The notes below the pieces were generated by a model. The model was not told the origin of the DNA, ran no database searches, and saw only the letters and a program-made list of their open reading frames with translations. A program made the position numbers and the translations under genes. 64,000 nucleotides of DNA from Streptomyces nigrescens (lineage in GTDB: Bacteria > Actinomycetota > Actinomycetes > Streptomycetales > Streptomycetaceae). Below, in pieces: positions 1 to 64,000 of this stretch. How positions within the stretch are numbered: the first letter of the stretch is position 1; each line of letters begins with the position of its first letter. Location: contig AP026073.1 in assembly GCA_024349765.1 (NCBI GenBank), positions 4,092,001 through 4,156,000 of the forward strand, read 5' to 3'.

Positions 1-2226
1 CACGACCACCCGCGGTTCCGCCAGGACCTCCCGCACCTCGGAGAGCGACGGGTCGCCGAACATCCGCCGCCCCGGGATCAGCAGGTTGGATGTCGCACCG
101 AAGGTCTGCATCTGCAGGCGCAGCGCGGGCGGCAACCACAGCTCCGCGATCAGGTTGGGGTGGACGGGCCGTACCTCACCGGCGCGCCCCCGCGTGTGCA
201 GGGCGAGCAGGCCGGGGCCGGGGTCGTGCCGAACGAGCAGGTCACCCAGGCGGATACGGTGCCCGGGGGGCCGCACGCTCAACCCTCCGGGGTACTCGAT
301 CTCCGTGGCGACGGCGGACACCCGCAGCCCGACGTTGCTGCCGAAGTGACGGCAGGTGTCGGCATGGATGAGGCCCGGGGGCGAGGGAGCGGTGTCCACG
401 GCCGTGTCCCGTACCGCGTCGAGCCCCGCCTGGGTGAGGAGTCGCCGGATGCGGTCCCGACCCCGGCCGTGCCCGGAGTTGACGGCGTTGACCACGAATT
501 CGGGCGCGGAGCCGGTGCCGAGCGGCTGGCCGTAATAGGTCACCGAGTCCGGCGCCCGCATCCATGCGGGCCTGCGCTCCACCACCGAGAGCAGCCGCTC
601 GGGGGCGACCCGGACGACGCCCTGCGCATCGGCCGGAACCGCGCGGACCACCTCACACAGTTCGTCCCGCAGCGCGGCAAGTTCGCCCAGCCGGGGCAGC
701 CGGTGCTGGTGCATCGCCCGGTAACCATGGACCGCGACTGAGAGCAGTGAGGGCAACGCGGGCTCCTCGCGCAGCCACGTCTGGACCAGTCGGTGAAAGG
801 TGAGGAATGGCACCGCCTCGCCGGGGCCGACGCGCTCGGCGAACAGATCGGCGATCGCGACCCGTCCGGGCAGGCCGGGGTCGAGTACGGCGTAACACTG
901 CCGCACGGCATCCAGGTCGCGCAGGACCGGCCCCCAAGCGCGGCGATCCGGTCCGGGGAAGGGCGCTCCCACCAGGGCGTTTTCGATGACGCTGTTCTTG
1001 GCGGGCAGACTGATCCGGTCCGGACCGGCCAAGTCCCTGATCCGCCGCAGTGCCTGCTCGACGGCGCCGGTGGCGCGCACCCGCTGCGCCGGATCGGCCA
1101 GGTGGGGATAGGCGACCAGGGTGTCCGCGATGACGGCGAGTTCCCGCTCGACCCCGACGAGCTCAGTACTTGTCGCCCCGGCGAGCCAGGAGCGCACCTC
1201 GGCGACATGGTCGAGGGTCTGGTCGGCGAAGGGCCACTCGGCCTCCAGCAGTCCCAGCTCCTCCAGGCGCGCCAGGTACGCCGTGGCCGTGGCTTGGTCG
1301 CTCCCGGTGCGCTCCGCGAGGAGGCGAGCCGCCTCCTCGCGTGTGGGGCGGCCCTCGCGCACCACCTCCACGCACTCCCGCACCGCAGCCGCCACGGGCA
1401 GGGTGCGCAGCGGTTCCTCGGCTCCCGTCCCCAGGAACTCCCAGCGGCCGTCGGTGAGTACGGCACTCGGGTTGAGGCGCAGCCGCGCGCGCCCGGAGAG
1501 CTCGGGGCGGCTGCCGAGGGCGCGGACGACCTGTTGGACGACCCACACGTTCAGCTCGGCGACCGTGTGCACCCCAGGACAGGTGGACGCCCGGTCTCCT
1601 TGAACGCCGCTCCACGTTCCCAGGCCGCTGGCGGTGAAGGTGCTGAATGGGCTGGTCTTCATGCTGACCCGCGCAAGGTACTTGGCGAGCCGCAGCGCCA
1701 ACGAGCGTTCCGGCGCCCGCTCGTCAGGGAGCGCGAGCCACTTGCGTACCTCGGCGAGGAGCACCGGACTGCTCAGGACGAGGCCGTGCTGGAGGACGGG
1801 GTCGGAGGCTGCTTTGCGCAACAGCACGAGTTGGCTGCATATGTGGTGAGTGATCAGGTCGTCCAGCCGGGTCACCGCCTCCTGATGGCTGGCCCGCAGC
1901 TGTGCCCAGGCGTCCACCAGTTCGACGAGCGCCCGGGGGAGCAGCGTCCGAAGGGCGTCGTTCCAGTGACGCTCGGTGAGTGGACGGCGATTGTGAATGG
2001 CCCGACGCACGGCCACCAGCAGCGGCTTGGCGGAACCACCTCGCCCGATCTGCTCGTAGAGACTGTCGGACAACAAGGATGCCTGGCCGTCGAGTTGGTT
2101 TTCCAGGTCCCGCACGGACTCGGCCTGGCGCCACAACTCCGGCGAGCGCATATCGTCCAGCATGGGCGCGGGCAGCCCGCCGATCCGTACGCCGAAGGTG
2201 TCCGGGGTGGTGAAGTCCTCGGTCAT
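1..2226 (-). CDS. LanB-like lantibiotic/thiopeptide dehydratase, N-terminal part (runs off window)
   Basis: The protein begins MTEDFTTPDTFGVRIGGLPA and stays open for 742 codons to the window edge, so its C-terminus is missing. The stretch RVSMKTSPFSTFTASGLG (near residue 190) and the later VHPNLIAELWLPPALRLQMQ are typical of the Lant_dehydr_N domain. This family uses glutamyl-tRNA to glutamylate Ser/Thr of a RiPP precursor before elimination to dehydroamino acids. In a thiopeptide cluster it would make the Dha/Dhb residues of the core. The ATG is preceded by GGAG at 6 nt. It lies 57 nt after the YcaO gene on the same strand, so it is probably co-transcribed with it. The elimination and cycloaddition enzymes are not in the window and may lie beyond base 1. 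Confidence 0.9.
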   Translation of the reverse strand, partial: MTEDFTTPDTFGVRIGGLPAPMLDDMRSPELWRQAESVRDLENQLDGQASLLSDSLYEQIGRGGSAKPLLVAVRRAIHNRRPLTERHWNDALRTLLPRALVELVDAWAQLRASHQEAVTRLDDLITHHICSQLVLLRKAASDPVLQHGLVLSSPVLLAEVRKWLALPDERAPERSLALRLAKYLARVSMKTSPFSTFTASGLGTWSGVQGDRASTCPGVHTVAELNVWVVQQVVRALGSRPELSGRARLRLNPSAVLTDGRWEFLGTGAEEPLRTLPVAAAVRECVEVVREGRPTREEAARLLAERTGSDQATATAYLARLEELGLLEAEWPFADQTLDHVAEVRSWLAGATSTELVGVERELAVIADTLVAYPHLADPAQRVRATGAVEQALRRIRDLAGPDRISLPAKNSVIENALVGAPFPGPDRRAWGPVLRDLDAVRQCYAVLDPGLPGRVAIADLFAERVGPGEAVPFLTFHRLVQTWLREEPALPSLLSVAVHGYRAMHQHRLPRLGELAALRDELCEVVRAVPADAQGVVRVAPERLLSVVERRPAWMRAPDSVTYYGQPLGTGSAPEFVVNAVNSGHGRGRDRIRRLLTQAGLDAVRDTAVDTAPSPPGLIHADTCRHFGSNVGLRVSAVATEIEYPGGLSVRPPGHRIRLGDLLVRHDPGPGLLALHTRGRAGEVRPVHPNLIAELWLPPALRLQMQTFGATSNLLIPGRRMFGDPSLSEVREVLAEPRVVV

Positions 2227-2284
2227 GGCCGACTCCAGTCACGGGAGGTGCGAAAACACGGGGGTCGTGGGTGGCGCGCGGACG

Positions 2285-4324
2285 TCACGGGAACGGGTGC
2301 GGGTGCGGGTTGATGTCCTTCTCGGCCAACGGATCGCCGCGGTATCCGAGTTCGGAGGGGAGCCGCAGCAGCCGGGGAAGCCCGTGGGTGCGGCGCATCC
2401 GGTGCCCGAACGTCATCGGCAGCAGCCCCGGCACGATCACCTTCGCGCAGGCCAGCCCGCCCGCCCGGTGCTCGTTCGTGGTCTGGTCGACCACGACGAC
2501 GTCCAGGCCCCGGTCGGTGAACCGAGCCACCGCCTCGGCCAGATCCTCGCGGATATCCGTGCCGCGCGGTCGGCAGGTGGCGTGCGCGAACGCCTCCTCG
2601 ACGGGCCGGCCGCCCGTCTCGGCGTCACCGCCGTCGCCGAGCAGGAAGGCGAACCGGTCGAACGCGGCCGGGTGGCAGTACAGCAGTGCATGGTCCCGCA
2701 TCTCGCGCACCAGATCCGGCTCGTCGACCATCGCCGCGATGCGTTCTCGTTCCTCGCGGAAGGCGGCCCGGTTCCACCCCAGGTTCGCCGCGAGTTCCAA
2801 CAGTCCGTTCCGCAGGGCGCCTTCGGGGTCGAAGTGGGCTCCTGCGGCGCAGACCGCGGCGGGCTCGTCGGCCCGGCCCGGTCCGCTCGGACTTATGGCC
2901 ATCACCCATGCCGTGGGGATGCCGTGCTCCGGGGTGGTGGCGAAGGCCAGCACCCGGTGGCCGCTGTCCTGCCGGATACGCTCGGCGAGCGCACCGATGC
3001 GGGGGTCGGACACCGTCCGCAGGTCGACCTGCGGCACGGGGAGGCGGGCGTACCAGGTCAGCAGGAACGCGTCCCGCTCGGCGAGTTCGACCAGCCCGTG
3101 CAGCGCTGCTTCCTCCAGACAGCCGCCCAGCGCGCACCCGTTGGACACTTCGTACGCCAGGGGCCGTGCTGCCGGGTTGCCGTGCCGGGTGCGGTAGTAC
3201 GCGTAGTCCTCCGGAACCAGGACGGGGGCATTACGGGCGAAGGAGTGTCCCCACACCCAGTTGAGCTCCAGGTCCGGGTCGTACGGTGGATAGGGGAAGT
3301 GCGGCTCGGCATAGCGCTCGGGCGGGTACAGGCCCAGGTCGACCGGGCACAGTGCCCGGTCGGCGATCTCCGCGTAGCCGGACCGCACCGTGGTCCGGCG
3401 CCCGCCGGGCTGGGCCCCGCCCAGCCGCTCCAGGGCCTCGGCGAGCGCGGTGCGGGCGCAGGCCCCGTAATCCAGGTCGCGGCCGAACCCGGCTTCCTGC
3501 TCCCCGCCCGGCAGGTGCAGTGGGGCAGAGACCATGGGATACGGGTAGTCGGTCCGCACGTCGAGCTGCCGGACCAGTCCCGTGCGTCCGTCGACGTATC
3601 GGGCAACCACATCCTCCCAGTCCGCCCTCAGGTCGCGCACGCGCGGGACATCCGGGGCGAGCTTGGGCCGAGGCCGCTCCATGAGGACGGGTGGCCGGTC
3701 CTCGGGGATCCCGCCGCACCAGGTGCACGCCGGGTCGGGCAGGAAGCGGTGCACGTCAATGACCATGGTCGTCAACGACAGGAAGGCGAGGGCGCTGTCG
3801 GTCAACCGACTGGAGGTGGACCTCAGTTCGCTCTCGACGAGCACGGCGGCCGTCTCGCACGCCCAGGTGGTGAGGATCGGTGACGCACGATCGGCGAGCC
3901 GGTCACCGTGCCGCTCCATGAGAGCCGCGCGCGGACTGTCCTTGCCGAGAGTCCGTTGCCGGCGCGTCCGGGCGCAGCGGGCGCAGCCGGCCCGCCCCGG
4001 GACGGTCGTCGGGCCGACCACGAGCAGGCCGAGCTCGACCCGTACTGGTAGCCAGGGTACGTCGGGACGCGGCGGCTCGGTCGCGGTCATCCAGCCGTCT
4101 TCGGCCGTGACGACCGCGGCACACGCGGGGTCCTCCTCCGGGACCAGCCGGTTCGTACGAGCCAGGGCGACACGGATCGTCGAGGCGAGGACGCCCTTGC
4201 CGACGACGGCGATGGGGGCCGCGGGGGCCGCAGGGGCTGTCGTGGGGTCTGCGGGGTGCGCCGGGCGGAGGGTTTCGGCGAGCCGTCCTGTGCGGGAGGC
4301 TGTCGCTGCGTCGGTCAATGTCAC
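2285..4324 (-). CDS. YcaO-domain azoline cyclodehydratase (thiopeptide)
   Basis: This 679-aa protein has an N-terminal ThiF/E1-like partner region (AVVGKGVLASTIRVAL) with Cys pairs, followed by a YcaO domain. YcaO hallmarks visible are ALAEALERLGG (ExxER), NGCALGGCLEEAALHGLVEL followed by AERDAF, and VVVDQTTNEHRAGG. The protein ends in PHPHPFP, the Pro-rich C-terminus typical of azoline-forming YcaO enzymes. The family uses ATP to convert precursor Cys/Ser/Thr residues into thiazolines or oxazolines. It starts 75 nt after the precursor gene. The start is uncertain: GTG at 4324 has GAGG only 2 nt upstream, so TTG at 4318, with GAGG 8 nt upstream, may be the real start. The reading frame continues upstream across the precursor gene, but that part looks non-coding. 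Confidence 0.92.
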   Translation of the reverse strand: MTLTDAATASRTGRLAETLRPAHPADPTTAPAAPAAPIAVVGKGVLASTIRVALARTNRLVPEEDPACAAVVTAEDGWMTATEPPRPDVPWLPVRVELGLLVVGPTTVPGRAGCARCARTRRQRTLGKDSPRAALMERHGDRLADRASPILTTWACETAAVLVESELRSTSSRLTDSALAFLSLTTMVIDVHRFLPDPACTWCGGIPEDRPPVLMERPRPKLAPDVPRVRDLRADWEDVVARYVDGRTGLVRQLDVRTDYPYPMVSAPLHLPGGEQEAGFGRDLDYGACARTALAEALERLGGAQPGGRRTTVRSGYAEIADRALCPVDLGLYPPERYAEPHFPYPPYDPDLELNWVWGHSFARNAPVLVPEDYAYYRTRHGNPAARPLAYEVSNGCALGGCLEEAALHGLVELAERDAFLLTWYARLPVPQVDLRTVSDPRIGALAERIRQDSGHRVLAFATTPEHGIPTAWVMAISPSGPGRADEPAAVCAAGAHFDPEGALRNGLLELAANLGWNRAAFREERERIAAMVDEPDLVREMRDHALLYCHPAAFDRFAFLLGDGGDAETGGRPVEEAFAHATCRPRGTDIREDLAEAVARFTDRGLDVVVVDQTTNEHRAGGLACAKVIVPGLLPMTFGHRMRRTHGLPRLLRLPSELGYRGDPLAEKDINPHPHPFP

Positions 4325-4398
4325 ATCCTCGTCGTTCGCCGGGACGCCGCGTCCGGCGGGCGCGGGGCCCGCCGAACGCGGCCGTGCTGCCGCTTGTT

Positions 4399-4581
4399 TC
4401 AGCAGCAGCAGCAGGAACAGCAGCTCGCCGGGGTACCGGTGGACGTGCAGTTGGACGCGCCGATCTCGACCATGGCGTGGCCCACGTTCACGGTCTCCAG
4501 GCTCGCGCCCGGCGAGGTCGGCAGGATCTCCAGCTCGTCCGCACTGAGGTCGGCGAGGTCGAGGACGAGTTCGTTCTGCAT
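4399..4581 (-). CDS. clzA: Cyclothiazomycin-type thiopeptide precursor
   Basis: This 60-aa peptide has an acidic 42-aa leader (MQNELVLDLADLSADELEIL and so on, ending VEIGA) and an 18-aa core SNCTSTGTPASCCSCCCC with seven Cys and six Ser/Thr. I recognise the core as that of cyclothiazomycin, a macrocyclic thiopeptide. The 42+18 architecture also fits my memory of that precursor. The symbol clzA is used by analogy. Flanking genes encode the expected modifying enzymes: SagB and Ocin-ThiF-like upstream, YcaO and LanB downstream. The ATG is preceded by AAAGGGG at 6 nt and AAGGAG further up. A 190-nt leader region upstream carries a control element shared with the first gene of the cluster. The last five codons are Cys Cys Cys Cys stop, a TGC run that could be prone to slippage. 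Confidence 0.95.
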   Translation of the reverse strand: MQNELVLDLADLSADELEILPTSPGASLETVNVGHAMVEIGASNCTSTGTPASCCSCCCC

Positions 4582-4662
4582 CGCGATCCCCTTTCTCCTT
4601 GAATGGATGAGAAGTTGGCCAGTGACTGGTCGCTCCGCATCCTGCGGTCAGCGAGCGTGCGG

Positions 4663-4696
4663 TGTCTTCACGGTCCGACCGCAGGACCGGCCGCAG
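4663..4696 (-). promoter_or_regulatory. Shared upstream element A of the thiopeptide cluster
   Basis: Read on the minus strand, this 34-nt segment has 28 identities to 8478-8511, with an unbroken match GACCGTGAAGACA. Inside it are two tandem 12-mers, TGCGGCCGGTCC and TGCGGTCGGACC. It ends 82 nt before the precursor ATG. Tandem repeats with about one helical turn of spacing are typical of activator sites such as SARP or response-regulator sites. The binding protein is unknown. Confidence 0.6.
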
Positions 4697-4771
4697 TACG
4701 GGGCTGCGGGCGAGGCCGTGGACCGGCCGCAGGAGGGACGTGCGCCGCCCGCGAGGCACCGCAGGTGCGGT

Positions 4772-6400
4772 TCACCAGATCAGCTCCGGCTCGTACTGGG
4801 CGGTGGGCCGGCGGCGGCCCACGATCAGCGTGAACACCGGCACCTGGGCGGCGTCCAGGCCGATCAGGTCCCGGACCATCCCGTCGTGGTAGCCGTTGGT
4901 GATCCGTGCGGACAGCCCGGCCGCGGCGGCGAGCACGCTGACCCGCTGGGCGACGATCCCTGCCTCCTGGTGCAGGACGCGGTACCCACGGGCGCCGAAC
5001 CACCGGTCCCCGGCGAGCCGGTCGGCGGTGAGGAATACGACGGCACCGGCCTTCGCCGCGTTCACCGCCGGCGTCCGGTCGCACAGCATGCCGACCACGG
5101 CGCGCCAGTCCCGCGCCGGCAGTCGCAACAGGGCGGGCGGCTCCATGCCGGCGGCCAACCGGTACAGCCCGGGGGAGGCCCCGTCCGTGCCCAGCACGAG
5201 AACATAGGCCCCCACGAGAGGGCGGCACGGCGCCTCCGTATGGTCGGACGAGACGGGCTCCAGCGCATACCGCAGTGCCGACGCCAGTCGTGCGAAGGCC
5301 ACGGGCCGGGCGTCCGGGAGGAACATCCGCCCGCCCGAGTCCCGGGCACGCAGCGCGGCGGCCAGGTCCATTCCACCGGCCCCGGGTTCTGGCCCCGCGA
5401 GCCCGAGGACGCCGTCCGGGCCCGACGCCTCGACAGGCAGGCGAAAGTCGTCGGGGGCGACGGCGGCACCGGGCCCCGCGAGCCGGGCGGTGAGGTCGAG
5501 CGCGGTCAGACCGGACCACGTGCCGTCGGACGTGCGATCGGTCTGTACATGAACGGGCTGAATATGCGGTAACTCGCATGGAAGGCAGGGCTGTTGAGAA
5601 GATGCGACACGTGCCTGCGCCGGCGCCGCCTCCCCGGCCGGGGCCAGGTCGAGCACGGCGAACGCCGTCTCCTCCCTCCCGTCGAGCCCCAGGGCGCGAT
5701 TGACCACCTCATCGTGGAAGCGATAGTGCACCCGCCCGCGGAGCCCGAGCGCGGCACCGGTGAGCAGCGCGTTCCCCACCGTCATTCCCGCTTCCTGCGC
5801 ACACAGCCGGTACGCGTAGTCCCGGTAGCGGAACGCGGTCTTGCGGAACCAGGCGGAAGCCACCAGGAGTCCCGCCTCCGCGCGCACACCTGCGCCGATG
5901 CGCACCGCGTGCGGCACACCGCCCTCGCGCAGCAGCGTCACGGAGTGGTGCGCCGGGTTGTAGTGGTAGCACCCGGCGGGCAGCTCACCCGCCGGACGTG
6001 CCAGCCACACATACAGCTCCACGGGGTGGAAACAGCGCGCGGAGGCGACCATCCGGTGATAGGGCCACACGGCATGCGGACCGAGCTCGATCCGGCCGAT
6101 CCCGTACGTCCAGTACAGCAGCGCGGAGAGCGCGCGCTGGTCCAGGACGTCGAGGGTGGGGATGCCCTGCGGGTGGGCGTCGCGGAAGGCTTCGAAGGAC
6201 CAGCGCGCGTCCCCTATCCGCCGCGCCGGCTCGGGAAGTACGTGGCGGGGCAGCTCGCGGTACGTCTTGACCGGCAGCGGGTCGTCCGGGCCGCCTTCTT
6301 CGCCGTGGCCCTCGGCGAAGAGGTCCTGGACCCCCTCGAAGGTCCGCCACCAGAACCGCAGGCCGACGGAACCGTGTTGCCCGACTGTGGCGCTACGCAT
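4772..6400 (-). CDS. SagB-type FMN-dependent azoline dehydrogenase
   Basis: This 542-aa protein is of the SagB/ThcOx type, with two nitroreductase-fold halves. The first half contains SALLYWTYGIGRIEL, a PYHRMVASARCFHPVELYVW stretch and RYRDYAYRLCAQEAGMTVGN. The second half contains HQEAGIVAQRVSVLAAAAGL. Such enzymes oxidise thiazolines to thiazoles using FMN, which fits the many Cys of the neighbouring precursor. The ATG overlaps the end of the upstream Ocin-ThiF-like gene by 8 nt and is preceded by GGAGG at 9 nt, so the two are translationally coupled. The reading frame closes 190 nt before the precursor gene. Length is normal for two-domain thiopeptide dehydrogenases. Confidence 0.9.
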   Translation of the reverse strand: MRSATVGQHGSVGLRFWWRTFEGVQDLFAEGHGEEGGPDDPLPVKTYRELPRHVLPEPARRIGDARWSFEAFRDAHPQGIPTLDVLDQRALSALLYWTYGIGRIELGPHAVWPYHRMVASARCFHPVELYVWLARPAGELPAGCYHYNPAHHSVTLLREGGVPHAVRIGAGVRAEAGLLVASAWFRKTAFRYRDYAYRLCAQEAGMTVGNALLTGAALGLRGRVHYRFHDEVVNRALGLDGREETAFAVLDLAPAGEAAPAQARVASSQQPCLPCELPHIQPVHVQTDRTSDGTWSGLTALDLTARLAGPGAAVAPDDFRLPVEASGPDGVLGLAGPEPGAGGMDLAAALRARDSGGRMFLPDARPVAFARLASALRYALEPVSSDHTEAPCRPLVGAYVLVLGTDGASPGLYRLAAGMEPPALLRLPARDWRAVVGMLCDRTPAVNAAKAGAVVFLTADRLAGDRWFGARGYRVLHQEAGIVAQRVSVLAAAAGLSARITNGYHDGMVRDLIGLDAAQVPVFTLIVGRRRPTAQYEPELIW

Positions 6401-8396
6401 CGCCCCGAGCCTCCACCCGCCGCACCGCTCCCGCCGGACCGTCCTCGTCCCCGGCCTCGTCGGCGATGACGACGCGCACGACGAAGGGCAGCACCTCGTG
6501 CACCGCCGGATCGTGGTCGAGCGGCACTACGAGCGGGCGCGCCCCTCGCGACCGCAACGCCTCGACCATCCGCTCGGGCCCGGCCGGCACCGGCAACTCG
6601 GCACTGTCGTCGCAGGTGACAGGCGCGCCGAGCAGCCCCCGCCGGGCCGGTGCGTAGGCGGATTCGCCCGTCATCACCGACTGGCGGTCGAGCAGGGCGG
6701 CGCGGAGCCCCTCGACGACCGCATCCTCCCCGCACGTCGCGGCGGCCGGGCGGCCACCCTGCCACCAGGCGAGGACAGGCACGCCCAGCGCTTCCCCGAT
6801 ATCGGCCACCTCGACCGAGCCGCGCGAGGCAGACAGGAGGTCGAGGAGACGCCGTTCCCCGGGGTCCATGGCATCGGGCCGCAGCCGCACGGGCCGAGGT
6901 CGCGACCGCCCCTCCGCCACATCGCGCAGAGCCAGGCGCACGCACTGCTGGGCGAGGCCGTCCGCCACGCCCTCGTCCCAGCTGAGCCGGGCGGCCACTC
7001 CGACCTCGTGGTCCGTGGTGAACACCCGGCACGCCGCCACCGCCTCCGCGCGCCGCTCGTCAAGGGCCCAACCCCACACGGTGCCACCGGGGCCGTAGCG
7101 GCGTTCGTCGGGGTGGTGCGCCGCGTACGAGGCGAGCCCGCGCAGCGCGGCGTCCCGGCGTGCTGCGGCAAAGCCCGTCCCCGCCCCGTGCACCGGCGCT
7201 TCGCCCTCCGCGCGCGGCACCGCCTCGGTCACGTTGAGCGGCACCTGGGTGAACTCTCTCTCGTCGAGGGCGCGTAGAACACCGATGTACGGGTCGAAGC
7301 AACGGGCCGCGCGCCGGGAGAACGTGTCCTCGTCCAGTGGTGCCGCGGCACCGAGTCGTTCGATGCGCCGCCTGAACTCCTTTCGCGTCTCCGGACGGGC
7401 CGGGGCCGCCGCCGGGTGGAGCAGAAACGCATGTGTCGAGGTGCGCAGGGTCTCCAGATCGATCCGCGTCACTTTCCGCGCACCATGCGCGGCGTCCATG
7501 GCGCCGACGATCCCGGTGAGTGTGGTGAAGGCCGCAAGCCCCAAGTGCGCGGCGACCACCGCGGCGGCGGGCCCGGTGAGGAAGGCATTCGGCCGGAACG
7601 GTCTGCGGGCGTCGAGCCGCAACCACGCCGATCGCCAGTCGGCTCCGGCCGGCCCCAGCCACGCGACATCGTCCACCACCAGCCCCTGCACCAGTAGTGT
7701 GCCCGCATTCCGGCACAGCTCGTCGAGTCGCAGAGCCCGGTCGACTCCACTACCGTCCGCGACGTGAATCACCGCGCCCACCTGGCCGACAAGTCGTTCC
7801 AACCCTCCTTTGTCACAGGCAACATGACGGAACGTCTGCTCTGGATCCCGCGCGGCGGCTTCGGCCGTGAGCTCCGCCAGGCGCTCGGCGTTGGTGACGG
7901 CCTTCTCCGTACACACGGCTCGCAGCTGCCGCACCCCGGAGCGCAGCGCCGAGCAGACCAGCGAGACGAATACGGGGCCCGCGCCCACCACCACGACCTC
8001 GCTGTCGCGGTAGGTCTCGAACCGCCGCGCCGCGGAGTCGCAGTGGTACTCGATGAATGCGATCTCGGACGCGTACGTCTCCAGCTCCCGCCGCGTGAGC
8101 CGGTGCGGCAGTTCCTCCTCCGCATCGATAAGGCAGCCGGCGGCGTGCAATTGACCCACGAGGGAGTGCACGACCTGCCGCTTGTCGTCGGGCAGTCGCC
8201 CGACCAGGTCGTCGAGCTCGACCGAACCGTCGAGATGTGGCGCCAGCCGGTCCAGCCACTGATAGGCGGACCGGCCGCGCAGGGCGAGGTCGGCACCGGC
8301 ACCGAAGACGTGGACGCCGTCACCCGTCGGCACGTACAGCACATCGGATTTGAGTCGCGGGCGCATCATCCGCCTTCGGGGTCGGGCATCCGCCAC
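6393..8396 (-). CDS. Ocin-ThiF-like thiazole maturation partner protein
   Basis: This 667-aa protein opens with a region reading LKSDVLYVPTGDGVHVFG, typical of the leader-binding (RRE-like) N-terminus of Ocin-ThiF-like proteins. A Rossmann-like segment follows (SEVVVVGAGPVFVSLVCSAL), then a long C-terminal part without familiar catalytic motifs. In thiopeptide clusters such proteins bind the precursor leader and present it to the YcaO enzyme. It is the first visible gene of the minus-strand set and overlaps the SagB gene by 8 nt. GTG at 8396 has no clear ribosome site. ATG codons at 8369 and 8366 follow AAGG and are plausible alternatives. However, the distance from the shared upstream element to 8396 is 82 nt, the same as for the precursor gene. 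Confidence 0.85.
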   Translation of the reverse strand: MADARPRRRMMRPRLKSDVLYVPTGDGVHVFGAGADLALRGRSAYQWLDRLAPHLDGSVELDDLVGRLPDDKRQVVHSLVGQLHAAGCLIDAEEELPHRLTRRELETYASEIAFIEYHCDSAARRFETYRDSEVVVVGAGPVFVSLVCSALRSGVRQLRAVCTEKAVTNAERLAELTAEAAARDPEQTFRHVACDKGGLERLVGQVGAVIHVADGSGVDRALRLDELCRNAGTLLVQGLVVDDVAWLGPAGADWRSAWLRLDARRPFRPNAFLTGPAAAVVAAHLGLAAFTTLTGIVGAMDAAHGARKVTRIDLETLRTSTHAFLLHPAAAPARPETRKEFRRRIERLGAAAPLDEDTFSRRAARCFDPYIGVLRALDEREFTQVPLNVTEAVPRAEGEAPVHGAGTGFAAARRDAALRGLASYAAHHPDERRYGPGGTVWGWALDERRAEAVAACRVFTTDHEVGVAARLSWDEGVADGLAQQCVRLALRDVAEGRSRPRPVRLRPDAMDPGERRLLDLLSASRGSVEVADIGEALGVPVLAWWQGGRPAAATCGEDAVVEGLRAALLDRQSVMTGESAYAPARRGLLGAPVTCDDSAELPVPAGPERMVEALRSRGARPLVVPLDHDPAVHEVLPFVVRVVIADEAGDEDGPAGAVRRVEARGDA

Positions 8397-8477
8397 CCCG
8401 GGGCCGACGTGTCATCGGCCCCGGAGACGGAACCGGTCGGTCGGGGCCCAGCCGAGTATCGGGGCGCCTTGTGCCCC

Positions 8478-8511
8478 TGTCTTCACGGTCGGGCCACAGG
8501 ATCTACCGCAG
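8478..8511 (-). promoter_or_regulatory. Shared upstream element B of the thiopeptide cluster
   Basis: Partner of 4663-4696, with 28 of 34 positions identical. The tandem 12-mers here are TGCGGTAGATCC and TGTGGCCCGACC. The element ends 82 nt upstream of the GTG at 8396, the same distance as element A to the precursor ATG. It probably drives the Ocin-ThiF/SagB transcript under the same control as the precursor. Confidence 0.6.
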
Positions 8512-8849
8512 GTTTCTGCCGCCGCCGTGATTGCGGCTTTCGGATGGGAAATTGCGCCGCTTGGCGTGAGCTGCCGCCCGAAAGGAGACCAGGCCGCTCG
8601 CTCAACGGTAGGGCTCCGCTGCACCAGCCTGCTGCGCGCGAGCCCGGACCGGCGCCCGGAATCCGGCCCGCGAGGTCGCCGGCTTTCTGCCCAGCCGTGG
8701 CCAGCTTGTACTCACTATCGACCTGGCTCACGTGAACGCAGAACCCGGGGGCGCCACGCGGTGCTCGCGACGATCGCCGGAGAGGACAGTCCCAGCGCGG
8801 CGTTGTCCCGGCAGGTCATTACCAGGAGAATCGCGACCCATAGGCACCC

Positions 8850-8975
8850 CCACGCCCGTCTGCGTACTCGATGGGAGACCCGCGACGACATTCACGAAGC
8901 GTTCCTCGCATTCGCATGCTCACTCATCTGCTGGCGCCGCCTGCAAACAGCATTGCGTGAGGAGCTCTTGAGGGC
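8850..8975 (+). pseudogene. IS5-like transposase C-terminal remnant
   Basis: The plus-strand reading RWETRDDIHEAFLAFACSLI followed by CWRRLQ resembles the C-terminal end of IS5-superfamily transposases (pattern W-x-R-x-DIHxAFL...CWRxL). There is no start and no catalytic region, so this is a short scrap. It supports past transposition at the cluster edge. Confidence 0.5.
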
Positions 8976-9399
8976 GCCATTCCCGGCGGTAGGTAGGGGC
9001 GTTCGGCCCGGCCCTGCGCGAGCATGCGAAGTGTGCTCTGGCAATGCGGGATCGGCATCGACCTGCCGCCCGCGCCGGACCTGGACAGCCACGACTTTGA
9101 CCAGCTCCTGGTGCACGCCGAGGGCGTGTGGAAACCGGGCGGCCCAGGGCCACCCCGTCCGCACCGCCACCCCTGAGACTCTCGTGGTGCCGTACTGCCG
9201 ACGCGTCGTGGGAAGTCTGCGCCTACTGCCAGCCCTACACCTCACAAAGTGAGCGGCATGCAGCGTTCCCCGACTGGCTGGACCGCACAACTACCACCGA
9301 CCCCACACCGGAATCAGCGGCCACACCCCAGCCAGCCGCGTCACCGACCTCACCGACCAGCACCCCAGTTCTGTCCGTACTGCCAGCTGATCGCGACTG

Positions 9400-10593
9400 T
9401 CAGCCGATCGCGAGGGCGGTCGATGCGTCGATGAGGGCGAGTTGGCCCGGGCTGGCTCTTCGGGTCCGGGCCTGTTCGACGAAAGGGCCCAGCTCGGCGC
9501 GGAGGGTGGCCGAGTCGATGCGCTTGATCACGGGCAGCGTGGCCTCGACGATCTGACAGGCGTCGTCGAGGCGGCCGACACCGGCCAGGGCTGTCGCCTG
9601 CCGAACCGCGAAGCGGGCCTGGGAGTTGTCGTCCGCCGGGACGGCCGGCCGGCGCCGGCGCTCGGCGGCGAAAAGGTCGGCGGCCAGCTCGAAGCGACGG
9701 AGGCTGAGCATGCAGGACGCCTCGATGAGTCGAGGGTTGCCGTTCTCGATGCGCGGGCCCCAGTGAGGGGTCCGGTCGCCAGTGACTTCGGCGGCGTAGC
9801 CTCTGAACCGCTCCAGTGCCTCCCGGCACGCCCCCGCATCGCCACGGCACGCATGCCCCTGGGCCGCGCGTCGCGCGGCGTGCGCGCGGATCACCGGGTT
9901 GGCTGCCGGGTGCCCGGCCGCCTGGTCAGCGAATCCGATCGCCGCATGGGTGTCACCGCGGTGCTGGGCGATGAACGCCTTGCGGACCAGGGCATACGCG
10001 GCCACCGTTTCGTCCCCGCCGAGTGCGCCCCAGCGGACGGCGAGATTCGTCCAGCGCAACGCCTCCGCGGGATTTCCCGCCTCTTGTGCCATCCACCCCG
10101 TGTATTCGGCGAACCTTGAGGCGAGCCGCCAGATCTCGGCACGCTGCTCGCCAACGGCATGCGGGCCGGCGTCCGTCAGGATCCGCGTGATCGACTTCAT
10201 CGAGGCGGTGACGAACCTGGGTCCGGTGGATCTGCCGATGCCCTTCAGCTCCCACAGGACCCGCTCGTATCCGGCGACCACGGGGCCGGCCTCGACGATG
10301 CCCTCGGTCCGGGCGCCGCGCCGGCCGGCCCCGGCCAGCTCGACGAGTTCCCCGCCGGTGCCGAAGGCCGCGTCGCATGCCGCCGCCACAGCGGGCGTCG
10401 GGTTGCGCAACCCGCTCTCCAGATTGCAGATCTGCCCTTCGGACACGTTCGCACGCCGGGCGAACTCGCGCACGCTCCACCCCCGACGCGCCCGGAGTGT
10501 GGCCAGGACGACGCCGAAGTCGCCCGGCGGCAGGCGCGTGCCGGTCGATCTCCCTGCCGAGACCGTCCCTGTCGCGCTGTCCGCCGGGTCCAT
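9400..10593 (-). CDS. XRE-family regulator with TPR-like C-terminal domain
   Basis: This 397-aa protein has an N-terminal helix-turn-helix of the XRE/Cro type (about residues 26-80: GVVLATLRARRGWSVREFAR, then NVSEGQICNLESG). A long alpha-helical region rich in Ala and Trp-Ala-Leu follows, as in the many Streptomyces HTH proteins that carry TPR-like repeats. These are usually pathway-specific or signal-sensing regulators whose ligands are unknown. It is divergent from the TIR operon with 121 nt between the two starts, so it may control that operon. The ATG at 10593 has only a weak ribosome site. Confidence 0.85.
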   Translation of the reverse strand: MDPADSATGTVSAGRSTGTRLPPGDFGVVLATLRARRGWSVREFARRANVSEGQICNLESGLRNPTPAVAAACDAAFGTGGELVELAGAGRRGARTEGIVEAGPVVAGYERVLWELKGIGRSTGPRFVTASMKSITRILTDAGPHAVGEQRAEIWRLASRFAEYTGWMAQEAGNPAEALRWTNLAVRWGALGGDETVAAYALVRKAFIAQHRGDTHAAIGFADQAAGHPAANPVIRAHAARRAAQGHACRGDAGACREALERFRGYAAEVTGDRTPHWGPRIENGNPRLIEASCMLSLRRFELAADLFAAERRRRPAVPADDNSQARFAVRQATALAGVGRLDDACQIVEATLPVIKRIDSATLRAELGPFVEQARTRRASPGQLALIDASTALAIG

Positions 10594-10714
10594 ACCGGCC
10601 AGCGTACGGAGCCTCGCGGCCCCTATTCAATCCCCGGCGAATAGCCACCGAGCGTGTACTCCACTCCTAGGGTGAGCACCATCCCTGACGTCAAGGCTTG
10701 CCGGATAGGGGGCA

Positions 10715-11332
10715 ATGGTGCCGCGCATCTTCCTCAGCTTTCGCAAACCGGACTCCCGGTGGATGCGAGACCGCGTCTACCGCGCGCTGTCCGACCGCTT
10801 AGGTGCCCACGAGATCTTCAAGTCGGGCCAGTCGATTCCGCCCGGGGCCGACTTCGCCGAGATCCTGCGGCGGCAGGCCGCCGAGTGCGAGCTCATGTGT
10901 GTACTGATCGGGCCACGGTGGCTCGACGCGCGGGACGAGGACGGTGTGCGGCTCCTGGACCGGGCTCACGACTGGGTCCGCCTGGAGATCGCGACAGCTC
11001 TGCGGGCCGGAAACCGCGTCGTCCCGGTCCTTCTGGGTGACGCGACGATGCTGCCCGGCGCCTCGGCGCTGCCGGCCGACATCGCGGAGCTGGCGCGCCT
11101 GCAGTTCCTCCGCGTTCCGGAGACCCATCTGCCGGACGGGCTGGAGCACTTGGGCGATGCGGTGACCGCTCTCCTGTCCGATACCGATACCGATACCGAC
11201 CCCGCTGTCGAGCCCGGGCACAGCACGGCACCGGCCGCTGATCCGGAGCCATCAATGACCATGACGGCTCATGTGTCCGGTGGTGGCAGCGCATACCAGG
11301 CGGCCCGTGATCAGACGATCAGGCTGGCGTGA
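10715..11332 (+). CDS. TIR-domain protein with C-terminal Gly-rich tag
   Basis: This 205-aa protein begins with a TIR fold (RIFLSFRKPDSRWMRDRVYR). It carries a WxxxE motif (DWVRLEI, W87 to E91), where E91 is the likely catalytic glutamate of NAD-cleaving TIR domains. After a D/T-rich linker (SDTDTDTD) it ends in the tag HVSGGGSAYQAARDQTIRLA. Closely related tags occur at the C-terminus of the 143-aa protein and the N-terminus of the STAND NTPase in the same operon. I infer that this is the effector and that the tag recruits it to the NTPase. The gene is first in the operon, 10 nt before the next start. ATG at 10715 sits very close to AGGGGG; GTG at 10718 may be the true start. Confidence 0.9.
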   Translation: MVPRIFLSFRKPDSRWMRDRVYRALSDRLGAHEIFKSGQSIPPGADFAEILRRQAAECELMCVLIGPRWLDARDEDGVRLLDRAHDWVRLEIATALRAGNRVVPVLLGDATMLPGASALPADIAELARLQFLRVPETHLPDGLEHLGDAVTALLSDTDTDTDPAVEPGHSTAPAADPEPSMTMTAHVSGGGSAYQAARDQTIRLA

Positions 11333-11342
11333 GGGGCGGACG

Positions 11343-13568
11343 ATGGATCATCCGGGGGCAGACGGTGCTCATCGGATCGGGCCGTATGCCCTGCTCGGAA
11401 GGCAGAGCACGGTCGGCGGGGGCGAAGTCTTCGCAGCCCGCACGGACGAAGGGCGACTCGTCACGGTCACGGTCGTGGCGCCCGAACTCGCCGCGGACCC
11501 AGGGTTCCGGGACCGGTTCCGAGCCGCCGTCGAGGCCGCACGGACGCTGTCCGGTGCCTTCCTCGTACCGGTGGTGGATGCCGACGCCGACGCGCCGGTT
11601 CCTTGGCTGGCGACCGAGTTCACCGCCGGAGTGCCGCTCCGGCAGGCGGTGGACCGGCACGGCCCGCTGTCCGAACCGGCTCTGCGGGTGCTCGCCGACG
11701 GCCTCGCCCAGGCGCTGGCCACACTCCACGCGGCCGGGACGGTCCACGGCGAGGTGAGCCCGGACTCGGTCCTGCTGACCATGGACGGGCCCCGCATCAC
11801 CGCCCTGGGGATCGTGGGAGCCACCGGCAGTCCGGCACCCTCACCGACGGACGACATGTTCGACCTCGGGTCGACCGTGCTGTTCGCAGCTTCCGGAGGC
11901 GAGCCGGACACGGGCGCCCTCGCCGTGTCGCTGCGCGAGGTGATCGGCGGCTGCCTGTACCCGGAACCGCAGGATCGTCCCACCGCGGAGCAACTCGTCG
12001 ACTACCTGAGGCGTCAGGACCTGCCGGCCCTGAGCGGCAGTTGGCTGCCGCCGGCGGTGACCGCCGACATGGCTGCCGCGGCCGCGGCGGTCGGATCGGT
12101 GTCCGCCGGGGACGGCGGCCAGGGCCCGTTTCCTCCGCCGCCAGTGATCCCTCCCGGCACAGGTATCAGCCGCCGGAAGCTGATCGTCGGTCTGGCCGGG
12201 GGCGCGGCCGTACTCGGCGGAGCCGCGGCGGCACTCGCCTTTTCCGGCGACTCCTCGCCGGCACCCGACGGCCGAGCCGGCGGACCCGGGTCCACTGCGC
12301 GGCCGACCTCTCCGTCAGGCGTGCGATCCACTCCGGCATCCTCTGCGTCGCCGTCCTCGACGGACGGACCGGAATCGATCGTGCTGGCCGGACCCGACGC
12401 CGCCAAGGCATGGTCAGGCGCCGGAAAGCATGCCCCCAACTGCCTGGAAGCGTCCGACAAGGTGGTCATGGTGGTCACGAACACCGGCACGTCCTTCCTG
12501 GACGCCGCGACCGGAAAATCCATGTTCCCCGAGCTGAACACGACCAGCTTCCTCGGCACGACCAGCCTGACGTACCCGACGGCGTACGCGGACGGAGTGT
12601 TCTACCTGCTCTGCGACACCCCGAGTCAGTCAGGCATGCTGGCGGCGTTCGACGCCGCCAGCGGGAAGGTGAAGTGGGCGACCAAGATGGCCGACGTCGA
12701 TCCGGGCGGCGGCACGCATGCGGCGAGGTACCTGAGCAACTATGTGGCAGTCGCGGGGAACACGGTGTACGTATGCGGCCAGATGAGTCGGACATCCGGG
12801 TCGTTCTCGCCCGAGTCTCCGACCACCGGCTACATCCGTGCGTTCAACGCTGCGACCGGCAAGGGACTGTGGCGGGTCAAGGGCACGGACATCAACAACG
12901 TGCTCGTGCCGCCCTCCGGATCTCACCTGCTGGCCACCTCGGCCGTTCCGGGCAAGAAACCCGGCCGCGTCCAGATGATCGACGCCGGCAAGAAGGGCGC
13001 CCGCGGCTGGAAGGTATCCGTCCCGCACGCCGGGTACTACTTCACCACCGGCTGGCCGCTGACGTGCTACGCCGCCGGACTGTTCCTGTTCGCCGGCGGC
13101 AACGGCGACACGCTGTTCGCCGTCGACGCGACCACGGGCAGCGAGAAGTGGCATCGGCGCTTCGATGCGAAGAGCGGGGACCAGGTCCAGATCGGCGCCC
13201 CGTTCGCCGGCTTGGACGGCGCGACCGTCTACGTACCGGTCGGCAGTGACCTGGCCGCCCTGGCCTCGGCCGACGGCACGCTCCAGTGGGTCGCGACGCT
13301 CGGCGGGGCCAGCGACATGGGCGGTTCCAACATGTTCAAGGCCGCCCTCAGGACTTCCGGCAAGAGCGCGCAGTGTTCGGCCGACACCGTCTTCGCCACC
13401 GACAGCGCCAAGACGCTGTGGGCCATCGACGCGGCCACCGGCAGGGCCCGGTGGAAATACAGCGACCCCGGGCAGCCGGACGTGGGGTTCCTGTGGACGG
13501 TGGGCGGCGACCACGTGTTCATCGCCTCCCACCTGACAGTGACCGCGATCGCGGCCCACGGGCGGTAA
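11343..13568 (+). CDS. Pseudokinase / PQQ-like beta-propeller membrane protein
   Basis: This 741-aa protein starts with a Ser/Thr kinase-like domain (about 1-260) whose catalytic residues appear lost. The Lys of the VAIK region is replaced (VTVTVVAP), the HRD loop reads VHGEVSPDSVLL, and no DFG is visible (ALGIVG). A proline-rich linker follows, then one membrane helix (about 279-301, KLIVGLAGGAAVLGGAAAAL), a Ser/Pro/Thr-rich stalk, and a PQQ/quinoprotein-type beta-propeller of about 390 aa with repeats such as AFDAASGKVKWAT and AIDAATGRARWKY. The pseudokinase should be cytoplasmic and the propeller outside, suggesting a sensor or scaffold. ATG 11343 follows GAGGGG at 6 nt. It is the second gene of the operon and the only one without the Gly-rich tag. 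Confidence 0.88.
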   Translation: MDHPGADGAHRIGPYALLGRQSTVGGGEVFAARTDEGRLVTVTVVAPELAADPGFRDRFRAAVEAARTLSGAFLVPVVDADADAPVPWLATEFTAGVPLRQAVDRHGPLSEPALRVLADGLAQALATLHAAGTVHGEVSPDSVLLTMDGPRITALGIVGATGSPAPSPTDDMFDLGSTVLFAASGGEPDTGALAVSLREVIGGCLYPEPQDRPTAEQLVDYLRRQDLPALSGSWLPPAVTADMAAAAAAVGSVSAGDGGQGPFPPPPVIPPGTGISRRKLIVGLAGGAAVLGGAAAALAFSGDSSPAPDGRAGGPGSTARPTSPSGVRSTPASSASPSSTDGPESIVLAGPDAAKAWSGAGKHAPNCLEASDKVVMVVTNTGTSFLDAATGKSMFPELNTTSFLGTTSLTYPTAYADGVFYLLCDTPSQSGMLAAFDAASGKVKWATKMADVDPGGGTHAARYLSNYVAVAGNTVYVCGQMSRTSGSFSPESPTTGYIRAFNAATGKGLWRVKGTDINNVLVPPSGSHLLATSAVPGKKPGRVQMIDAGKKGARGWKVSVPHAGYYFTTGWPLTCYAAGLFLFAGGNGDTLFAVDATTGSEKWHRRFDAKSGDQVQIGAPFAGLDGATVYVPVGSDLAALASADGTLQWVATLGGASDMGGSNMFKAALRTSGKSAQCSADTVFATDSAKTLWAIDAATGRARWKYSDPGQPDVGFLWTVGGDHVFIASHLTVTAIAAHGR

Positions 13569-13584
13569 GGGACAAGGAGAAGAC

Positions 13585-14016
13585 ATGGAGACGAGTGTGG
13601 AACTCGCCGGCCTGGCATCGGCGGCCGCGGCGCGCCTGATCGATCTGTTGACGACGGACGGCTGGGCCGCGGTCAAGTCCTCGGTCCTGTCGCTGTGGCG
13701 GTCCGCGCACCCGGAGCGCATCGAGGAGGAACTCGCCGATGCGCGCGGCGAGTTGCTGCAAGCACAGCAGACAGGCGACGGCCAGGAGCTCCAGGGGCTG
13801 CTGGTCGCCGAGTGGCAGGCCCGCATCATCCGGCTGATGGCCACGCGGCCGGACGCCGTCGCTGAGCTGCGCACGCTGTTCGGCGCGGAACTGCGCCCTG
13901 CCGGAGCCCCGGAACAGCAGATCTCGGGCTCGATGACGCTGGAGGCACACGTCTCCGGCGGCGACGCGTTCCTGGCCGGCCGGGACATGAATGTCACCAG
14001 GGGCGGACAGGCGTGA
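13585..14016 (+). CDS. Small helical adaptor-like protein with C-terminal tag
   Basis: This 143-aa protein has an N-terminal hydrophobic helical segment (AGLASAAAARLIDLLTTDGW), a Glu/Arg-rich helical middle (RIEEELADARGELLQAQQ), and the C-terminal tag HVSGGDAFLAGRDMNV. I know similar small Streptomyces proteins with this layout only as uncharacterised proteins. The tag suggests it joins the TIR protein and the STAND NTPase in one assembly. It starts 16 nt after the pseudokinase gene with AAGGAG at 6 nt. Its stop overlaps the NTPase start (GTGA), so translation is coupled. An adaptor role is inferred only from position and tag. Confidence 0.8.
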   Translation: METSVELAGLASAAAARLIDLLTTDGWAAVKSSVLSLWRSAHPERIEEELADARGELLQAQQTGDGQELQGLLVAEWQARIIRLMATRPDAVAELRTLFGAELRPAGAPEQQISGSMTLEAHVSGGDAFLAGRDMNVTRGGQA

Positions 14017-17000
14017 CGGAACGCAGCACCGGTGCCCCGTCCCCCGACGGGCCGCCCCTGTGGCAGCCGAAACGGCAGGAGGCGAGCGCGACCGGCGGCG
14101 GCAGCGTCTTCCAGGCCGGCCGCGACCTCCACGTCCGCGTCGGCGACGAGGGGCGCAGAACCGTGCCCGGCCCGGGGGCCGACCAAGTGCCGTGCCCGTA
14201 CCCGGGCTTGGCCCCGTTCGGCGCGCGGCACAAGCAGTGGTTCTACGGCCGCGAGCGAATGGTTCACCTCGTGTGCGAGCGGATGGACGCCCGGATGCGT
14301 GAGGGCGGCCCGCTGGTGCTGATCGGTCCCTCGGGAGCCGGGAAGTCCTCGCTGCTCGCGGCCGGGGTGCTGCCGGCCCTGGACGACGGCCGGCTTCCGG
14401 CGGCGGGTTCGAGCACCTGGCCGCGGCTGCTGCTGACCCCGACGGCATCCCCGGCCCTGGCGCTGGCGGCCGCCGCCAGGCTCGACGCCGAGACCGCCCG
14501 GCGCACCGCACCGGCGTGGCGGGCCGATCCCGCACGGTGCCTTGCCGAGCTGCGCGAGATCACCGGAGCCGGCGATCCGGCACCCACCGGGGAGTCCCCC
14601 TCCGCGGGCCTGGTCGTCGTGGTCGACCAGTTCGAGGAGATCTTCACGGCCTGCGGCGACGAGACCGAACGGCAGTGGTTCATCGACGTGCTCGACCGTC
14701 TGGCCCGGCCCGCGGGCGGTGCGGTCGTGGTGCTGGGGGTGCGCGCGGACTTCTATGCCGCGTGCACGGCCCATCCGCAGCTCCGGGCGGCGCTCCAGGC
14801 CGGTCCGGTCCTGCTGGAGCCGATGACGGAGGACGAACTCAAGGACGCGATCCGCCGCCCGGCCGGCAACGTGGGACTCGACGTCGAAGACGGCCTGGTC
14901 GAGGTGCTGCTGGCGGACCTGGGCGCGGTCGGGGGGCCGGTCGGTACGAGCACCACGGGCCGACTGCCGCTGCTCGCACACGCGCTGCGGGCCACCTGGC
15001 AGCAGCGCCACGGCCACACGCTCACCGTGGACGGGTACCGCGTCACCGGCGGCATCCAGGGTGCCATCGCCAATACGGCGGACAGGCTCTACGACACCCT
15101 GCCGCCGCCCTGCCACGAGGCCGCACGGTGGGTGTTCCTGCGGCTCGTCATCGTAGGACGCGACGCCGACGACAGCCGCCGGCGCGTCCGGTACGACGAG
15201 CTGCTGCGTCACGCGCCGGACCGGGAAGCGGCCGTCAGGGTCCTGGACGACTTCACCCGCGGCCGGCTGCTGACCCGGGACCAGGACACGATGGTGATGA
15301 CACATGAGGTGCTCATCCGCGCCTGGCCCCGGCTGCGGGGCTGGATCGAGCACGACCGCAGCGGAAACCTCGTACGACAGGACCTGGAAGAGGCGGCCGA
15401 GCTCTGGGAACAGGCCGACCGGGAGGCAGCCGCGCTGTACCGCGGCAACCGCCTGGAGGCCGCCCTCGCCTGGGCCGAAACGCACGGGCCGGAACTCAGC
15501 GGCGCCGCCCGGGCATTTCTGGCAGCCGCCCGCCACCACCAGCGGCGCGGGCAACGGCTCCGGCGCGCCGCGGTCGCCACCATCACCGCCCTGGCCGTGA
15601 TCGCCTCGCTGGCCGCGGTGTTCGCCTTCCGGCAGGAGTCCAACGCCCGGAAGGCCGCCACCCAGGCCCTTCGAGCCCGCGACCAGGCCATCAACGCCGC
15701 CGTCACCTCCGCGTCCGTGCAACTGGCGCCGACCGATCCCTCGCTGTCCGCTCAACTCGCGCTGACCGCCTACCGCATGGACCCGACCCCAAAGGCGGCG
15801 TCCCGGCTCATCACGACCGAGAACACACCGCTGGACACCCGGCTTCCCGGCCCGCGCGGCGCGGTGTACACCGTGGCCTACAGTCCCGACGGGCACATGC
15901 TGGCGGCCGGGAACGTCCACCAGAGGCTCGTCCGGCTGTGGGACGTCTCCGATCCGAGCCGTCCGGTGGCGCTGGGCCGACCCGTGCCGGTGGACCGTTC
16001 CGTCGATTCGATCCTGTCGCTCGCGTTCAGCCCGGACGGCCGGGTGCTGGCCGTCGGCGGACACACCAGCCACAACGGCGATGCCGGTTCCGGCGGATTC
16101 GTCGACCTGTGGAGCCTGACCAGCCCCAGCCACCCGGTCCTGCTGGGCCGGCCGAAGAGCCCCGGCATTCAGGGCTTGGACGCCGCGACCTCCATCGAAT
16201 CGCTGGCGTTCAGTCCCGACGGCCGTACCCTGGCCGCCGGATGGCACGCCGGATTCGTCAGCCTGTGGAACGTCAGCCGTCCCGACGACGTCAAACCCGC
16301 GGGAGCGCCCCTGAACCTCGACTGCCCCGGCGTCTTCTCCGGTCGCATCGCGTTCAGCCCCACCGGGCACACCCTGGCCGCCGCATGCGACGACGATGCC
16401 GGCACCATCCGCCTGTGGAACACCACCGACCCAGCCCACCCCGGCCGCGGCCGTTCCCTGAAGGCCGGGCATCGCGTCATCTCCCTGGCGTTCAGCCCCG
16501 ACAGCCGCACCCTGGCCGCCGGAATCGAGGACAGCACGGTCCACCTGTGGAAGGTCGCGGACCCCAGCCACCCCACCCCCCTGGGCAAGCCGCTGACCGG
16601 TCCCGCCCAGCCCGTCATGTCGGTGGTGTTCAGCCCGGACGGTCACACCCTGGCCGCCGGCAGCGCCGACCACACCATCCATCTGTGGAACGTCACCCAC
16701 TCCAGGGCTATCGGCCCTCTGGGCCGGCCGCTGACCGGTCCCGGCGACGCGGTGACCGACGTGGTGTTCAGCCCGGACAGCCGCACCCTCGCCGCCGGGA
16801 ACACCGACGGCAACGTCGATCTGTGGAATCTGCCGCCGACCCGGATCATCGGCGCCGGCGGCAATGTGGCATCCGTGGCGTTCAGCCCCGACGGACGCAC
16901 CCTGGCCGCCGGAAACCAGAACAACACCGTCTCGCTGTGGAACACCGCCGACCCCAACCACCCCGCTCCCCGCGGTGATCCGCTCACCGGCCCCAAGGAA

Positions 17001-17906
17001 CCGGTCGACGCCGTGGCGTTCAGCCCGAACGGGCGCACCCTGGCCGCAGGCGACAGCGGCGGCACCGTCACGTTGTGGAACACCGCCGACCCCAGCCATC
17101 CCGTTCGCCTCCGTAAGACCCTCAGCGGGGCGGACGGGACCATCTTCTCCCTGGCGTTCAGCCCCGACGGCCACACCCTGGCCGCGGCCGGCGACAACCA
17201 CGATCGTGGCAGCATCGCCCTGTGGGACGTCAGCGACCCCGCTCACCCCGACGCCCAGCCCGGCATCTCCAATGACCACACGAGGTCCGTCGAATCTCTG
17301 GCGTTCAGCCGCGACGGCACGATGCTGGCGGCCGGCGGCGACGGCAGCAACCATGAGGTCGGCCTGTGGAGTACGACGGACCCCGGGGTCCGCATCGGGG
17401 AGCCGATCGACCAGCCGAACGCCACCAGCACCTGGGTCGCGTTCAGCCCGGACGGCCGCACGCTCGCCACCGGGAACAGCCGCGGCACCGTCACCCTGTG
17501 GAATGCCACCGACCCCCACCACCTCACGCGCAGGGGCAGTCCCCTGACCGTACCCGGCGGCAGCCTGTGGTCGGTGGCGTTCAGCCCGGACGGGCACACC
17601 CTCGCAGCGGCCGGCCACACCGACGACGGCACCATCACCCTGTGGAACGTCACCGATCCGGACCGCCCCACCCTCATCGGCCGCCCGCTGACCGTGGAGA
17701 CCGGATTCGCCGCCGTTCTGGCGTTCAGCCCGGACGGTCACACCCTGGCCGCCACCACCGACGACGGCGTCGCCACGCTCTGGGACCTGAACGTCAAGTC
17801 CGCCATCAGCCGTATCTGCGCCGGGAGCTCCGGCGCCTTGAGCCGCCAGCAATGGAGCCGATACGTTCCCCAACTGCCGTACGACCCACCCTGCGTGACC
17901 ACCTAG
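14013..17906 (+). CDS. STAND NTPase with 14 WD40 repeats and N-terminal tag
   Basis: This 1297-aa protein carries a tag near its N-terminus (residues 25-43, ATGGGSVFQAGRDLHVRV). An nSTAND1-type NTPase domain follows (CPYPGLAPFGARHKQWFYGR), with Walker A GPSGAGKSSLL at about 105-115 and Walker B LVVVVDQFEEIFT. Next come a helical region, one predicted membrane helix (AAVATITALAVIASLAAVFA), and from about residue 616 a run of 14 WD40 repeats of the form AFSPDGRTLAAG...VxLWN, enough for two seven-bladed propellers. STAND proteins are switch ATPases that oligomerise when their sensor repeats bind a trigger. It is the last gene of the operon and starts with GTG overlapping the previous stop. I infer the sensor and assembly hub of a TIR-based system. 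Confidence 0.92.
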   Translation: MTERSTGAPSPDGPPLWQPKRQEASATGGGSVFQAGRDLHVRVGDEGRRTVPGPGADQVPCPYPGLAPFGARHKQWFYGRERMVHLVCERMDARMREGGPLVLIGPSGAGKSSLLAAGVLPALDDGRLPAAGSSTWPRLLLTPTASPALALAAAARLDAETARRTAPAWRADPARCLAELREITGAGDPAPTGESPSAGLVVVVDQFEEIFTACGDETERQWFIDVLDRLARPAGGAVVVLGVRADFYAACTAHPQLRAALQAGPVLLEPMTEDELKDAIRRPAGNVGLDVEDGLVEVLLADLGAVGGPVGTSTTGRLPLLAHALRATWQQRHGHTLTVDGYRVTGGIQGAIANTADRLYDTLPPPCHEAARWVFLRLVIVGRDADDSRRRVRYDELLRHAPDREAAVRVLDDFTRGRLLTRDQDTMVMTHEVLIRAWPRLRGWIEHDRSGNLVRQDLEEAAELWEQADREAAALYRGNRLEAALAWAETHGPELSGAARAFLAAARHHQRRGQRLRRAAVATITALAVIASLAAVFAFRQESNARKAATQALRARDQAINAAVTSASVQLAPTDPSLSAQLALTAYRMDPTPKAASRLITTENTPLDTRLPGPRGAVYTVAYSPDGHMLAAGNVHQRLVRLWDVSDPSRPVALGRPVPVDRSVDSILSLAFSPDGRVLAVGGHTSHNGDAGSGGFVDLWSLTSPSHPVLLGRPKSPGIQGLDAATSIESLAFSPDGRTLAAGWHAGFVSLWNVSRPDDVKPAGAPLNLDCPGVFSGRIAFSPTGHTLAAACDDDAGTIRLWNTTDPAHPGRGRSLKAGHRVISLAFSPDSRTLAAGIEDSTVHLWKVADPSHPTPLGKPLTGPAQPVMSVVFSPDGHTLAAGSADHTIHLWNVTHSRAIGPLGRPLTGPGDAVTDVVFSPDSRTLAAGNTDGNVDLWNLPPTRIIGAGGNVASVAFSPDGRTLAAGNQNNTVSLWNTADPNHPAPRGDPLTGPKEPVDAVAFSPNGRTLAAGDSGGTVTLWNTADPSHPVRLRKTLSGADGTIFSLAFSPDGHTLAAAGDNHDRGSIALWDVSDPAHPDAQPGISNDHTRSVESLAFSRDGTMLAAGGDGSNHEVGLWSTTDPGVRIGEPIDQPNATSTWVAFSPDGRTLATGNSRGTVTLWNATDPHHLTRRGSPLTVPGGSLWSVAFSPDGHTLAAAGHTDDGTITLWNVTDPDRPTLIGRPLTVETGFAAVLAFSPDGHTLAATTDDGVATLWDLNVKSAISRICAGSSGALSRQQWSRYVPQLPYDPPCVTT
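15859..17800 (+). repeat. WD40-coding repeat array (14 units)
   Basis: About 14 in-frame units of roughly 130-150 bp. Each contains a near-identical block encoding AFSPDGxTLAAG and one encoding LWN. The blocks are very similar at DNA level (for example ggcgttcagcccggac recurs), so unequal recombination could change the number of propeller blades. Confidence 0.8.
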
Positions 17907-17967
17907 GCAGTTTCGTTGGGACCAGTCGGTCGTTGGTTCGAGTCTGGCATCAACTGATGTGCAGGGG

Positions 17968-18053
17968 GCGCGAATCGAGCGGTTGCTCCCGGACCGGACG
18001 CCGAAGAGGGGCGGCCGCTGGCGGGATCACCGGGAGGTGATCGACGAGATCGC
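17968..18053 (+). pseudogene. IS5-like transposase N-terminal scrap
   Basis: The plus-strand reading RIERLLPDRTPKRGGRWRDH followed by REVIDEIA matches the N-terminal domain typical of IS5-family transposases. It is cut on both sides and has no start or DDE residues. It lies just after the STAND operon and marks past insertion there. Confidence 0.6.
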
Positions 18054-18134
18054 TTTACTGGTCGGCTTCGGAAATCCTTCGGGGGTCGACGCCTCTTCTC
18101 CGGCTGTCAGACGTGGCTGCCACACTCTCCTCCC

Positions 18135-19037
18135 ATGACGGCACCACCATGCTGGACCGATGACCTGTTCCCGTTCCCCACCCCACCCGCACTCGCCAAG
18201 GTGATCGACATCGCCTGGGAGGAGGGGTTCCTCACGACGGACCTATACGAGGAGGGCCTGTACGACGCTGGCCGCGTGCAGACCAGCTTTGCCCTGCCGT
18301 TCGACCTGTGCGAGGTACCCCTCGCACCCCAGGGGTGGGAGTACTGCTACGCGGGGGAAGCGTTCCGCCGGCATCACGTACCGTTCATGTCCGTGCCGGA
18401 ACTCCTGCCCTTCGCGGACCTTGGCACCGGCACCTGCGTCGGATGGGTGGTCCCTGCGCCGGAACTCGGACGCACCGACCATCCCGTTGCCTCCTTCGGC
18501 CACAAGGAGCCGGGCGTCATCGGCCGGAATACCCTGGACGGCCTCACCTTTCTGCTCTCCCTCGCCCTGCGCAGCGGAGGAGAGCGCCGTCGCACCCAGG
18601 TGGCACGTCTGTCGGCCGAACTGGGCATCCATCCCACCCCGGAGTACGGCCTTACGCCCGGCGGCCGCAGCGACGCGGAGGTCCCCCTCGATCTTGCGCC
18701 GCCGGCCGGCTGGCGCCACGAACCCGACCCGTCCGGCATCGGTGTCGGCGTTCTCGCACCGAACGACGCCTTCGCCGATGAGTATCCCGCCTTCACCGGG
18801 GACACTGACTTCATCCTGGCTGATGCCTCCCGGATGCTCGACGCGGGCTACCCGGCGAGCGCTCTTATGGGACTCACCGCCGCCTACCACGAGGATGTAG
18901 GGCGCCTGCCGGACCTCCACCCCTTGTGGGCTCGCGCTTACGACGATCTCGGCCGCACGCTGCTCCGCGAACGTCTCGACGTCATGCTGGAAGACCACCC
19001 GGGCCAGCCTCGCACTTTGACGGAGTGGGGCGTCTGA
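18135..19037 (+). CDS. Hypothetical protein
   Basis: This 300-aa soluble protein starts MTAPPCWTDDLFPFPTPPAL. I do not recognise it with confidence. It is acidic, has no signal peptide or membrane helix, and contains the segment CVGWVVPAPELG followed by HPVASFGHKEPGVIG, faintly like SUKH/SMI1-type immunity proteins. The C-terminal third is helical and ends in LTEWGV. ATG 18135 follows CTCCTCCC and has no good ribosome site. It stands alone between insertion-sequence scraps, which suggests an accessory gene. Codon use is normal for the window. Confidence 0.6.
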   Translation: MTAPPCWTDDLFPFPTPPALAKVIDIAWEEGFLTTDLYEEGLYDAGRVQTSFALPFDLCEVPLAPQGWEYCYAGEAFRRHHVPFMSVPELLPFADLGTGTCVGWVVPAPELGRTDHPVASFGHKEPGVIGRNTLDGLTFLLSLALRSGGERRRTQVARLSAELGIHPTPEYGLTPGGRSDAEVPLDLAPPAGWRHEPDPSGIGVGVLAPNDAFADEYPAFTGDTDFILADASRMLDAGYPASALMGLTAAYHEDVGRLPDLHPLWARAYDDLGRTLLRERLDVMLEDHPGQPRTLTEWGV

Positions 19038-19180
19038 CGGGAGATCAACTAAACGGTCAGCTCTTGAAGTCCTTCGGGAGTTGACTCCGGAGCTGGTGTT
19101 GTGGCTGGTGTCGGGGCGGTGAGGTAGAGACCGCAGGCTCTGGCCGATAAGGTCCACTTCTGCTGATCGGCCTGCCTGCT

Positions 19181-19429
19181 TTGCCCCTTGTCGCTGCCCG
19201 CCTGATCTTGCTGACTGCCTCGCAGAGGCACCGGCTGAAGAAGATGGCCTACGGCCACAAGACTCCCTACCAGGCCCGGATCCGCGCGCACATCGTGCTT
19301 CATGCGGCCAGGTTCACCTGCCCTGATCTGGTGGTGACACACCGCCCTGGGGTCCGTGAAATGTTCGCGGCAGTAAGAGACATGGTTTCCAACGGGGATC
19401 ACGAGATTTCTTTGAGGCGAGTCGAGTAG
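19181..19429 (+). pseudogene. IS630-like transposase N-terminal remnant
   Basis: The reading LILLTASQRHRLKKMAYGHK followed by TPYQARIRAHIVLHAA resembles the N-terminal HTH region of IS630-family transposases. It then loses similarity, and no catalytic domain follows. It is a truncated remnant next to another transposase scrap on the opposite strand. Confidence 0.55.
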
Positions 19430-19443
19430 CAGATTCCTGAGAA

Positions 19444-19482
19444 GCGGATGCCCATCGAGGTAGCCCTTCGGTGGGCATCCGC
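19444..19482. terminator. Perfect 11-bp stem-loop
   Basis: Arms gcggatgccca and tgggcatccgc are fully complementary with a 17-nt loop, followed by ttgttct on the plus strand. It may be a terminator-like hairpin or the end of a decayed insertion sequence. Confidence 0.45.
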
Positions 19483-19524
19483 TTGTTCTACCCCTGAACC
19501 ACGAAACAGGCGTCCGTTCGGCCT

Positions 19525-19653
19525 GGCCTTTCTCGCGGCGATGCGGGATGACCAGCCGGTCCCCTGGTAGCCGCCGTCCACGATCACCGTTGTCCTTCCA
19601 GCAGCGTCCTTCGCGCCGGACAGCTCCCATGCCTTCCTGACATCCACGGACAC
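19525..19653 (-). pseudogene. IS5-family (DDE_Tnp_4-like) transposase fragment
   Basis: The minus-strand reading KAWELSGAKDAAGRTTVIVD followed by GGYQGTG is clearly related to the transposase remnant at 27111-27870, which reads KAWEHSGAKAAVGRPLTIAD at the same place. Only about 40 residues remain. Confidence 0.65.
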
Positions 19654-19724
19654 GCGCTCGTTGGGTGCGCGTCCGGCGGACCGGGGTGCGGGGCGCCGCC
19701 GTGTCGACGGCGCCCCGCCGGGGG

Positions 19725-20654
19725 TCAGCCGACGCGCAGGGTCAGGGCCGCGGTGTGGAGCTTGCCACCGGTCTGGAACTGCAGGAACAGCCGCCAGTTG
19801 CCGGAGGTGGGCAGCTCGGCATGGAAGGACAGGTCCGGGCCGCCGTTGTCGCCGGTCACCTTGGTGGTGGGGTGGAGGTGGGCGAACGCGGCGTCGCCTT
19901 CGTGGAAGGCGGTCAGGTGGGCGTAGGTGTCCAGGTAGGGCTCAAGGTCGGTGACGGGCTTGCCGTCCTTGGCGATCGAGACGGTCAGCGGGTGCGCCAT
20001 GCCCGCCATGGGCTCGCCCTTGACGGTGACGGTGTACCCGTCGGCCTGTGTGCTGGTGGCCGGTGCGGGCAGCGGAGCCTTCGCGGCGTCGCCGGGCACC
20101 GTGACGGTGCGCGAGAGCACGAAGTCCTTGCCCTTGCCAGGCCCGGCCTCGGGGGTGAAGGAGGCGAACAAGCGCCAGGAGCCCGGTGCGAGGGAGGACA
20201 GGTTCGCACTCCAGGTGCCGTCGGCGGCCATGGTGGGGTGGATGTGCTGGAAGCCGGTCAGGTCGGAGCGGATGGCGTAGAAGTGCATCCGCTTGGTCTG
20301 GTCGAGGGCGAAACCGGTGACCGGCCGGCCGTCCGGGCCCGTGACCGTGAACCGGTAGGCGGTCTGCTTGCCGGACGGCAGGGTCGCGTCCTTGGAGATG
20401 AGGCGGTAGCCGTCCCGGGTGTCGGACAGGCCGTTGCCGCGGGCCATGTGGTCCATGCCGGGCATGTCACCCATCGCTTGCGACGCGCTGGGTGAGGCGG
20501 ACGCGGAAGACTTGCTGCCGCGGTCCATGCCGGGCATGGAGGAGGAGTCGCTGGAGGAGGAGCAGCAGGCGGCCAGCGTCAGCGCGAGAGCGGCTGCGGC
20601 GCCGGTCGCTGCGAGGCCGCGGCGGCGCGCGATGAAACGGTACGAGGTGACCAT
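19725..20654 (-). CDS. Met-rich lipoprotein, probable metal (copper) handling
   Basis: This 309-aa protein has a lipoprotein signal (Arg-rich start, ALALTLAAC, lipobox Cys near residue 29), so it is probably anchored outside the membrane. Just after the lipobox lie the Met-rich motifs MPGMD (twice) and MDHM, common in copper-binding extracytoplasmic proteins. Two beta-rich halves follow with His pairs (HIHPTMAADG, HLHPTTKV). It is transcribed after the DUF6153 gene behind a CsoR-like operator. I infer a role in copper binding at the cell surface; the ligand is not proven. ATG 20654 has only a weak ribosome site (GGAAAG). An upstream extension of the frame is unlikely to be coding. Confidence 0.78.
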   Translation of the reverse strand: MVTSYRFIARRRGLAATGAAAALALTLAACCSSSSDSSSMPGMDRGSKSSASASPSASQAMGDMPGMDHMARGNGLSDTRDGYRLISKDATLPSGKQTAYRFTVTGPDGRPVTGFALDQTKRMHFYAIRSDLTGFQHIHPTMAADGTWSANLSSLAPGSWRLFASFTPEAGPGKGKDFVLSRTVTVPGDAAKAPLPAPATSTQADGYTVTVKGEPMAGMAHPLTVSIAKDGKPVTDLEPYLDTYAHLTAFHEGDAAFAHLHPTTKVTGDNGGPDLSFHAELPTSGNWRLFLQFQTGGKLHTAALTLRVG

Positions 20655-20758
20655 CGAAGTGGGATCTTTCCGGGTGGGCGCACCACACCGGTGGTGCGCG
20701 GAAACGAGCAGGACACGGTGCCGGTTTCCGGCCTGGGGCCGGGTCCGGCGCGCACCTG

Positions 20759-21205
20759 TCACGTCTGCGCGATGCACACCCGAAGCAGGAGATCTCGTCC
20801 GCCATCCGGTGGCCCGCGCCGCCCTCTCCCGTCGGCCGCTGCCCGTAGTCGGGTCAGCGTCCACAGGCCGAGTCCGGCGGCACCCGCCACGACGAGCAGG
20901 TTGGGCGCAGGCAGGGGGGTCCGCTCGTGCGGGGCAGTCGACACGCACAGCGCTCCGGGCATCCCGGAGACGTCGGCGGTCCGGACGGCGGGGCCGGGAC
21001 CGTGTCCGGTCGGCGCGTGGGCCGTGGGCAGTGCAGCGGTGTCGTGGCCACTGGTCATCGGCGAGGTCGCGGTCTTGGCGCCGTGGCAGCCCTCCGCGGC
21101 CGTGGCCGGGGCTCCGTGCATGAGGAAAAGCCCGAACAGCACCGCGCACACTGCCAGCAGCCGGGCGACGCCCCGCGTGCCTGCCTGTGCGCTGTCCACG
21201 GCCAT
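20759..21205 (-). CDS. DUF6153-like small membrane protein, His/Met-rich
   Basis: This 148-aa protein has an N-terminal signal or membrane segment (LLAVCAVLFGLFLMHGAPAT), a His/Met-rich middle (CHGAKTATSPMTSGHD, HAPTGHGPG), a second hydrophobic helix (NLLVVAGAAGLGLW) and a basic tail. The layout matches the small Streptomyces DUF6153 family as I recall it, which often sits beside metal-related genes. ATG 21205 follows AAGGAAGG at a good distance. A palindrome typical of CsoR operators lies 36 nt upstream. The role is unknown but likely metal-linked. Confidence 0.7.
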   Translation of the reverse strand: MAVDSAQAGTRGVARLLAVCAVLFGLFLMHGAPATAAEGCHGAKTATSPMTSGHDTAALPTAHAPTGHGPGPAVRTADVSGMPGALCVSTAPHERTPLPAPNLLVVAGAAGLGLWTLTRLRAAADGRGRRGPPDGGRDLLLRVCIAQT

Positions 21206-21240
21206 GCCCCTTCCTTTTCGTTCAATCGAGCCGTACGACC

Positions 21241-21257
21241 ATACCCCGGCAGGGTAT
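21241..21257 (-). promoter_or_regulatory. CsoR-like copper operator
   Basis: The sequence ATACCCCGGCAGGGTAT has perfect 6-bp arms (ATACCC/GGGTAT) around a 5-bp centre. It fits the ATACCC...GGGTAT pattern I recall for actinobacterial CsoR operators. It sits 36 nt upstream of the start of the DUF6153-like gene, a good place for repression that copper would relieve. Confidence 0.65.
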
Positions 21258-21447
21258 CGACTGCGCGAGCTGGGTTCCCGAGGCGTACCCCGTGAGGACG
21301 GCCTGCTTAACGACTGGCCGGCACCTGCCACTCCCCGCCGTGGAGGCCGGACGAGCACGCTGCCTCCGGGGCGCCGGCCAGGCCCAGCCCCCTTCCGGGG
21401 ACCCGGCCCCGCCACGGCGCTGTGGAACGGACCCTTCCGGTAGTCCG

Positions 21448-22263
21448 CTAAAGACGCGGGCTGCGCGCCTCGATCCGGTAGTCGAAGGCGGCACCGCCGA
21501 CGCCCACCTGGGTCACCCCGCCGTCGACGGTGAGGGTGGCCCCGTTGACGTAGGACGAGGCGGGCGACAGCAGCCAGTCGATCGCCTCGGCGACCTCCTC
21601 CGGATCACCCGGCCGCCCGGCGGGAGTCAGTCGGTTCGCCTCCTCGTACGCCGCCTCGGCACCACCCGCCAGCCCCGCCTCCGCCGCGAACCGCGCCATC
21701 CGCTGGTCGGCCATCTCCGTACGCACCCAGCCCGGGCACACCGCGTTGGCCCGCAGCCCCTGCGGCCCGTAGTCGACGGCGAGGGAGCGGCAGAGGTGGA
21801 GCAAACCCGCCTTGGACGTCGCATAGGCGGCGTTGCCGACGCTGTTGCGGAGCGCGGCGACCGAGGCGACCGCGACCACCGCGCCGCGGGCCGCCAGCAG
21901 ATGCGGCAGTGCGGCACGCAGCAACAGGAACGGGCCGGTGAGGTTGGTCCGTAGCAGCTCTTCCCAGTCCTCGACGTCGGTGTCGCCGACCGCGCCGCCC
22001 CGCCCGATTCCGGCGTTGAGCACCACACCGTCGAGTCTCCCGTAGGCCGTCACCGTCGTCTCGACGAGCGCGCGCACGGCCTCGGGGTCGGCGGCGTCGG
22101 AGGGGTGGGCCAGCGCTCCGGTCTCCTCGGCCACCCGGCGCAGCGGCTCGGGTCGCCGACCGGAGATCACGACCTGGTGCCCGGCGGTGCGCAGCAGCCG
22201 GGCGGTGGCGGCCCCGATCCCCGTTCCCCCGCCCGTCACCAGGACAACACGCTGTTCCGACAT
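21448..22263 (-). CDS. SDR-family NAD(P)-dependent oxidoreductase
   Basis: This 271-aa classical short-chain dehydrogenase shows the cofactor motif VTGGGTGIG, NAG (VLNAGIG), a catalytic Ser region (VASVAALRNSV), YATSK as the YxxxK motif, and a C-terminal end YVNGATLTVDGG. It reduces or oxidises an alcohol/ketone whose identity cannot be read from sequence. The start is ATG 22263 with GGAGG at 9 nt. It follows the MFS gene on the same strand after 179 nt. It may be the last gene of the 46-aa peptide cluster or an independent gene. Confidence 0.9.
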   Translation of the reverse strand: MSEQRVVLVTGGGTGIGAATARLLRTAGHQVVISGRRPEPLRRVAEETGALAHPSDAADPEAVRALVETTVTAYGRLDGVVLNAGIGRGGAVGDTDVEDWEELLRTNLTGPFLLLRAALPHLLAARGAVVAVASVAALRNSVGNAAYATSKAGLLHLCRSLAVDYGPQGLRANAVCPGWVRTEMADQRMARFAAEAGLAGGAEAAYEEANRLTPAGRPGDPEEVAEAIDWLLSPASSYVNGATLTVDGGVTQVGVGGAAFDYRIEARSPRL

Positions 22264-22442
22264 GCTCGTTCGCCTCCGAAGGTGGTCAACTTCCGGTACC
22301 CCGCAGGGCGAGCATACGAAGCGCCGGCACCGCCGAGCCGACCGGGCGCAGCCTCCGTCGGCACCACGAGTGGATGCGGGTGGGGAACGACCGCGGCGAA
22401 GGGCAGCGGCGATCACTGAAATGCGGGTTGGGGCCCGAGACC

Positions 22443-23669
22443 TCAGCCCACGAGGACCGGTGCTTGTGGTGCCGGAAGGGTCCGGGTACGCAGTGCCCAC
22501 CGGGTGAGCGGCCGGGTGGCGAGGCCGCAGAGTGCGAGGACGATGCCCAGTACCACCCAGCCGGGCCGGCCCCATTGGAGGCAGAGAGCGGTGAGCACGA
22601 CCGGCGCCGCCGCACGTACCGCGCCGTCAGCCAGATTGAAGGCTCCCTGGTACTGCCCTTGGGCGTGTTCCGGGGCCAGCGTGAAGCTGATCTCGAACGC
22701 CCCTGCCGCCAGGCCGAGTTCACCCGATGACAACAGGAGCACGCCAACGAGCAGCAGGGCAGCGGCGACGGGTGCGGAAGTCCCGGCGGCAAGGGCGAGC
22801 ACGGTACAGCCGGCGAGAGCCAGAAACCCTGCGCCGCGGAGCGCGGTGGAAGCGGGCAACGGGCCCCGCACCCACCGGGTCGCCCTGACCTGGAGCAGGA
22901 CGACCACTGCCGTATTCACCACCAGCAGTGCGGAGAGCCACCACCGCGGCGCCGCGGTGTGCGACACCAGCCAGAGCGGCAGGACCAGGGACACCACGTC
23001 GTACTGGAACGCGATGACCCCGCACAACAGCGACAGGGCGACGTACGGCCTGTCCCGCATGGCCTCCATGCGTGGCGCGCCGGGCGGGCGGGGCACCGGC
23101 TCCACGGACGGGATCTTGAGCAGCAGGCCTGCCGCGGCGAGGAAGCTCAGTCCGTTCGCCAGGATGAGAAGGGTGTAGCCCGTCGCCGAGTCGAGTTGGA
23201 GCGCGATGCCGGCCGCGGCGGCGCCGATGCCCATGCCGAGGTTGGTGACCGCTCGGAGATGGCTGCGGACGCGGGTGCGTTCTCCGGGCTCGCTGATCCG
23301 TGCGATGAGGGCGCCGCCGACCGCCTGGGCGCCGCGTTGGCCGATGGCGGCGACGGTGACCAGTGCGAGGAACACGGCGAAGGAGTGGGTCATCGGGAAC
23401 AGGAACATCGCGGTCGCCTGGACAGCTTGGGTGGCGACGTACAGTCCCCGGGGGCCGACGCGATCGGCCACCGCGCCGAGGGGGAGTCCCGACAGGATGC
23501 CGGCGACCGTCGCGATGGCGAGGCCGCTGCCCACGGCCGACACACTCAGCCCGACGACGCGGGTGAAGAACAGCATGCTGCCGGCGAGATAGAGGCCGCT
23601 GCCGACGGTGGTGACGAAGCTTGCGATCGTAAGAAAGCGGACCGGGCCACGCACGGCATCGCTGTTCAT
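22443..23669 (-). CDS. MFS exporter
   Basis: This 408-aa membrane protein has the repeated hydrophobic helices of the major facilitator superfamily. The loop GAVADRVGPRGLYVA after helix 2 matches the GxxxDRxGRR signature. It starts at ATG 23669 with AGAGG 5 nt upstream. It lies downstream of the glycosyltransferase-like gene (239-nt gap) on the same strand, so it is a candidate exporter for the product of the upstream peptide cluster. The substrate is unknown. A longer upstream reading frame exists, but it lacks hydrophobic helices and is probably not translated. Confidence 0.88.
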   Translation of the reverse strand: MNSDAVRGPVRFLTIASFVTTVGSGLYLAGSMLFFTRVVGLSVSAVGSGLAIATVAGILSGLPLGAVADRVGPRGLYVATQAVQATAMFLFPMTHSFAVFLALVTVAAIGQRGAQAVGGALIARISEPGERTRVRSHLRAVTNLGMGIGAAAAGIALQLDSATGYTLLILANGLSFLAAAGLLLKIPSVEPVPRPPGAPRMEAMRDRPYVALSLLCGVIAFQYDVVSLVLPLWLVSHTAAPRWWLSALLVVNTAVVVLLQVRATRWVRGPLPASTALRGAGFLALAGCTVLALAAGTSAPVAAALLLVGVLLLSSGELGLAAGAFEISFTLAPEHAQGQYQGAFNLADGAVRAAAPVVLTALCLQWGRPGWVVLGIVLALCGLATRPLTRWALRTRTLPAPQAPVLVG

Positions 23670-23908
23670 ATACGCCTCTGCGGGGCGCTGTTGTTCTGCT
23701 GGTGGCACACGGCGCTTTCTTTCGGTTCGGGGTCGGATGCCTGGTTGTTCCGGGACGGGTTCCCGGGCCTCACGGGGGTGCGCGCCGGCGCTTCCTGCGG
23801 CGGCGGCACCCGGCCGGGCTCTCGGCCGAGAGGCGACATCGAGCCAGGTGGTGGCCGGACGGTGAGAGGCAGCGGCGGAACCGCCGCAGAACTTTCCCTC
23901 GCGAGCTG

Positions 23909-24979
23909 CTAACGGCGGGCCAGTTGCTCGCGCAGTGCCGACAGACACTCGGCTCGATAGGCCTCCAGCCCCGGTGCCGCCGCCTGCTTCCTGCGGTTGA
24001 ACTCACCGGTGTTCACCCAGGTAACGATTAGATCCGCCAGGGACGGAATGCCGTCGTAGCGGGCCGTCATCCCGTCGATATGGCCGCTCAACGGATAGAA
24101 GGCGGGCAGGAGCGAGGGAAGGCCGAACCGGACCATGTCATTGACGTTGCCCGTGACACAGGTCCGGCCGCGTGTCTCGACGATGCCGTTGCGTGTGAGG
24201 TCTTCGGAGACCGGAAGAATGAGGAAGTCGGCCTCCGACAGCGTCCGGTCGAACTCCTCCTGGGCGACGTAACCGGGGCGATCCCGCAGATCGACCGAGG
24301 GAGCGACCGCCTTCCGTGCCGTTTCGACGGCAGCCTTGGTCTCCTCCGTGGAGTGCTCTCCCAGAAAGTCGACGCGCAGTCGCTTCGTCAGCCGGGGGGC
24401 GGCGAGTTCCAGTGCGGACAGCACCTCGGCGTGGTCCCTGCCGGAATACAGCCTTCCCGGAACGCAGCACCGCACCTCGTCCCGTACGAACTCCTTGGGC
24501 GGATGCTGCGGGTAGGCGATGTTGATTGCGCGACCCCGCAGCGGGTCGCCGGCCTTCCTGAGTCGGATGTCCGGGAGAAGGACACCCGCCGCGCCGTCGA
24601 GAACGAGCTTCGCGATGGCCGCGCTCGGCCGCTTGTCGTCCGAAGAGGTGAACGTGTTGAGGTTGTGCACCAGGCAGTGCCAGATGGGTGTCATCGTGCG
24701 CGCATCGCACAGCAGGTCGCACAGGGCGTCGATCGGGGTGATGAGGATCAGGTGATCCTGTGCACCGATCGAGGACTTGCACTGCTCCAGGAATTCCGCG
24801 TAGGGCAGATCCGGGGGACACACCTGCCACTCGACAGCCGAGGATGCGACGGCCTCCGAGGCCTCGGCGCAGAAGGGGTTGGTGTAGACGGTCGGGTTCG
24901 CCCCGAGAGCAATGACTTGCCGTATGAGACTGTCGAGGACCTCGCTGTGTGCGCTGAGCTCGATCAGGCCGATCTTCAT
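23909..24979 (-). CDS. Glycosyltransferase-like protein
   Basis: This 356-aa protein begins MKIGLIELSAHSEVLDSLIR and has two Rossmann-like halves. The second half (LRVDFLGEHS, then RTLSEADFLILPVSEDLTRN, then a glycine-containing segment) resembles the C-terminal half of GT-B (GT4-like) glycosyltransferases, where the sugar nucleotide binds. The usual EX7E pattern is only partly visible, so the assignment is tentative. ATG 24979 follows GGAG at 8 nt. It sits between the cupin hydroxylase and the MFS gene on the same strand. If the pathway is as inferred, it might glycosylate a hydroxylated residue of the 46-aa peptide. Confidence 0.6.
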   Translation of the reverse strand: MKIGLIELSAHSEVLDSLIRQVIALGANPTVYTNPFCAEASEAVASSAVEWQVCPPDLPYAEFLEQCKSSIGAQDHLILITPIDALCDLLCDARTMTPIWHCLVHNLNTFTSSDDKRPSAAIAKLVLDGAAGVLLPDIRLRKAGDPLRGRAINIAYPQHPPKEFVRDEVRCCVPGRLYSGRDHAEVLSALELAAPRLTKRLRVDFLGEHSTEETKAAVETARKAVAPSVDLRDRPGYVAQEEFDRTLSEADFLILPVSEDLTRNGIVETRGRTCVTGNVNDMVRFGLPSLLPAFYPLSGHIDGMTARYDGIPSLADLIVTWVNTGEFNRRKQAAAPGLEAYRAECLSALREQLARR

Positions 24980-25114
24980 CGAGGTGTCTCCGTCAGTGGT
25001 GAGCGCCCTGCGGGCTCAGTGGCTGCGAAAGGAGCTGACGCCGTGGTGCAGCCCCGGTGAACATGGACCGCCTGCCCGTCATGCCCCAGAGCCGGGCCGG
25101 GATTCTGGCACTGC

Positions 25115-26314
25115 TCACGCCGACGGAGGAAGCTCTTCCAGCAGGAGTCCTTGCTCGACCAGCAGCCGTAGCAGGGGGGCGATGTCTTCGGCCGGGTCGA
25201 ATCCGGGGGCCCATTCGATGGCTTCCGCGAGGGTGAACGACTCGCGGCGCAGGAGATTGTCGATGAGCTCCGGGGGAGCGCCGTCGAGGGTGATTTTCCT
25301 TGTGCCGAACTGGAGACGGTGCTGTTCGGACTCGGCATCGTAATCAACCTTGACGGGGTTGAACCGTGCTCGCCGCAGACGTGTGTCGGCCTTCGTGGAC
25401 AGGGGATGAAACCCGGACTGACTGGGGAGACCGACCTCCCGGTGGCGGCTGTCCTGGGTGGTCAGATGATTGGCGAGGTACGCCTTCACCAACTGCTCGT
25501 CGCCGGCCAGCGCGACAAGCCTGTCCATCAGACCGCGTACATGGTCGGCGAGTTGGGCCGTGTCACCTCTGACGACGGGCGGCAAATTGCGCCGCCACTC
25601 CTCCTCGTCCATCAACTCGTCCGCGAGCCACTTCAGCCAGTAGACGCCGGTGCGGCAGGTCACGCCCAGCGTCAGGTGCAAAGAGGGTTCGTCACCGGCC
25701 ACTGCGTAGTGCCAGTGGCCCCGTGGAATGTAGAGCACGTCCCCCGGACGGAGTTCGGTCTCGATGTACGGGGGGCCCTTGGGTTCGCCTGTGTCGACGG
25801 AGACGTTGTTGTATTTGTCGAGCGGGTACTTGTACGTCTCCTCGGAGACGACCCATCGCTTCGTCCCCTCGATCTGCAGGATGAAGACCTCATGGTCGTC
25901 GTGGTGCTGGTCGAACCCCTGCTGCTCGGGCCAGGAGCAGTACATGTTGACCTGGCTCCGGTGGCCGATCGCGCGCTCGATCGCCGTCGCCAGCTCGGCG
26001 ATGGCGGGTATCCGCCGCTGCAACTGATTGATGATCAGGGTGTAGCCGTCCTGGCAATGCTTGATCCACTCATCGGCCGTCTCGGGCTGGCCGGAGATCT
26101 TTTTGCCTATCGCCGCCAGGCGGATTTCTTCACCGAACCGGAGACGATGGAAATTGAGCAGGTGGTTGAGCTGATCCCAGGAGAAGAGTGAACGGAAACG
26201 GTCCCGGTCCTGCCCGCGTAAGATGACGCCCCGGGTTGTCCAGTTTTCGCGAAGAAATTGATCGAGAGGCATCGGGTCAAGCAGGGATTCGAGATCGAAC
26301 ACGCCATTCCTCAC
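25115..26314 (-). CDS. Cupin_4/JmjC-type Fe(II)/2-oxoglutarate hydroxylase
   Basis: This 399-aa protein has the cupin fold of ribosomal-oxygenase-like hydroxylases. The metal ligands are visible as HHDDHEVFILQIEG (HxD-type) and a distal His in SLHLTLG. The product-side segment LRPGDVLYIPRGHWHYAV is typical of the family. A winged-helix-like C-terminal domain follows, also usual for Cupin_4 proteins, which hydroxylate amino-acid side chains of proteins. It starts with GTG 26314, 70 nt downstream of a 46-aa peptide gene, and I infer that the peptide is its substrate. No good ribosome site precedes the GTG. Confidence 0.85.
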   Translation of the reverse strand: MRNGVFDLESLLDPMPLDQFLRENWTTRGVILRGQDRDRFRSLFSWDQLNHLLNFHRLRFGEEIRLAAIGKKISGQPETADEWIKHCQDGYTLIINQLQRRIPAIAELATAIERAIGHRSQVNMYCSWPEQQGFDQHHDDHEVFILQIEGTKRWVVSEETYKYPLDKYNNVSVDTGEPKGPPYIETELRPGDVLYIPRGHWHYAVAGDEPSLHLTLGVTCRTGVYWLKWLADELMDEEEWRRNLPPVVRGDTAQLADHVRGLMDRLVALAGDEQLVKAYLANHLTTQDSRHREVGLPSQSGFHPLSTKADTRLRRARFNPVKVDYDAESEQHRLQFGTRKITLDGAPPELIDNLLRRESFTLAEAIEWAPGFDPAEDIAPLLRLLVEQGLLLEELPPSA

Positions 26315-26384
26315 GGTTTAAGGGGAGTGCCCGGTGACTCCAGGAGCCACCGGGCGGGTCAGGACAGTGACTTGACCCCTGCCC

Positions 26385-26525
26385 TTACACGTCCTTCTGG
26401 TCGACCTCGAGGTTCGGCACGCTCTTGACCTGGGCCGTCTTCACCGTCTCCACGGAGAATCCGATCCGCTTCGGCCGAGGGGCCGCGTGCGTCTCGCTCT
26501 TGGGTGCTACGGAAACCTTGGTCAT
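26385..26525 (-). CDS. Candidate RiPP precursor peptide (46 aa)
   Basis: This short gene reads MTKVSVAPKSETHAAPRPKR at the N-terminus and ends TAQVKSVPNLEVDQKDV. The ATG has a clean GGAG at 6 nt (GGAGACATCGATG), and third positions are GC-rich. It has no Cys, several Lys, Asn, Asp, Ser and Thr, and a Pro/Arg/Lys-rich centre followed by FSVETVKTAQVKSV. It is followed on the same strand by a cupin hydroxylase, a glycosyltransferase-like gene and an MFS transporter, the layout expected of a ribosomal peptide and its tailoring enzymes. I know of no characterised family it belongs to. The role is inferred from context. Confidence 0.6.
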   Translation of the reverse strand: MTKVSVAPKSETHAAPRPKRIGFSVETVKTAQVKSVPNLEVDQKDV

Positions 26526-27110
26526 CGATGTCTCCTCGAGTAGGGAACTTCCTCTCCATTCCTACTACTTTTTGTCCATAACTGCGGGAAACGTGTGAAG
26601 GATCACGGGCGACAAATCGAGCCATGGTTTTCGGGTACTTGCCAATCATTGGCCACTGTGCGCTGTGAGGGATGGGGTACTGATCGTTTCCGAATGCGGT
26701 ACCGACAGTGGCCCCAAGTGGATGGCGGGGCGGGTGAGTTCGAGGGGCCCTTGGTGGCGGGTCGGCGTGTATCCCCGCGCTGGTCAGGGCCGCCAGGATC
26801 AACACTCGATGCTGCCGGCCACGAGCCCGCCGCGCGCCGTCTCATCGTCAGGGACGTGCGGGGGAGACCCCGCGGAGCCGACGGGCGTCACCCCATGTCG
26901 TGCGGTCTGTCCCCACGGAGATTGGCGGATACCAATGTCAACAGCCCGGAACCCGTAGATGCGGTGCGCTTCCAACGGGGTAATGCGCTGCTTCACCGGA
27001 ATGACCTACGGGTGTTGAGGTCAAGGGCGAGGGCAGGCGGGGGCCTTAGGCTTGTCCCGCAAAAGATCTGGGAGTTGAGCTGGAGGGCTGAGCCGTTACG
27101 GCGCACTCGT
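26526..27110. other. Intergenic region upstream of the 46-aa peptide gene
   Basis: This 585-nt stretch has no convincing gene. The first 120 nt upstream of the peptide start are relatively AT-rich (ttcctactactttttgtcca) and probably hold its promoter, but no clear -35/-10 pair can be fixed. The rest appears to be decayed DNA next to the IS5 remnant. Confidence 0.4.
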
Positions 27111-27870
27111 CTATTCGGCGGGGCAGAGGTTGTGCAGGTGGGCGAGGCCGAGCATGGCGTGATGGACCCCGTCGCCCTTGAGGCGGCAGTCGCGGAGGAT
27201 CTTCCAGGTCTTCATGCGGGCAAGGTGTGCTCGACTCGAGCGCGGACCTGTTTGTGCGAGCGGTTGTGTTCCTGTTTCCAGTCAGGGAGTTCCTCGCCGG
27301 CGCGGCGGCGGTGGGGCATCACGAGTCCGGTGCCTGGGTAGCCGCCGTCGGCGATCGTCAGCGGCCTCCCGACCGCGGCCTTAGCGCCCGAGTGCTCCCA
27401 CGCCTTGCAGTCGTTTCGGTTGCCTGGCAGGGGCTGGCCCGACCACGACGGCCCGGCGGGTGTCGGCGTCGATGACGGCCTGGTGGTTGGTGGAGTACCT
27501 GTAGTTCTTGGACGGCTCAGCGACCGTGTGGTCGCGGGTGGGCACCAGGGTGCCGTCCACAATGAGCACGGCATCTGGCAAAGCGGCGCCGAGGCCGCAG
27601 CACCAGGATCGGACCGAGGTGGTCGGTGATCGGTCGGCCGAGGACTTGGAGATACCGAACAGCGGGGCAAGCTGGTGCATCGTCATATTCGTGCGCCAGT
27701 ACGCCGTGACCACGAGCCCTGTCCGCCAGGGGCAGTCCATGGCCTGCCCCGGCGGGCGGTAACGACCCCGTGCGACGCGGCTTCGTCACCAGTTTCGTGA
27801 ACTGGCGCGGACTCAGTCCGGTGAACGGGACTCTCCAAGACGGCTCCGACGCCGTGATCACACCAGCCAC
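27111..27870 (-). pseudogene. IS5-family transposase, multiply frameshifted
   Basis: Pieces of one transposase appear in successive minus-strand frames: VPFTGLSPRQFTKLVTKPRR, then AYWRTNMTMHQLAPLFGISK with DAVLIVDGTLVPTRDHTVAE, then KAWEHSGAKAAVGRPLTIAD with YPGTGLVMPHRR, and finally MKTWKILRDCRLKGDGVHHA. The order and spacing match an HTH plus DDE_Tnp_4 transposase. At least three frameshifts break it. A related scrap lies at 19525-19653. Confidence 0.8.
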
Positions 27871-27877
27871 GGCAAGA

Positions 27878-28564
27878 TCATTCCACTGTGGCCGCCCCCT
27901 CCAGCCGGTGGGGGAGGGATCCCGAAGCGAACGCGAGGATGTCGCCGACCGCTTCGCGCAAGGTGCCGAAGTGGCGATGCACGCCGTCCACCGGTGCGGA
28001 GGTGTTGACGCCCCACACCGTCATCCCGGCACGCAGCCCGGCCTGCACCCCAGAGGGGGCGTCCTCGATGACCAGGCAGTCCTTCGGCTGGGCACCAAGT
28101 CGCGCGGCTGCCTGCAGATATGGAACCGGCGACGGCTTGCCTTCCTCCACAGCGGCCGCGTCCACCACGACCTCCGGGACCGGCAAGTCCGTCCGCGCGA
28201 AACGGCCACGCACCCGGTGCTCATAGTTCGACGTCACCAGCGCCCAGGTCCCGGGCTGCAAAGCATCGAGTAGTTCCGAGGCACCCTCGAAAGCTGCATA
28301 GACCCCGGTGCGCACGTCCTCGTCCTCCAAGTCGTGCAATGTGGCAAGGCACTTTTGAGGATCCTGGTCCGGAGCGATCTGCGCGAAGGTCTCCATCGGC
28401 CGGGTTCGTAGCGCCACTCGATAGACCTCATCGGGGTCCAGCCCGTATCGCTCTGCCCACGTTCGCCAGACCAGGCGCTGATTGTCCAGGGCATCGATCA
28501 ACGTGCCATCGACATCAAACAGGACATACCTCATGGCACCAGACGGGCGGGGTTCACTGATCAC
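27878..28564 (-). CDS. HAD-family hydrolase (phosphoglycolate phosphatase-like)
   Basis: This 228-aa protein carries the HAD motifs: DxDGT (VLFDVDGTLID), a Thr/Ser motif II (ALVTSNYEHRV), a conserved Lys (EEGKPSPVPYLQAA), and an acidic motif IV (CLVIEDAPSGVQAG). It is a haloacid dehalogenase-type phosphatase of beta-phosphoglucomutase/Gph-like form. The natural substrate cannot be told. GTG 28564 is the farthest start; ATG 28534, directly before RYVLFDVDG, is an alternative. Neither has a strong ribosome site. It stands alone next to transposase debris and immunity-like genes. Confidence 0.85.
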   Translation of the reverse strand: MISEPRPSGAMRYVLFDVDGTLIDALDNQRLVWRTWAERYGLDPDEVYRVALRTRPMETFAQIAPDQDPQKCLATLHDLEDEDVRTGVYAAFEGASELLDALQPGTWALVTSNYEHRVRGRFARTDLPVPEVVVDAAAVEEGKPSPVPYLQAAARLGAQPKDCLVIEDAPSGVQAGLRAGMTVWGVNTSAPVDGVHRHFGTLREAVGDILAFASGSLPHRLEGAATVE

Positions 28565-28636
28565 GTGCCGATCATGCCATCAGGCCCTGAACAGGAAGTT
28601 TGCGGGACAGCCCTTAGCGCAAGATTCCTGATGGTG

Positions 28637-29041
28637 CTACCAGATGGATTCAAACTGGCAGCCCGCAGTGATGCCGGCAAACATGATGCCGATTACTCGC
28701 TTCAGCTCGACGGTTTCCGAGACGTCGGGAAGGGCTTCAAACAAGTCCTTTCCGACATCCAGCAGCGTCACACCCTTCGAGCTGTGATCCTGCACGATTG
28801 AGAACCAGAGCCAACACCGATACGACTCGGGGGATTCGACGGGCCCGCCATTCCTGAACATCGGACAAAGAAACATCACCTTACCCGCTGCAACCTGTCG
28901 CTGAAGCTCTCCTTCAGATGACCAGCGCCGACTCCAGCCGTGCGCGACATCGTCACGCTGAATCTGGAGCAAATCTTGCAACATGACAGCGCGAATAGTG
29001 AAATCGGCGTCAGTGAAGCGTACTTTTGATTGCTTGCGCAT
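28637..29041 (-). CDS. Putative immunity protein for orphan toxin tail
   Basis: This 134-aa soluble protein starts MRKQSKVRFTDADFTIRAVM. Its base composition is less GC-rich than its neighbours. No family is recognised. It lies directly downstream of a C-terminal toxin-like fragment (29068-29220) on the same strand, the usual place for an immunity gene. ATG 29041 follows GAGG at 5 nt. An ATG at 29065 would also be in frame. Immunity function is inferred from this position. Confidence 0.55.
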   Translation of the reverse strand: MRKQSKVRFTDADFTIRAVMLQDLLQIQRDDVAHGWSRRWSSEGELQRQVAAGKVMFLCPMFRNGGPVESPESYRCWLWFSIVQDHSSKGVTLLDVGKDLFEALPDVSETVELKRVIGIMFAGITAGCQFESIW

Positions 29042-29067
29042 CGACGCCTCGCCCCGTGTCGTCATTG

Positions 29068-29220
29068 CTATCCATCCACATCCGGGTCGTACCGCTTGAG
29101 CTTGATTGGAGTGTCGGGGTCCATTCGTCCATCCTCGACTCGTCGCCTAAGTTCATCAATTCGATGATGACCGCCAAGCTGACGCCCATCTCGCAGAATC
29201 AGAATGCCATCGCCGAAATG
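29068..29220 (-). pseudogene. C-terminal fragment of a polymorphic toxin-like protein
   Basis: The fragment reads HFGDGILILRDGRQLGGHHR, then IDELRRRVEDGRMDPDTP, then KLKRYDPDVDG and a stop. It has the compact charged look of a polymorphic-toxin C-terminal domain, with the DGR...HHRI segment prominent. Its upstream part is cut off exactly where the repeated segment beginning at 29218 joins. Only the toxin tail remains, so it is probably inactive. Confidence 0.5.
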
Positions 29221-30000
29221 CCGGTCTGGCGACCAGCGGCGCCCTTGTCTGCACTCCTCGTCCCCACGCCCGTGGGGGTGGCTCCGCCTCTGCTTCCTCC
29301 ACGAGGTAGTGGAACACGTCTCCCCACGCATGTGGGGGTCACTCCGTCATCACGGTTCGCACATTCTGCTGCGCGGCGCTCCTGGCGCCTGAGGCGGCCT
29401 CAACCCGTTTCGGCGGAAGCAGCCTTGCGTATCCCCACCTATCCCGGCTTGGGGAGGCGCCGGAGCGGTGAAGATAGGCGCGATGCCGTTCAGGCTGGTG
29501 CAGGCGCGGCTTCCTCGTTGACATCGACACATTCAGTCTCTTGGGCGCCGGCACCGCTCTCCAGTGCCGGAGTTCCATAAAGGCCACCTGCCCGGCCCCT
29601 GCCGCACCCACCACCGAAGGCGAACTCCTCGGCCTGCGCGACGCAGGCCGCCACGCCCACCGCACCCCCACCACGGTGACACCTGACGCCCCCCCAACGT
29701 CCCAACTCAGAAGACGCGTTGATAGAAGCAGCCCAGCTCTCCGACCAACTCCGCACCTACCGAACTCGCTGCCCGCACATCACCCGCCGCACCACCGCCG
29801 CCGGCCCCCGCGCCCGCGTCCGCACCAAAGCCGTCCTCATCACCCCCACCGGCACCGGCACCGGCACCGGCCGCGCCGGCGCCGAAGCCATGGCCTCCGG
29901 CGCAGCCCGCCTATGCCCCCTGATCGCCGAAGCAGCCCGCCAAAGACTGCGCCTGGCCTTCACGGTGCGCATGCCCAAGAGCGGATTCACCCTGGCCTCC
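29218..30000 (+). repeat. Repeated segment, copy A
   Basis: Starting with atgccggtctggcgacc, this segment is nearly identical to 33747-34442 and, inverted and indel-rich, to 34475-35200. It begins with two CRISPR-like repeats, followed by the reading FLVDIDTFSLLGAGTALQ. Copy A continues further than the others into an open frame ending at 30243. Its origin is unknown; it may be a piece of a CRISPR locus or of the nearby transposon. Confidence 0.75.
29258..29346 (+). CRISPR. Two degenerate type I-E-like CRISPR repeats, copy A
   Basis: Two 29-nt units (29258-29286 and 29318-29346) each have a CCCCACG..CGTGGGG or similar stem and end GGGGGT..CTCCG, separated by a 31-nt spacer. Stem and size match actinobacterial type I-E repeats. 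No cas genes are recognised nearby, and only two units remain, so this is a relic or a mini-array. Confidence 0.45.
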
Positions 30001-30243
30001 GGCAGCCGCGCGGGCTCACCTGGCATCCGCCGCGACGTCATCCAACGCGCCGACCACACCGAAGAACGCTCCTACGGCTCGGCCACCACCGGAGGCTTCG
30101 ACGCAGTCGAATTCGCCCAGCGTGCAGACGCAGCAGGCGGGGACGTCGCCGCTGCCGTCACACAATGGCTCCTGGAGACTGGCCGCATCCACCCCGGCGC
30201 CCACATCACCCATCTTGAGATCCGCACTTGGAGATCCCGCTGA
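29719..30243 (+). CDS. Hypothetical open frame at the end of the repeated segment
   Basis: The open frame of 174 codons reads IEAAQLSDQLRTYRTRCPHI, then KAVLITPTGTGTGTGRAGAE, and ends THLEIRTWRSR. The second half (FAQRADAAGGDVAAAVTQWL) looks like real protein with amphipathic helices. An upstream frame ending in ELLGLRDAGRHAHRT might be its lost N-terminus after a frameshift. I cannot assign a family, and the start is not supported by a ribosome site. Confidence 0.3.
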   Translation: MIEAAQLSDQLRTYRTRCPHITRRTTAAGPRARVRTKAVLITPTGTGTGTGRAGAEAMASGAARLCPLIAEAARQRLRLAFTVRMPKSGFTLASGSRAGSPGIRRDVIQRADHTEERSYGSATTGGFDAVEFAQRADAAGGDVAAAVTQWLLETGRIHPGAHITHLEIRTWRSR

Positions 30244-30493
30244 TGAGCCCTGCAAGCGCATGAGCCCGTCACTCGAACACCTTGGGCAAGGACGTAGCTC
30301 CGCCGACGATTCGCGTGGTGCGGCGGGCCTGCACACGAAGGGGTCCGCCACGCATACCTGATGGGAATGTCAGAAGCAGGAGTGCCTGGCGAGGATGGGA
30401 AGTTGCCAGAGCATCAAGATCCGCTTGACCCCCAATCAAGTCTATAAGGGCTCGCCCCGCACCGCGCTACTCGATGCCGCGTATGACGGACAA

Positions 30494-30856
30494 TCAAGAC
30501 TCGCAAATCAATATTTCCCGCCCGAGTTCGTAGATCTCAACAGCATGGGGGGAGTGATTCATGAAGTCGTCCCAAAACTCAGCCTCCTGCCAGGCAGCCG
30601 GGCCCATGGTGAGAGATCCATCCCACTCGACGTGGGCTGTCCAAGATGGATGCATCCCTGGGGCGACCACTTCGAAGAGTCGCGAGTCAAAAAGGGGAGG
30701 GAGTTCACCTCTGCGGTACTCGATCCTGAAGTAGTTAGGGCCGTCCGACTGGCAGTACGACTCCAGAACCACGTACACCTTCCCCTGGCGAAGTGAATCT
30801 GCCCCCTGTCGAACACTCTGTTCATGGCCTTCCAGGCCAGTGAACCGCACCTTCAC
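30494..30856 (-). CDS. Putative immunity protein, coupled to toxin tail
   Basis: This 120-aa acidic protein starts with GTG and reads MKVRFTGLEGHEQSVRQGAD, later YFRIEYRRGELPPLFDSRLF. It has no signal peptide. Its start overlaps the stop of the upstream toxin-like fragment by 4 nt (GTGA), the tight coupling typical of polymorphic toxin-immunity pairs. No family is recognised. It probably protects against the toxin whose tail precedes it. Confidence 0.6.
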   Translation of the reverse strand: MKVRFTGLEGHEQSVRQGADSLRQGKVYVVLESYCQSDGPNYFRIEYRRGELPPLFDSRLFEVVAPGMHPSWTAHVEWDGSLTMGPAAWQEAEFWDDFMNHSPHAVEIYELGREILICES

Positions 30857-31275
30857 TTGGCACTCCCTCTGCGATTCATGCCGACCTTGTTGTCATAGTC
30901 ATATATGACTTCGCCTGTGACACGGTTCATATAGTAGTGCACCTGATAGTCGCCGTACGGGCTGTGATTGGTCTCAGTGCTGTATTTATCCCACTGTGAA
31001 ACACCACCACGTTCCCTAAAGCGAGCCTGAAGCTCTTTGTTCCCCATCTTCGTTCCAGCCATCGCAAGCCTAGACCCCGCGATCGCTTCAGGCGTTAATT
31101 GGCCACCTTCCGTGAAGGGAGAGTTAGCCGCCTCCACCCGTAACTTTTCTGCAAGCTTTTCTCCCTGGAGAGATCCGGACACCGGGTAGCAATCACTGTG
31201 GCAAGGTCTAACCTTTCCGCCAATAGCGCCCCCTGCGCTGCCGGTTGGGAGACTGCCTCCGTCAGCGCCACCCAT
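30853..31275 (-). pseudogene. C-terminal fragment of a polymorphic toxin-like protein
   Basis: About 140 residues remain, with QGEKLAEKLRVEAANSPFTE, then GSRLAMAGTKMGNKELQARF and a C-terminal HYYMNRVTGEVIYDYDNKVG. The segment looks like a toxin domain detached from its carrier. Its upstream end meets a transposase fragment on the opposite strand near 31300, so the secretion and pre-toxin parts are gone. The toxic activity is unknown. Confidence 0.5.
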
Positions 31276-31329
31276 GATGAGGCTGGCAGCAGCCTCTGCG
31301 CATACGGGGAGCGCCGCGAGGCATTCCGG

Positions 31330-32082
31330 CCTGGATACAGCGAAGCCCCCACCAGCTGCCGTGACAAACGCGGCGGCAACCCCTGGACGCTGGAAGACCT
31401 CCTCGACTACGAAACCTTCATCACCATCCTCCTGGGATGGGTTACCTGGTGGAACCACGGCCACACCATCGCCCGCCTCCACCGCCGCAGTCCTGCCCAG
31501 GCATGGGAAGCCGACCCCACCCCCATCGACACCCTTGACCCCGAGGACCTGCACACCTACACCCTCGAACGCCACGGCCGCCCCCTGACCATCACCAGCA
31601 AGGGCGTCCGTTTCAACGACGCCTACTACGTTGGCGATTGGATGCAGGGCCACGCCAACGCCGGCGAACTCGTCCACCTGCGACACGAACCACACCACTA
31701 CCACCGCGTCGAGCTCTACGACGCCCACACCGGCCTCTACCGAGGACCCGCCTTCCGCAGCAACGAAATGACCAAGGAAGAAGCCCGCGCCCTCGAACGC
31801 AGCCGACGACGCGAAGCCGACCACTACGCCACCAAACTCCAGCGCGCCCGCCGCAACGCCGTCGTACGCTACGCCGCGACCTCAACCCCCACTCCGCCAC
31901 AGCGCCTCAACCGCCTCAACGCCAGCCAGGCAGCCGCAGAGATCCGCACCCACAAAACCCGCCAGCGGGACATCAGCACCGAAGCACGCCCTGAACTACT
32001 CAACCGCCCTAAGCCCTCTGCAGCCCACTGGACCACTCCCAAGCCCTCCGTCCCCGACAGCCAGGGAGAGGAAACCCCGTGA
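31330..32082 (+). pseudogene. TnsB/MuA-like transposase, C-terminal part only
   Basis: The frame reads TLEDLLDYETFITILLGWVT, WWNHGHTIARLHRRSPAQAW and EADPTPIDTLDPEDLHTYTL, followed by a Mu transposase C-terminal beta-barrel region (YVGDWMQGHANAGELVHLRH) and a basic tail. This matches the C-terminal half of Mu/Tn7/Tn5053-type transposases. The DNA-binding and DDE catalytic parts are missing, so it is inactive alone. It overlaps the start of the AAA ATPase gene by 4 nt (GTGA). The junction to toxin debris lies near 31300. Confidence 0.75.
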
Positions 32083-32817
32083 CCCTCACCGATGCCAGCC
32101 GGCCCGACCCGCCACAGACCGAACCCAACTACCACTACCTGGGCCTGCCAGGAGCCCACGCCATCCTCACCCAAGCCAGCCAGGAAACCTACGCTGACCT
32201 TGTCACCACCCTCAACGCGAACGACGGCCGCGGCGCCATCATGTGCGTGCACGGGGGAGTCGGACTCGGCAAAACCTTCGCCGTCAACTCACACCTCGAC
32301 GAACTTGCCCCTCACACCACCCTGCGCATCAAGCTCAGCTCCTCCAGGATCCAAGCACTTCGTGCCGCCCTCTACAAAAAACTCGACCTGCCCGGTGACC
32401 CGCCCACAAGCAGCATCCGCTGCGAAACCATGATCAAGAACGCACTGTCCGAGAATCCCCGCGTCCTACTCGTGGACGAAGCCCAGTGGCTGGACACCCG
32501 CACCCTCGAATTCATCCGCGAACTGTGGGACGACGCCACCCGCCCCGCCGTCATCCTGGTCGGCGCCGAGAACTGCTACCAGAAGATCAAGAACCGTCCC
32601 GCACTCGACTCCCGCATCCTGCTGTGGCAACGCTACAAGCCCCTGAACCCCACCGAAGTCCTCGCCACCATCCCTCAATACCACCCCTTGTGGGCAAACG
32701 CGCACCGACGACATCCTCTGGATCGATGACCTGGCCTGCCACGGCAACTTCCGGCAATGGGCCAAAATCACCCACCTCCTCCAAGAAGCCATGACCACCG
32801 AGCCGCGCCCCACTTAG
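32079..32817 (+). pseudogene. TniB/TnsC-like AAA ATPase, frameshifted and IS-truncated
   Basis: The protein carries Walker A HGGVGLGKTFAV and Walker B PRVLLVDEAQWLD, and matches small transposition ATPases that load the transposase on target DNA. The first frame closes at 32729. The true C-terminus (DDILWIDDLACHGNFRQWAK, then LLQEAM) continues in another frame, so one base change near 32700 breaks it. The last codon before the stop meets the insertion sequence that begins at 32817: its stop TAG is created by the insertion junction. Confidence 0.75.
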
Positions 32818-33674
32818 ACGTCGTTTCACTTGGTGAGGCGGCGGTAGCCGATGAGGGTCGCTGCTATGCCGACGAAGGCGAGGAAGTGTTCGGCCTTGCG
32901 TTCATAGCGGCGGTGCAGGCGGCGGCATCCGGCGAGCCAGGAGACCGTCCTTTCGACGACCCAGCGGTGGCGGCCCAGCCGGGTGGAGGACTCGATGCCC
33001 TTGCGGGCGATGCGGTGACGGATGCCTTTCTTACGGAGCCATCGGCGCAGGTGGTCGTAGTCGTAGCCCTTGTCGGCATGGAGCTTGGCTGGACGCCGGC
33101 GGCGCGGTCCGCGGCGGGAGCGGATGGGCGGGATCCCGCGCACGAGTGGTTCCAGGCCGAGGCTGTCGTGCATGTTGGCGCCGGAGATGCCCAGGGACAG
33201 GGGCAGCCCGTTGCGGTCCGTGATCAGGTGGATTTTCGATCCGCTCTTGCCTCGGTCGGTCGGATTCGGTCCGGTCAGTGGCCCCCTTTTGCCGCCCTGA
33301 CGCTGACGGAGTCAATCGCACACCGCGACCAGTCCAACGCTCCGCGGGCGCCGAGCTCGTCGAGGATGACGCGGTGCAGCCTGGCCCACACCCGGTCCCG
33401 GCTCCACTGGGCGAAGCGCCGGTAGACGGTGGGCCAGGCCGGCCCGAACACCGGCGGCAGTTGCCGCCACGTGCAGCCCGAGGTGGCCACGAAGATGATC
33501 GCTGCCAGGCATGCGCGGTCACCGGCCCGTCGCCGGCCGCCGCCTTGCGGGCGTATGACCTCCGTCGGCGGGACCACCCGCCGGAACAGCACCCACAACT
33601 CGTCCGGCACCAACCGCTCAACCAGATCCGCCATGCACAGCTCAACGAGCGATCACACCATCAGAAACGGCGTC
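32817..33674 (-). mobile_element. IS5-family insertion sequence, complete
   Basis: This 858-bp element has imperfect terminal inverted repeats (left GACGTCGTTTCACTTGGTGA, right end GACGCCGTTTCTGATGGTGT read inward) and flanking TTA on both sides, a 3-bp target duplication. It contains one transposase read through two overlapping frames. It inserted at the 3' end of the transposition ATPase gene. It appears intact and may be recently active. A 95-bp piece of a second copy lies at 35253-35347 in opposite orientation. Confidence 0.85.
32826..33634 (-). CDS. IS5-family transposase (two frames, -1 frameshift)
   Basis: The first frame (33634 to 33275) reads MADLVERLVPDELWVLFRRV, CTWRQLPPVFGPAWPTVYRR and ends DSVSVRAAKGGH. 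The second frame continues as SLGISGANMHDSLGLEPLVR, KLHADKGYDYDHLRRWLRKK and GRHRWVVERTVSWLAGCRRL to a stop at 32826. Together they give a complete DDE transposase. The two frames meet at A_AAA_GGG (33284-33290), the classic -1 ribosomal slippage heptamer, so the split is probably programmed and not damage. Confidence 0.85.
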
Positions 33675-34442
33675 TTACAGCCGAGACCTCATCCGCGCCA
33701 TCTTCAGCAGGATCGATCCCACCCAACGGCACACCTCCAACTGACTATGCCGGTCTGGCGACCAGCGGCGCCCTTGTCTGCACTCCTCGTCCCCACGCCC
33801 GTGGGGGTGGCTCCGCCTCTGCTTCCTCCACGAGGTGGTGGAACACGTCTCCCCACGCGTGTGGGGGTCACTCCGTCATCACGGTTCGCAGATTCTGCTG
33901 CGCGGCGCTCCTGGCGCCTGAGGCGGCCTCAACCCGTTTCGGCGGAAGCAGCCTTGCGTATCCCCACCTATCCCGGCTTGGTGAGGCGCCGGAGCGGTGA
34001 AGATAGGCGCGATGCCGTTCAGGCTGGTGCAGGCGCGGCTTCCTCGTTGACATCGACACATTCAGTCTCTTGGGCGCCGGCACCGCTCTCCAGCGCCGGA
34101 GCTCTACAAAGGCCACCAGCCCGGCTCTGGCCGCGCCCACTACCGAAGACGAACTCCTCGCCCTGCGCGACACCGGACGCCACGCCTACCGCACCCCCAC
34201 CGACGGTGACACCTGACGCCACCCCCAACATCGCAACTCGCAAGTCGAGTTGGTAGAAGCAGCCCAGCTCTCCGGCCGTCTCCGCACCGACCGAACTCGC
34301 CGCCCACCACCGCCGCCAGCACCCGCGCCCGCGTCCGCAGCAAAGCTGTCCTCATCATTCCCACCGGCACTGGCGCCGGCGCCCAAACCATCGCCTCCGG
34401 CACAGCCCGCTACGCCCCCTCATCGCCGAAGCCCCGCCAGAG
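33579..34442. repeat. Left arm of 1.77-kb imperfect palindrome
   Basis: This arm includes the 5' end of the insertion sequence, its flank and repeated-segment copy B. It pairs with 34475-35347 in inverted orientation around a 32-nt centre. Apart from the insertion sequence, no intact gene is seen in it; the reading FLVDIDTFSLLGAGTALQ persists and stops early. Confidence 0.8.
33787..33875 (+). CRISPR. Two degenerate CRISPR-like repeats, copy B
   Basis: Units at 33787-33815 and 33847-33875 are near-identical to those of copy A and have the same spacer apart from one visible base. Because the spacer is the same, copies A and B arose by duplication of the whole segment and not by independent spacer capture. 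Confidence 0.45.
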
Positions 34443-35061
34443 GCATGCGCACCGTGAAGGCGCGGCGCAGAGCACTCTGCGGGGCTTGCGGCGAGCGGGA
34501 GGCGCTATCGGCTGCTGCCGGAGGCGATGGTTTGGGCGCCGGAGCGCCAGTGCCGGTGGAATCGATGAGGAAGCTTGCTGCGGACGACGGCGCGCGGTGC
34601 TGGCGGCGGTGGTGGCGGCGAGTTCGGTCGGTGCGGAGACGGCCGAGAGCTGGGCTGCTTCTACCACTCGACTTGCGAGTTGCGATGTTTGTGGCGTCCT
34701 GTGTCACCGGCAGCGTGGTGGGTGCGGTAGGCGTGGCGTCCCGGTGTCGCGCAGGGCGAGAGTTCGTTTCGGTGTGGCGCGGCGAGCCGGGCTGGTGGCC
34801 TTGTAGAGGCTCCGGCGCTGGAGGCGCCGGCGCCCAAGAGACTGAATGTTGTCGATGTCAACGAGGAAAGCCGCGCCTGCACAATCCTGCACGGCAATCG
34901 CGCCATCTTCAACGCTCCGGCGCCTCACCAAGCCGTGCTAGGTGGGATACCGCAAGGCTGCTTCCGCGAAACGGTTGAGGCCGCCTCAGCGCCAGGAGCG
35001 CCGCGCAGCAGAATCTGCGAAACCGTGATGACGTAAGAAAAAAAAAAAAGAAAAGGAAAGA

Positions 35062-35143
35062 TGTGGACCCCCACACGCGTGGGAGACTGTTTCACCCCTC
35101 GTGGAGAAGCAGAGGCGGAGCCCCCCCACGGTCGTGGGACCGA
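35062..35143 (-). CRISPR. Degenerate CRISPR-like repeats, inverted copy C
   Basis: These are inverted, further decayed versions of the two CRISPR-like units, with single-base indels in both stems (cccccacacgcgtgggagac and ccccccacggtcgtggg). They add nothing functional by themselves but trace the duplication. Confidence 0.35.
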
Positions 35144-35252
35144 GGAGTGCAGCCAGGGCGCCGCTGGTCGCCAGACCCGGCCTAGTCCAGTTGGAGGTGT
35201 GCCGTTGGGTGGGTCGATCCTGCTGAGATGGCCGGATGAGTCTCGGCTGTAA

Positions 35253-35347
35253 GACGCGTTTCTGATGGTGTGATCGCTCGTTGTGCTGTGGATGGCGGAT
35301 CTGGTTGAGCGGTTGTGGCCGCGCGTTTGTGGGTTCTGTTCCGGCGG
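35253..35347 (+). mobile_element. Fragment of a second IS5 copy
   Basis: Begins with the inverted repeat GACGCGTTTCTGATGGTGTG next to TAA, the mirror of the TTA duplication. It continues into the transposase start (ATGGCGGATCTGGTTGAGCG) and ends at ctgttccggcggg. The rest is gone, and it is joined directly to a regulator gene fragment. Confidence 0.7.
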
Positions 35348-37797
35348 GCGCCGCACGGCTGGAGGAGCTCCGGCTCTCCGTGCACGAGGACCGGATCGAG
35401 GCCGCGCTGCGGCTGGGCGAACACCGCGCGGTGGTACCGGAGTTGCGTGAACTCCTCGACCGCCATCCGCTCCGGGAACGGCTGGCCGCCCTGCTGATGC
35501 GGGCGCTGTTCGCCGACGGGGGGCAGGCCGAGGCGCTGGTGGTGTTCGAGCGGACCAGGCGGCACCTCGCCGAGGAGCTGGGCACCGATCCGTCCGCGGA
35601 ACTCGTCGGGCTGCACCACGAACTGCTGAGTGCCGATCCGTCCCCCTCCCCCATCGCACCGCCCGCCCCGCTGACGGCCTTCGTCGGCCGGGCCGGCGAG
35701 GTGGCCGCGATCGCCGAACTCCTCGGCGAGGCACGGCTGGTGACGCTGACCGGGCCGGGCGGCGTCGGGAAGACCCGGCTGGCGGTGGAGGTCTGCGCGG
35801 CGGAGACCCAGCAGGTCTGCTTCATGGAGCTGGGCGCGCTGCGCGACGGCGCCCTCGTACCGCAGGCGCTGCTGCGCGCCCTCGGCCTGCGGGAGCGGGG
35901 GCTGCATGTGGCGGCCGGTGACGGGGATCCGCTGGAGCGTCTGGTCGCGGCGCTGTCGGGGCGGGCGCTCCTGCTCGTCCTGGACAACTGCGAGCATCTG
36001 GTCGAGGAGGTCGCCGCGTCGGCGGCGCGCCTGCTGGCGGCGTGTCCGCGACTGAAGGTGCTGGCGACGAGCCGGGAGGCGCTGGGCGTCATCGGTGAGC
36101 ACCTCCATCCCGTCCGGCCGCTCGACGACGGGGCGGCCGTGGAGCTGTTCACCGCCCGGGCCCGGGCGGTGCGACGCGGTTTCGTCCCCGACCCGCAGGC
36201 CGTACGGCGGGTGTGCGTGGCGCTGGACAACCTGCCGCTGGCCATCGAGCTCGCGGCGGCCCGGCTGCGCACGGTCGGCCTCGACGAGCTGGCGGCGCGG
36301 CTGACCGACCGGCTCGCCGTGGCCGCGCGCGGCACCCGGGCGGTGGACGAGCGGCACCGGACGTTGCGCTCGGTGATCGCCTGGAGCTGGGATCTGCTGT
36401 CCGGGCCGGAGGCGCGGGCCGCGCGGCGCTTCGCGGTGTTCGCCGAGGGGGCGGGTGTCGAGTCCGCGCTGCGGGTGTGTGACACCGACGAGGAAACGCT
36501 GGAGTCGTTGGCCGACAAGTCGCTGCTGGAGTGGGCGGGCGGCCGCTACCGCATGCTGGCGACGATCCGCGCCTACGCCGGCGAACGGCTGGACGCCGCG
36601 GGGGAAACGGCGGCGGTACGGCAGGCGCATGCCCGGACGCTGCTCGAGTTGGCCCGCGCCGCCGAACCGTGGCTGCGCCGGCACGAGCAGCTCGGGTGGC
36701 TGGCGGTCCTCGCGGCCGAGCACTCCGACCTGGTGGCGGCCGTGGAGTGGGCCGTGGCGGCCGGTGAGACCGGGGCCGCAGCGGAGCTGCTCGCCTCGGC
36801 CTCGACGTACCTGTGGATCCGAGGTGTCTCGGGTGCGCTGGCGCAGCAGGCGGCCGCGCTGCTCGATGCCGTGGGGGATGCTCCGCCGGACGGGCACGAC
36901 GAGGCGTACGCGATCTGTGTGCTGCTCGCGGCGTCCGGCCCGGCGGGCCGCGAGGTGTGGCGCCGTCACCGGGTCCCGGCCGAACGGGCCCTGGGAGCGG
37001 CGTGGTCGGGCCCCGAGCCGGGTCGCTATCCGGCAGCTCTGCTGCTGTGGATGATGCACAACGCCGGTGACGGCGACGCGCCCGCCGCCCTGGCCCTCGT
37101 CTCCGCCCAACGCGACCGCCCCGAGCCGTGGGTGCGCGCGGCCGCGCACTACGTGTCCGCCTTCGGCTTCCTCGGCAACGGGGAGAGGGAGAAGGCCGAT
37201 TCGGCATTCCGTGCCGCGGTGACAGGGTTCCGCGCACTGGGTGAGCGGTGGGGTGCCGCGCTGGCCCTGGACGCGCTGGCCGGTCTCGCGGGCGCGCGCG
37301 GCGCCCGCGAGGAGGCGCGCGCGCTCACCGAGGAGGCCCTCACCCTCGCCGAGCAGTTGGGCGCGTGGGAAGACTGCGCCGACCTGCTGGTCAACCGGGG
37401 TGACCAGCGCATCGACGCCGACCCGGCCGCTGCGCGCGCCGATTACGCCCGGGCCGCCGAGTTCGCCCGACGGGCCGGCAGCGCCTCGGCCACGGCGGCC
37501 ACCCGGCGCGCACGGGGCGACCTCGCCCTCCTGGAGGGGGACACGGCCGCTGCGGAGGAGCTCTACGCACAGGCCCTGGCGCAGCTCGACCCGCACTGGA
37601 TCAAGGGGTTGGGCCACCGGGTCCGTGCGCTGGCCGGGCTCGGCCGCGCGGCGGAGGCCCGCGGCGACCGGGCCGGGGCCCGGGCCCACTACCAAGAGGC
37701 CGCCCGCTCGGCGTCCGTCCCCGGAGCGACCCTGCCCGACGCGCTGCGCTTCCTGGGACTGCCCGAGTCATGGGTCGAGGCGGTGGGCGGAGAATAA
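35348..37797 (+). pseudogene. AfsR/SARP-type regulator lacking its DNA-binding domain
   Basis: The frame contains most of a BTAD domain (ELRLSVHEDRIEAALRLGEH, ALVVFERTRRHLAEELGTDP), an NB-ARC ATPase with P-loop GPGGVGKTRL and Walker B ALLLVLDNCEHL, and a long TPR region ending at 37797. About 815 residues remain. The OmpR-like N-terminal DNA-binding domain of this family is missing, and the region starts right at the IS fragment junction. A fused start inside the IS piece is open but would give a protein without a DNA-binding domain. The 149-aa gene follows after 15 nt. Confidence 0.8.
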
Positions 37798-37812
37798 AGG
37801 GAAGGGAACCAG

Positions 37813-38262
37813 ATGGATCTGGACAAGCTGTCCGAAGCGGAAATCGAGGAGCTCAAGGAGCGCTGCCGCAGGGCTCTCGACGTCACGCCCGACGACGCCG
37901 AGTTGCTGACGGAGCTCGCCGTCCTCGAACTCCACGATCTGCAAGTACCGCACGGTGCGGGCGTGGAACTGCTCCAACGGGCCTTCGACCTCGACCGCCG
38001 CGACTCGATTTCGTTCCACAACTACCTCAACGTGCTGGCCGAGGTCGCCGATGAGGAGGAGATCGACGAGGTCTGCCTCCAGGCGATCGAGGCCGGGAAC
38101 GTCGCGGCGATGTTCGAGCTCGGGGTACGCCTGGACGAGCGCGACGAACCGGGGGAGGCCGTCCCCCACCTGCGCCGGGCGGCCGACAACGGGCATGCCG
38201 AAGCCCGGAGTTACCTGGCCGCGGTGGAGCGCGAGGTCGGTGACCAGAACGGCCCTCGATGA
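37813..38262 (+). CDS. TPR/Sel1-like repeat protein
   Basis: This 149-aa acidic protein consists of helical repeats (ELLTELAVLELHDLQVPHGA, AAMFELGVRLDERDEPGEAV, HLRRAADNGHAEARSYLAAV) of the tetratricopeptide/Sel1 type, which usually mediate protein contacts. It has no signal peptide. ATG 37813 follows AAGGGAAGGG. It is 15 nt downstream of the AfsR-type fragment and was probably its partner gene. Function unknown. Confidence 0.75.
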   Translation: MDLDKLSEAEIEELKERCRRALDVTPDDAELLTELAVLELHDLQVPHGAGVELLQRAFDLDRRDSISFHNYLNVLAEVADEEEIDEVCLQAIEAGNVAAMFELGVRLDERDEPGEAVPHLRRAADNGHAEARSYLAAVEREVGDQNGPR

Positions 38263-38378
38263 CCGCCACTCATTGATGTGGACGTGGGGCTCCGCCTGTG
38301 AAGCGCATCACGGCAGCGGGCTGTCACGGTTTGCCGGTGCGGGGTGTCTCGATGGGCAGCCGAAGAGAGGAGCCGGGT

Positions 38379-39282
38379 GTGGCTGAGGACGCCTTCACCG
38401 CGCACCGTCCGCTGCTGTTCACCATCGCCTACGAGATGCTGGGCAGCGCGGCCGACGCCGAGGACGTGCTGCAGGAGAGCTATCTGCGGTGGCGCACGGT
38501 CGATCCGGCCGCGGTCGAGCATCCGCGCGCCTACCTGGTCCGTACGGTGACCCGGCAGGCCCTCAACCACCTGCGCGCGGTCAAGGCGCGGCGGGAGGAG
38601 TACGTCGGCACGTGGCTGCCCGAGCCGATCCGCACCGCGCCGGAGGTCGGCGACGACGCGATCCTGGCCGAGTCGGTGTCGATGGCCATGATGCTCGTCC
38701 TGGAGACGCTGAACCCGACCGAGCGCGCGGTGTTCGTGCTGCACGACGTGTTCGGCTACACCCACGGCGAGATCGCCGCCTCGATCGGCAAGGCCGAGAC
38801 CACCGTCCGGCAGATCGCCCACCGCGCACGCGGGCACGTCCACGCGCGGCGCCGCCGCTTCGCGCCCGACTCCGCCGACAGCCGGGAGATCATCCAGCGG
38901 TTCCTGCTCGCGGCGACGACCGGCGAAGTCCAAGTGCTGATGGACCTGTTGGCGCCGGATGTCGTGGTGCTCTCCGACGGCGGCGGGAAGGTGGCCGCCG
39001 CCCGCCGCCCGATCGTCGGCCCCGCCGATGTCGCCCGGTTCGTCTGCGGCGCTGGTGCGCACCAGCGCCGCCACGACCCGCACCGAGTCCGCCACGTACA
39101 ACGGCATGCCCGCGGCACGGTTCGTCACCGGCGACGCACTCGACTGGCTCGTCGCGTTCGAGATCCACGACGGACGGATCACCGGCCTCTACGGCATGCG
39201 CAACCCGGACAAGCTGCACCGCGCGGACGCGGTGTGCCCACTCGACAGAGGAGTACCCAGTCGTGCAAACCGTGACCGTTGA
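38379..39282 (+). pseudogene. ECF41-type sigma factor (SigJ-like) with frameshift
   Basis: The first frame encodes sigma regions 2 and 4 (LLFTIAYEMLGSAADAEDVL, then LNPTERAVFVLHDVFGYTHG) and the ECF41 hallmark DGGGKVAAARRPIVG of a SnoaL-like C-terminal domain. Near 39045 the sensible protein shifts to another frame (ALVRTSAATTRTESATYNGM, WLVAFEIHDGRITGLYGMRN), so a one-base change breaks the gene or is a sequencing error. GTG 38379 has GAGAGGAG at 6 nt. ECF41 sigma factors are controlled by their own C-terminal domain. The next gene, an SRPBCC protein, starts 19 nt before the shifted frame ends. Confidence 0.8.
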
Positions 39283-39727
39283 ACGCGTCATCAACGCCCC
39301 GATCGACGAGGTCTTCGCCTGGCTCACCACGACCACCCACTACACGAGCTCGCCGCTGGTGCTGCGTTGCCGGCTGACCCGGCACGGCGAGGGCGCGCCC
39401 TACGGGGTCGGCGCGGTGCGCAGTCACCTCTGGCTGGTGGGCTGGTTCCGGGAGCGCATCACGCACTACGACCCGCCGTACGCCACCGAGTACGTCGTCG
39501 ATCGCAGTCTGCCGCCGTCCCGGCACGAACTCGGCCGCATGACGTTCACCGAGGTCGACGGCGGCACGAAGGTGTGCTGGACCACCCGCGCCGAGGTGCG
39601 CCTCCCGTTGCTGGGGCGTCCGCTCACCCGGCTCCTCCTACGACCGATCCTCACCGGCACCTTCGGCAACATCCTCGATGCCGCCAACGCCGCACTGACC
39701 CAACAGCCCCAACGGAACCGGGCATGA
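39263..39727 (+). CDS. SRPBCC-family protein
   Basis: This 154-aa protein begins VQTVTVERVINAPIDEVFAW, the typical opening of the START/polyketide-cyclase-like (SRPBCC) fold. It continues with a beta-rich core (GRMTFTEVDGGTKVCWTTRA) and a long C-terminal helix. These proteins bind hydrophobic ligands in a deep cavity. GTG 39263 follows GAGGAG at about 9 nt. It overlaps the end of the ECF41-type sigma gene, so it is likely in the same transcript. The ligand is unknown. Confidence 0.8.
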   Translation: MQTVTVERVINAPIDEVFAWLTTTTHYTSSPLVLRCRLTRHGEGAPYGVGAVRSHLWLVGWFRERITHYDPPYATEYVVDRSLPPSRHELGRMTFTEVDGGTKVCWTTRAEVRLPLLGRPLTRLLLRPILTGTFGNILDAANAALTQQPQRNRA

Positions 39728-39791
39728 CGGCCGGGACGTCGGGATGGGGGTACGACCGCCGATATCCCCACGGTCATGGCAGAGTGACCGC

Positions 39792-40409
39792 ATGTCCCTA
39801 CCCCTCCTCACGTCCCAACGGCGAAGACGCGTCGCCGCCGCACTTCTCCTCCTGAGCGCCGCGACATCCCTGACGGCCTGTGGTCAGCAGCGCGTCGCAG
39901 CCGGCGCGCCGAGCACCTCCCCCGGCGCGAGTTCCCACCCGAGCCCCAGCCCGTCCGGCCCCGGCGCCTCCCCCTATGTGGAGCCCGGGGCCCACGACGG
40001 AGCCCCGCACTACAACGAGAACAACGCCGGGCGGCAACCCCGTGAGATGTCCCCGGCCAGCCGGAAGGACGCGCAGCGGGAGGCCGACCGCATCGAGCCG
40101 GTCCTCAAACGCCTCTGGAAGCAGGGGAAGTGGGACCCCAGGAGCGTCCGCGCGGCGATGCTCGCGCTCGGGTACCAGGAGCAGCGGACCGGCGCCAAGG
40201 GTGAGCAGCTCGGCGGGAAACTCGACGTGCGGGGCATGGAACCCCGCTTCGAGAACGACCACTACGTCACGCACGAAGGCGCCCGGATCGGCCTCCGCGT
40301 CCACAACGACGCCTGCGTCACCGCGTTCGTGCAGAAGACCAACTACCAGGTGCAGGTCAACGGGCCGTATCTGGAGTCGGGTTGCTTCGAACCGCCCTTC
40401 GCCCATTGA
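39792..40409 (+). CDS. Secreted lipoprotein, function unknown
   Basis: This 205-aa protein has an Arg-rich start, a hydrophobic core and lipobox (LLLLSAATSLTAC), then a Ser/Pro-rich linker and a domain with SRKDAQREADRIEPVLKRLW and a beta-rich end (GPYLESGCFEPPFAH). The mature part is likely on the outer face of the membrane. ATG 39792 follows GTGACCGC and has no clear ribosome site. A terminator-like stem lies downstream at 40456-40484. I do not recognise the domain. Confidence 0.75.
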   Translation: MSLPLLTSQRRRRVAAALLLLSAATSLTACGQQRVAAGAPSTSPGASSHPSPSPSGPGASPYVEPGAHDGAPHYNENNAGRQPREMSPASRKDAQREADRIEPVLKRLWKQGKWDPRSVRAAMLALGYQEQRTGAKGEQLGGKLDVRGMEPRFENDHYVTHEGARIGLRVHNDACVTAFVQKTNYQVQVNGPYLESGCFEPPFAH

Positions 40410-40455
40410 CGAACGAGGCCCCGCGCTGACGAACGAGGCTCCTCACCGACGGACA

Positions 40456-40484
40456 GGCCCCCGCCCCGGCATGCGGCGGGGGCC
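40456..40484. terminator. Strong GC stem-loop between convergent genes
   Basis: Arms ggcccccgcc and ggcgggggcc pair perfectly around a 9-nt loop. The loop lies between the lipoprotein gene and the convergent SHOCT gene, so it could stop transcription from both sides. No T-run follows, as is usual in Streptomyces. Confidence 0.65.
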
Positions 40485-40547
40485 ATCGCTATGGCGGGCG
40501 TCCCGCGGGGCGGCGTAGCGGCGAGCGGCGCCGTTGGAGGACCCTCG

Positions 40548-40952
40548 CTAGTGGAGGATCTTGTCCTTCGCCCGCTGGAATTCCGCCTCCGTGATGTCGC
40601 CCTTGTTCTTGAGCTCGGAGAGTTTGGCCAGCCTGTCCACGTCCTCGGCGGGGCCTCCCGCCACGTCCCGGATGTAGGCGTTCATGGCCTCCTGCTGTGC
40701 ACGCGCATGGTCGATCTCGCGTTCACCCATCTGGCGGCCGCGCGCGATCACATAGACGAGCACGCCGAGGAACGGGATGACCATCACGAAGATGAGCCAG
40801 CCGGCCTTCGCCCAGCCGTTCATCCGCCGGTCGCGGAAGATGTCGACGATGATGCGGAACAGCAGGACCAACCACCAGATCCACAGGAAGATCCACATCA
40901 CGGTCCAGAAGGCACCGAGGACCGGATAGTCGTACGCCAAGTACTCAGCCAT
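40548..40952 (-). CDS. PLDc_N/SHOCT-domain small membrane protein
   Basis: This 134-aa protein has two membrane helices (FWTVMWIFLWIWWLVLLFRI, GWLIFVMVIPFLGVLVYVIA) with the short loop DRRMNGWAKAG typical of the PLDc_N family. Its cytoplasmic tail ends in a SHOCT motif (KLSELKNKGDITEAEFQRAK). SHOCT tails often mediate oligomerisation. ATG 40952 follows GGAG at 6 nt. The upstream GTG is possible but less likely. Function unknown. Confidence 0.85.
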   Translation of the reverse strand: MAEYLAYDYPVLGAFWTVMWIFLWIWWLVLLFRIIVDIFRDRRMNGWAKAGWLIFVMVIPFLGVLVYVIARGRQMGEREIDHARAQQEAMNAYIRDVAGGPAEDVDRLAKLSELKNKGDITEAEFQRAKDKILH

Positions 40953-41032
40953 CACTCTCTCCTGATCACCAGCCCGATCACCAGTGGTACGCCCTCACCG
41001 TCGCGCGCACCGGCCGTCGGCGGCATCACCCG

Positions 41033-42550
41033 CTACGGGCGAACCGGTGGGTCGGGCGGGGAGTCGTCCGTGTGCGGGCCGGGCGGCGCGGCGTCCGTGT
41101 GCGAGCCGGGCCGTGTGTCGTCCGTACGGGGACCGGGGCCAGGACCGGGACCGGGGCCTGGGCCGGGGCCGGGGCCTGGGCCGGGTGGGGCACCGGCCGG
41201 AGCCGGCGTCGGTGGAGCGCCGGACGGTGGAGTGGCGGTCGCGGCGAGCACGCCCAGCAGCACCAGCACGACGAGCACGATGCCGAGGACGAGGGCGACC
41301 GAGGCCGGTGTGGGGTAGTTCCACAGCACCAGGACCAGTGCACCGATCGCGATGACGATCCCGGTCGTCCAGGCCCGGTGGGCATCCAGCCACCGGCCCA
41401 CTCCCCCGGTGCGCAGGCCGATGCGGGCGAGCTTTCTTCCGCCCGCGCCCGTGGACCTGGCGGCGCCGGAGCGTACCGCGCGGGCGGCGCGGCCGGGCCC
41501 GTAGAGGTAGGCGGCGATCGCGGTGATCACGGCGACGACGAACACCGTCCAGGTGCTGTTCCGCAGGAAGCGCACCAGCGTGTCGAAGACGGCCGCCGCG
41601 GCCTGCTGGGTCTGTGTGCTCGGGGGCACCGAATCGAGGTACTGGCGGCGCGCGACCGCGAGCCCGACCAGGAGCAGGAGCATCATCACGGCGAGCCCGA
41701 CGCCCGCGGTCAGCAGCGTCACCCGGTGGGCCGGCGCCGTCCACACCGCCAGTACGACCAGCACCAGGACCGTCACGGGCAGCCAGACACCGACGATGTC
41801 GAGCACCATCATGGCGTTCTGCGCCTGCTGGAGCTTGTCCGTCTTCAGCAGGACGACCTGCCGGTCGACGTCGGGGATGTACTTGGCCTTCTCGAAGCCG
41901 CGGTCGACGAGTCGCTGCTGGACCTTGTCCACGACGGTCCCGATGTTGAGGACGACGGTGTCGCCGCGGGCCTGAACGGCGCTGTTGCCCTCGCCCGTGA
42001 GGACCTTGACCACGGCCGCGTGGGCGCGCAGGTTGGCGGCGTCCCAGACCTTCGCGAACTCGTCGCTGGTGACGACCTTGTACACCACTTTGTGCACCAC
42101 ATCGGTCACCGCGTTCTGCAGCGGGCCGCCCAGTCGCCTGGTCTGGTTGACGACCACGGGCGGCGCGTTCCGCTGGGCGAGGGACTTCGCGAGGGCGTCG
42201 GTGACCCGTTTGACGTCGAGCTTCTTGACCACGTCGTTGGTCAGCCGATTGGTCACCGCGGTCTGGATCGCCGGATCGCGGGCCAGCGGGGCGACGGTCT
42301 GTACGTACCGGCCGGCGTCGGAGACCTGGGACTCCGCCCAGGCGGCGACGGCACCGAGCGGGGCCAGCACGAAGGCCAGCACGAGGAGGACGGCCGCGCA
42401 GGCGATGCGCAGCTTCCGGTGCTGTACGTGGGACGCGCGCCGGAGCCGCTCGTACTCCTTGCGCTCGGCGGGGCCCAGGGGACGGTCACCGGCCGGACGG
42501 TCGCGGCCTTCGTCCGGGCCGTTCGGGCCGGGGGTGGCGGGGGTGGACAT
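41033..42550 (-). CDS. Large integral membrane protein with Pro-Gly tail
   Basis: This 505-aa protein has a charged cytoplasmic start, one helix (IACAAVLLVLAFVLAPLGAV), a long extracytoplasmic-looking domain (about residues 60-240), three further helices, and a C-terminal cytoplasmic tail dominated by Pro-Gly repeats (more than eight PG units) and Asp/Pro/Thr. The family appears common in Streptomyces but has no known function. ATG 42550 is preceded by GGGAGGAG at 6 nt. It is divergent from the antiporter gene with a 290-nt gap holding both promoters. Confidence 0.8.
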   Translation of the reverse strand: MSTPATPGPNGPDEGRDRPAGDRPLGPAERKEYERLRRASHVQHRKLRIACAAVLLVLAFVLAPLGAVAAWAESQVSDAGRYVQTVAPLARDPAIQTAVTNRLTNDVVKKLDVKRVTDALAKSLAQRNAPPVVVNQTRRLGGPLQNAVTDVVHKVVYKVVTSDEFAKVWDAANLRAHAAVVKVLTGEGNSAVQARGDTVVLNIGTVVDKVQQRLVDRGFEKAKYIPDVDRQVVLLKTDKLQQAQNAMMVLDIVGVWLPVTVLVLVVLAVWTAPAHRVTLLTAGVGLAVMMLLLLVGLAVARRQYLDSVPPSTQTQQAAAAVFDTLVRFLRNSTWTVFVVAVITAIAAYLYGPGRAARAVRSGAARSTGAGGRKLARIGLRTGGVGRWLDAHRAWTTGIVIAIGALVLVLWNYPTPASVALVLGIVLVVLVLLGVLAATATPPSGAPPTPAPAGAPPGPGPGPGPGPGPGPGPGPRTDDTRPGSHTDAAPPGPHTDDSPPDPPVRP

Positions 42551-42840
42551 GCGCGGCTCCTCCCTGAACCGGCCCCTGCCTGAGGCGGCCGGATGGCCGC
42601 GGGTGCGTACTGCCCGGCTGCGGCCCCGCAACGCGGGCAGACACAGGCCGACGGAGTTCCCTCGCAGCCTGCCGCGTGCGGAGCGGGCAGCCATCACTCG
42701 TTCCAGGTGACCTTGGGGCGCCTCCGGGATGCCGGCGGCGCAGGCGCATCCACTCAGGGGACCCGGCCGCCGGGCTCCGCCCTTGTTGCGGCGATCGGCG
42801 AGCTCCCGACGTTACGCTCCCTGCGACCGAAGGAGCACAG

Positions 42841-44148
42841 GTGAGCGGAAACGGCGGATGGGCCGTCGCTGCGGTGGCCGCGGTCACCGGCGGGTACGCC
42901 CTGGTCTCCCGGCGACTGGCCGTACGCTCCGTGTCGGCCCCGATGGTGTTCACCGCGACCGGCGTGCTCATCGGCCCGGTCGGTCTCGGGCTGCTCGACC
43001 TGGAGCACGACGCCGGGCCGGTGCTCACCCTCGTCGAGGCGGCGCTGGCGCTGGTCCTGTTCTCCGACGCCGCCACCGTCCGTTCCGAGGAGTTCCGCAG
43101 CGGCTGGTTCTTCCCCGCCCGCCTGCTCGCCGTCGGACTGCCCTTGACGATCGTGGGCGGCGCCCTGTTGGCGTGGCTGCTGCTCCCGGGGCTGAGCGGC
43201 TGGGAACTGGCGCTGGTCGCGGTGATCCTCGCGCCCACCGACGCCTCCGTGAGCAAGAGCGCGGTGTTCGCCCCGCGCATCCCGGCGGTCGTGCGGCACG
43301 GGCTCAACGCCGAGTGCGGCCTGAACGAGTGCCTGGTCCTGCCGCTCTTCGCCGTCCTCCTCGCCGGGCTGCCCGGCACCGCGGCCGCGCACCAGGGAGT
43401 GGTGGGGATCCTGGAGCGGGTGTTGCTGCTCAGCCCCGCGCTGGGGCTGGCGGTCGGTGGCCTCGGGGGGTGGCTGCTGCGCCGGTCGCGCGCCGCGGAC
43501 GCGATCACCTCTGAGTGGCGGCGCATCCTTCCGCTGGCCCTGGCCACCGGAGCGGCCGCGCTCGCGGCGGCCACGGAGGGCAGTCCCTTCGTCGCCGCCT
43601 GGGTGGCGGGGCTCGTCTTCTCGGTCGCCCTGCGCCCACCGGCGCGGCCCGGCACCGTGCCCGCCGGCGAGGACGACACGCTGGAAGCGGTCGAGCACCT
43701 GGCCGCGCTGCTGGCCGCACTGAGCTTCCTGGTCTTCGGCGCGGTGCTGCTCGGCCCCGCGCTCACCCGGCTGACCTGGAGCGTCGTCGGCTATGCGGTG
43801 CTGAGCCTGACCGTCGTCCGGCTGCTGCCCACCGCCCTGGCGTTCGCGGGAAGCGGGCTGCGCGCGCCCACCGTGCTCTACACCGCCTGGTTCGGTTCGC
43901 GCGGTCTGCCATCCCTCGTCCTCGGCCTGCTCGTGGCGGCCGAAACGGCACCCGGTGCCCGGCCGGGCACCGTGATCGCGGTCACCATCGGGCTCAGCAT
44001 CCTGTTGCACGGACTCTCGTCCGTCGTCCTGGCCGACCGGTACGGCCGGTGGTACGAACGGGCGGTGGCCCGCCGCCCGTCGCTGCGCGAGAGCATGACG
44101 GACCGGCCGCCGGACGAGCGCCGGCCGCCCGAGTGGAAGAGCCAGTGA
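42841..44148 (+). CDS. CPA-type cation/proton antiporter
   Basis: This 435-aa protein has 11-12 hydrophobic helices and the pattern of NhaP/KefB-like antiporters: VILAPTDASVSKSAVF with an Asp in a helix, and NAECGLNECLVLPLFAVL as the second conserved helix. It would exchange Na+ or K+ for protons across the membrane. It starts with GTG 42841 preceded by AAGGAG at 5 nt. A short charged cytoplasmic tail ends the protein. No regulatory (RCK/TrkA) domain is visible. Confidence 0.85.
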   Translation: MSGNGGWAVAAVAAVTGGYALVSRRLAVRSVSAPMVFTATGVLIGPVGLGLLDLEHDAGPVLTLVEAALALVLFSDAATVRSEEFRSGWFFPARLLAVGLPLTIVGGALLAWLLLPGLSGWELALVAVILAPTDASVSKSAVFAPRIPAVVRHGLNAECGLNECLVLPLFAVLLAGLPGTAAAHQGVVGILERVLLLSPALGLAVGGLGGWLLRRSRAADAITSEWRRILPLALATGAAALAAATEGSPFVAAWVAGLVFSVALRPPARPGTVPAGEDDTLEAVEHLAALLAALSFLVFGAVLLGPALTRLTWSVVGYAVLSLTVVRLLPTALAFAGSGLRAPTVLYTAWFGSRGLPSLVLGLLVAAETAPGARPGTVIAVTIGLSILLHGLSSVVLADRYGRWYERAVARRPSLRESMTDRPPDERRPPEWKSQ

Positions 44149-44176
44149 CCGGAGGCGTACCGGTGGGCCGCGCTGT

Positions 44177-45577
44177 TCACTCCCGCGGGGCGACGGCGCG
44201 GCCGGGGTGCACGGCCTCGGCGAGTGCCCGGAAGTCGCGCTCGTTGCGGTCGGCGTAGGCTTCGGCGAACTCCGCCAGGGCTTGGTCGAAGACGTCCTTG
44301 CTGCCCAGATAGGCCGCGATGGCGATCCGGTCGCCGGACCGGGCGTGGGCACGGGCCAGCGTCGCGCCGCACAGCTCTCCGTAGAGCCGCATCCGGTCGG
44401 GGGGCATCCGGTCGGTGCGGACGCTGCCCTTCCAGTCGTGCAACTGCCGTACGTAGAAGTCGCGTTGGCGTCCGTCGATGCCGGTGACGCGTTCCCAGCC
44501 CAGGAAGATGTCGCTGACGGCCTGCATCAACTGCTGTCCGTGCACCACGCGTTCGCCTTCGTTGGCGTACGCCGACGGGCCCGCGTAGGGCGCCAGGACC
44601 GACGGGTCGGCCTCCTTGGCCTGAAGGAACAACGGATCGTCGTCGTCCCTGCCGAGCAGCAGCACGATCCAGCAGCGGGTGCCCACACTGCCGACCCCCA
44701 CGACCTTGCGGGCGGCGTCGGCCATCCGGAACTGCCCGAGGAGGTGCCGGCGGTCGGCGGAGAGGCTGTGGCCGTAGCATTCGATGAGGCGGCGGAGGTG
44801 TCCTTCGAGTTCGGCGCGGTGGGTATCGGTCAGCAGGTCTCCCAGCGGGACGATCAGGGGTGGGTCGGCGGCGATCCGACGGGTGCCGTCGACGACCTCG
44901 GTGAGCCGCTCGAAGGACTGCAGGTGGTCCCGGCTGCGCGCGGTCTCCAGCGTCCGGGCGAGCCGCCGGCGTCCGCGCTCGCCGAGCCGGTCGGCGAACA
45001 GCACGCGCAGGTGGTCGGTGTCGGACTGCGCGTACCACACGTCGAGGTTGCGCATGCCGGCGAAGCCGCGCATCGTCTGCCGGTAGGAGCGGACCGTGGC
45101 GCGGACGACGTCCCGGCGCTGTGCGGCCGCGAAGCCGTTGTCGCGGCCCGCGATCGCCATGCTGGCGGCCAGGCGCTCGACGTCCCACTCCCACGGGCCG
45201 GGCAGGGTCTCGTCGAAGTCGTTGACGTCGAAGACCAGATGGCGTTCCGGCGAGGCGTACAGCCCGAAGTTCAGCAGGTGGGCGTCGCCGCACAGCTGGG
45301 TCTCGATCCCGGTGCGGGGACGGTTGCCGAGGTCCGCGGCCATCAGGGCCGCGGCGCCGCGGTAGAAGGAGAACGGCGACTCCAGCATCCGCCCGTAGCG
45401 GACCGGGACGAGGTCCGGCACGCGTCCGGCGCTCTGCCGGTCGAGGACCTCGACCGGGTCGGGCCGGTCCGGCCCGGGCTCGAACTCGGCGTGGGACGAG
45501 CGCGGTACGCGTTCGCGCGCCGCCTTGCCGCGCCTGGCGCGTTCGGCAGGTGTCGGGTGGGGTGCGTCCGTCCTCAT
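44177..45577 (-). CDS. DUF2252-family protein
   Basis: This 466-aa protein contains the DUF2252 segments DLVPVRYGRMLESPFSFYRG, QLCGDAHLLNFGLYASPERH, LVFDVNDFDETLPGPWEWDV and SVGTRCWIVLLLGRDDDDPL. These resemble aminoglycoside-phosphotransferase/kinase folds, but the reaction is unknown. No signal peptide is seen. The ATG overlaps the stop of the upstream membrane-protein gene by 4 nt (ATGA), so they are co-translated. The family is widespread in Actinobacteria and often sits with stress or osmotic genes; the antiporter gene is convergent 28 nt away. Confidence 0.88.
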   Translation of the reverse strand: MRTDAPHPTPAERARRGKAARERVPRSSHAEFEPGPDRPDPVEVLDRQSAGRVPDLVPVRYGRMLESPFSFYRGAAALMAADLGNRPRTGIETQLCGDAHLLNFGLYASPERHLVFDVNDFDETLPGPWEWDVERLAASMAIAGRDNGFAAAQRRDVVRATVRSYRQTMRGFAGMRNLDVWYAQSDTDHLRVLFADRLGERGRRRLARTLETARSRDHLQSFERLTEVVDGTRRIAADPPLIVPLGDLLTDTHRAELEGHLRRLIECYGHSLSADRRHLLGQFRMADAARKVVGVGSVGTRCWIVLLLGRDDDDPLFLQAKEADPSVLAPYAGPSAYANEGERVVHGQQLMQAVSDIFLGWERVTGIDGRQRDFYVRQLHDWKGSVRTDRMPPDRMRLYGELCGATLARAHARSGDRIAIAAYLGSKDVFDQALAEFAEAYADRNERDFRALAEAVHPGRAVAPRE

Positions 45578-46566
45578 GGCCCGTCCCTTTCCTCCTCGGC
45601 CAGTCGTGACCGTTGCCGTACGAACCAGACACCCGCGGCCAGCAGGGAGGCCGCGAAGAGCACGAGCAGGGCGGTGCCCCAGAATCCGCCGACGACCCGT
45701 ACCCCGGCCAGCACCACCGCGGCGGCGGCCAGGAAGGGCACCACGGTCAGGGCGAGGAAGCGCAGGATGGCGGCGATGCCGACCGCCCGGGGCACGCGGG
45801 TGATGCCGCGCCGGTGCCTGACCAGGTCCCCGGCGGCCCCCGGGGTGTAGAACTGCACGGCCTTCGCACCGAGCCGCAGGCAGTTCTGCCGGTAGAACCA
45901 CGCGAGGGCCGGCATCCAGATCAACGGCAGCACCATGCCCACGAGGAAGAGGGCGCCGATCAGGGCCGTCGACATCGCCCGCTGGAGTCTGCTCGGCTTC
46001 TCGCCGCCACCCGTGATGCCGAGGATCGCCGCCATCCTGACGAGCAGGGACCACCGGGTCCGGCGGGGAAGCCGGCCCCGGCCGCCCTGTGGATGGCGCG
46101 GCACCTCGGGCAGGGCGGCCTCGGCGGCCTCGGTCGAGGGGTAGACGTCCTGTAGGACCAGCAGGTCCGCCACGCGGCGTTCGTTGCGGGGGTCCTGTCC
46201 GGCGAGCGCGGCCAGTTCGAGGATCATCTGGGCCTGGGAGAGCAGCGCCGCCACGAAACTGACCGGCATGAGGACCACGAAGGGCCCACCGAGCACGGCG
46301 CCGTCGGCGATCGACATCCGCGTTCCGTGGGCGACGGCGTCCCCGGCGAGCTCGTCGTCCCCGGCCTGCGGTTTGTGCTGCTTGCGCCGGGCCATGGCGG
46401 CCGCGGCCCGCGGACCGAACCGCCGCACCGCGAAGAAGGCCAGTTGCTCGGGCATGTGCTGGGGGTCGGCCCAGATCATCGGCAACAGCGCCTGGGCCTG
46501 CACGATCACCGAGTCGTCCGGCCGGGCCGGCCGCGACCGGTCGGTGGTCCGTCTGCCGCCGTTCAT
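45574..46566 (-). CDS. Membrane protein with DUF2252-coupled gene order
   Basis: This 330-aa protein is soluble and helical in its N-terminal 180 residues (AQALLPMIWADPQHMPEQLA, GTRMSIADGAVLGGPFVVLM) and has several membrane helices after that (ALIGALFLVGMVLPLIWMPA, FLALTVVPFLAAAAVVLAGV). No family is recognised with confidence. The stop overlaps the DUF2252 start by 4 nt, implying a joint role. Upstream is a 316-nt gap to the divergent lipid-kinase gene. It could be a transporter or envelope protein. Confidence 0.7.
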   Translation of the reverse strand: MNGGRRTTDRSRPARPDDSVIVQAQALLPMIWADPQHMPEQLAFFAVRRFGPRAAAAMARRKQHKPQAGDDELAGDAVAHGTRMSIADGAVLGGPFVVLMPVSFVAALLSQAQMILELAALAGQDPRNERRVADLLVLQDVYPSTEAAEAALPEVPRHPQGGRGRLPRRTRWSLLVRMAAILGITGGGEKPSRLQRAMSTALIGALFLVGMVLPLIWMPALAWFYRQNCLRLGAKAVQFYTPGAAGDLVRHRRGITRVPRAVGIAAILRFLALTVVPFLAAAAVVLAGVRVVGGFWGTALLVLFAASLLAAGVWFVRQRSRLAEEERDGP

Positions 46567-46882
46567 CCGGCTCCAGTTCCTCCGCTGTCCCCGTGGCGCC
46601 GGGCCCGCTGCTCAGCCGTGGTGGTGGGCTGGCCTGTGGTGCGGGCCCGGCGGGTGGACGGCTGGTGCGGTCCGCCGCCACTGGTACGGCCTGCACCCGG
46701 CGGCACTGCCACTCTGCGTGCCGCCCGCCCGGCCTGCCTCACCCGTTGCGGGTGACGGTGCCGGCTGCATCGGGCCGCCACCATGAAGCCACGACCACCG
46801 GCGGCGAGCCGCCGGGGACCCCGGCCGCGAGCCGGCAGGCTCCACGAGCAGCCCGGAAGACGCCACGAGCCCAGGAGATGCC
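46567..46882. other. Divergent intergenic region
   Basis: This 316-nt stretch lies between the divergently transcribed membrane-protein and diacylglycerol-kinase-like genes. It contains GC-rich inverted pieces such as ccggcggcgagccgccgg, but no gene. It should hold promoters for both sides. Confidence 0.45.
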
Positions 46883-48214
46883 ATGAGACGTGTCGCCGCG
46901 CCCGGACGGGCGGCACAGCGCTGGAGCGCGCGGCTGGCGATCGTGGCGGGCGTCGGCGCGACGGTGCTCCTGCTGTCCGTCGCGGGGCTCCGGAGCCTCG
47001 TGCTGGTGGCCCTGGGGACGGCCGGCCTGGCGGTTTCGGTGGCGGCCGGATGGTGGGCGCTGTCCCGCCGGGGGGTGGCGCGCGGGGTGGCGCTGGTCCT
47101 GGCCCTGCTGGCGCCGGTGGCGGTGCTCGTGTCGTACGTGGCGGCGCGTCTGCTCTGGCTGGTGCTGGTCTCGTTGGCGCTGTGGGTGCTGGCCGCCGCG
47201 GCGGGCTGGGCCGCGCTGCGGGCGGATGCCGTCGCGCGGGCGTCCCCCGGCCGTCCGGTGCGGCCGCCCGAGCGCGCCTGCCTCCTGATGAATCCGCGCT
47301 CCGGTGGCGGGAAGGTGGGGCGTTTCGGGTTGCGGGAGAAGGCGGAGGCGCTGGGCGCGGAGGTGCTGCTGCTCGACGCGGCCCACCACGGGGACGTGGC
47401 CGCGCTCGCCCGCGACGCCCTCGCCCGTGGGGCCGACCTGCTCGGGGTGGCGGGTGGTGACGGCACACAGGCTCTGGTGGCGGCGGTGGCCGCGGAGCAC
47501 GACGTGCCGTTCATGGTGATCCCGGCCGGGACGCGCAACCACTTCGCGCTGGACCTGGGGCTCGACCGGGACGACCCGTCACTGAGCCTGCAGGCGCTGA
47601 CCGACGGGGTGGAGTTCCGGGTGGACCTCGGGCGGGTGGGGGGACGGGCCTTCGTCAACAACGCGTCCTTCGGTGCGTACGCGGAGGTCGTGCAGAGCCC
47701 GGCGTACCGCGACGACAAGGTCGGCACCCTCCTGCGGCTGCTGCCCGATGTGCTGACCCATCAGCACGGGCCGCGGCTGGCGGTCAGCGCCGGGGACGTC
47801 GGCGTCGACGGGCCGCAGGCCGTGCTGGTCAGCAACAACCCGTACCGGGTCGGTGATCGTGCGGGGCTGGGCCGGCGCGACCGGCTCGACGGTGGTGTGC
47901 TGGGCATGCTGAGCGTGACGGTCGACAGTGCGGTCCAGGCGGCCGGTCTGCTGCGCGGCCGGCACGCGCAGGGGCTGGTCTCGGTGACCGCCGAGGCGCT
48001 CGTGGTCGACGCCGACCGGCCGGAGGTGCGGGTCGGCGTCGACGGCGAGTCGCTGACGCTGCCCACTCCCGTGCGCTGCGTCTCGCAGCCGGCCGCGCTA
48101 CGGGTCCGGGTGCCCCGGCACCGTCCGGGCGTCCCGCCGGCACGGCCGCGGCTGGACTGGCGGCGCCTGGGCACCCTCGCCCTCCCCGCGGGCCGTGGGT
48201 CAGCCGCCGGCTGA
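46883..48214 (+). CDS. Diacylglycerol/lipid kinase-family protein with membrane N-terminus
   Basis: This 443-aa protein starts with three or four hydrophobic helices (about 1-115). A DAGK-type catalytic domain follows: nucleotide-binding LLMNPRSGGGKVGRFG, GGDGT in GVAGGDGTQALVAAV, and PAGTRNHFALDLGL. It ends with a beta-rich C-terminal domain (VVDADRPEVRVGVDGESLTL). Such enzymes phosphorylate diacylglycerol or related lipids. ATG 46883 has AGGAG at 5 nt. The end overlaps the convergent MFS gene by 15 nt. Confidence 0.9.
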   Translation: MRRVAAPGRAAQRWSARLAIVAGVGATVLLLSVAGLRSLVLVALGTAGLAVSVAAGWWALSRRGVARGVALVLALLAPVAVLVSYVAARLLWLVLVSLALWVLAAAAGWAALRADAVARASPGRPVRPPERACLLMNPRSGGGKVGRFGLREKAEALGAEVLLLDAAHHGDVAALARDALARGADLLGVAGGDGTQALVAAVAAEHDVPFMVIPAGTRNHFALDLGLDRDDPSLSLQALTDGVEFRVDLGRVGGRAFVNNASFGAYAEVVQSPAYRDDKVGTLLRLLPDVLTHQHGPRLAVSAGDVGVDGPQAVLVSNNPYRVGDRAGLGRRDRLDGGVLGMLSVTVDSAVQAAGLLRGRHAQGLVSVTAEALVVDADRPEVRVGVDGESLTLPTPVRCVSQPAALRVRVPRHRPGVPPARPRLDWRRLGTLALPAGRGSAAG

Positions 48215-49798
48215 GCGGGCGGCTCCTCTGGCCGGCAACTCCGCCGGCAGCCGGCGGGTGAACGGGAAGGCGACGAGCGGGACGGCCGCGGCGGCCAGCA
48301 CGGCGGCCTTGAGGCTGTTCAGCTGCGCCGTGGCGTAGGAGTCGACCAGCGCATCGGTTTCGGACGGCGGCAGCCCGGCACGTTCCGCCGCCGCGCGCAC
48401 CTGGTCCGTGCTCACGAAGCTGACCCCCGCCTCCATGGCGATGCCGGCCTGGTGACGTGCCGCGTCGGAGATCTTCGGGTTGTCCTCGATCTGCGTGGTG
48501 AAGGCGCTGACCAGGGCTCCGATCAGCAGGGATCCGATGAGCGCGGTGCCGAGGGACGACCCGAGGTTCTGCGCGGTGTACTGCAGTCCGCCCGCTTCGC
48601 TGCGTTCGGTCTCCCCGACGCTGGACTGGGTGATGTTGCCCAGCTGGGAGGCGAGCAGCCCCATGCCCAGGCCGAGGACGGCCATGGCCAGGCCGAAGGA
48701 GAGGTTGTCGATCCGGGGCTCGATCGTCGCGAGGAGCCACCCGGCCGCCACGACGAGCACGAGCAGACCGCAGCGCACCACGGTGCGGGGTGCCGCGATC
48801 CGGCCGAGCAGCGGGCCGGTCATGGCGGACACCAGCATGGTGACCGACACCGGCAGCAGGCGGACCCCGGTCTGGAAGGCGTTGAGGCCCTGGACGACCT
48901 GGAGGTACAGGGGGATGACGAAGAACAGGCCGAGCAGGACGAGGTTCTGGCAGAGCAGCATGGTCAGGCCGGAGCGCAGCGGCGGAATGGCGAACAGGGA
49001 CAGCCTGACCAGCGGGCTCCGTCCGCGCTCCTGCTGTCGCCGCACCCAGGAACAGAACAACCACAGCAGGGCGGCCCCGGCGGCGATGACGAACAACGTC
49101 GGGGCGAAGCCGAACAGGGTGAAGGGAGGGTTGCGCGGCTTCAGCCATCCCCAGGAGCTGCTCTGCAGCACGCCCAGGACGACGAGGGCCAGCCCGGCCG
49201 CGGACAGCGCGACGCCCACCGTGTCCAGCTTGGTGCGCGGCCCCGGCGGGGCGTCCGGGATCCACCGGACCACGCACAGCATGGCGACGACCACCACGAC
49301 CTCGCCGGCGAAGACCAGCCGCCAGGTCAGATACGTCGTCACCCACCCGCCGAGCAGCGGCCCCACCGCGATGCCGGCACCCGCCAGGCCGCCGATGACG
49401 CCGTACGCGACCGACCGCTCCCGGCCCCGGTACGCGCCGGCGACGAGCGCCGCGAGGGCCGGGAGGACGAGTGCGGCGCCGAGCCCCTCGATCACGGACC
49501 AGCCCACGGCCAGCACCCACAGCGACGGTGCCAGCGAGGTGAGGGCGGAGCCGACCGCGTACACGATCAGTCCGACGGTGAAGACCCGGCGGCGCCCGAA
49601 CGCGTCGCCGAGCTTCCCACCCGTGATCATGAAGGCGGCCATGACCAGGGTGTAGAGCGTGATGACGGCCTGGATCGCGGTGACCTCGGTGTCGAAGTCC
49701 TCGACCAGCCTGCTGATGGAGACGTTCATCACCGACGTGTCCAGCACCATCAGGAACTGCGCCGTCCCGAGGACGATCAAGGCTCGCCATCGCTGCAC
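48200..49798 (-). CDS. DHA2-family (EmrB/QacA-like) MFS efflux transporter
   Basis: This 532-aa protein is of the 14-helix drug:H+ antiporter type. The opening helix reads LIVLGTAQFLMVLDTSVMNV, the DHA2 helix-1 motif, and GGKLGDAFGRRRVFTVGLIV carries the GxxxDxxGRR loop. The GTG 49798 start is preceded by GGAGAGG at 7 nt. Longer upstream starts are possible but not supported. It exports small lipophilic compounds, exact substrate unknown. It is divergent from the LAL regulator, which might control it across the 282-nt gap. Confidence 0.9.
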   Translation of the reverse strand: MQRWRALIVLGTAQFLMVLDTSVMNVSISRLVEDFDTEVTAIQAVITLYTLVMAAFMITGGKLGDAFGRRRVFTVGLIVYAVGSALTSLAPSLWVLAVGWSVIEGLGAALVLPALAALVAGAYRGRERSVAYGVIGGLAGAGIAVGPLLGGWVTTYLTWRLVFAGEVVVVVAMLCVVRWIPDAPPGPRTKLDTVGVALSAAGLALVVLGVLQSSSWGWLKPRNPPFTLFGFAPTLFVIAAGAALLWLFCSWVRRQQERGRSPLVRLSLFAIPPLRSGLTMLLCQNLVLLGLFFVIPLYLQVVQGLNAFQTGVRLLPVSVTMLVSAMTGPLLGRIAAPRTVVRCGLLVLVVAAGWLLATIEPRIDNLSFGLAMAVLGLGMGLLASQLGNITQSSVGETERSEAGGLQYTAQNLGSSLGTALIGSLLIGALVSAFTTQIEDNPKISDAARHQAGIAMEAGVSFVSTDQVRAAAERAGLPPSETDALVDSYATAQLNSLKAAVLAAAAVPLVAFPFTRRLPAELPARGAARSAGG

Positions 49799-50080
49799 GC
49801 CTGCACCTCTCCACGTTCCGGTGCTCCCCGATGAGGGGCGAGCGACTCCTGATCGCACCCTAGAGCCGCCCGGTGCCCCACGCTCCCTCGGCCACGGGGT
49901 GTGTCACCCGCCCGGCCAGGGGCACCGCGCGGCCGTCGTGCGATCACCGGCCGGTGGTGACGAAGATGGAGGTGCAGGGACACGCCGGGTTCGCCGGGAC
50001 GGCCGGGCTCGGCGTGGTGGACGGAGTGGTGGACGGGTGCGGAGCGGGGGCCGCCGGGCCTACTGCACGGTGGTGATCGG

Positions 50081-52804
50081 ATGGCTTCGACCGGACGCGC
50101 GCTCCCGGACGCCGGTCCGCGGGCGGCGCTGCCCTGGTCCGGCGACCCCCTGCTCGACGCCAAACTGACGGTGCCCGCCGCCCCGCGGGCCCATGTCCCC
50201 CGGCACCGGCTGCTCGACGGGCTCAGCGCGGGCACAGCGGGGCCGCTGACCCTGGTCACCGGCCCGGCGGGCACCGGAAAGACCACCCTCGCCGCCGCCT
50301 GGGCGCGGAGCGGCGGGTCCCCCGGGCCGGTCGCCTGGCTGACGCTCGACACGTACGACCGCACGCCGGGCGTCTTCTGGAGCTACGTCGTGGAAGCCCT
50401 GCGGCGGGCCCTCCCCCGGCTGCCCGACGGCATCGGGATGCCCTCCTCCCCCGGTGATGCCGGCACCTCCCTGCTCACCCGGCTCGCCGCCGCGACGGAG
50501 CGGCTGCCCGCACCCGTGGTCCTGGTCCTCGACGGTTTCGAGAAGGTGGCGGGCCGGCGCGTTCCGGCCGGTCTGGAGTTCCTCCTCGACCACGCCGGGC
50601 CGCTGTGGCGACTGGTCATCGCCAGCCGTGTCGATCCCCTGCTGCCGCTGCACCGCTATCGGGCCGAGGACCGGCTCGCGGAGATCCGGGGTGCCGACCT
50701 GGCCTTCACCCCGCACGAGACGGCGGTGCTGCTGCGCCGGCACGGTCTCCGGCCGCCCGACGACGTCGCCAAGGCCCTCACGCGGCGCACCGAAGGGTGG
50801 GCCGCCGGGCTGCGCCTGTGTGTCCTGGCCATGTGCCGGACCGGCGATCCGGCCGCGTTCGTCCGCTCGTTCGTCCGCTCCGAACAGGCCGTGTCCGGCT
50901 ATCTGCTCGCGGAGGTGCTCGACGCGCAGCCCGCCGCCACCACGGAGCTGCTGCTGCGCACCAGCGTCCTCGACCGCATCCACCCGGACCTGGCGAACGC
51001 CCTCGGCGGCGGGGGTGACGCGGAGGCGATCCTGGCCCGGCTCACGCACGACAACGCCTTCGTCGAGCCCGTGCCCGGCACCACCTGGTGCCGGGTCCAC
51101 CCCCTGTTCGCGGAGGTGCTCCGCACCCAGTTGCGGATCCGGCACCCCGGTCTCGCCCCGCGCCTCCACGCCCGTGCGGCCCGCTGGCTCGCCGGGGCGG
51201 ACCGTGTCACGGAGGCGCTGGAGCACGCCGCGGAGGCCGGGGACTGGCAGTACGGCGCCTCGCTCGCCGTCCGTCAGTTGCTGGTCGGGACCCTGCTCGC
51301 CACGTCGGAGGCCGAGCGGGTGGAGGGCGCGTTCGCCCGTATGCCGTCCTCCGTGCCGGGAGCCGAACCGGCCCTGGTGGCCGCCGCGTGCCGGCTGGCG
51401 CAGCAGGACCGCGCGGGCTGCCGTACGCACCTCGCCGTGGCCGAACGGGAGAGGGCCGAGCGACAGCTGCACGGGCAGGGCACGCAGCCCGACCCGGAGG
51501 TCGCGCTCACCCACGTCCTCCTCCGCCTGCTGTGCGGGCCGGAGGAAAGCCGGCGGCCGGAGCGCGGCCGGCGCGCTGACGGCGACGGCCGGCGGCCCGG
51601 GGCGGCCGAGGAGGCCGCCCGGGCCGTCCCGGACCTGCTGCGGCAGCTGCCGCTCGGGCTGGTCCGGGCGCATCCCGAGATCGAGGCGCTGCGGCTGCAC
51701 GGGCTCGCCCGGGCGTTCCTCGGTGCCGGCCGCCTCGGCGAGGCCCGCCGCCTCGCCGCCGGGGCCGTCGACGCCTGCACGACCGAGGCGACCCTGCCGC
51801 TGCACCACCGGGCGCTGGGCCTGCTCGCGCTGGCCGAGAGCGCCGAGGGCGCCCTGACGTCCGCGGAGGACCATGCGCTGCGGGCGCTGGCCCGCGCCGA
51901 CGATCAAGGCGTCGCCCCGGACCGGCGCTCGGGGGCCGGTTGCCTCGCTCTGGCCGTGGTCGCGCTCGAACGGGACGAACGCGACGGCCGGGAGGTCGCC
52001 CACCGCCGCCTCGAACAGGCCCTGGCCTGCCCCGACGTGCCCGACGACCCGGTCCTGGCCGCCGAGGCAGCCGTCCTGCGGTCCCGCCTGGAACTGTCGT
52101 GCGGGCGCTGGCAGGCGGCCCTCGACGCGCTCCCCGCTCCGGGCGCCGCCGACGAGCCGTGGCCCGCCCAGCGGCTCGCCCTCACCCGCGCGGTCGTGGA
52201 GCTGGCCCGCGGGGACCACCGGGCCGCCGTCGCCGCCGTGCACGACGTCCCCGCCGACGGACCGGCCCCCCTCATCGCCCTGGCCGGCGCCCACCTCGTC
52301 GCCGGGCACCCGGACCGGGTCCGACGGCTCCTGGCCCGTGCCGGCGGCTCGGCGGACCTGAGCCTGCCGGACCGGGTGGCCCTCCAGCTGGTACGCGCCC
52401 ATGCCGCCGTATTGGCGGACGACCGGACGACCGCTCGGCGTCTGCTCGGCGACGCGCTGGACGCCGCCCGGCCCGAGCGGCTGCGCCGGCCCTTCACCGA
52501 CGCCGGACCCTGGCTGCGCCATCTGCTGGGCGGCATCGACGGCACCACCACCGCACCGGCCCGAGGCGCCTGGCTCGCGGCACGGGGAGGCGCGGACCTC
52601 CCCGGCCCGGTGCAGTCCCTCAGCGGCCGGGAACGCGAGGTGCTCGGGTGTGTGCAGCGGATGATGACCGCCGACGAGATCGCCGACGAGCTCCGCCTCT
52701 CCGTCAACACCGTCAAGACCCACCTGCGCAGCGTCTACCGCAAGCTGGGCGTCTCCCGGCGCCGGGACGCGGTGGAACGGGCCAGGGAACTGCACGTGCT
52801 CTGA
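50081..52804 (+). CDS. LuxR-family LAL-type ATP-dependent regulator
   Basis: This 907-aa protein has an N-terminal STAND-type ATPase like MalT (Walker A GPAGTGKTTLA near 60-70, Walker B PVVLVLDGFEKV), a long TPR-like middle, and a C-terminal LuxR helix-turn-helix (LSGREREVLGCVQRMMTADE, then LSVNTVKTHLRSVYRKLGVS). LAL regulators are large activators switched by ligand and ATP. ATG 50081 has GGTGG at 7 nt. It is divergent from the DHA2 transporter, a likely target. The sensed ligand is unknown. Confidence 0.92.
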   Translation: MASTGRALPDAGPRAALPWSGDPLLDAKLTVPAAPRAHVPRHRLLDGLSAGTAGPLTLVTGPAGTGKTTLAAAWARSGGSPGPVAWLTLDTYDRTPGVFWSYVVEALRRALPRLPDGIGMPSSPGDAGTSLLTRLAAATERLPAPVVLVLDGFEKVAGRRVPAGLEFLLDHAGPLWRLVIASRVDPLLPLHRYRAEDRLAEIRGADLAFTPHETAVLLRRHGLRPPDDVAKALTRRTEGWAAGLRLCVLAMCRTGDPAAFVRSFVRSEQAVSGYLLAEVLDAQPAATTELLLRTSVLDRIHPDLANALGGGGDAEAILARLTHDNAFVEPVPGTTWCRVHPLFAEVLRTQLRIRHPGLAPRLHARAARWLAGADRVTEALEHAAEAGDWQYGASLAVRQLLVGTLLATSEAERVEGAFARMPSSVPGAEPALVAAACRLAQQDRAGCRTHLAVAERERAERQLHGQGTQPDPEVALTHVLLRLLCGPEESRRPERGRRADGDGRRPGAAEEAARAVPDLLRQLPLGLVRAHPEIEALRLHGLARAFLGAGRLGEARRLAAGAVDACTTEATLPLHHRALGLLALAESAEGALTSAEDHALRALARADDQGVAPDRRSGAGCLALAVVALERDERDGREVAHRRLEQALACPDVPDDPVLAAEAAVLRSRLELSCGRWQAALDALPAPGAADEPWPAQRLALTRAVVELARGDHRAAVAAVHDVPADGPAPLIALAGAHLVAGHPDRVRRLLARAGGSADLSLPDRVALQLVRAHAAVLADDRTTARRLLGDALDAARPERLRRPFTDAGPWLRHLLGGIDGTTTAPARGAWLAARGGADLPGPVQSLSGREREVLGCVQRMMTADEIADELRLSVNTVKTHLRSVYRKLGVSRRRDAVERARELHVL

Positions 52805-52911
52805 CGCCGTGGCCGTCCGCCGGGTCCCACCTGTTCCGGGTGGTGGCGTCGTCCGCCGCCGGCCGCACGCTGCTGCTGAAGGTGCCCCCGGCGGTGGGGA
52901 GCGACACGACC

Positions 52912-53109
52912 ATGCGCTACGAATTCCGGGTGACCGGCGACGTTTCCCGTCTCCTGTCCGAGGCGTTCCCCGAACTCGAGACGGAACCGGTTTCCCGGCA
53001 GACGCTGTTCTTCGGCACGATCACGGACGAGGCCCACCTGTACGGGCTTCTCGCCCGCTTCCAGGACCTCGGGCTGCGGGTCGAGGAGATGCGCCGCCTG
53101 CCGGAATGA
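52912..53109 (+). CDS. Small conserved-looking protein (65 aa)
   Basis: This 65-aa protein reads MRYEFRVTGDVSRLLSEAFP, then TLFFGTITDEAHLYGLLARF and ends QDLGLRVEEMRRLPE. It looks like a compact alpha/beta domain. GGGGAG precedes the ATG at about 10 nt. It sits between the LAL regulator (107 nt) and the PP2C phosphatase (98 nt) on the same strand. I recall similar small actinobacterial proteins but no function. It may be a small binding partner. Confidence 0.7.
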   Translation: MRYEFRVTGDVSRLLSEAFPELETEPVSRQTLFFGTITDEAHLYGLLARFQDLGLRVEEMRRLPE

Positions 53110-53207
53110 GGGAGCCTGCCCGGGAGGAGGGCCCCGCCCGCTCCCACCCGGGGCGGCGGCCCGTACCCTCCGGTCCGCGAGCGCGGCCCGGCAGCAGGAG
53201 AGGCGCG

Positions 53208-54302
53208 GTGAAGGTCCTGCAACCCACGCTGACGAAGGTGCCGTGGATCCTCGCGGCGCTGGTGCTGGTGGTCGGTGTGCTGCTGGATCTCCTGGCGCCC
53301 GAGCCGTACACGGGGCTGCCGCTGCTGGCCGCCGCCCCGCTCATCGCGGGCGCCACGCTGTCCTTCCGCTCCGCGTTCGCCGTCGTGTGCGTCACCTGCG
53401 TGGTCTCGGTGGCGGTGGACGTCGAACGGGAGCGCCCGGCGACGCCGTTGCTGGTCGATCTGGCCGTGGTCGGCCTGATCGGTGTGCTGGCCCTCGTGGT
53501 CAACCGGCTCATCGTGCGGCAGGGCCGCGATCTGGCGCGGGCGAGGGATGTCGCGGAGGCGGTCCAGCGGGCGGTGCTCCCGGACCCACCGCGGGAGGTG
53601 GGCCCGGTGGCCGTGGCCGCGGGGTACACGGCGGCGCAGGCCGAGGCGCGGATCGGTGGCGATCTCTACGCGGTGCAGCAGACGCCCTTCGGGGTGCGGA
53701 TGATCATCGGGGACGTGCGGGGGAAGGGGATCGCGGCCGTCGCCGCCGTGTCGGTGGCGATCGGGGCGTTCCGCCAGGAGGCCGAGTACGCCTCCACCCT
53801 GGCCGCGCTGTCGCAGCGGATGGACGAGGCGCTGGCAAGGGAGGCGGCCCGGAGCGGCCCGCTGATCTCGACGGAGGGCTTCACCACCGCCGTACTGGCC
53901 GAGGTCTCCGCCGACGGTGCGGCGCTGAGCCTGGTGAACCGCGGGCATCCACCGCCGTACCTGGTGCACGGCGGCCGGATCGTGCGGCTCGACCCGACCG
54001 CCCCGCAACTGCCCCTCGGGGTGGGACTGGGTGAGCTCGCCCCGGCCGGCTCCGCGTCGGTCGATGTGGTGCGCCTGCCCCCGGGCGCGTCGCTGCTGCT
54101 GGTGACCGACGGCGTCACCGAGGCGCGGGACAGCCACGGCACGTTCTACGACCCCGTCGACTCCGCGCGCCTCCAGCGGCCGTTCGAGGACCCCGACGAA
54201 CTGGTGGAGGCCCTGACGGAGGACGTCGGCCGCTGGACCGAGGGCGTGCACGCGGACGACATGGCCATCCTGGTGGTCACCCGGCGCGGCCGCGCCGCCT
54301 GA
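53208..54302 (+). CDS. PP2C/SpoIIE-type membrane phosphatase
   Basis: This 364-aa protein has several N-terminal membrane helices (about 1-105) followed by a SpoIIE-type Ser/Thr phosphatase domain. Metal-binding and catalytic motifs are visible as RIGGDLYAV, IGDVRGKG, LVNRGHPPPYL, LVTDGVTEARD and DDMAILVV. Streptomyces has many of these; they dephosphorylate anti-anti-sigma factors and so tune alternative sigma factors. No sensory GAF or PAS domain is present. GTG 53208 has AGGAG at 7 nt. The stop lies 15 nt from the convergent ketosynthase gene. Confidence 0.9.
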   Translation: MKVLQPTLTKVPWILAALVLVVGVLLDLLAPEPYTGLPLLAAAPLIAGATLSFRSAFAVVCVTCVVSVAVDVERERPATPLLVDLAVVGLIGVLALVVNRLIVRQGRDLARARDVAEAVQRAVLPDPPREVGPVAVAAGYTAAQAEARIGGDLYAVQQTPFGVRMIIGDVRGKGIAAVAAVSVAIGAFRQEAEYASTLAALSQRMDEALAREAARSGPLISTEGFTTAVLAEVSADGAALSLVNRGHPPPYLVHGGRIVRLDPTAPQLPLGVGLGELAPAGSASVDVVRLPPGASLLLVTDGVTEARDSHGTFYDPVDSARLQRPFEDPDELVEALTEDVGRWTEGVHADDMAILVVTRRGRAA

Positions 54303-54317
54303 CGACCGCGGACGACG

Positions 54318-55532
54318 TCACACGGTGAACACGAGACTGACGTTGTGACCGCCGAAGCCGAAGGAGTTGGCGAGCGCGGCGTGCCACCGACCGGTCCGGT
54401 TCTCGCCCCGCACCACGTCCAACTCGACCCGGGGATCGAGCCGTTCGAGGTTGCGTACGGCCGGTGCGACGCCGTCCCGGAGGGTGAGCAGCGCCGACAG
54501 GGCACCCACCGCGCCGGAGGCGCCGAGCATGTGACCGGTCATCGACTTGGTCGCGGTGACCGGGGCGTGGTCCCCGACGGCGAGGCCGATGGCCTGCGCC
54601 TCGGCCAGGTCGCCGGACTCGGTGGAGGTGGCGTGCGCATGCACCTGGCCGATGTCCCGGGGGCTCACCCCGGCGTCCCGCAGCGCGGCGTCGATGGCGT
54701 GGACCTGGCCCTCCGTGTTGGAGGCGGTGATGTGGTCCGCGCTCGAAGTGATGGCGGCACCGGCCAGCGTGCCGTAGGTGCGGGCCCGCCGGGCGCGGGC
54801 GAACTCGGCGCGTTCCAGCACCATCACGCATCCGCCCTCGCCCATGACGAAGCCGCTGCGGGCCACGTCGAAGGGCCGGGAGATGGACTCGGGGTGCTCG
54901 TGTTGCGGGGAGAGGGCCTTCATCTGGGCGAAGGCGGCGAGGGTGAAGGGGTGCAGACACGCCTCCACCCCGCCGGCGACCACCACGTCCGCCCGGTCGG
55001 CACGGATCAGGTCCAGCGCCATGGCCAGCGCTTCGGCGCCCGACGCGCAGGCACTGACCGGGGTGCGGGCGCCGCCCTTGGCGCCGAGGTCCATGCTCAC
55101 CCAGGCGGCCGGGCCGTTGGCCATGAGCATGGGGACCGCGAACGGCGAGAGCCGGCGGGCACCGGACGTCTCGAAGAGGTCGTCCTGGCCGAGGGTGGTC
55201 AGCATGCCGCCGGTCCCGGTACCGATGACGACGGCGAGCCGCACCGGGTCGACGTCCGGGGCGCCGGCGTCCTGCCAGGCCTCACGGGAGCTGACCAGGG
55301 CGATCTGCTCCACGCGGTCCAGCTTCCGCGCCTGGGTCCGGGGCAGCGCGGCCGCCGGGTCGTCGGAGAGCTTGGCGGCGATGTGGACCGGGAGGTCCGC
55401 GGCCCACTCCTCGTTCAGGGCCTGCACGCCCGACTTCCCCGCCAGCAGGCCCGCCCAGGTCGACGGCGCGTCACCGCCCAAGGGCGTCATCGCACCGACA
55501 CCGGTCACCAGCACCTGATCCGTCGCGGCCAT
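54318..55532 (-). CDS. 3-oxoacyl-ACP synthase II (FabF-like), stand-alone
   Basis: This 404-aa beta-ketoacyl-ACP synthase shows the catalytic Cys in PVSACASGAEALAMAL, and His residues in HAHATSTESGDLAEA and MTGHMLGASGAVGAL, the Cys-His-His triad of KAS II. It condenses acyl chains with malonyl-ACP. No ACP, KAS III or other fatty-acid genes are next to it, so its partner is unclear; it could serve fatty-acid or secondary-metabolite chain extension. ATG 55532 has GGAGGAG at 5 nt. A longer start in the same frame is less likely. About 180 nt of promoter region lies upstream. Confidence 0.9.
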   Translation of the reverse strand: MAATDQVLVTGVGAMTPLGGDAPSTWAGLLAGKSGVQALNEEWAADLPVHIAAKLSDDPAAALPRTQARKLDRVEQIALVSSREAWQDAGAPDVDPVRLAVVIGTGTGGMLTTLGQDDLFETSGARRLSPFAVPMLMANGPAAWVSMDLGAKGGARTPVSACASGAEALAMALDLIRADRADVVVAGGVEACLHPFTLAAFAQMKALSPQHEHPESISRPFDVARSGFVMGEGGCVMVLERAEFARARRARTYGTLAGAAITSSADHITASNTEGQVHAIDAALRDAGVSPRDIGQVHAHATSTESGDLAEAQAIGLAVGDHAPVTATKSMTGHMLGASGAVGALSALLTLRDGVAPAVRNLERLDPRVELDVVRGENRTGRWHAALANSFGFGGHNVSLVFTV

Positions 55533-55715
55533 CCCCGCTCCTCCTAAGGGCATAGGAAACTCACAAGGTCTGCAACGACCCGCTTCGAGCATGCCAGTGT
55601 CTGAGCAGTGAAAAGATCGGGAAGTGGGCCGATTCGACGGCCTCGAAGTTGTGGAACCTACACAAGATAGGTCCAGACAAATACCGGGACGGAAAGGCGC
55701 GAGGAGAACGGCCGG

Positions 55716-56588
55716 CTACGGAGCCCGCAAGGCGTCGACGGCGATGCGGGCGGCCGTGCCGATGACGGCGTCGGCCGCGGGCAGGGTGGCGGCGGTGTTG
55801 GCGGTGCGGGTGAAGACGGCGACGGCGTAGCGGCCGCCGTCGGGGTACTCGACGACGCCGACTTCGTTGCGCACGGTCGGCAGACTGCCGGTCTTGCCCG
55901 CCACGTGCACGTCGTCGAAGGGGAAGCCGGAAGCCATCCGGTGCGGCCAGACCTGCAGGCCGAGGATGCGGCGGATGGCGGCGCCGTGTTCGGGGGTGCA
56001 GGCCTCGTCGCGCCAGACGGCGCCGAGCAGGCGGGTCATGTCGCGCGGGGTGCTGCGGTTGGTGCGCGCCGGGTCGAGGGCCCGGAGCCGGGTGATGACG
56101 TGCGGGTCGGTCAGCGCCCGGGCGCCGCCGGGACCGGCGTCCCTGCGTATGGTGGCGAAGAGTTCGCCGAAGGTGTGGACGGCGTGCGTGCCGCCGAGGC
56201 CGAGGCGCTGCGTGGTGTGGTTGACGGCATCCAGGCCGACGCGCCCCAGCAGGAGGTCGGCGGCGGCGTTGTCGCTGACCGCCATCATCAGATACGCGAC
56301 ATCGCGCACGGACATCCGGACGGGGTCGAGCATCGCGGCCAGTCCGGTGGGACCCGCGGTGCGCCCGACCGGCGGGCACTCGACGGGTTCGGCGAGGTCC
56401 AGAGCGCCGGTGGCGGCCAGTTGGTGCAGGGTCACGAGCAGACAGAGCTTGTGCACGCTGGCCGTGCAGACCAACTGGTCGGCTCCCGCGCCGAGTTGTG
56501 CGCCGGAGTCGATGTCGAGCGCGTGCAGCCAGCCGGTGACGCCGGCTTCGGCGAAGGCCGCCCGGATGCGGGCGGGGGTGTCGGTCAC
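55716..56588 (-). CDS. Class A beta-lactamase-like serine hydrolase, no signal peptide
   Basis: This 290-aa protein carries the SxxK motif (CTASVHKLCLL, Ser44), SDN (MMAVSDNAAADLLL) and KTG (VHVAGKTGSLP), the three active-site motifs of penicillin-recognising enzymes. There is no signal peptide, and the usual ExxLN omega-loop motif of class A lactamases is not visible (the region reads GELFATIRRDAGPGGARAL). It may therefore be an esterase-like or regulatory relative and not a secreted resistance enzyme. GTG 56588 overlaps the LysR stop by 4 nt (GTGA), so both are one operon. Confidence 0.85.
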   Translation of the reverse strand: MTDTPARIRAAFAEAGVTGWLHALDIDSGAQLGAGADQLVCTASVHKLCLLVTLHQLAATGALDLAEPVECPPVGRTAGPTGLAAMLDPVRMSVRDVAYLMMAVSDNAAADLLLGRVGLDAVNHTTQRLGLGGTHAVHTFGELFATIRRDAGPGGARALTDPHVITRLRALDPARTNRSTPRDMTRLLGAVWRDEACTPEHGAAIRRILGLQVWPHRMASGFPFDDVHVAGKTGSLPTVRNEVGVVEYPDGGRYAVAVFTRTANTAATLPAADAVIGTAARIAVDALRAP

Positions 56589-57565
56589 AGCCAGTACTCC
56601 GATGCCGGGCGAAGGTGCAGCGGTCGCGGGGCCGCCTCGGCCCGCGCGCCGGCGGTGGTGCGCAGCGCGTGCGTGGCCGCGTCCGCGAACGCGCCGACCG
56701 CGGCGTCGCCACGGCCCTTCGGCCAGGCGACGGAGTGCCGCCAGGCCAGCGGGGCACCGGCCAGCGGACGCCACACGACACCCGATCCGGCGTCCGCGCT
56801 CCGCTCGCGGACGTCCGCGGGCTGGGTGTCGTACGGGCCGAAGGCCACCGCCCCGGCGGACAGGACCAGGCCGCGGACGAAGCTCGCGCCCTGGCCGTGC
56901 CGGACGGCGGCGGGGGTGAAGCCGTTGCGGGCGCACGTGGTCAGCAGGTCGTCGTAGAGCGTCGGGGCGCTGCTGCGGGGGAAGAGGATCAGGTCGTACC
57001 CGCTGAGCGAGGCGAGCGGCACCTCGTCGAGCGCGGCCGCGGCGGCGCTGCGCGGCAGCAGTACGCCCAACTCGCGGCGCAGGACCGGGCCCAGCTCCAG
57101 ACCGGTGACGTCGCAGGGGTGGTGGATGACGCCGACGTCCAGGTCCTGCGAGGCGAACCGGGCGAGTTGCTGAGCCGTGGACAGCTCGTGCAGTTCCAGT
57201 TCCAGGCCGGCATGGTGCCGGGGGAAGTCCGCCAGCACCGCGGCGACGGTCTCGCCGGCGAGGTCGGGCAGCAGGGCGACGCGCAGCAGGCCGGTCTCGC
57301 CGTCCCGGATGCGGCGGGCGGTGGCCATGAACGCCTCGGAGCGGGCGAGGAGTTCCCGCGCCTCGGCCAGCAGCAGCGTCCCGGCTTCGGTGATCGTCAC
57401 CTGCCGGCTGGTGCGCTCGAACAGCCGGACCCCCAACTCCCGCTCCAGCCGCTGGATGCGCTGCGACAGCGGCGGCTGGGCGATGCCGAGCTCGGCCGCG
57501 GCACGGCCGAAGTGTGACTGTTCTGCAACAGCCACGAAGCACTCCAGATGCCGAACCAGGTCCAT
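56585..57565 (-). CDS. LysR-family regulator
   Basis: This 326-aa protein has the N-terminal LysR winged HTH (CFVAVAEQSHFGRAAAELGI, then QPPLSQRIQRLERELGVRLF) and a C-terminal periplasmic-binding-like sensor domain. ATG 57565 lacks a strong ribosome site. It is divergent from the esterase lipoprotein gene across an 85-nt gap holding a palindrome. LysR proteins usually control the divergent gene and themselves, so the esterase and the downstream beta-lactamase-like gene are likely targets. Confidence 0.92.
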   Translation of the reverse strand: MDLVRHLECFVAVAEQSHFGRAAAELGIAQPPLSQRIQRLERELGVRLFERTSRQVTITEAGTLLLAEARELLARSEAFMATARRIRDGETGLLRVALLPDLAGETVAAVLADFPRHHAGLELELHELSTAQQLARFASQDLDVGVIHHPCDVTGLELGPVLRRELGVLLPRSAAAAALDEVPLASLSGYDLILFPRSSAPTLYDDLLTTCARNGFTPAAVRHGQGASFVRGLVLSAGAVAFGPYDTQPADVRERSADAGSGVVWRPLAGAPLAWRHSVAWPKGRGDAAVGAFADAATHALRTTAGARAEAAPRPLHLRPASEYWL

Positions 57566-57578
57566 GGCCAGCGATCAT

Positions 57579-57591
57579 ATCAAGAATTGAT
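57579..57591. promoter_or_regulatory. Palindrome in LysR-esterase intergenic region
   Basis: ATCAAGAATTGAT is a perfect 5-3-5 palindrome, containing a T-N11-A LysR-like box. It is followed by a GATCGAT direct repeat (57590-57605 area). A likely binding site for the adjacent LysR regulator. Confidence 0.55.
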
Positions 57592-57650
57592 CGATCCGAG
57601 ATCGATATCGGTCTTGGACAGGATGCGGCGGGCATTGCTCTCCTCGGGAC

Positions 57651-58628
57651 ATGGATGCCTTCCCCACACTGCGTCGCGGCCGCCCCGTCCGCGCCTGGTC
57701 CCTCGCCCTCGCCCTGCTGCTCGGGCCGGCACTCGCCGGTTGCGGTGCGACCGGGCAGCCGGCGTCACCGACCAAGGCCGCCGGCTCCCCGTCCGCCAAG
57801 GCCGATGCCACCCACCGGCAGGTGCGGGTGGACGGCCGTACGCGGGAGTACCTGCTGCACCGCCCCACCGCGCCCGGCGGCCGGACCCGGCCCCTGGTCA
57901 TCGCCTTCCACGGCCGCGGCTCCACCGCCTCGTACCTGCGCGAGCAGAGCCGCCTGGACGAGGACGCCAGGGCCCGCGGCATGCTGATCGCCTATCCCGA
58001 GGGTCTGGGCAAGCTGTGGGGCGCCGGCACCCGGGCGACCGAGCGGCGGCCGGACCCGGACCTCGACGTGCGGTTCACCAAGGCGCTCATCGCCGAACTG
58101 GTGCGCACGGAGCGGGCCGACCCCAAGCGGGTCTACGTCGTCGGGTTCTCCAACGGCGGCTCGATGGCCCTGCGCGTGGCGGCCCAGAGCCCCGGGCTGC
58201 TGGCGGGAGCGGCCGCGGTGTCCGGCGAACTCCCCACGGGCGACGCCGCGGTCAAGCCCACCGGTCCGGTGCCCCTCATGATCATTTACGGTGCCGCCGA
58301 TCGCGTGCGCCCGCTCGCCGGAATGCCCCACCCCTCCCCCGCCCCCGCCGGCGAGGAACCGGTCACCCCGACCATGTCGGCCCGGGACAGCGCCGCCGCG
58401 TTCGCGACCGCGGGCGGGGCGACCGCCGCGGCCAAGACGAAGGCCGAGGCCGGCTACGACCGCACCGTGTGGCGCCTCAAGGCCCCCGGAGCGACCGTCC
58501 AGCTCCTCGTCATGCACGACGCGGGACACACCTGGCCGGGCTCACGCATCAAGCCGCCGGCGGGCTTCGGACCCACCAGCACGGCGCTGAACGCGACCAG
58601 CACGATCCTCGATTTCTTCCACCTCTGA
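57651..58628 (+). CDS. Secreted lipoprotein esterase (PHB depolymerase/LpqC-like)
   Basis: This 325-aa protein has an Arg-rich start, a hydrophobic core and lipobox (ALALLLGPALAGCG). An alpha/beta-hydrolase domain follows: oxyanion region LVIAFHGRGSTASY, catalytic Ser in VVGFSNGGSMALRVAA, and a His near HDAGHTWPG. The layout matches poly(3-hydroxybutyrate)-depolymerase/LpqC-like esterases. It should act outside the cell. ATG 57651 has GGGAC just upstream. It is divergent from the LysR gene, which probably regulates it. Confidence 0.85.
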   Translation: MDAFPTLRRGRPVRAWSLALALLLGPALAGCGATGQPASPTKAAGSPSAKADATHRQVRVDGRTREYLLHRPTAPGGRTRPLVIAFHGRGSTASYLREQSRLDEDARARGMLIAYPEGLGKLWGAGTRATERRPDPDLDVRFTKALIAELVRTERADPKRVYVVGFSNGGSMALRVAAQSPGLLAGAAAVSGELPTGDAAVKPTGPVPLMIIYGAADRVRPLAGMPHPSPAPAGEEPVTPTMSARDSAAAFATAGGATAAAKTKAEAGYDRTVWRLKAPGATVQLLVMHDAGHTWPGSRIKPPAGFGPTSTALNATSTILDFFHL

Positions 58629-58686
58629 AGACCGGCGTCCGGCCCGCCGCGCCCTCCCGACCACCCTGCCAGCCAAGGACTTTCCG

Positions 58687-60333
58687 ATGCCCCGATCCCG
58701 ATACCCGGCCCCCGCCACCACTCGCCGTCGCACACCGCGCCCCGTGGTCCGCACCGTCACCTCGGTGGCGGTGGTGAGCGCGGTCGTCGCGGGCGGTTCC
58801 TACGCGGCGGGGCTCGGCCCCTTCGCCCGGGGCGCCACCGAACCCGAGCCCGCGGCCCTGGCCCAGGCTCATGGCTTCCTCGCGGACTGGGCCGCCGGGC
58901 GCCTGCCGGCCGCGGCCGGCCGCACCACCAGTCCCACCACGGCGCAGCACGTGCTGCGGAACTTCACCGCCGGGCTCGACATCCGCCGTCCGACGCTCAC
59001 GGTCGCGGCGCCGCCCATCCGGGCCGAGGACGACACCGTCGACGTCCCCTTCACCGCCACGATGCCCATAGCCGACCTGGGCACCTGGACCTACAGGTCG
59101 AAGCTTCCGCTGCGCCAGCAGGGCGACGGGAGCTGGAAGGTGGACTGGTCGCTGTCGGTCGTCCACCCGCGGCTGAGCGGGGCCAAGAGGTTTCACCTCG
59201 AACGCGAGGCACCGGTCGCCACCCCCGACGTCACCGACCGCAAGGGCGCTTCCCTGTCGGGCGCCAGGTTCCCCTCGCTGAACCCCGTCCTGAACCAGCT
59301 CGACCCCGGTACGGGCGGCGGCGCCCCGCGCGGGGCGATCCAGCTCGTCGACCGGGCCACCGGGAAGGTCGAACGCACGGAGGCCACCTTCGGGAAGAAG
59401 CCCGTCCGGTCGGCCCGCCGGCCCGTCCGTACGACGCTGGACGCCACCTGGCAGGCCGCCGCGGAGCGGGCCCTCGCCTCCGGCGCCCACGGCAGGAACG
59501 CCTCGCTGGTCGCCCTCCGGATCGACAACGGCGAGATCCTCGCGATGGCCAACTCCCCGTCGTCCGGCTTCAACCGCGCCGTCTCGGGCACCTATGCGCC
59601 CGGCTCCACCTGGAAGATCGTCACCAGCAGCGCCCTGCTGCTCAAGGGCGCCGTCGCGCCCTCCGACGTCGTCGACTGCCCCAAGTACCTCACGGTGGGC
59701 AAGGAGTTCCACAACGTGGAGACGTCCGAACACCGCAACGCGACCTTCCTGAAGGACTTCACCGAGTCCTGCAACACCGCGTTCATCAGCCTGCGCGGGA
59801 AGCTCGGCAACCGGGAACCGGGCGACGTCGCCGGCAGGTATTTCGGCGTCGGCCAGAAGTGGCACGTCGGCATTGCCTCGTACGACGGGTCGGTGCCGGC
59901 GCCGCGTGACGAGACCGAGAAGGCCGCCTCGATGATCGGGCAGGGCAGGGTCCAGGCCAACCCGCTGATCATGGCGTCGGTCATCGCCACCGCGGTCTCC
60001 GGCACCTTCCACCAGCCCTCGATCACCCACAGGAATCAGGACCCGACGACCACCACGCCGCTGCCGCGCAAGGTCGTCACCCAACTCCGCGCGATGCTGC
60101 GCACCACCGTCACGGACGGCACGGCCCGGATCCTGTCCGGTCTGCCCGGCGAGGTCGGCGCGAAGACCGGCACCGCCGAGGTGTCCGACGACGAACCCAA
60201 CAACGGCTGGCTCGCGGCGCACCGCGGCAATGTCGCCCTCGCCTGCGTCGTCGAACAGGGGGTGACCGGTGGCGGTTCGGCCGGTCCCGTCATCCGCGAC
60301 CTGCTGACCGCCGTTCCCACCGATCCCTCATGA
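58687..60333 (+). CDS. Penicillin-binding transpeptidase with MecA_N-like domain
   Basis: This 548-aa protein has one N-terminal membrane helix (VTSVAVVSAVVAGGSYAAGL) and a domain resembling the MecA/NTF2-like N-terminal region (AQAHGFLADWAAGRLPAAAG). A transpeptidase domain follows with STWK (YAPGSTWKIVTS), SCN (TESCNTAF) and KTGT (GAKTGTAEVSDD). It should crosslink peptidoglycan on the outer face of the membrane. ATG 58687 follows AAGGACTTTCCG. It lies 58 nt after the esterase gene and could share its transcript. Confidence 0.92.
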   Translation: MPRSRYPAPATTRRRTPRPVVRTVTSVAVVSAVVAGGSYAAGLGPFARGATEPEPAALAQAHGFLADWAAGRLPAAAGRTTSPTTAQHVLRNFTAGLDIRRPTLTVAAPPIRAEDDTVDVPFTATMPIADLGTWTYRSKLPLRQQGDGSWKVDWSLSVVHPRLSGAKRFHLEREAPVATPDVTDRKGASLSGARFPSLNPVLNQLDPGTGGGAPRGAIQLVDRATGKVERTEATFGKKPVRSARRPVRTTLDATWQAAAERALASGAHGRNASLVALRIDNGEILAMANSPSSGFNRAVSGTYAPGSTWKIVTSSALLLKGAVAPSDVVDCPKYLTVGKEFHNVETSEHRNATFLKDFTESCNTAFISLRGKLGNREPGDVAGRYFGVGQKWHVGIASYDGSVPAPRDETEKAASMIGQGRVQANPLIMASVIATAVSGTFHQPSITHRNQDPTTTTPLPRKVVTQLRAMLRTTVTDGTARILSGLPGEVGAKTGTAEVSDDEPNNGWLAAHRGNVALACVVEQGVTGGGSAGPVIRDLLTAVPTDPS

Positions 60334-60348
60334 CGGCGCCGGCGCCGC

Positions 60349-61275
60349 TCAGAAGTCCCGTCCGTCCGCGACCATGTTGTAGGCCTCGTCGTCGAAGGGG
60401 CCGTGGAATTCGCCCTGGGCGTCGCCGAGATCGACGTCCGTGGTCGGGTGGGCGACCCGCAGCCGCTCCATCATGGGGTCGGACAGATAGTGGTGATGCA
60501 GGTCCAGCCGCTCCAGGTGGTCCAGCGGCTGCCCGTTGAGCAGGGCTTCCGCGCCCCGGTCGGTGAGCGTTCCCAGGGCCAGGCTCAGCGACCGCAGACG
60601 GGGTACCACGGCCGCCTCGGCGACCTCCTCGGCGATCTCGTCCTGGAGCGCGCTGTTCTGAAGGCCCAGGGACCGCAGCGCGGGCAGCCGCTCACCGCTC
60701 AGGACCGGCGCCAGGTCGCACACGTCGGCCACCTCGCCCGTGCCGTCATCGACACCGAGCCAGAGGTCCAGGCGTTCCAGCCCGGGCAGGTCGCTGGCCG
60801 CCACCGCCCGCATCACGTCCGACGGCAGACAGCAGGACTCGCAGCGCAGCGTCTTCAGTGCGGCATGCCGGAAAGGGCTCAGCTCCCACCCCTGCTTTCC
60901 CCGCACGTCCAGCCTCTCCAGCAGCGGGAAGCGTTCGAGGACGGGTGTGAGGTCGGTCTGGTATATGCAGAAGAAGTCCGGTTCGTCGCCGAGGAACAGC
61001 GCCTCCAGTCGGGGGAACCGCTCCGCGGCGTCGAGCAGGTGGGTGGCGGCGGCCGGGCCGTCGAAGCCCGTGAACCCCAGGATCAGGGTGGTCACCTGGG
61101 TGGTGTCGACGGTCTGCACGAAGCGCTCGAAGACCTCGGGGAATTCGGGCGGCCCCGAGATCGCCGCGTCGAGACGCCAGGCCGTTCCTTGCGGGTCGGT
61201 ACGGACAGCGCGGTCCGGGTCGAACTCCACCACCGGCCGGCCGTGGAACTGCCTGGTGCGCTGGTGTCCGTACAT
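60349..61275 (-). CDS. STM4015-like leucine-rich-repeat protein
   Basis: This 308-aa protein starts MYGHQRTRQFHGRPVVEFDP and contains leucine-rich repeats (RFPRLEALFLGDEP, RFPLLERLDVRGKQ, LPALRSLGLQNSAL, LDHLERLDLHHHYL). The form matches the bacterial STM4015 family as I recall it. It is cytosolic, and its role is unknown. The nearest same-strand gene is the response regulator 12 nt upstream, so it may belong to the two-component operon. A convergent PBP gene ends 15 nt away. Confidence 0.8.
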   Translation of the reverse strand: MYGHQRTRQFHGRPVVEFDPDRAVRTDPQGTAWRLDAAISGPPEFPEVFERFVQTVDTTQVTTLILGFTGFDGPAAATHLLDAAERFPRLEALFLGDEPDFFCIYQTDLTPVLERFPLLERLDVRGKQGWELSPFRHAALKTLRCESCCLPSDVMRAVAASDLPGLERLDLWLGVDDGTGEVADVCDLAPVLSGERLPALRSLGLQNSALQDEIAEEVAEAAVVPRLRSLSLALGTLTDRGAEALLNGQPLDHLERLDLHHHYLSDPMMERLRVAHPTTDVDLGDAQGEFHGPFDDEAYNMVADGRDF

Positions 61276-61287
61276 CGATGCTCCCGT

Positions 61288-61935
61288 TCACGTCTTGTTC
61301 AGATAGGCCAGGACCGCGAGGACGCGGCGGTTGCTGTTGTCGTCGTCGGTGATGCCGAGCTTGCCGAACATGGAGGTGGTGTATTTGCTGATGGCGCTGT
61401 CGCTGAGGAAGAGGCGCTGGCCGATGGCCTGGTTGGACAGTCCTTCGGCCATCAGGCCGAGCACGGAGTGTTCGCGTTCGGTGAGCCGTTCCAGGCGGCG
61501 GGGCGAGGAACCGCTGGAGAGCAGTTTGGCGATGACGGCCGGGTCCATCGCGGTCCCACCCCCGGCAACGCGTTCCAGGGCGTCGATGAACTGATCGGCG
61601 TCGAAGACGCTCTCCTTGAGGAAATAGCCGATGCCGCCGGCGCCGTCGGCCAACAGCTCGCGGGCATACAGCTGTTCCACGTGCTGGGAGAGGATCAGGA
61701 CCGGCAGCCCGGGCAGTTCCCTGCGGGCGGCGAGGGCCGCCCGCAGGCCCTCGTCCGACTGCGTCGGCGGCATGCGGACGTCGACGACGGCGACGTCCGG
61801 CCGCCACGACACCAGCGCATCGAGCGTCTCGGGCCCGGTGGACGCGGTCGCCACCACCTGGTGTCCGTATGCCTCGATGAGGCGGACCATCCCGTCGCGC
61901 AGGAGGTAGAGGTCTTCGGCTACAACGATTCGCAT
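61288..61935 (-). CDS. NarL/FixJ-type response regulator
   Basis: This 215-aa protein has a receiver domain (MRIVVAEDLYLLRDGMVRLI, with the phospho-Asp in DVAVVDVRMPP, and a Lys in GYFLKESVF). A LuxR-type HTH follows (LTEREHSVLGLMAEGLSNQA, then LSDSAISKYTTSMFGKLG). It is the output partner of the histidine kinase upstream, whose stop overlaps its start by 16 nt. It probably binds promoters as a dimer after phosphorylation. Targets are unknown. Confidence 0.92.
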   Translation of the reverse strand: MRIVVAEDLYLLRDGMVRLIEAYGHQVVATASTGPETLDALVSWRPDVAVVDVRMPPTQSDEGLRAALAARRELPGLPVLILSQHVEQLYARELLADGAGGIGYFLKESVFDADQFIDALERVAGGGTAMDPAVIAKLLSSGSSPRRLERLTEREHSVLGLMAEGLSNQAIGQRLFLSDSAISKYTTSMFGKLGITDDDNSNRRVLAVLAYLNKT

Positions 61936-63179
61936 GGCACCACCATTCTTGCGCAGGTCGGGCCGCCTGCCGGACTGCTGATCTCCAGGATGCCGTCGAA
62001 GACCGCGAGACGGCGGCGCAGCCCGTCGAGTCCGCCGCCGGCGCGCTCGACGGCACCGCCGCGGCCGTCGTCCGCCACCTCGACGACGAGGTCGGTGCCG
62101 TCCAGGGCGAGGGAGATCCGGGCCCGGGTCGCGCGGGCGTGCTTGACCGCGTTGGTCAGCAGTTCGGCGACACCGAAGTACACGGCGGACTCGATCGGCG
62201 GGTCCAGGCGGAGCCGGAGGTCGGCGCTGACGTCCGCTTCCAGCGGGCTGTCCAGGGCGAGGGCGCGCACGGCGTCGACGAGCCCCCGCTCGTTGAGCAC
62301 CGGCGGGTTGATGCCCCGGACCAGTTCGCGCAGCTCGGTCAGTGACGTGGCGGCGCCGGCCCGTGCCTCCCGCATCAGCGCCTTGGCCCGGTCGGGGTCG
62401 GTTTCCATCAGCTTCTCCGCGGTCGCCAGGGAGAGCCCGAGCGAGACCAGGCGGGCCTGCGCGCCGTCGTGCAGGTCCCGCTCGATCCGGCGGATCTCGG
62501 CGGCCTGCGCGACGGTCGTGTCCGCGCGCTGGGCCGTCAGTTCGTCCACCCGGTCCGCCAGTGCCATCGCGGGCGACGGGCGCAGGAAGCGGACGGCCAC
62601 CGGCTCGACGGACCGCCAGGCGTACGGGGCGCCCGCGACGGCCACCGCCAGGCCGAGCACCCCGGCGAGGCGCACGAGGAGCTCCGACTGCCCGAGGCCG
62701 AGGACCGCCGCCGCGACCCCGGCCGGCGGGACGGCCGCGAGCACACCCATGGTGAGCGGCGCGATCGCCATGAACCGCAGGTCGCGCCAGGTCGCGGGAT
62801 CGCTCCACCAGAGCCGCCACCGCTGCTCCTGGCGGGCGTCCCGGCTGCTGCGCCGGTAGGAGAACCCGTTCCACCAGTATCCGGTGGACATCCGCACCAC
62901 CGGCTCGGCCTGCCGGTACCCGGCGGGGATGACGGTGCCCGTCCACCTGGCGACGAGCCGGCGGACCGTCCGGCACAGCGGCCGGGACACGGCGAGCGTG
63001 CCGATCGCCGCCCACACGAACACCGCTGTCCACGCCCACGGGTTCCCCGCCCACCAGACCCCCAGCACGACGGCCGCCCACCCGGCCGGCACCAGCATGC
63101 TGACGGCCACCACCACGCACGCCCGGACGAACCCCACCCCGGCATCCGCCGCCCACGACCCCAGTTTTCGCATGACCAT
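61920..63179 (-). CDS. Histidine kinase of the NarX/DesK type
   Basis: This 419-aa kinase has N-terminal membrane helices (about 1-70 and 140-200), and a HisKA_3 dimerisation domain with the phospho-His in RDLHDGAQARLVSLGLSL. The ATPase domain shows an N box (ELLTNAVKHARA) and a DDGRGG G box. It phosphorylates the response regulator encoded just downstream. ATG 63179 or 63173 are both possible starts, since AAGGG lies just before the first. The stimulus is unknown; no PAS or GAF domain is seen. Confidence 0.9.
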   Translation of the reverse strand: MVMRKLGSWAADAGVGFVRACVVVAVSMLVPAGWAAVVLGVWWAGNPWAWTAVFVWAAIGTLAVSRPLCRTVRRLVARWTGTVIPAGYRQAEPVVRMSTGYWWNGFSYRRSSRDARQEQRWRLWWSDPATWRDLRFMAIAPLTMGVLAAVPPAGVAAAVLGLGQSELLVRLAGVLGLAVAVAGAPYAWRSVEPVAVRFLRPSPAMALADRVDELTAQRADTTVAQAAEIRRIERDLHDGAQARLVSLGLSLATAEKLMETDPDRAKALMREARAGAATSLTELRELVRGINPPVLNERGLVDAVRALALDSPLEADVSADLRLRLDPPIESAVYFGVAELLTNAVKHARATRARISLALDGTDLVVEVADDGRGGAVERAGGGLDGLRRRLAVFDGILEISSPAGGPTCARMVVPCESL

Positions 63180-63327
63180 CCCTTGTCGCTTCTCGTTGCC
63201 AGTGCGTCCACTGTGCGCTGCCCACAGCCTGATCCCCGCCGGTTCGGCCCGGTAGTGGGTCTGGCCCCACTCACCAGTACGTCCAGGCTCATACCGGGCC
63301 GCTCGTGCGCTCCCTAGCGTCGACACC

Positions 63328-63825
63328 ATGACGACGACACGCAGCACGAACGACAGCAGCACGCAGGACAACAGCACGCACGGCATGGGCACCACCGGCC
63401 ACCTCACGGCCGCGACGGCCCACCTCCACCCTCCGCGCACCCGGCGGGCCTTCGGCACGGCGAAGAAGCTCGTCGCGGCCTACGGTGCGCTCAGCGCGGC
63501 CGTCCTCATCACGGTCGCCGTCCTGGCGCTCACCGGACACCAGGTGACCTCGTTCATGTGGGGCCGGTCGGGCGGGGTGCTCGCGAGCGCCGCGGTGATC
63601 TACTGGATGACCGTACTCGCCGCACGGGGAACCCGATGGGCCTATCTCCGGGTGCGCATCCTCTCGGTCCTCATGCCGATCGTGATCGTGGGCATCGACA
63701 TGATCCCCGGCGTCTGCCCGCCCTGGTTCGCCCTGATCCAGGCCGTCTCCGCGGTCCCCCTCGCCGCGGCCGCTTTCCTCAGCAACGGGTCTCAGCTGCG
63801 CGCCGCCTTCCCCAAGGGCTCGTAG
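63328..63825 (+). CDS. Small membrane protein, function unknown
   Basis: This 165-aa protein has a Thr/Ser/His-rich cytoplasmic N-terminus (about 45 residues) and four hydrophobic helices (LVAAYGALSAAVLITVAVLA, VLASAAVIYWMTVLAARGTR, ILSVLMPIVIVGIDMIPGVC, LIQAVSAVPLAAAAFL). It ends SQLRAAFPKGS. No ribosome site lies before ATG 63328, and TAGCGT sits about 10 nt upstream, so the transcript may be leaderless. It is divergent from the histidine kinase gene, 148 nt away. Confidence 0.75.
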   Translation: MTTTRSTNDSSTQDNSTHGMGTTGHLTAATAHLHPPRTRRAFGTAKKLVAAYGALSAAVLITVAVLALTGHQVTSFMWGRSGGVLASAAVIYWMTVLAARGTRWAYLRVRILSVLMPIVIVGIDMIPGVCPPWFALIQAVSAVPLAAAAFLSNGSQLRAAFPKGS

Positions 63826-63851
63826 GAAAGGCTCTTCCGGCAATGCGGTCG

Positions 63852-63898
63852 GGGCCCCACGTCCGGCGCGTTGCCGTGCCGCAGCGGACGTGGGGCCC
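63852..63898. terminator. Strong bidirectional stem-loop
   Basis: Arms gggccccacgtcc and ggacgtggggccc pair perfectly (13 bp) around a 21-nt loop. It lies between the small membrane-protein gene and the convergent gene at the window edge, so it can end transcription from both. Confidence 0.75.
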
Positions 63899-63911
63899 GC
63901 TCACCGGGTGC

Positions 63912-64000
63912 TCAGGAGGAGCTGGCGGGAAGCGTGGCGCGGACGGTGCGGGCCGCGGTGACGAGGTTCTCCAGGGAGGCCCGCACTTCGGCCCAACCGC
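63912..64000 (-). CDS. metE: C-terminal end of probable MetE (cobalamin-independent methionine synthase)
   Basis: The last 28 codons read GWAEVRASLENLVTAARTVR and ATLPASSS before a stop. The pattern W-x-E-x-x-x-x-L-x-N-x-V-x-A-A resembles the C-terminal helix of MetE. Only this short end is visible, so the assignment rests on a brief match. Confidence 0.45.
   Translation of the reverse strand, partial: GWAEVRASLENLVTAARTVRATLPASSS

Follow-up and report, generated by a model that had tools for sequence, protein, structure and literature searches.

The four-gene cluster at positions 10,715 to 17,906 of the Streptomyces nigrescens window (the whole stretch of 64,000 nucleotides that was analysed) is a real, conserved, and specific operon, most likely related to the NLR signalosomes that are linked by tags but equipped with two effectors. 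Its genes encode a TIR protein, a protein with a degenerate kinase domain and a PQQ propeller, a 143-aa protein that resembles Bell effectors, and a STAND NTPase with WD40 repeats. As the preliminary description had it, all four lie on the forward strand, separated by gaps of 10 and 16 nt and then joined by a 4-nt overlap, and Gly-rich tags are present at the C-terminus of the TIR protein, the C-terminus of the 143-aa protein, and the N-terminus of the STAND protein. The operon and its surroundings comprise the following features, with E values from a profile of the tag that is described below.

9400-10593, reverse strand: XRE/HTH_31 regulator gene, divergent from the operon (Pfam HTH_31, E 5e-13)
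10623-10644, strand not given: perfect inverted repeat CTATTC-N10-GAATAG, candidate operator
10668-10673: TAGGGT, a -10-like box found by eye
10715-11332, forward strand: TIR protein gene, 205 aa, with a WxxxE motif (W87/E91)
11267-11320, forward strand: TIR tag, residues 185-202 (tag HMM E 5.3e-6)
11343-13568, forward strand: kinase-PQQ gene, with an AfsK-like pseudokinase domain at residues ~10-230, a TM segment at ~280-298 (12180-12236), and a PQQ propeller
13585-14016, forward strand: gene of the 143-aa Bell-like protein, presumed from its sequence to be helical
13942-13995, forward strand: tag of the 143-aa protein, residues 120-137 (tag HMM E 0.0015 at 125-138)
14013-17906, forward strand: STAND gene with a GTG start, encoding in order an nSTAND1 NTPase (residues 62-471), a TM segment (521-539; 15573-15629), and WD40 repeats (~621-1295)
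14082-14135, forward strand: STAND tag, residues 24-41 (tag HMM E 3.8e-5)

The downstream gene at 18135-19037 was considered as a fifth member and rejected, since the genes 3′ of the STAND gene vary among orthologous loci (judged by eye).

The tag within the window and across Streptomycetaceae

The three window tags resemble one another, with local alignment scores of 50 for the TIR and 143-aa tags, 54 for the TIR and STAND tags, and 47 for the 143-aa and STAND tags. These scores were reached by none of 1362 other called proteins (1393 proteins of at least 80 aa that were neither helical-family nor nSTAND1, minus 31 tagged TIR copies). The best comparison scores were 37 against C-terminal tails and 52 against N-terminal heads for the TIR tag, and 45 against N-terminal heads for the 143-aa tag; among the high N-terminal scores listed, all except one belonged to tagged proteins from other loci. 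A profile HMM built from 38 unique 143-aa-family tails, all from other loci and with orthologues of the operon left out, matched only the TIR, STAND, and 143-aa proteins in the window, the next-best window protein having an E value of 17. A looser tag pattern occurred in nine places of the genome from which the window comes, three of them in the operon, and a control pattern in one. A literature search for the letters of the tag found nothing relevant.

We searched the same HMM (E < 0.1) against 1670 called proteins gathered round helical-family and TIR genes, a set that includes some duplicate loci and is not a survey of all carriers. The tag was placed at 68 helical-protein C-termini (63 distinct sequences), 31 TIR C-termini (18 distinct), 29 nSTAND1 N-termini (24 distinct), and 17 N-termini of other proteins (17 distinct), and at no other place. 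The TIR matches all came from operons of this type. TIRs from different kinds of operon and a TIR fusion at locus L117 gave no match better than E 61, and neither L117 nor a second fusion locus, L184, had a match at E < 0.1. A profile built from the entire helical family, with the window protein among its members, also reached the TIR tag in S. atratus, with an E value of 0.0036.

Relatives of the 143-aa protein are present in 238 of 394 Streptomycetaceae genomes. Genes were called with a simple codon-usage caller in 60 regions: 59 surround relatives on other contigs or in other genomes, and the last surrounds the window genome's paralogue. A loose tag regex was found at the C-terminus of 54 of the 58 called relatives; three of the remaining four, including the window genome's paralogue, carry a different tag, HNT[IV]xGG, and one has only a GGDQHI stub. 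The next gene is co-directional and within 60 nt for 36 of the 58 relatives, frequently overlapping by 4 nt; the other relatives (e.g., L055, L056, and L063) lack a following gene in such a position. Most of these 36 neighbors start with the same kind of tag, and they include nSTAND1-WD40 proteins, 700- to 800-aa proteins, and small membrane proteins. The 700- to 800-aa neighbor at L205, the only such protein put to Pfam, is an NB-ARC-TPR protein.

Helical-protein tags also match the tag of the neighbor at their own locus. Among 26 pairs kept out of the 36 at less than 75% identity, the mean score for helical protein and own neighbor was 57.0, versus 42.1 (SD 2.1) after permutation, and none of 20,000 permutations reached the observed value. 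For comparison, 329 control pairs of adjacent genes had a median score of 20 and a maximum of 42, and the window pair scored 47. The tag match is absent from one kept pair (L105), and because the own partner was the top scorer in only 6 of the 26 rows, we regard tag matching as a tendency rather than a one-to-one correspondence. Of 394 Streptomycetaceae genomes, 87 contain the codon pattern for [YF]QA[GA]RDxx[IV] and 5 contain the reversed pattern. Twenty regions with pattern matches were picked by eye, mostly not beside a listed relative (G235 was beside one). A terminal tag-HMM match at E < 0.1 was found in nine of them (L205, L206, L207, L208, L210, L212, L216, L217, and L221), and the other 11 were chance, antisense, weak internal, or undecided matches. 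Since only 9 of the 20 regions hold true tags, counts of the exact pattern overstate, and 87 of 394 is an upper bound.

Orthologous loci and the proteins they encode

A scan with the TIR alignment returned 27 loci, of which L166-L182 (16 Streptomyces and one Kutzneria) are orthologous to the operon, making 18 orthologous loci with the window. All four genes were called in 13 of the 18 (the window, L166, L168-L170, L172, L174, L176, and L178-L182), with three of the kinase starts called short. The kinase call is missing or split at L167 and L171, and L173 is a decayed remnant without the helical protein and the STAND protein. At L175 and L177, little is left of the helical protein and nothing of its tag, but the TIR, kinase-PQQ, and STAND genes are kept, and the TIR and STAND tags are retained; this suggests that the TIR arm can stand alone. 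Plasmid relatives are distant: six records encode a protein related to the 143-aa protein (at most 38% identical), and one holds a TIR at 35% identity in a region that is an XRE-TIR cluster of another type.

The tags are conserved in these homologous operons, a point that bears directly on the earlier claim of a shared tag. Each is better conserved than the linker preceding it: 0.96 versus 0.62 for the TIR tag (whole protein, 0.84; n = 18), 0.89 versus 0.74 for the 143-aa tag (whole protein, 0.85; n = 15), and 0.79 versus 0.63 for the STAND tag, which is below its whole protein at 0.83 (n = 17). The preliminary description had gone further and proposed that the three tags form one assembly code. 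What stands of this is a single tag family on all three proteins, seen in 18 of 18 distinct TIR orthologues, and a broader code, by which the tag of a helical protein matches that of its own neighbor. The proposal does not extend to co-variation of TIR and STAND tags among close orthologues, for which 9405 of 20,000 shuffles reach the observed mean; helical and STAND tags likewise do not co-vary (12,639 of 20,000 shuffles). TIR and helical tags do co-vary (1 of 20,000 shuffles), a figure that still contains shared ancestry.

The TIR domain scores 40.4 bits against a cutoff of 28 (Pfam TIR_2), and the WxxxE motif lies at W87/E91 as first described, with both the Trp and the catalytic Glu unchanged in 18 of 18 orthologues. 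No PDB sequence relative of the TIR protein was found at E values up to 0.01. Like Thoeris, the operon includes a TIR protein, with weak matches to the PADLOC ThsB profile (E 1.4e-5, for which PADLOC gives no cutoff) and to NCBIfam ThcB4. We reject an assignment to Thoeris, given a ThcB4 score of 23.2 against a cutoff of 220 bits and no ThsA match in the other three operon proteins.

AfsK is a Ser/Thr kinase with a kinase-TM-PQQ architecture, which the second gene of the operon shares. Its product matches PQQ_2 (6.1e-22), has a Pkinase score of 29.6 bits (below the cutoff of 31.7), and finds its best kinase model in AfsK, although at 148 bits against a cutoff of 1300; many PADLOC kinase profiles also match weakly. 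Unlike AfsK, it has lost its catalytic residues: in the window protein, the VAIK Lys is replaced by Thr, the HRD Asp by Glu, and the DFG Asp by Ala, so that an active AfsK-type kinase can be set aside. The VAIK Lys is absent from 12 of 12 orthologues read, window included (the region is missing from three ORF calls), the HRD Asp from 13 of 15 (Asp is there in L179 and L181), and the DFG Asp from 15 of 15, whereas three of three further kinases in the data have these residues intact. The protein is tagless. In 14 of 15 cases, its hydropathy peaks in a segment that is led by SRR[KN] and precedes the PQQ repeats (the peak lies elsewhere in L182), and from this segment the pseudokinase appears to sit in the cell membrane. 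The STAND protein scores 389.1 bits for nSTAND1 (cutoff, 27.1) and carries WD40 repeats, with its hydropathy maximum between the two, a position shared by all 36 of the long homologues examined (30 distinct sequences). Combined with positive-inside reasoning, hydropathy predicts that the PQQ and WD40 propellers both lie outside, in agreement with the earlier suggestion of a surface-facing pseudokinase/propeller protein.

Two loci place a TIR domain on the same chain as a membrane segment. L117 has a TIR domain, a TM segment, and a PQQ propeller (Pfam) in one reading frame, followed by IS-like genes and another PQQ piece (by eye), and in L184, from Catenulispora, the TIR continues into a TM segment and a long tail that has no Pfam match. 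Such fusions point to a TIR arm that acts together with a membrane propeller.

An XRE homologue lies directly upstream of the TIR gene in 16 of the 18 orthologous loci, window included; it is missing from L170, where the contig begins 263 bases before the TIR gene, and from the decayed L173. The inverted repeat between the XRE and TIR genes is the sole match in the window with at most one mismatch (none in 100 shuffles), and it is exact within 400 bases upstream of TIR in 14 of the 18 loci and altered in L179-L182. The repeat is thus a putative operator. A sigma-70 promoter scan returned no promoter, and a terminator scan found one terminator-like site, fewer than in shuffles.

A two-effector signaling model and its alternatives

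Two features of published BASS/NLR systems were found in the operon: a motif shared by effector C-termini and a receptor N-terminus in adjacent genes, and a STAND NTPase with a repeat domain. With moderate confidence, we read the operon as a membrane-linked NLR/BASS-type signalosome of one STAND receptor and two tagged effectors. The nSTAND1-TM-WD40 protein would be the receptor, and binding of a ligand would lead to NTPase-driven oligomerization that clusters its N-terminal tags on the cytoplasmic side. The clustered tags could then recruit or template the matching C-terminal tags of the Bell-like protein, a candidate membrane-damaging effector, and of the TIR protein, a candidate NADase that would be switched on by clustering. 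As a result, the infected or stressed hyphal compartment would stop growing or die. The pseudokinase-PQQ protein may be a membrane partner of the TIR arm, acting as anchor, second sensor, or gate, and the divergent XRE regulator probably controls expression of the operon.

The tag-pair principle is already published (Dyrka et al. 2020 J Mol Biol, as reported in PMC7889193, PMC8086366, PMC9815663, and PMC12261475). According to PMC7889193, BASS motifs are common to Bell C-termini and NLR N-termini and are found less often with TIR or CHAT. As in the pairs so described, a small helical effector and a STAND receptor are encoded side by side in the operon, with the motif C-terminal in the former and N-terminal in the latter; those pairs are described as two-gene clusters, whereas here one receptor is accompanied by two tagged effectors, a pseudokinase-propeller protein, and a regulator. 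In PMC12261475, a BASS1 motif is assigned to residues 9-27 of a Streptomyces NB-ARC protein, which agrees with the tag position in the 700- to 800-aa neighbors of the helical relatives. The motif's letters are not given with it, and to place our tag in BASS1 is a guess. Fungal NLR signalosomes (HELLP/PNT1 and HET-S; PMC7889193 and PMC7885112) likewise share a short motif between receptor N-terminus and effector C-terminus; they are described as two-component systems, and we liken them to the operon by layout. According to Kaur et al. (2021, PMC8195603), nSTAND1, TIR, and kinase domains are linked by homotypic modules in conflict systems of multicellular bacteria, so that these domains are shared with the operon, but the link is a helical effector-associated domain there and a short tag here. 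A literature search whose scope did not reach the founding BASS paper listed nothing on an operon that combines two effectors with a pseudokinase; the absence is weak, and the two-effector, pseudokinase-containing layout looks new relative to published tag pairs.

Tag coupling could be real without a fiber: the tags might serve as short docking peptides, attaching to one another or to a shared partner in a small folded assembly, rather than as amyloid. We take this as a genuine possibility that we do not favor. Compared by eye, the tag is unlike the BASS3 peptide in Table 2 of PMC8086366, and it has an R-D pair that is invariant in 15 orthologues of the helical protein, but its arrangement, C-terminal on effectors and N-terminal on the receptor, is the same as that of motifs for which amyloid formation has been reported.

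The preliminary description cast the 143-aa protein as an adaptor, and a related reading makes it an inhibitor, coupling or restraining TIR in either case instead of acting as an effector. In keeping with such a role, its gene sits between the TIR and STAND genes, the TIR and helical tags are the sole pair that co-varies among orthologues, and the protein is without a domain match (none in Pfam at E values up to 1 or in PADLOC at E values up to 0.1, and one sub-cutoff match in NCBIfam). The profile of its family likewise finds no sequence relative in PDB (best E, 0.44). However, other loci pair relatives of the 143-aa protein directly with a tagged neighbor where no TIR is tagged, and two lineages drop the helical protein while keeping TIR and STAND, a loss that, if those loci are still active, speaks against a required adaptor or antitoxin. 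We therefore find the adaptor or inhibitor role doubtful, and the protein is better seen as a Bell-like effector paired with a tagged receptor. Bell domains are small helical bundles with a hydrophobic membrane helix; judged by length and layout, the protein fits Bell, and its hydropathy maximum of 1.32 is low for a membrane helix.

Signaling by the operon might also serve development or cell-envelope sensing rather than immunity, with the pseudokinase, the outward propellers, and the XRE regulator answering a surface cue. AfsK as the best kinase model and two propellers predicted to face outward would suit such a role. We consider it unlikely nonetheless, given that the spread is patchy (TIR relatives of at least 65% identity occur in 8 of 394 family genomes), that flanks differ in most loci, with gene loss and decay, and that TIR and STAND are domains typical of conflict systems. 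Finally, chance or low-complexity likeness among short Gly/Ala-rich tails in a genome of ~71% GC is highly improbable, being contradicted by the alignment comparison (0 of 1362 other proteins score equally high), the position-specific placement by the HMM, and the permutation test (0 of 20,000).

The signalosome reading gives the operon wider interest as a compact, genetically tractable case with one receptor, two chemically different candidate effectors, and one tag, in which tests can ask whether short tags alone set specificity in bacterial NLR signaling. It also bears on the reason for keeping two effectors and on the contribution of a membrane pseudokinase. Ready comparisons are offered by loci that lack the Bell-like domain (L177 in S. 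parvus and L175 in S. sindenensis) and by the TIR-TM fusions at L117 and L184. More tentatively, the tags may amount to a plug-in assembly code of Streptomycetaceae, by which one receptor could fire several unlike effectors simultaneously (membrane attack together with NAD depletion), effectors could be gained and lost by tag transfer, and outward propellers on the STAND and pseudokinase proteins could allow cell-surface NLR sensing before or at entry instead of within the cell. The effectors named in connection with tag transfer are the TIR protein, the Bell-like protein, a cyclase-like protein, and another small tagged protein.

Tagged small proteins and their partners

Profile searches of the fetched genomic regions (L numbers) located the Gly-rich tag, modeled by an HMM from tails of the 143-aa family at other loci, on several further small proteins.

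L212:5938-9485, tagged 144-aa protein and tagged 1,029-aa TPR protein (tag HMM, Pfam)
L206:5350-6216, small protein with a weak N-terminal tag (tag HMM E of 1.1)
L207:6156-6668, small protein with an N-terminal tag

The L212 small protein is tagged (tag HMM E of 9.3e-8) and had no match to the helical-family HMM, the profile of relatives of the 143-aa protein; in the TPR protein that follows it, the STAND match was below the cutoff. An N-terminal tag was also found on a small protein in L087. The L206 and L207 small proteins have hydrophobic segments by eye and had no match in Pfam; a tagged partner is thus not necessarily a STAND protein.

A cyclase-like candidate effector

L216:2758-7334, minus strand, cyclase-like protein and tagged neighbor (by eye and tag HMM)

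The 1,178-aa member of this pair carries an N-terminal tag (tag HMM E of 4.7e-5). By eye, the adjoining 280-aa protein resembles class III nucleotide cyclases and has a tag-like C terminus; it had no match to the tag HMM, nor to Pfam at E values up to 0.01. It is possibly a third effector type.

A paralogue and another TIR operon type

A paralogue of the 143-aa protein lies at about 1,744 kb in the window genome (L105/L002), and its C-terminal tag differs (HNTISGG...PVIQAG). It shares the domain of the 143-aa protein but carries a tag of another family, similar to the L118 and L119 tags.

Another TIR operon type, ordered XRE, TIR, large protein, was found in L118 to L135 and L190, including a copy in the window genome at about 5,664 kb (L129). 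In L118, the one locus of this type so examined, the large protein matched nSTAND3 (Pfam) just over the cutoff. TIR C termini and next-gene N termini showed a weak own-locus match (30.7 versus 26.1; 14 of 16 pairs kept; 80 of 20,000 permutations), several of the alignments being of low complexity.

Other features of the window

4399-4581, minus strand, 60-aa precursor-like peptide with a Cys/Thr/Ser-rich C terminus, beside large proteins
12630-17873, minus strand, 1,747-aa antisense ORF mirroring the operon

The antisense ORF is probably an artifact of high-GC codon usage rather than a gene. By eye, the upstream genes (1-8369) resemble a RiPP cluster.
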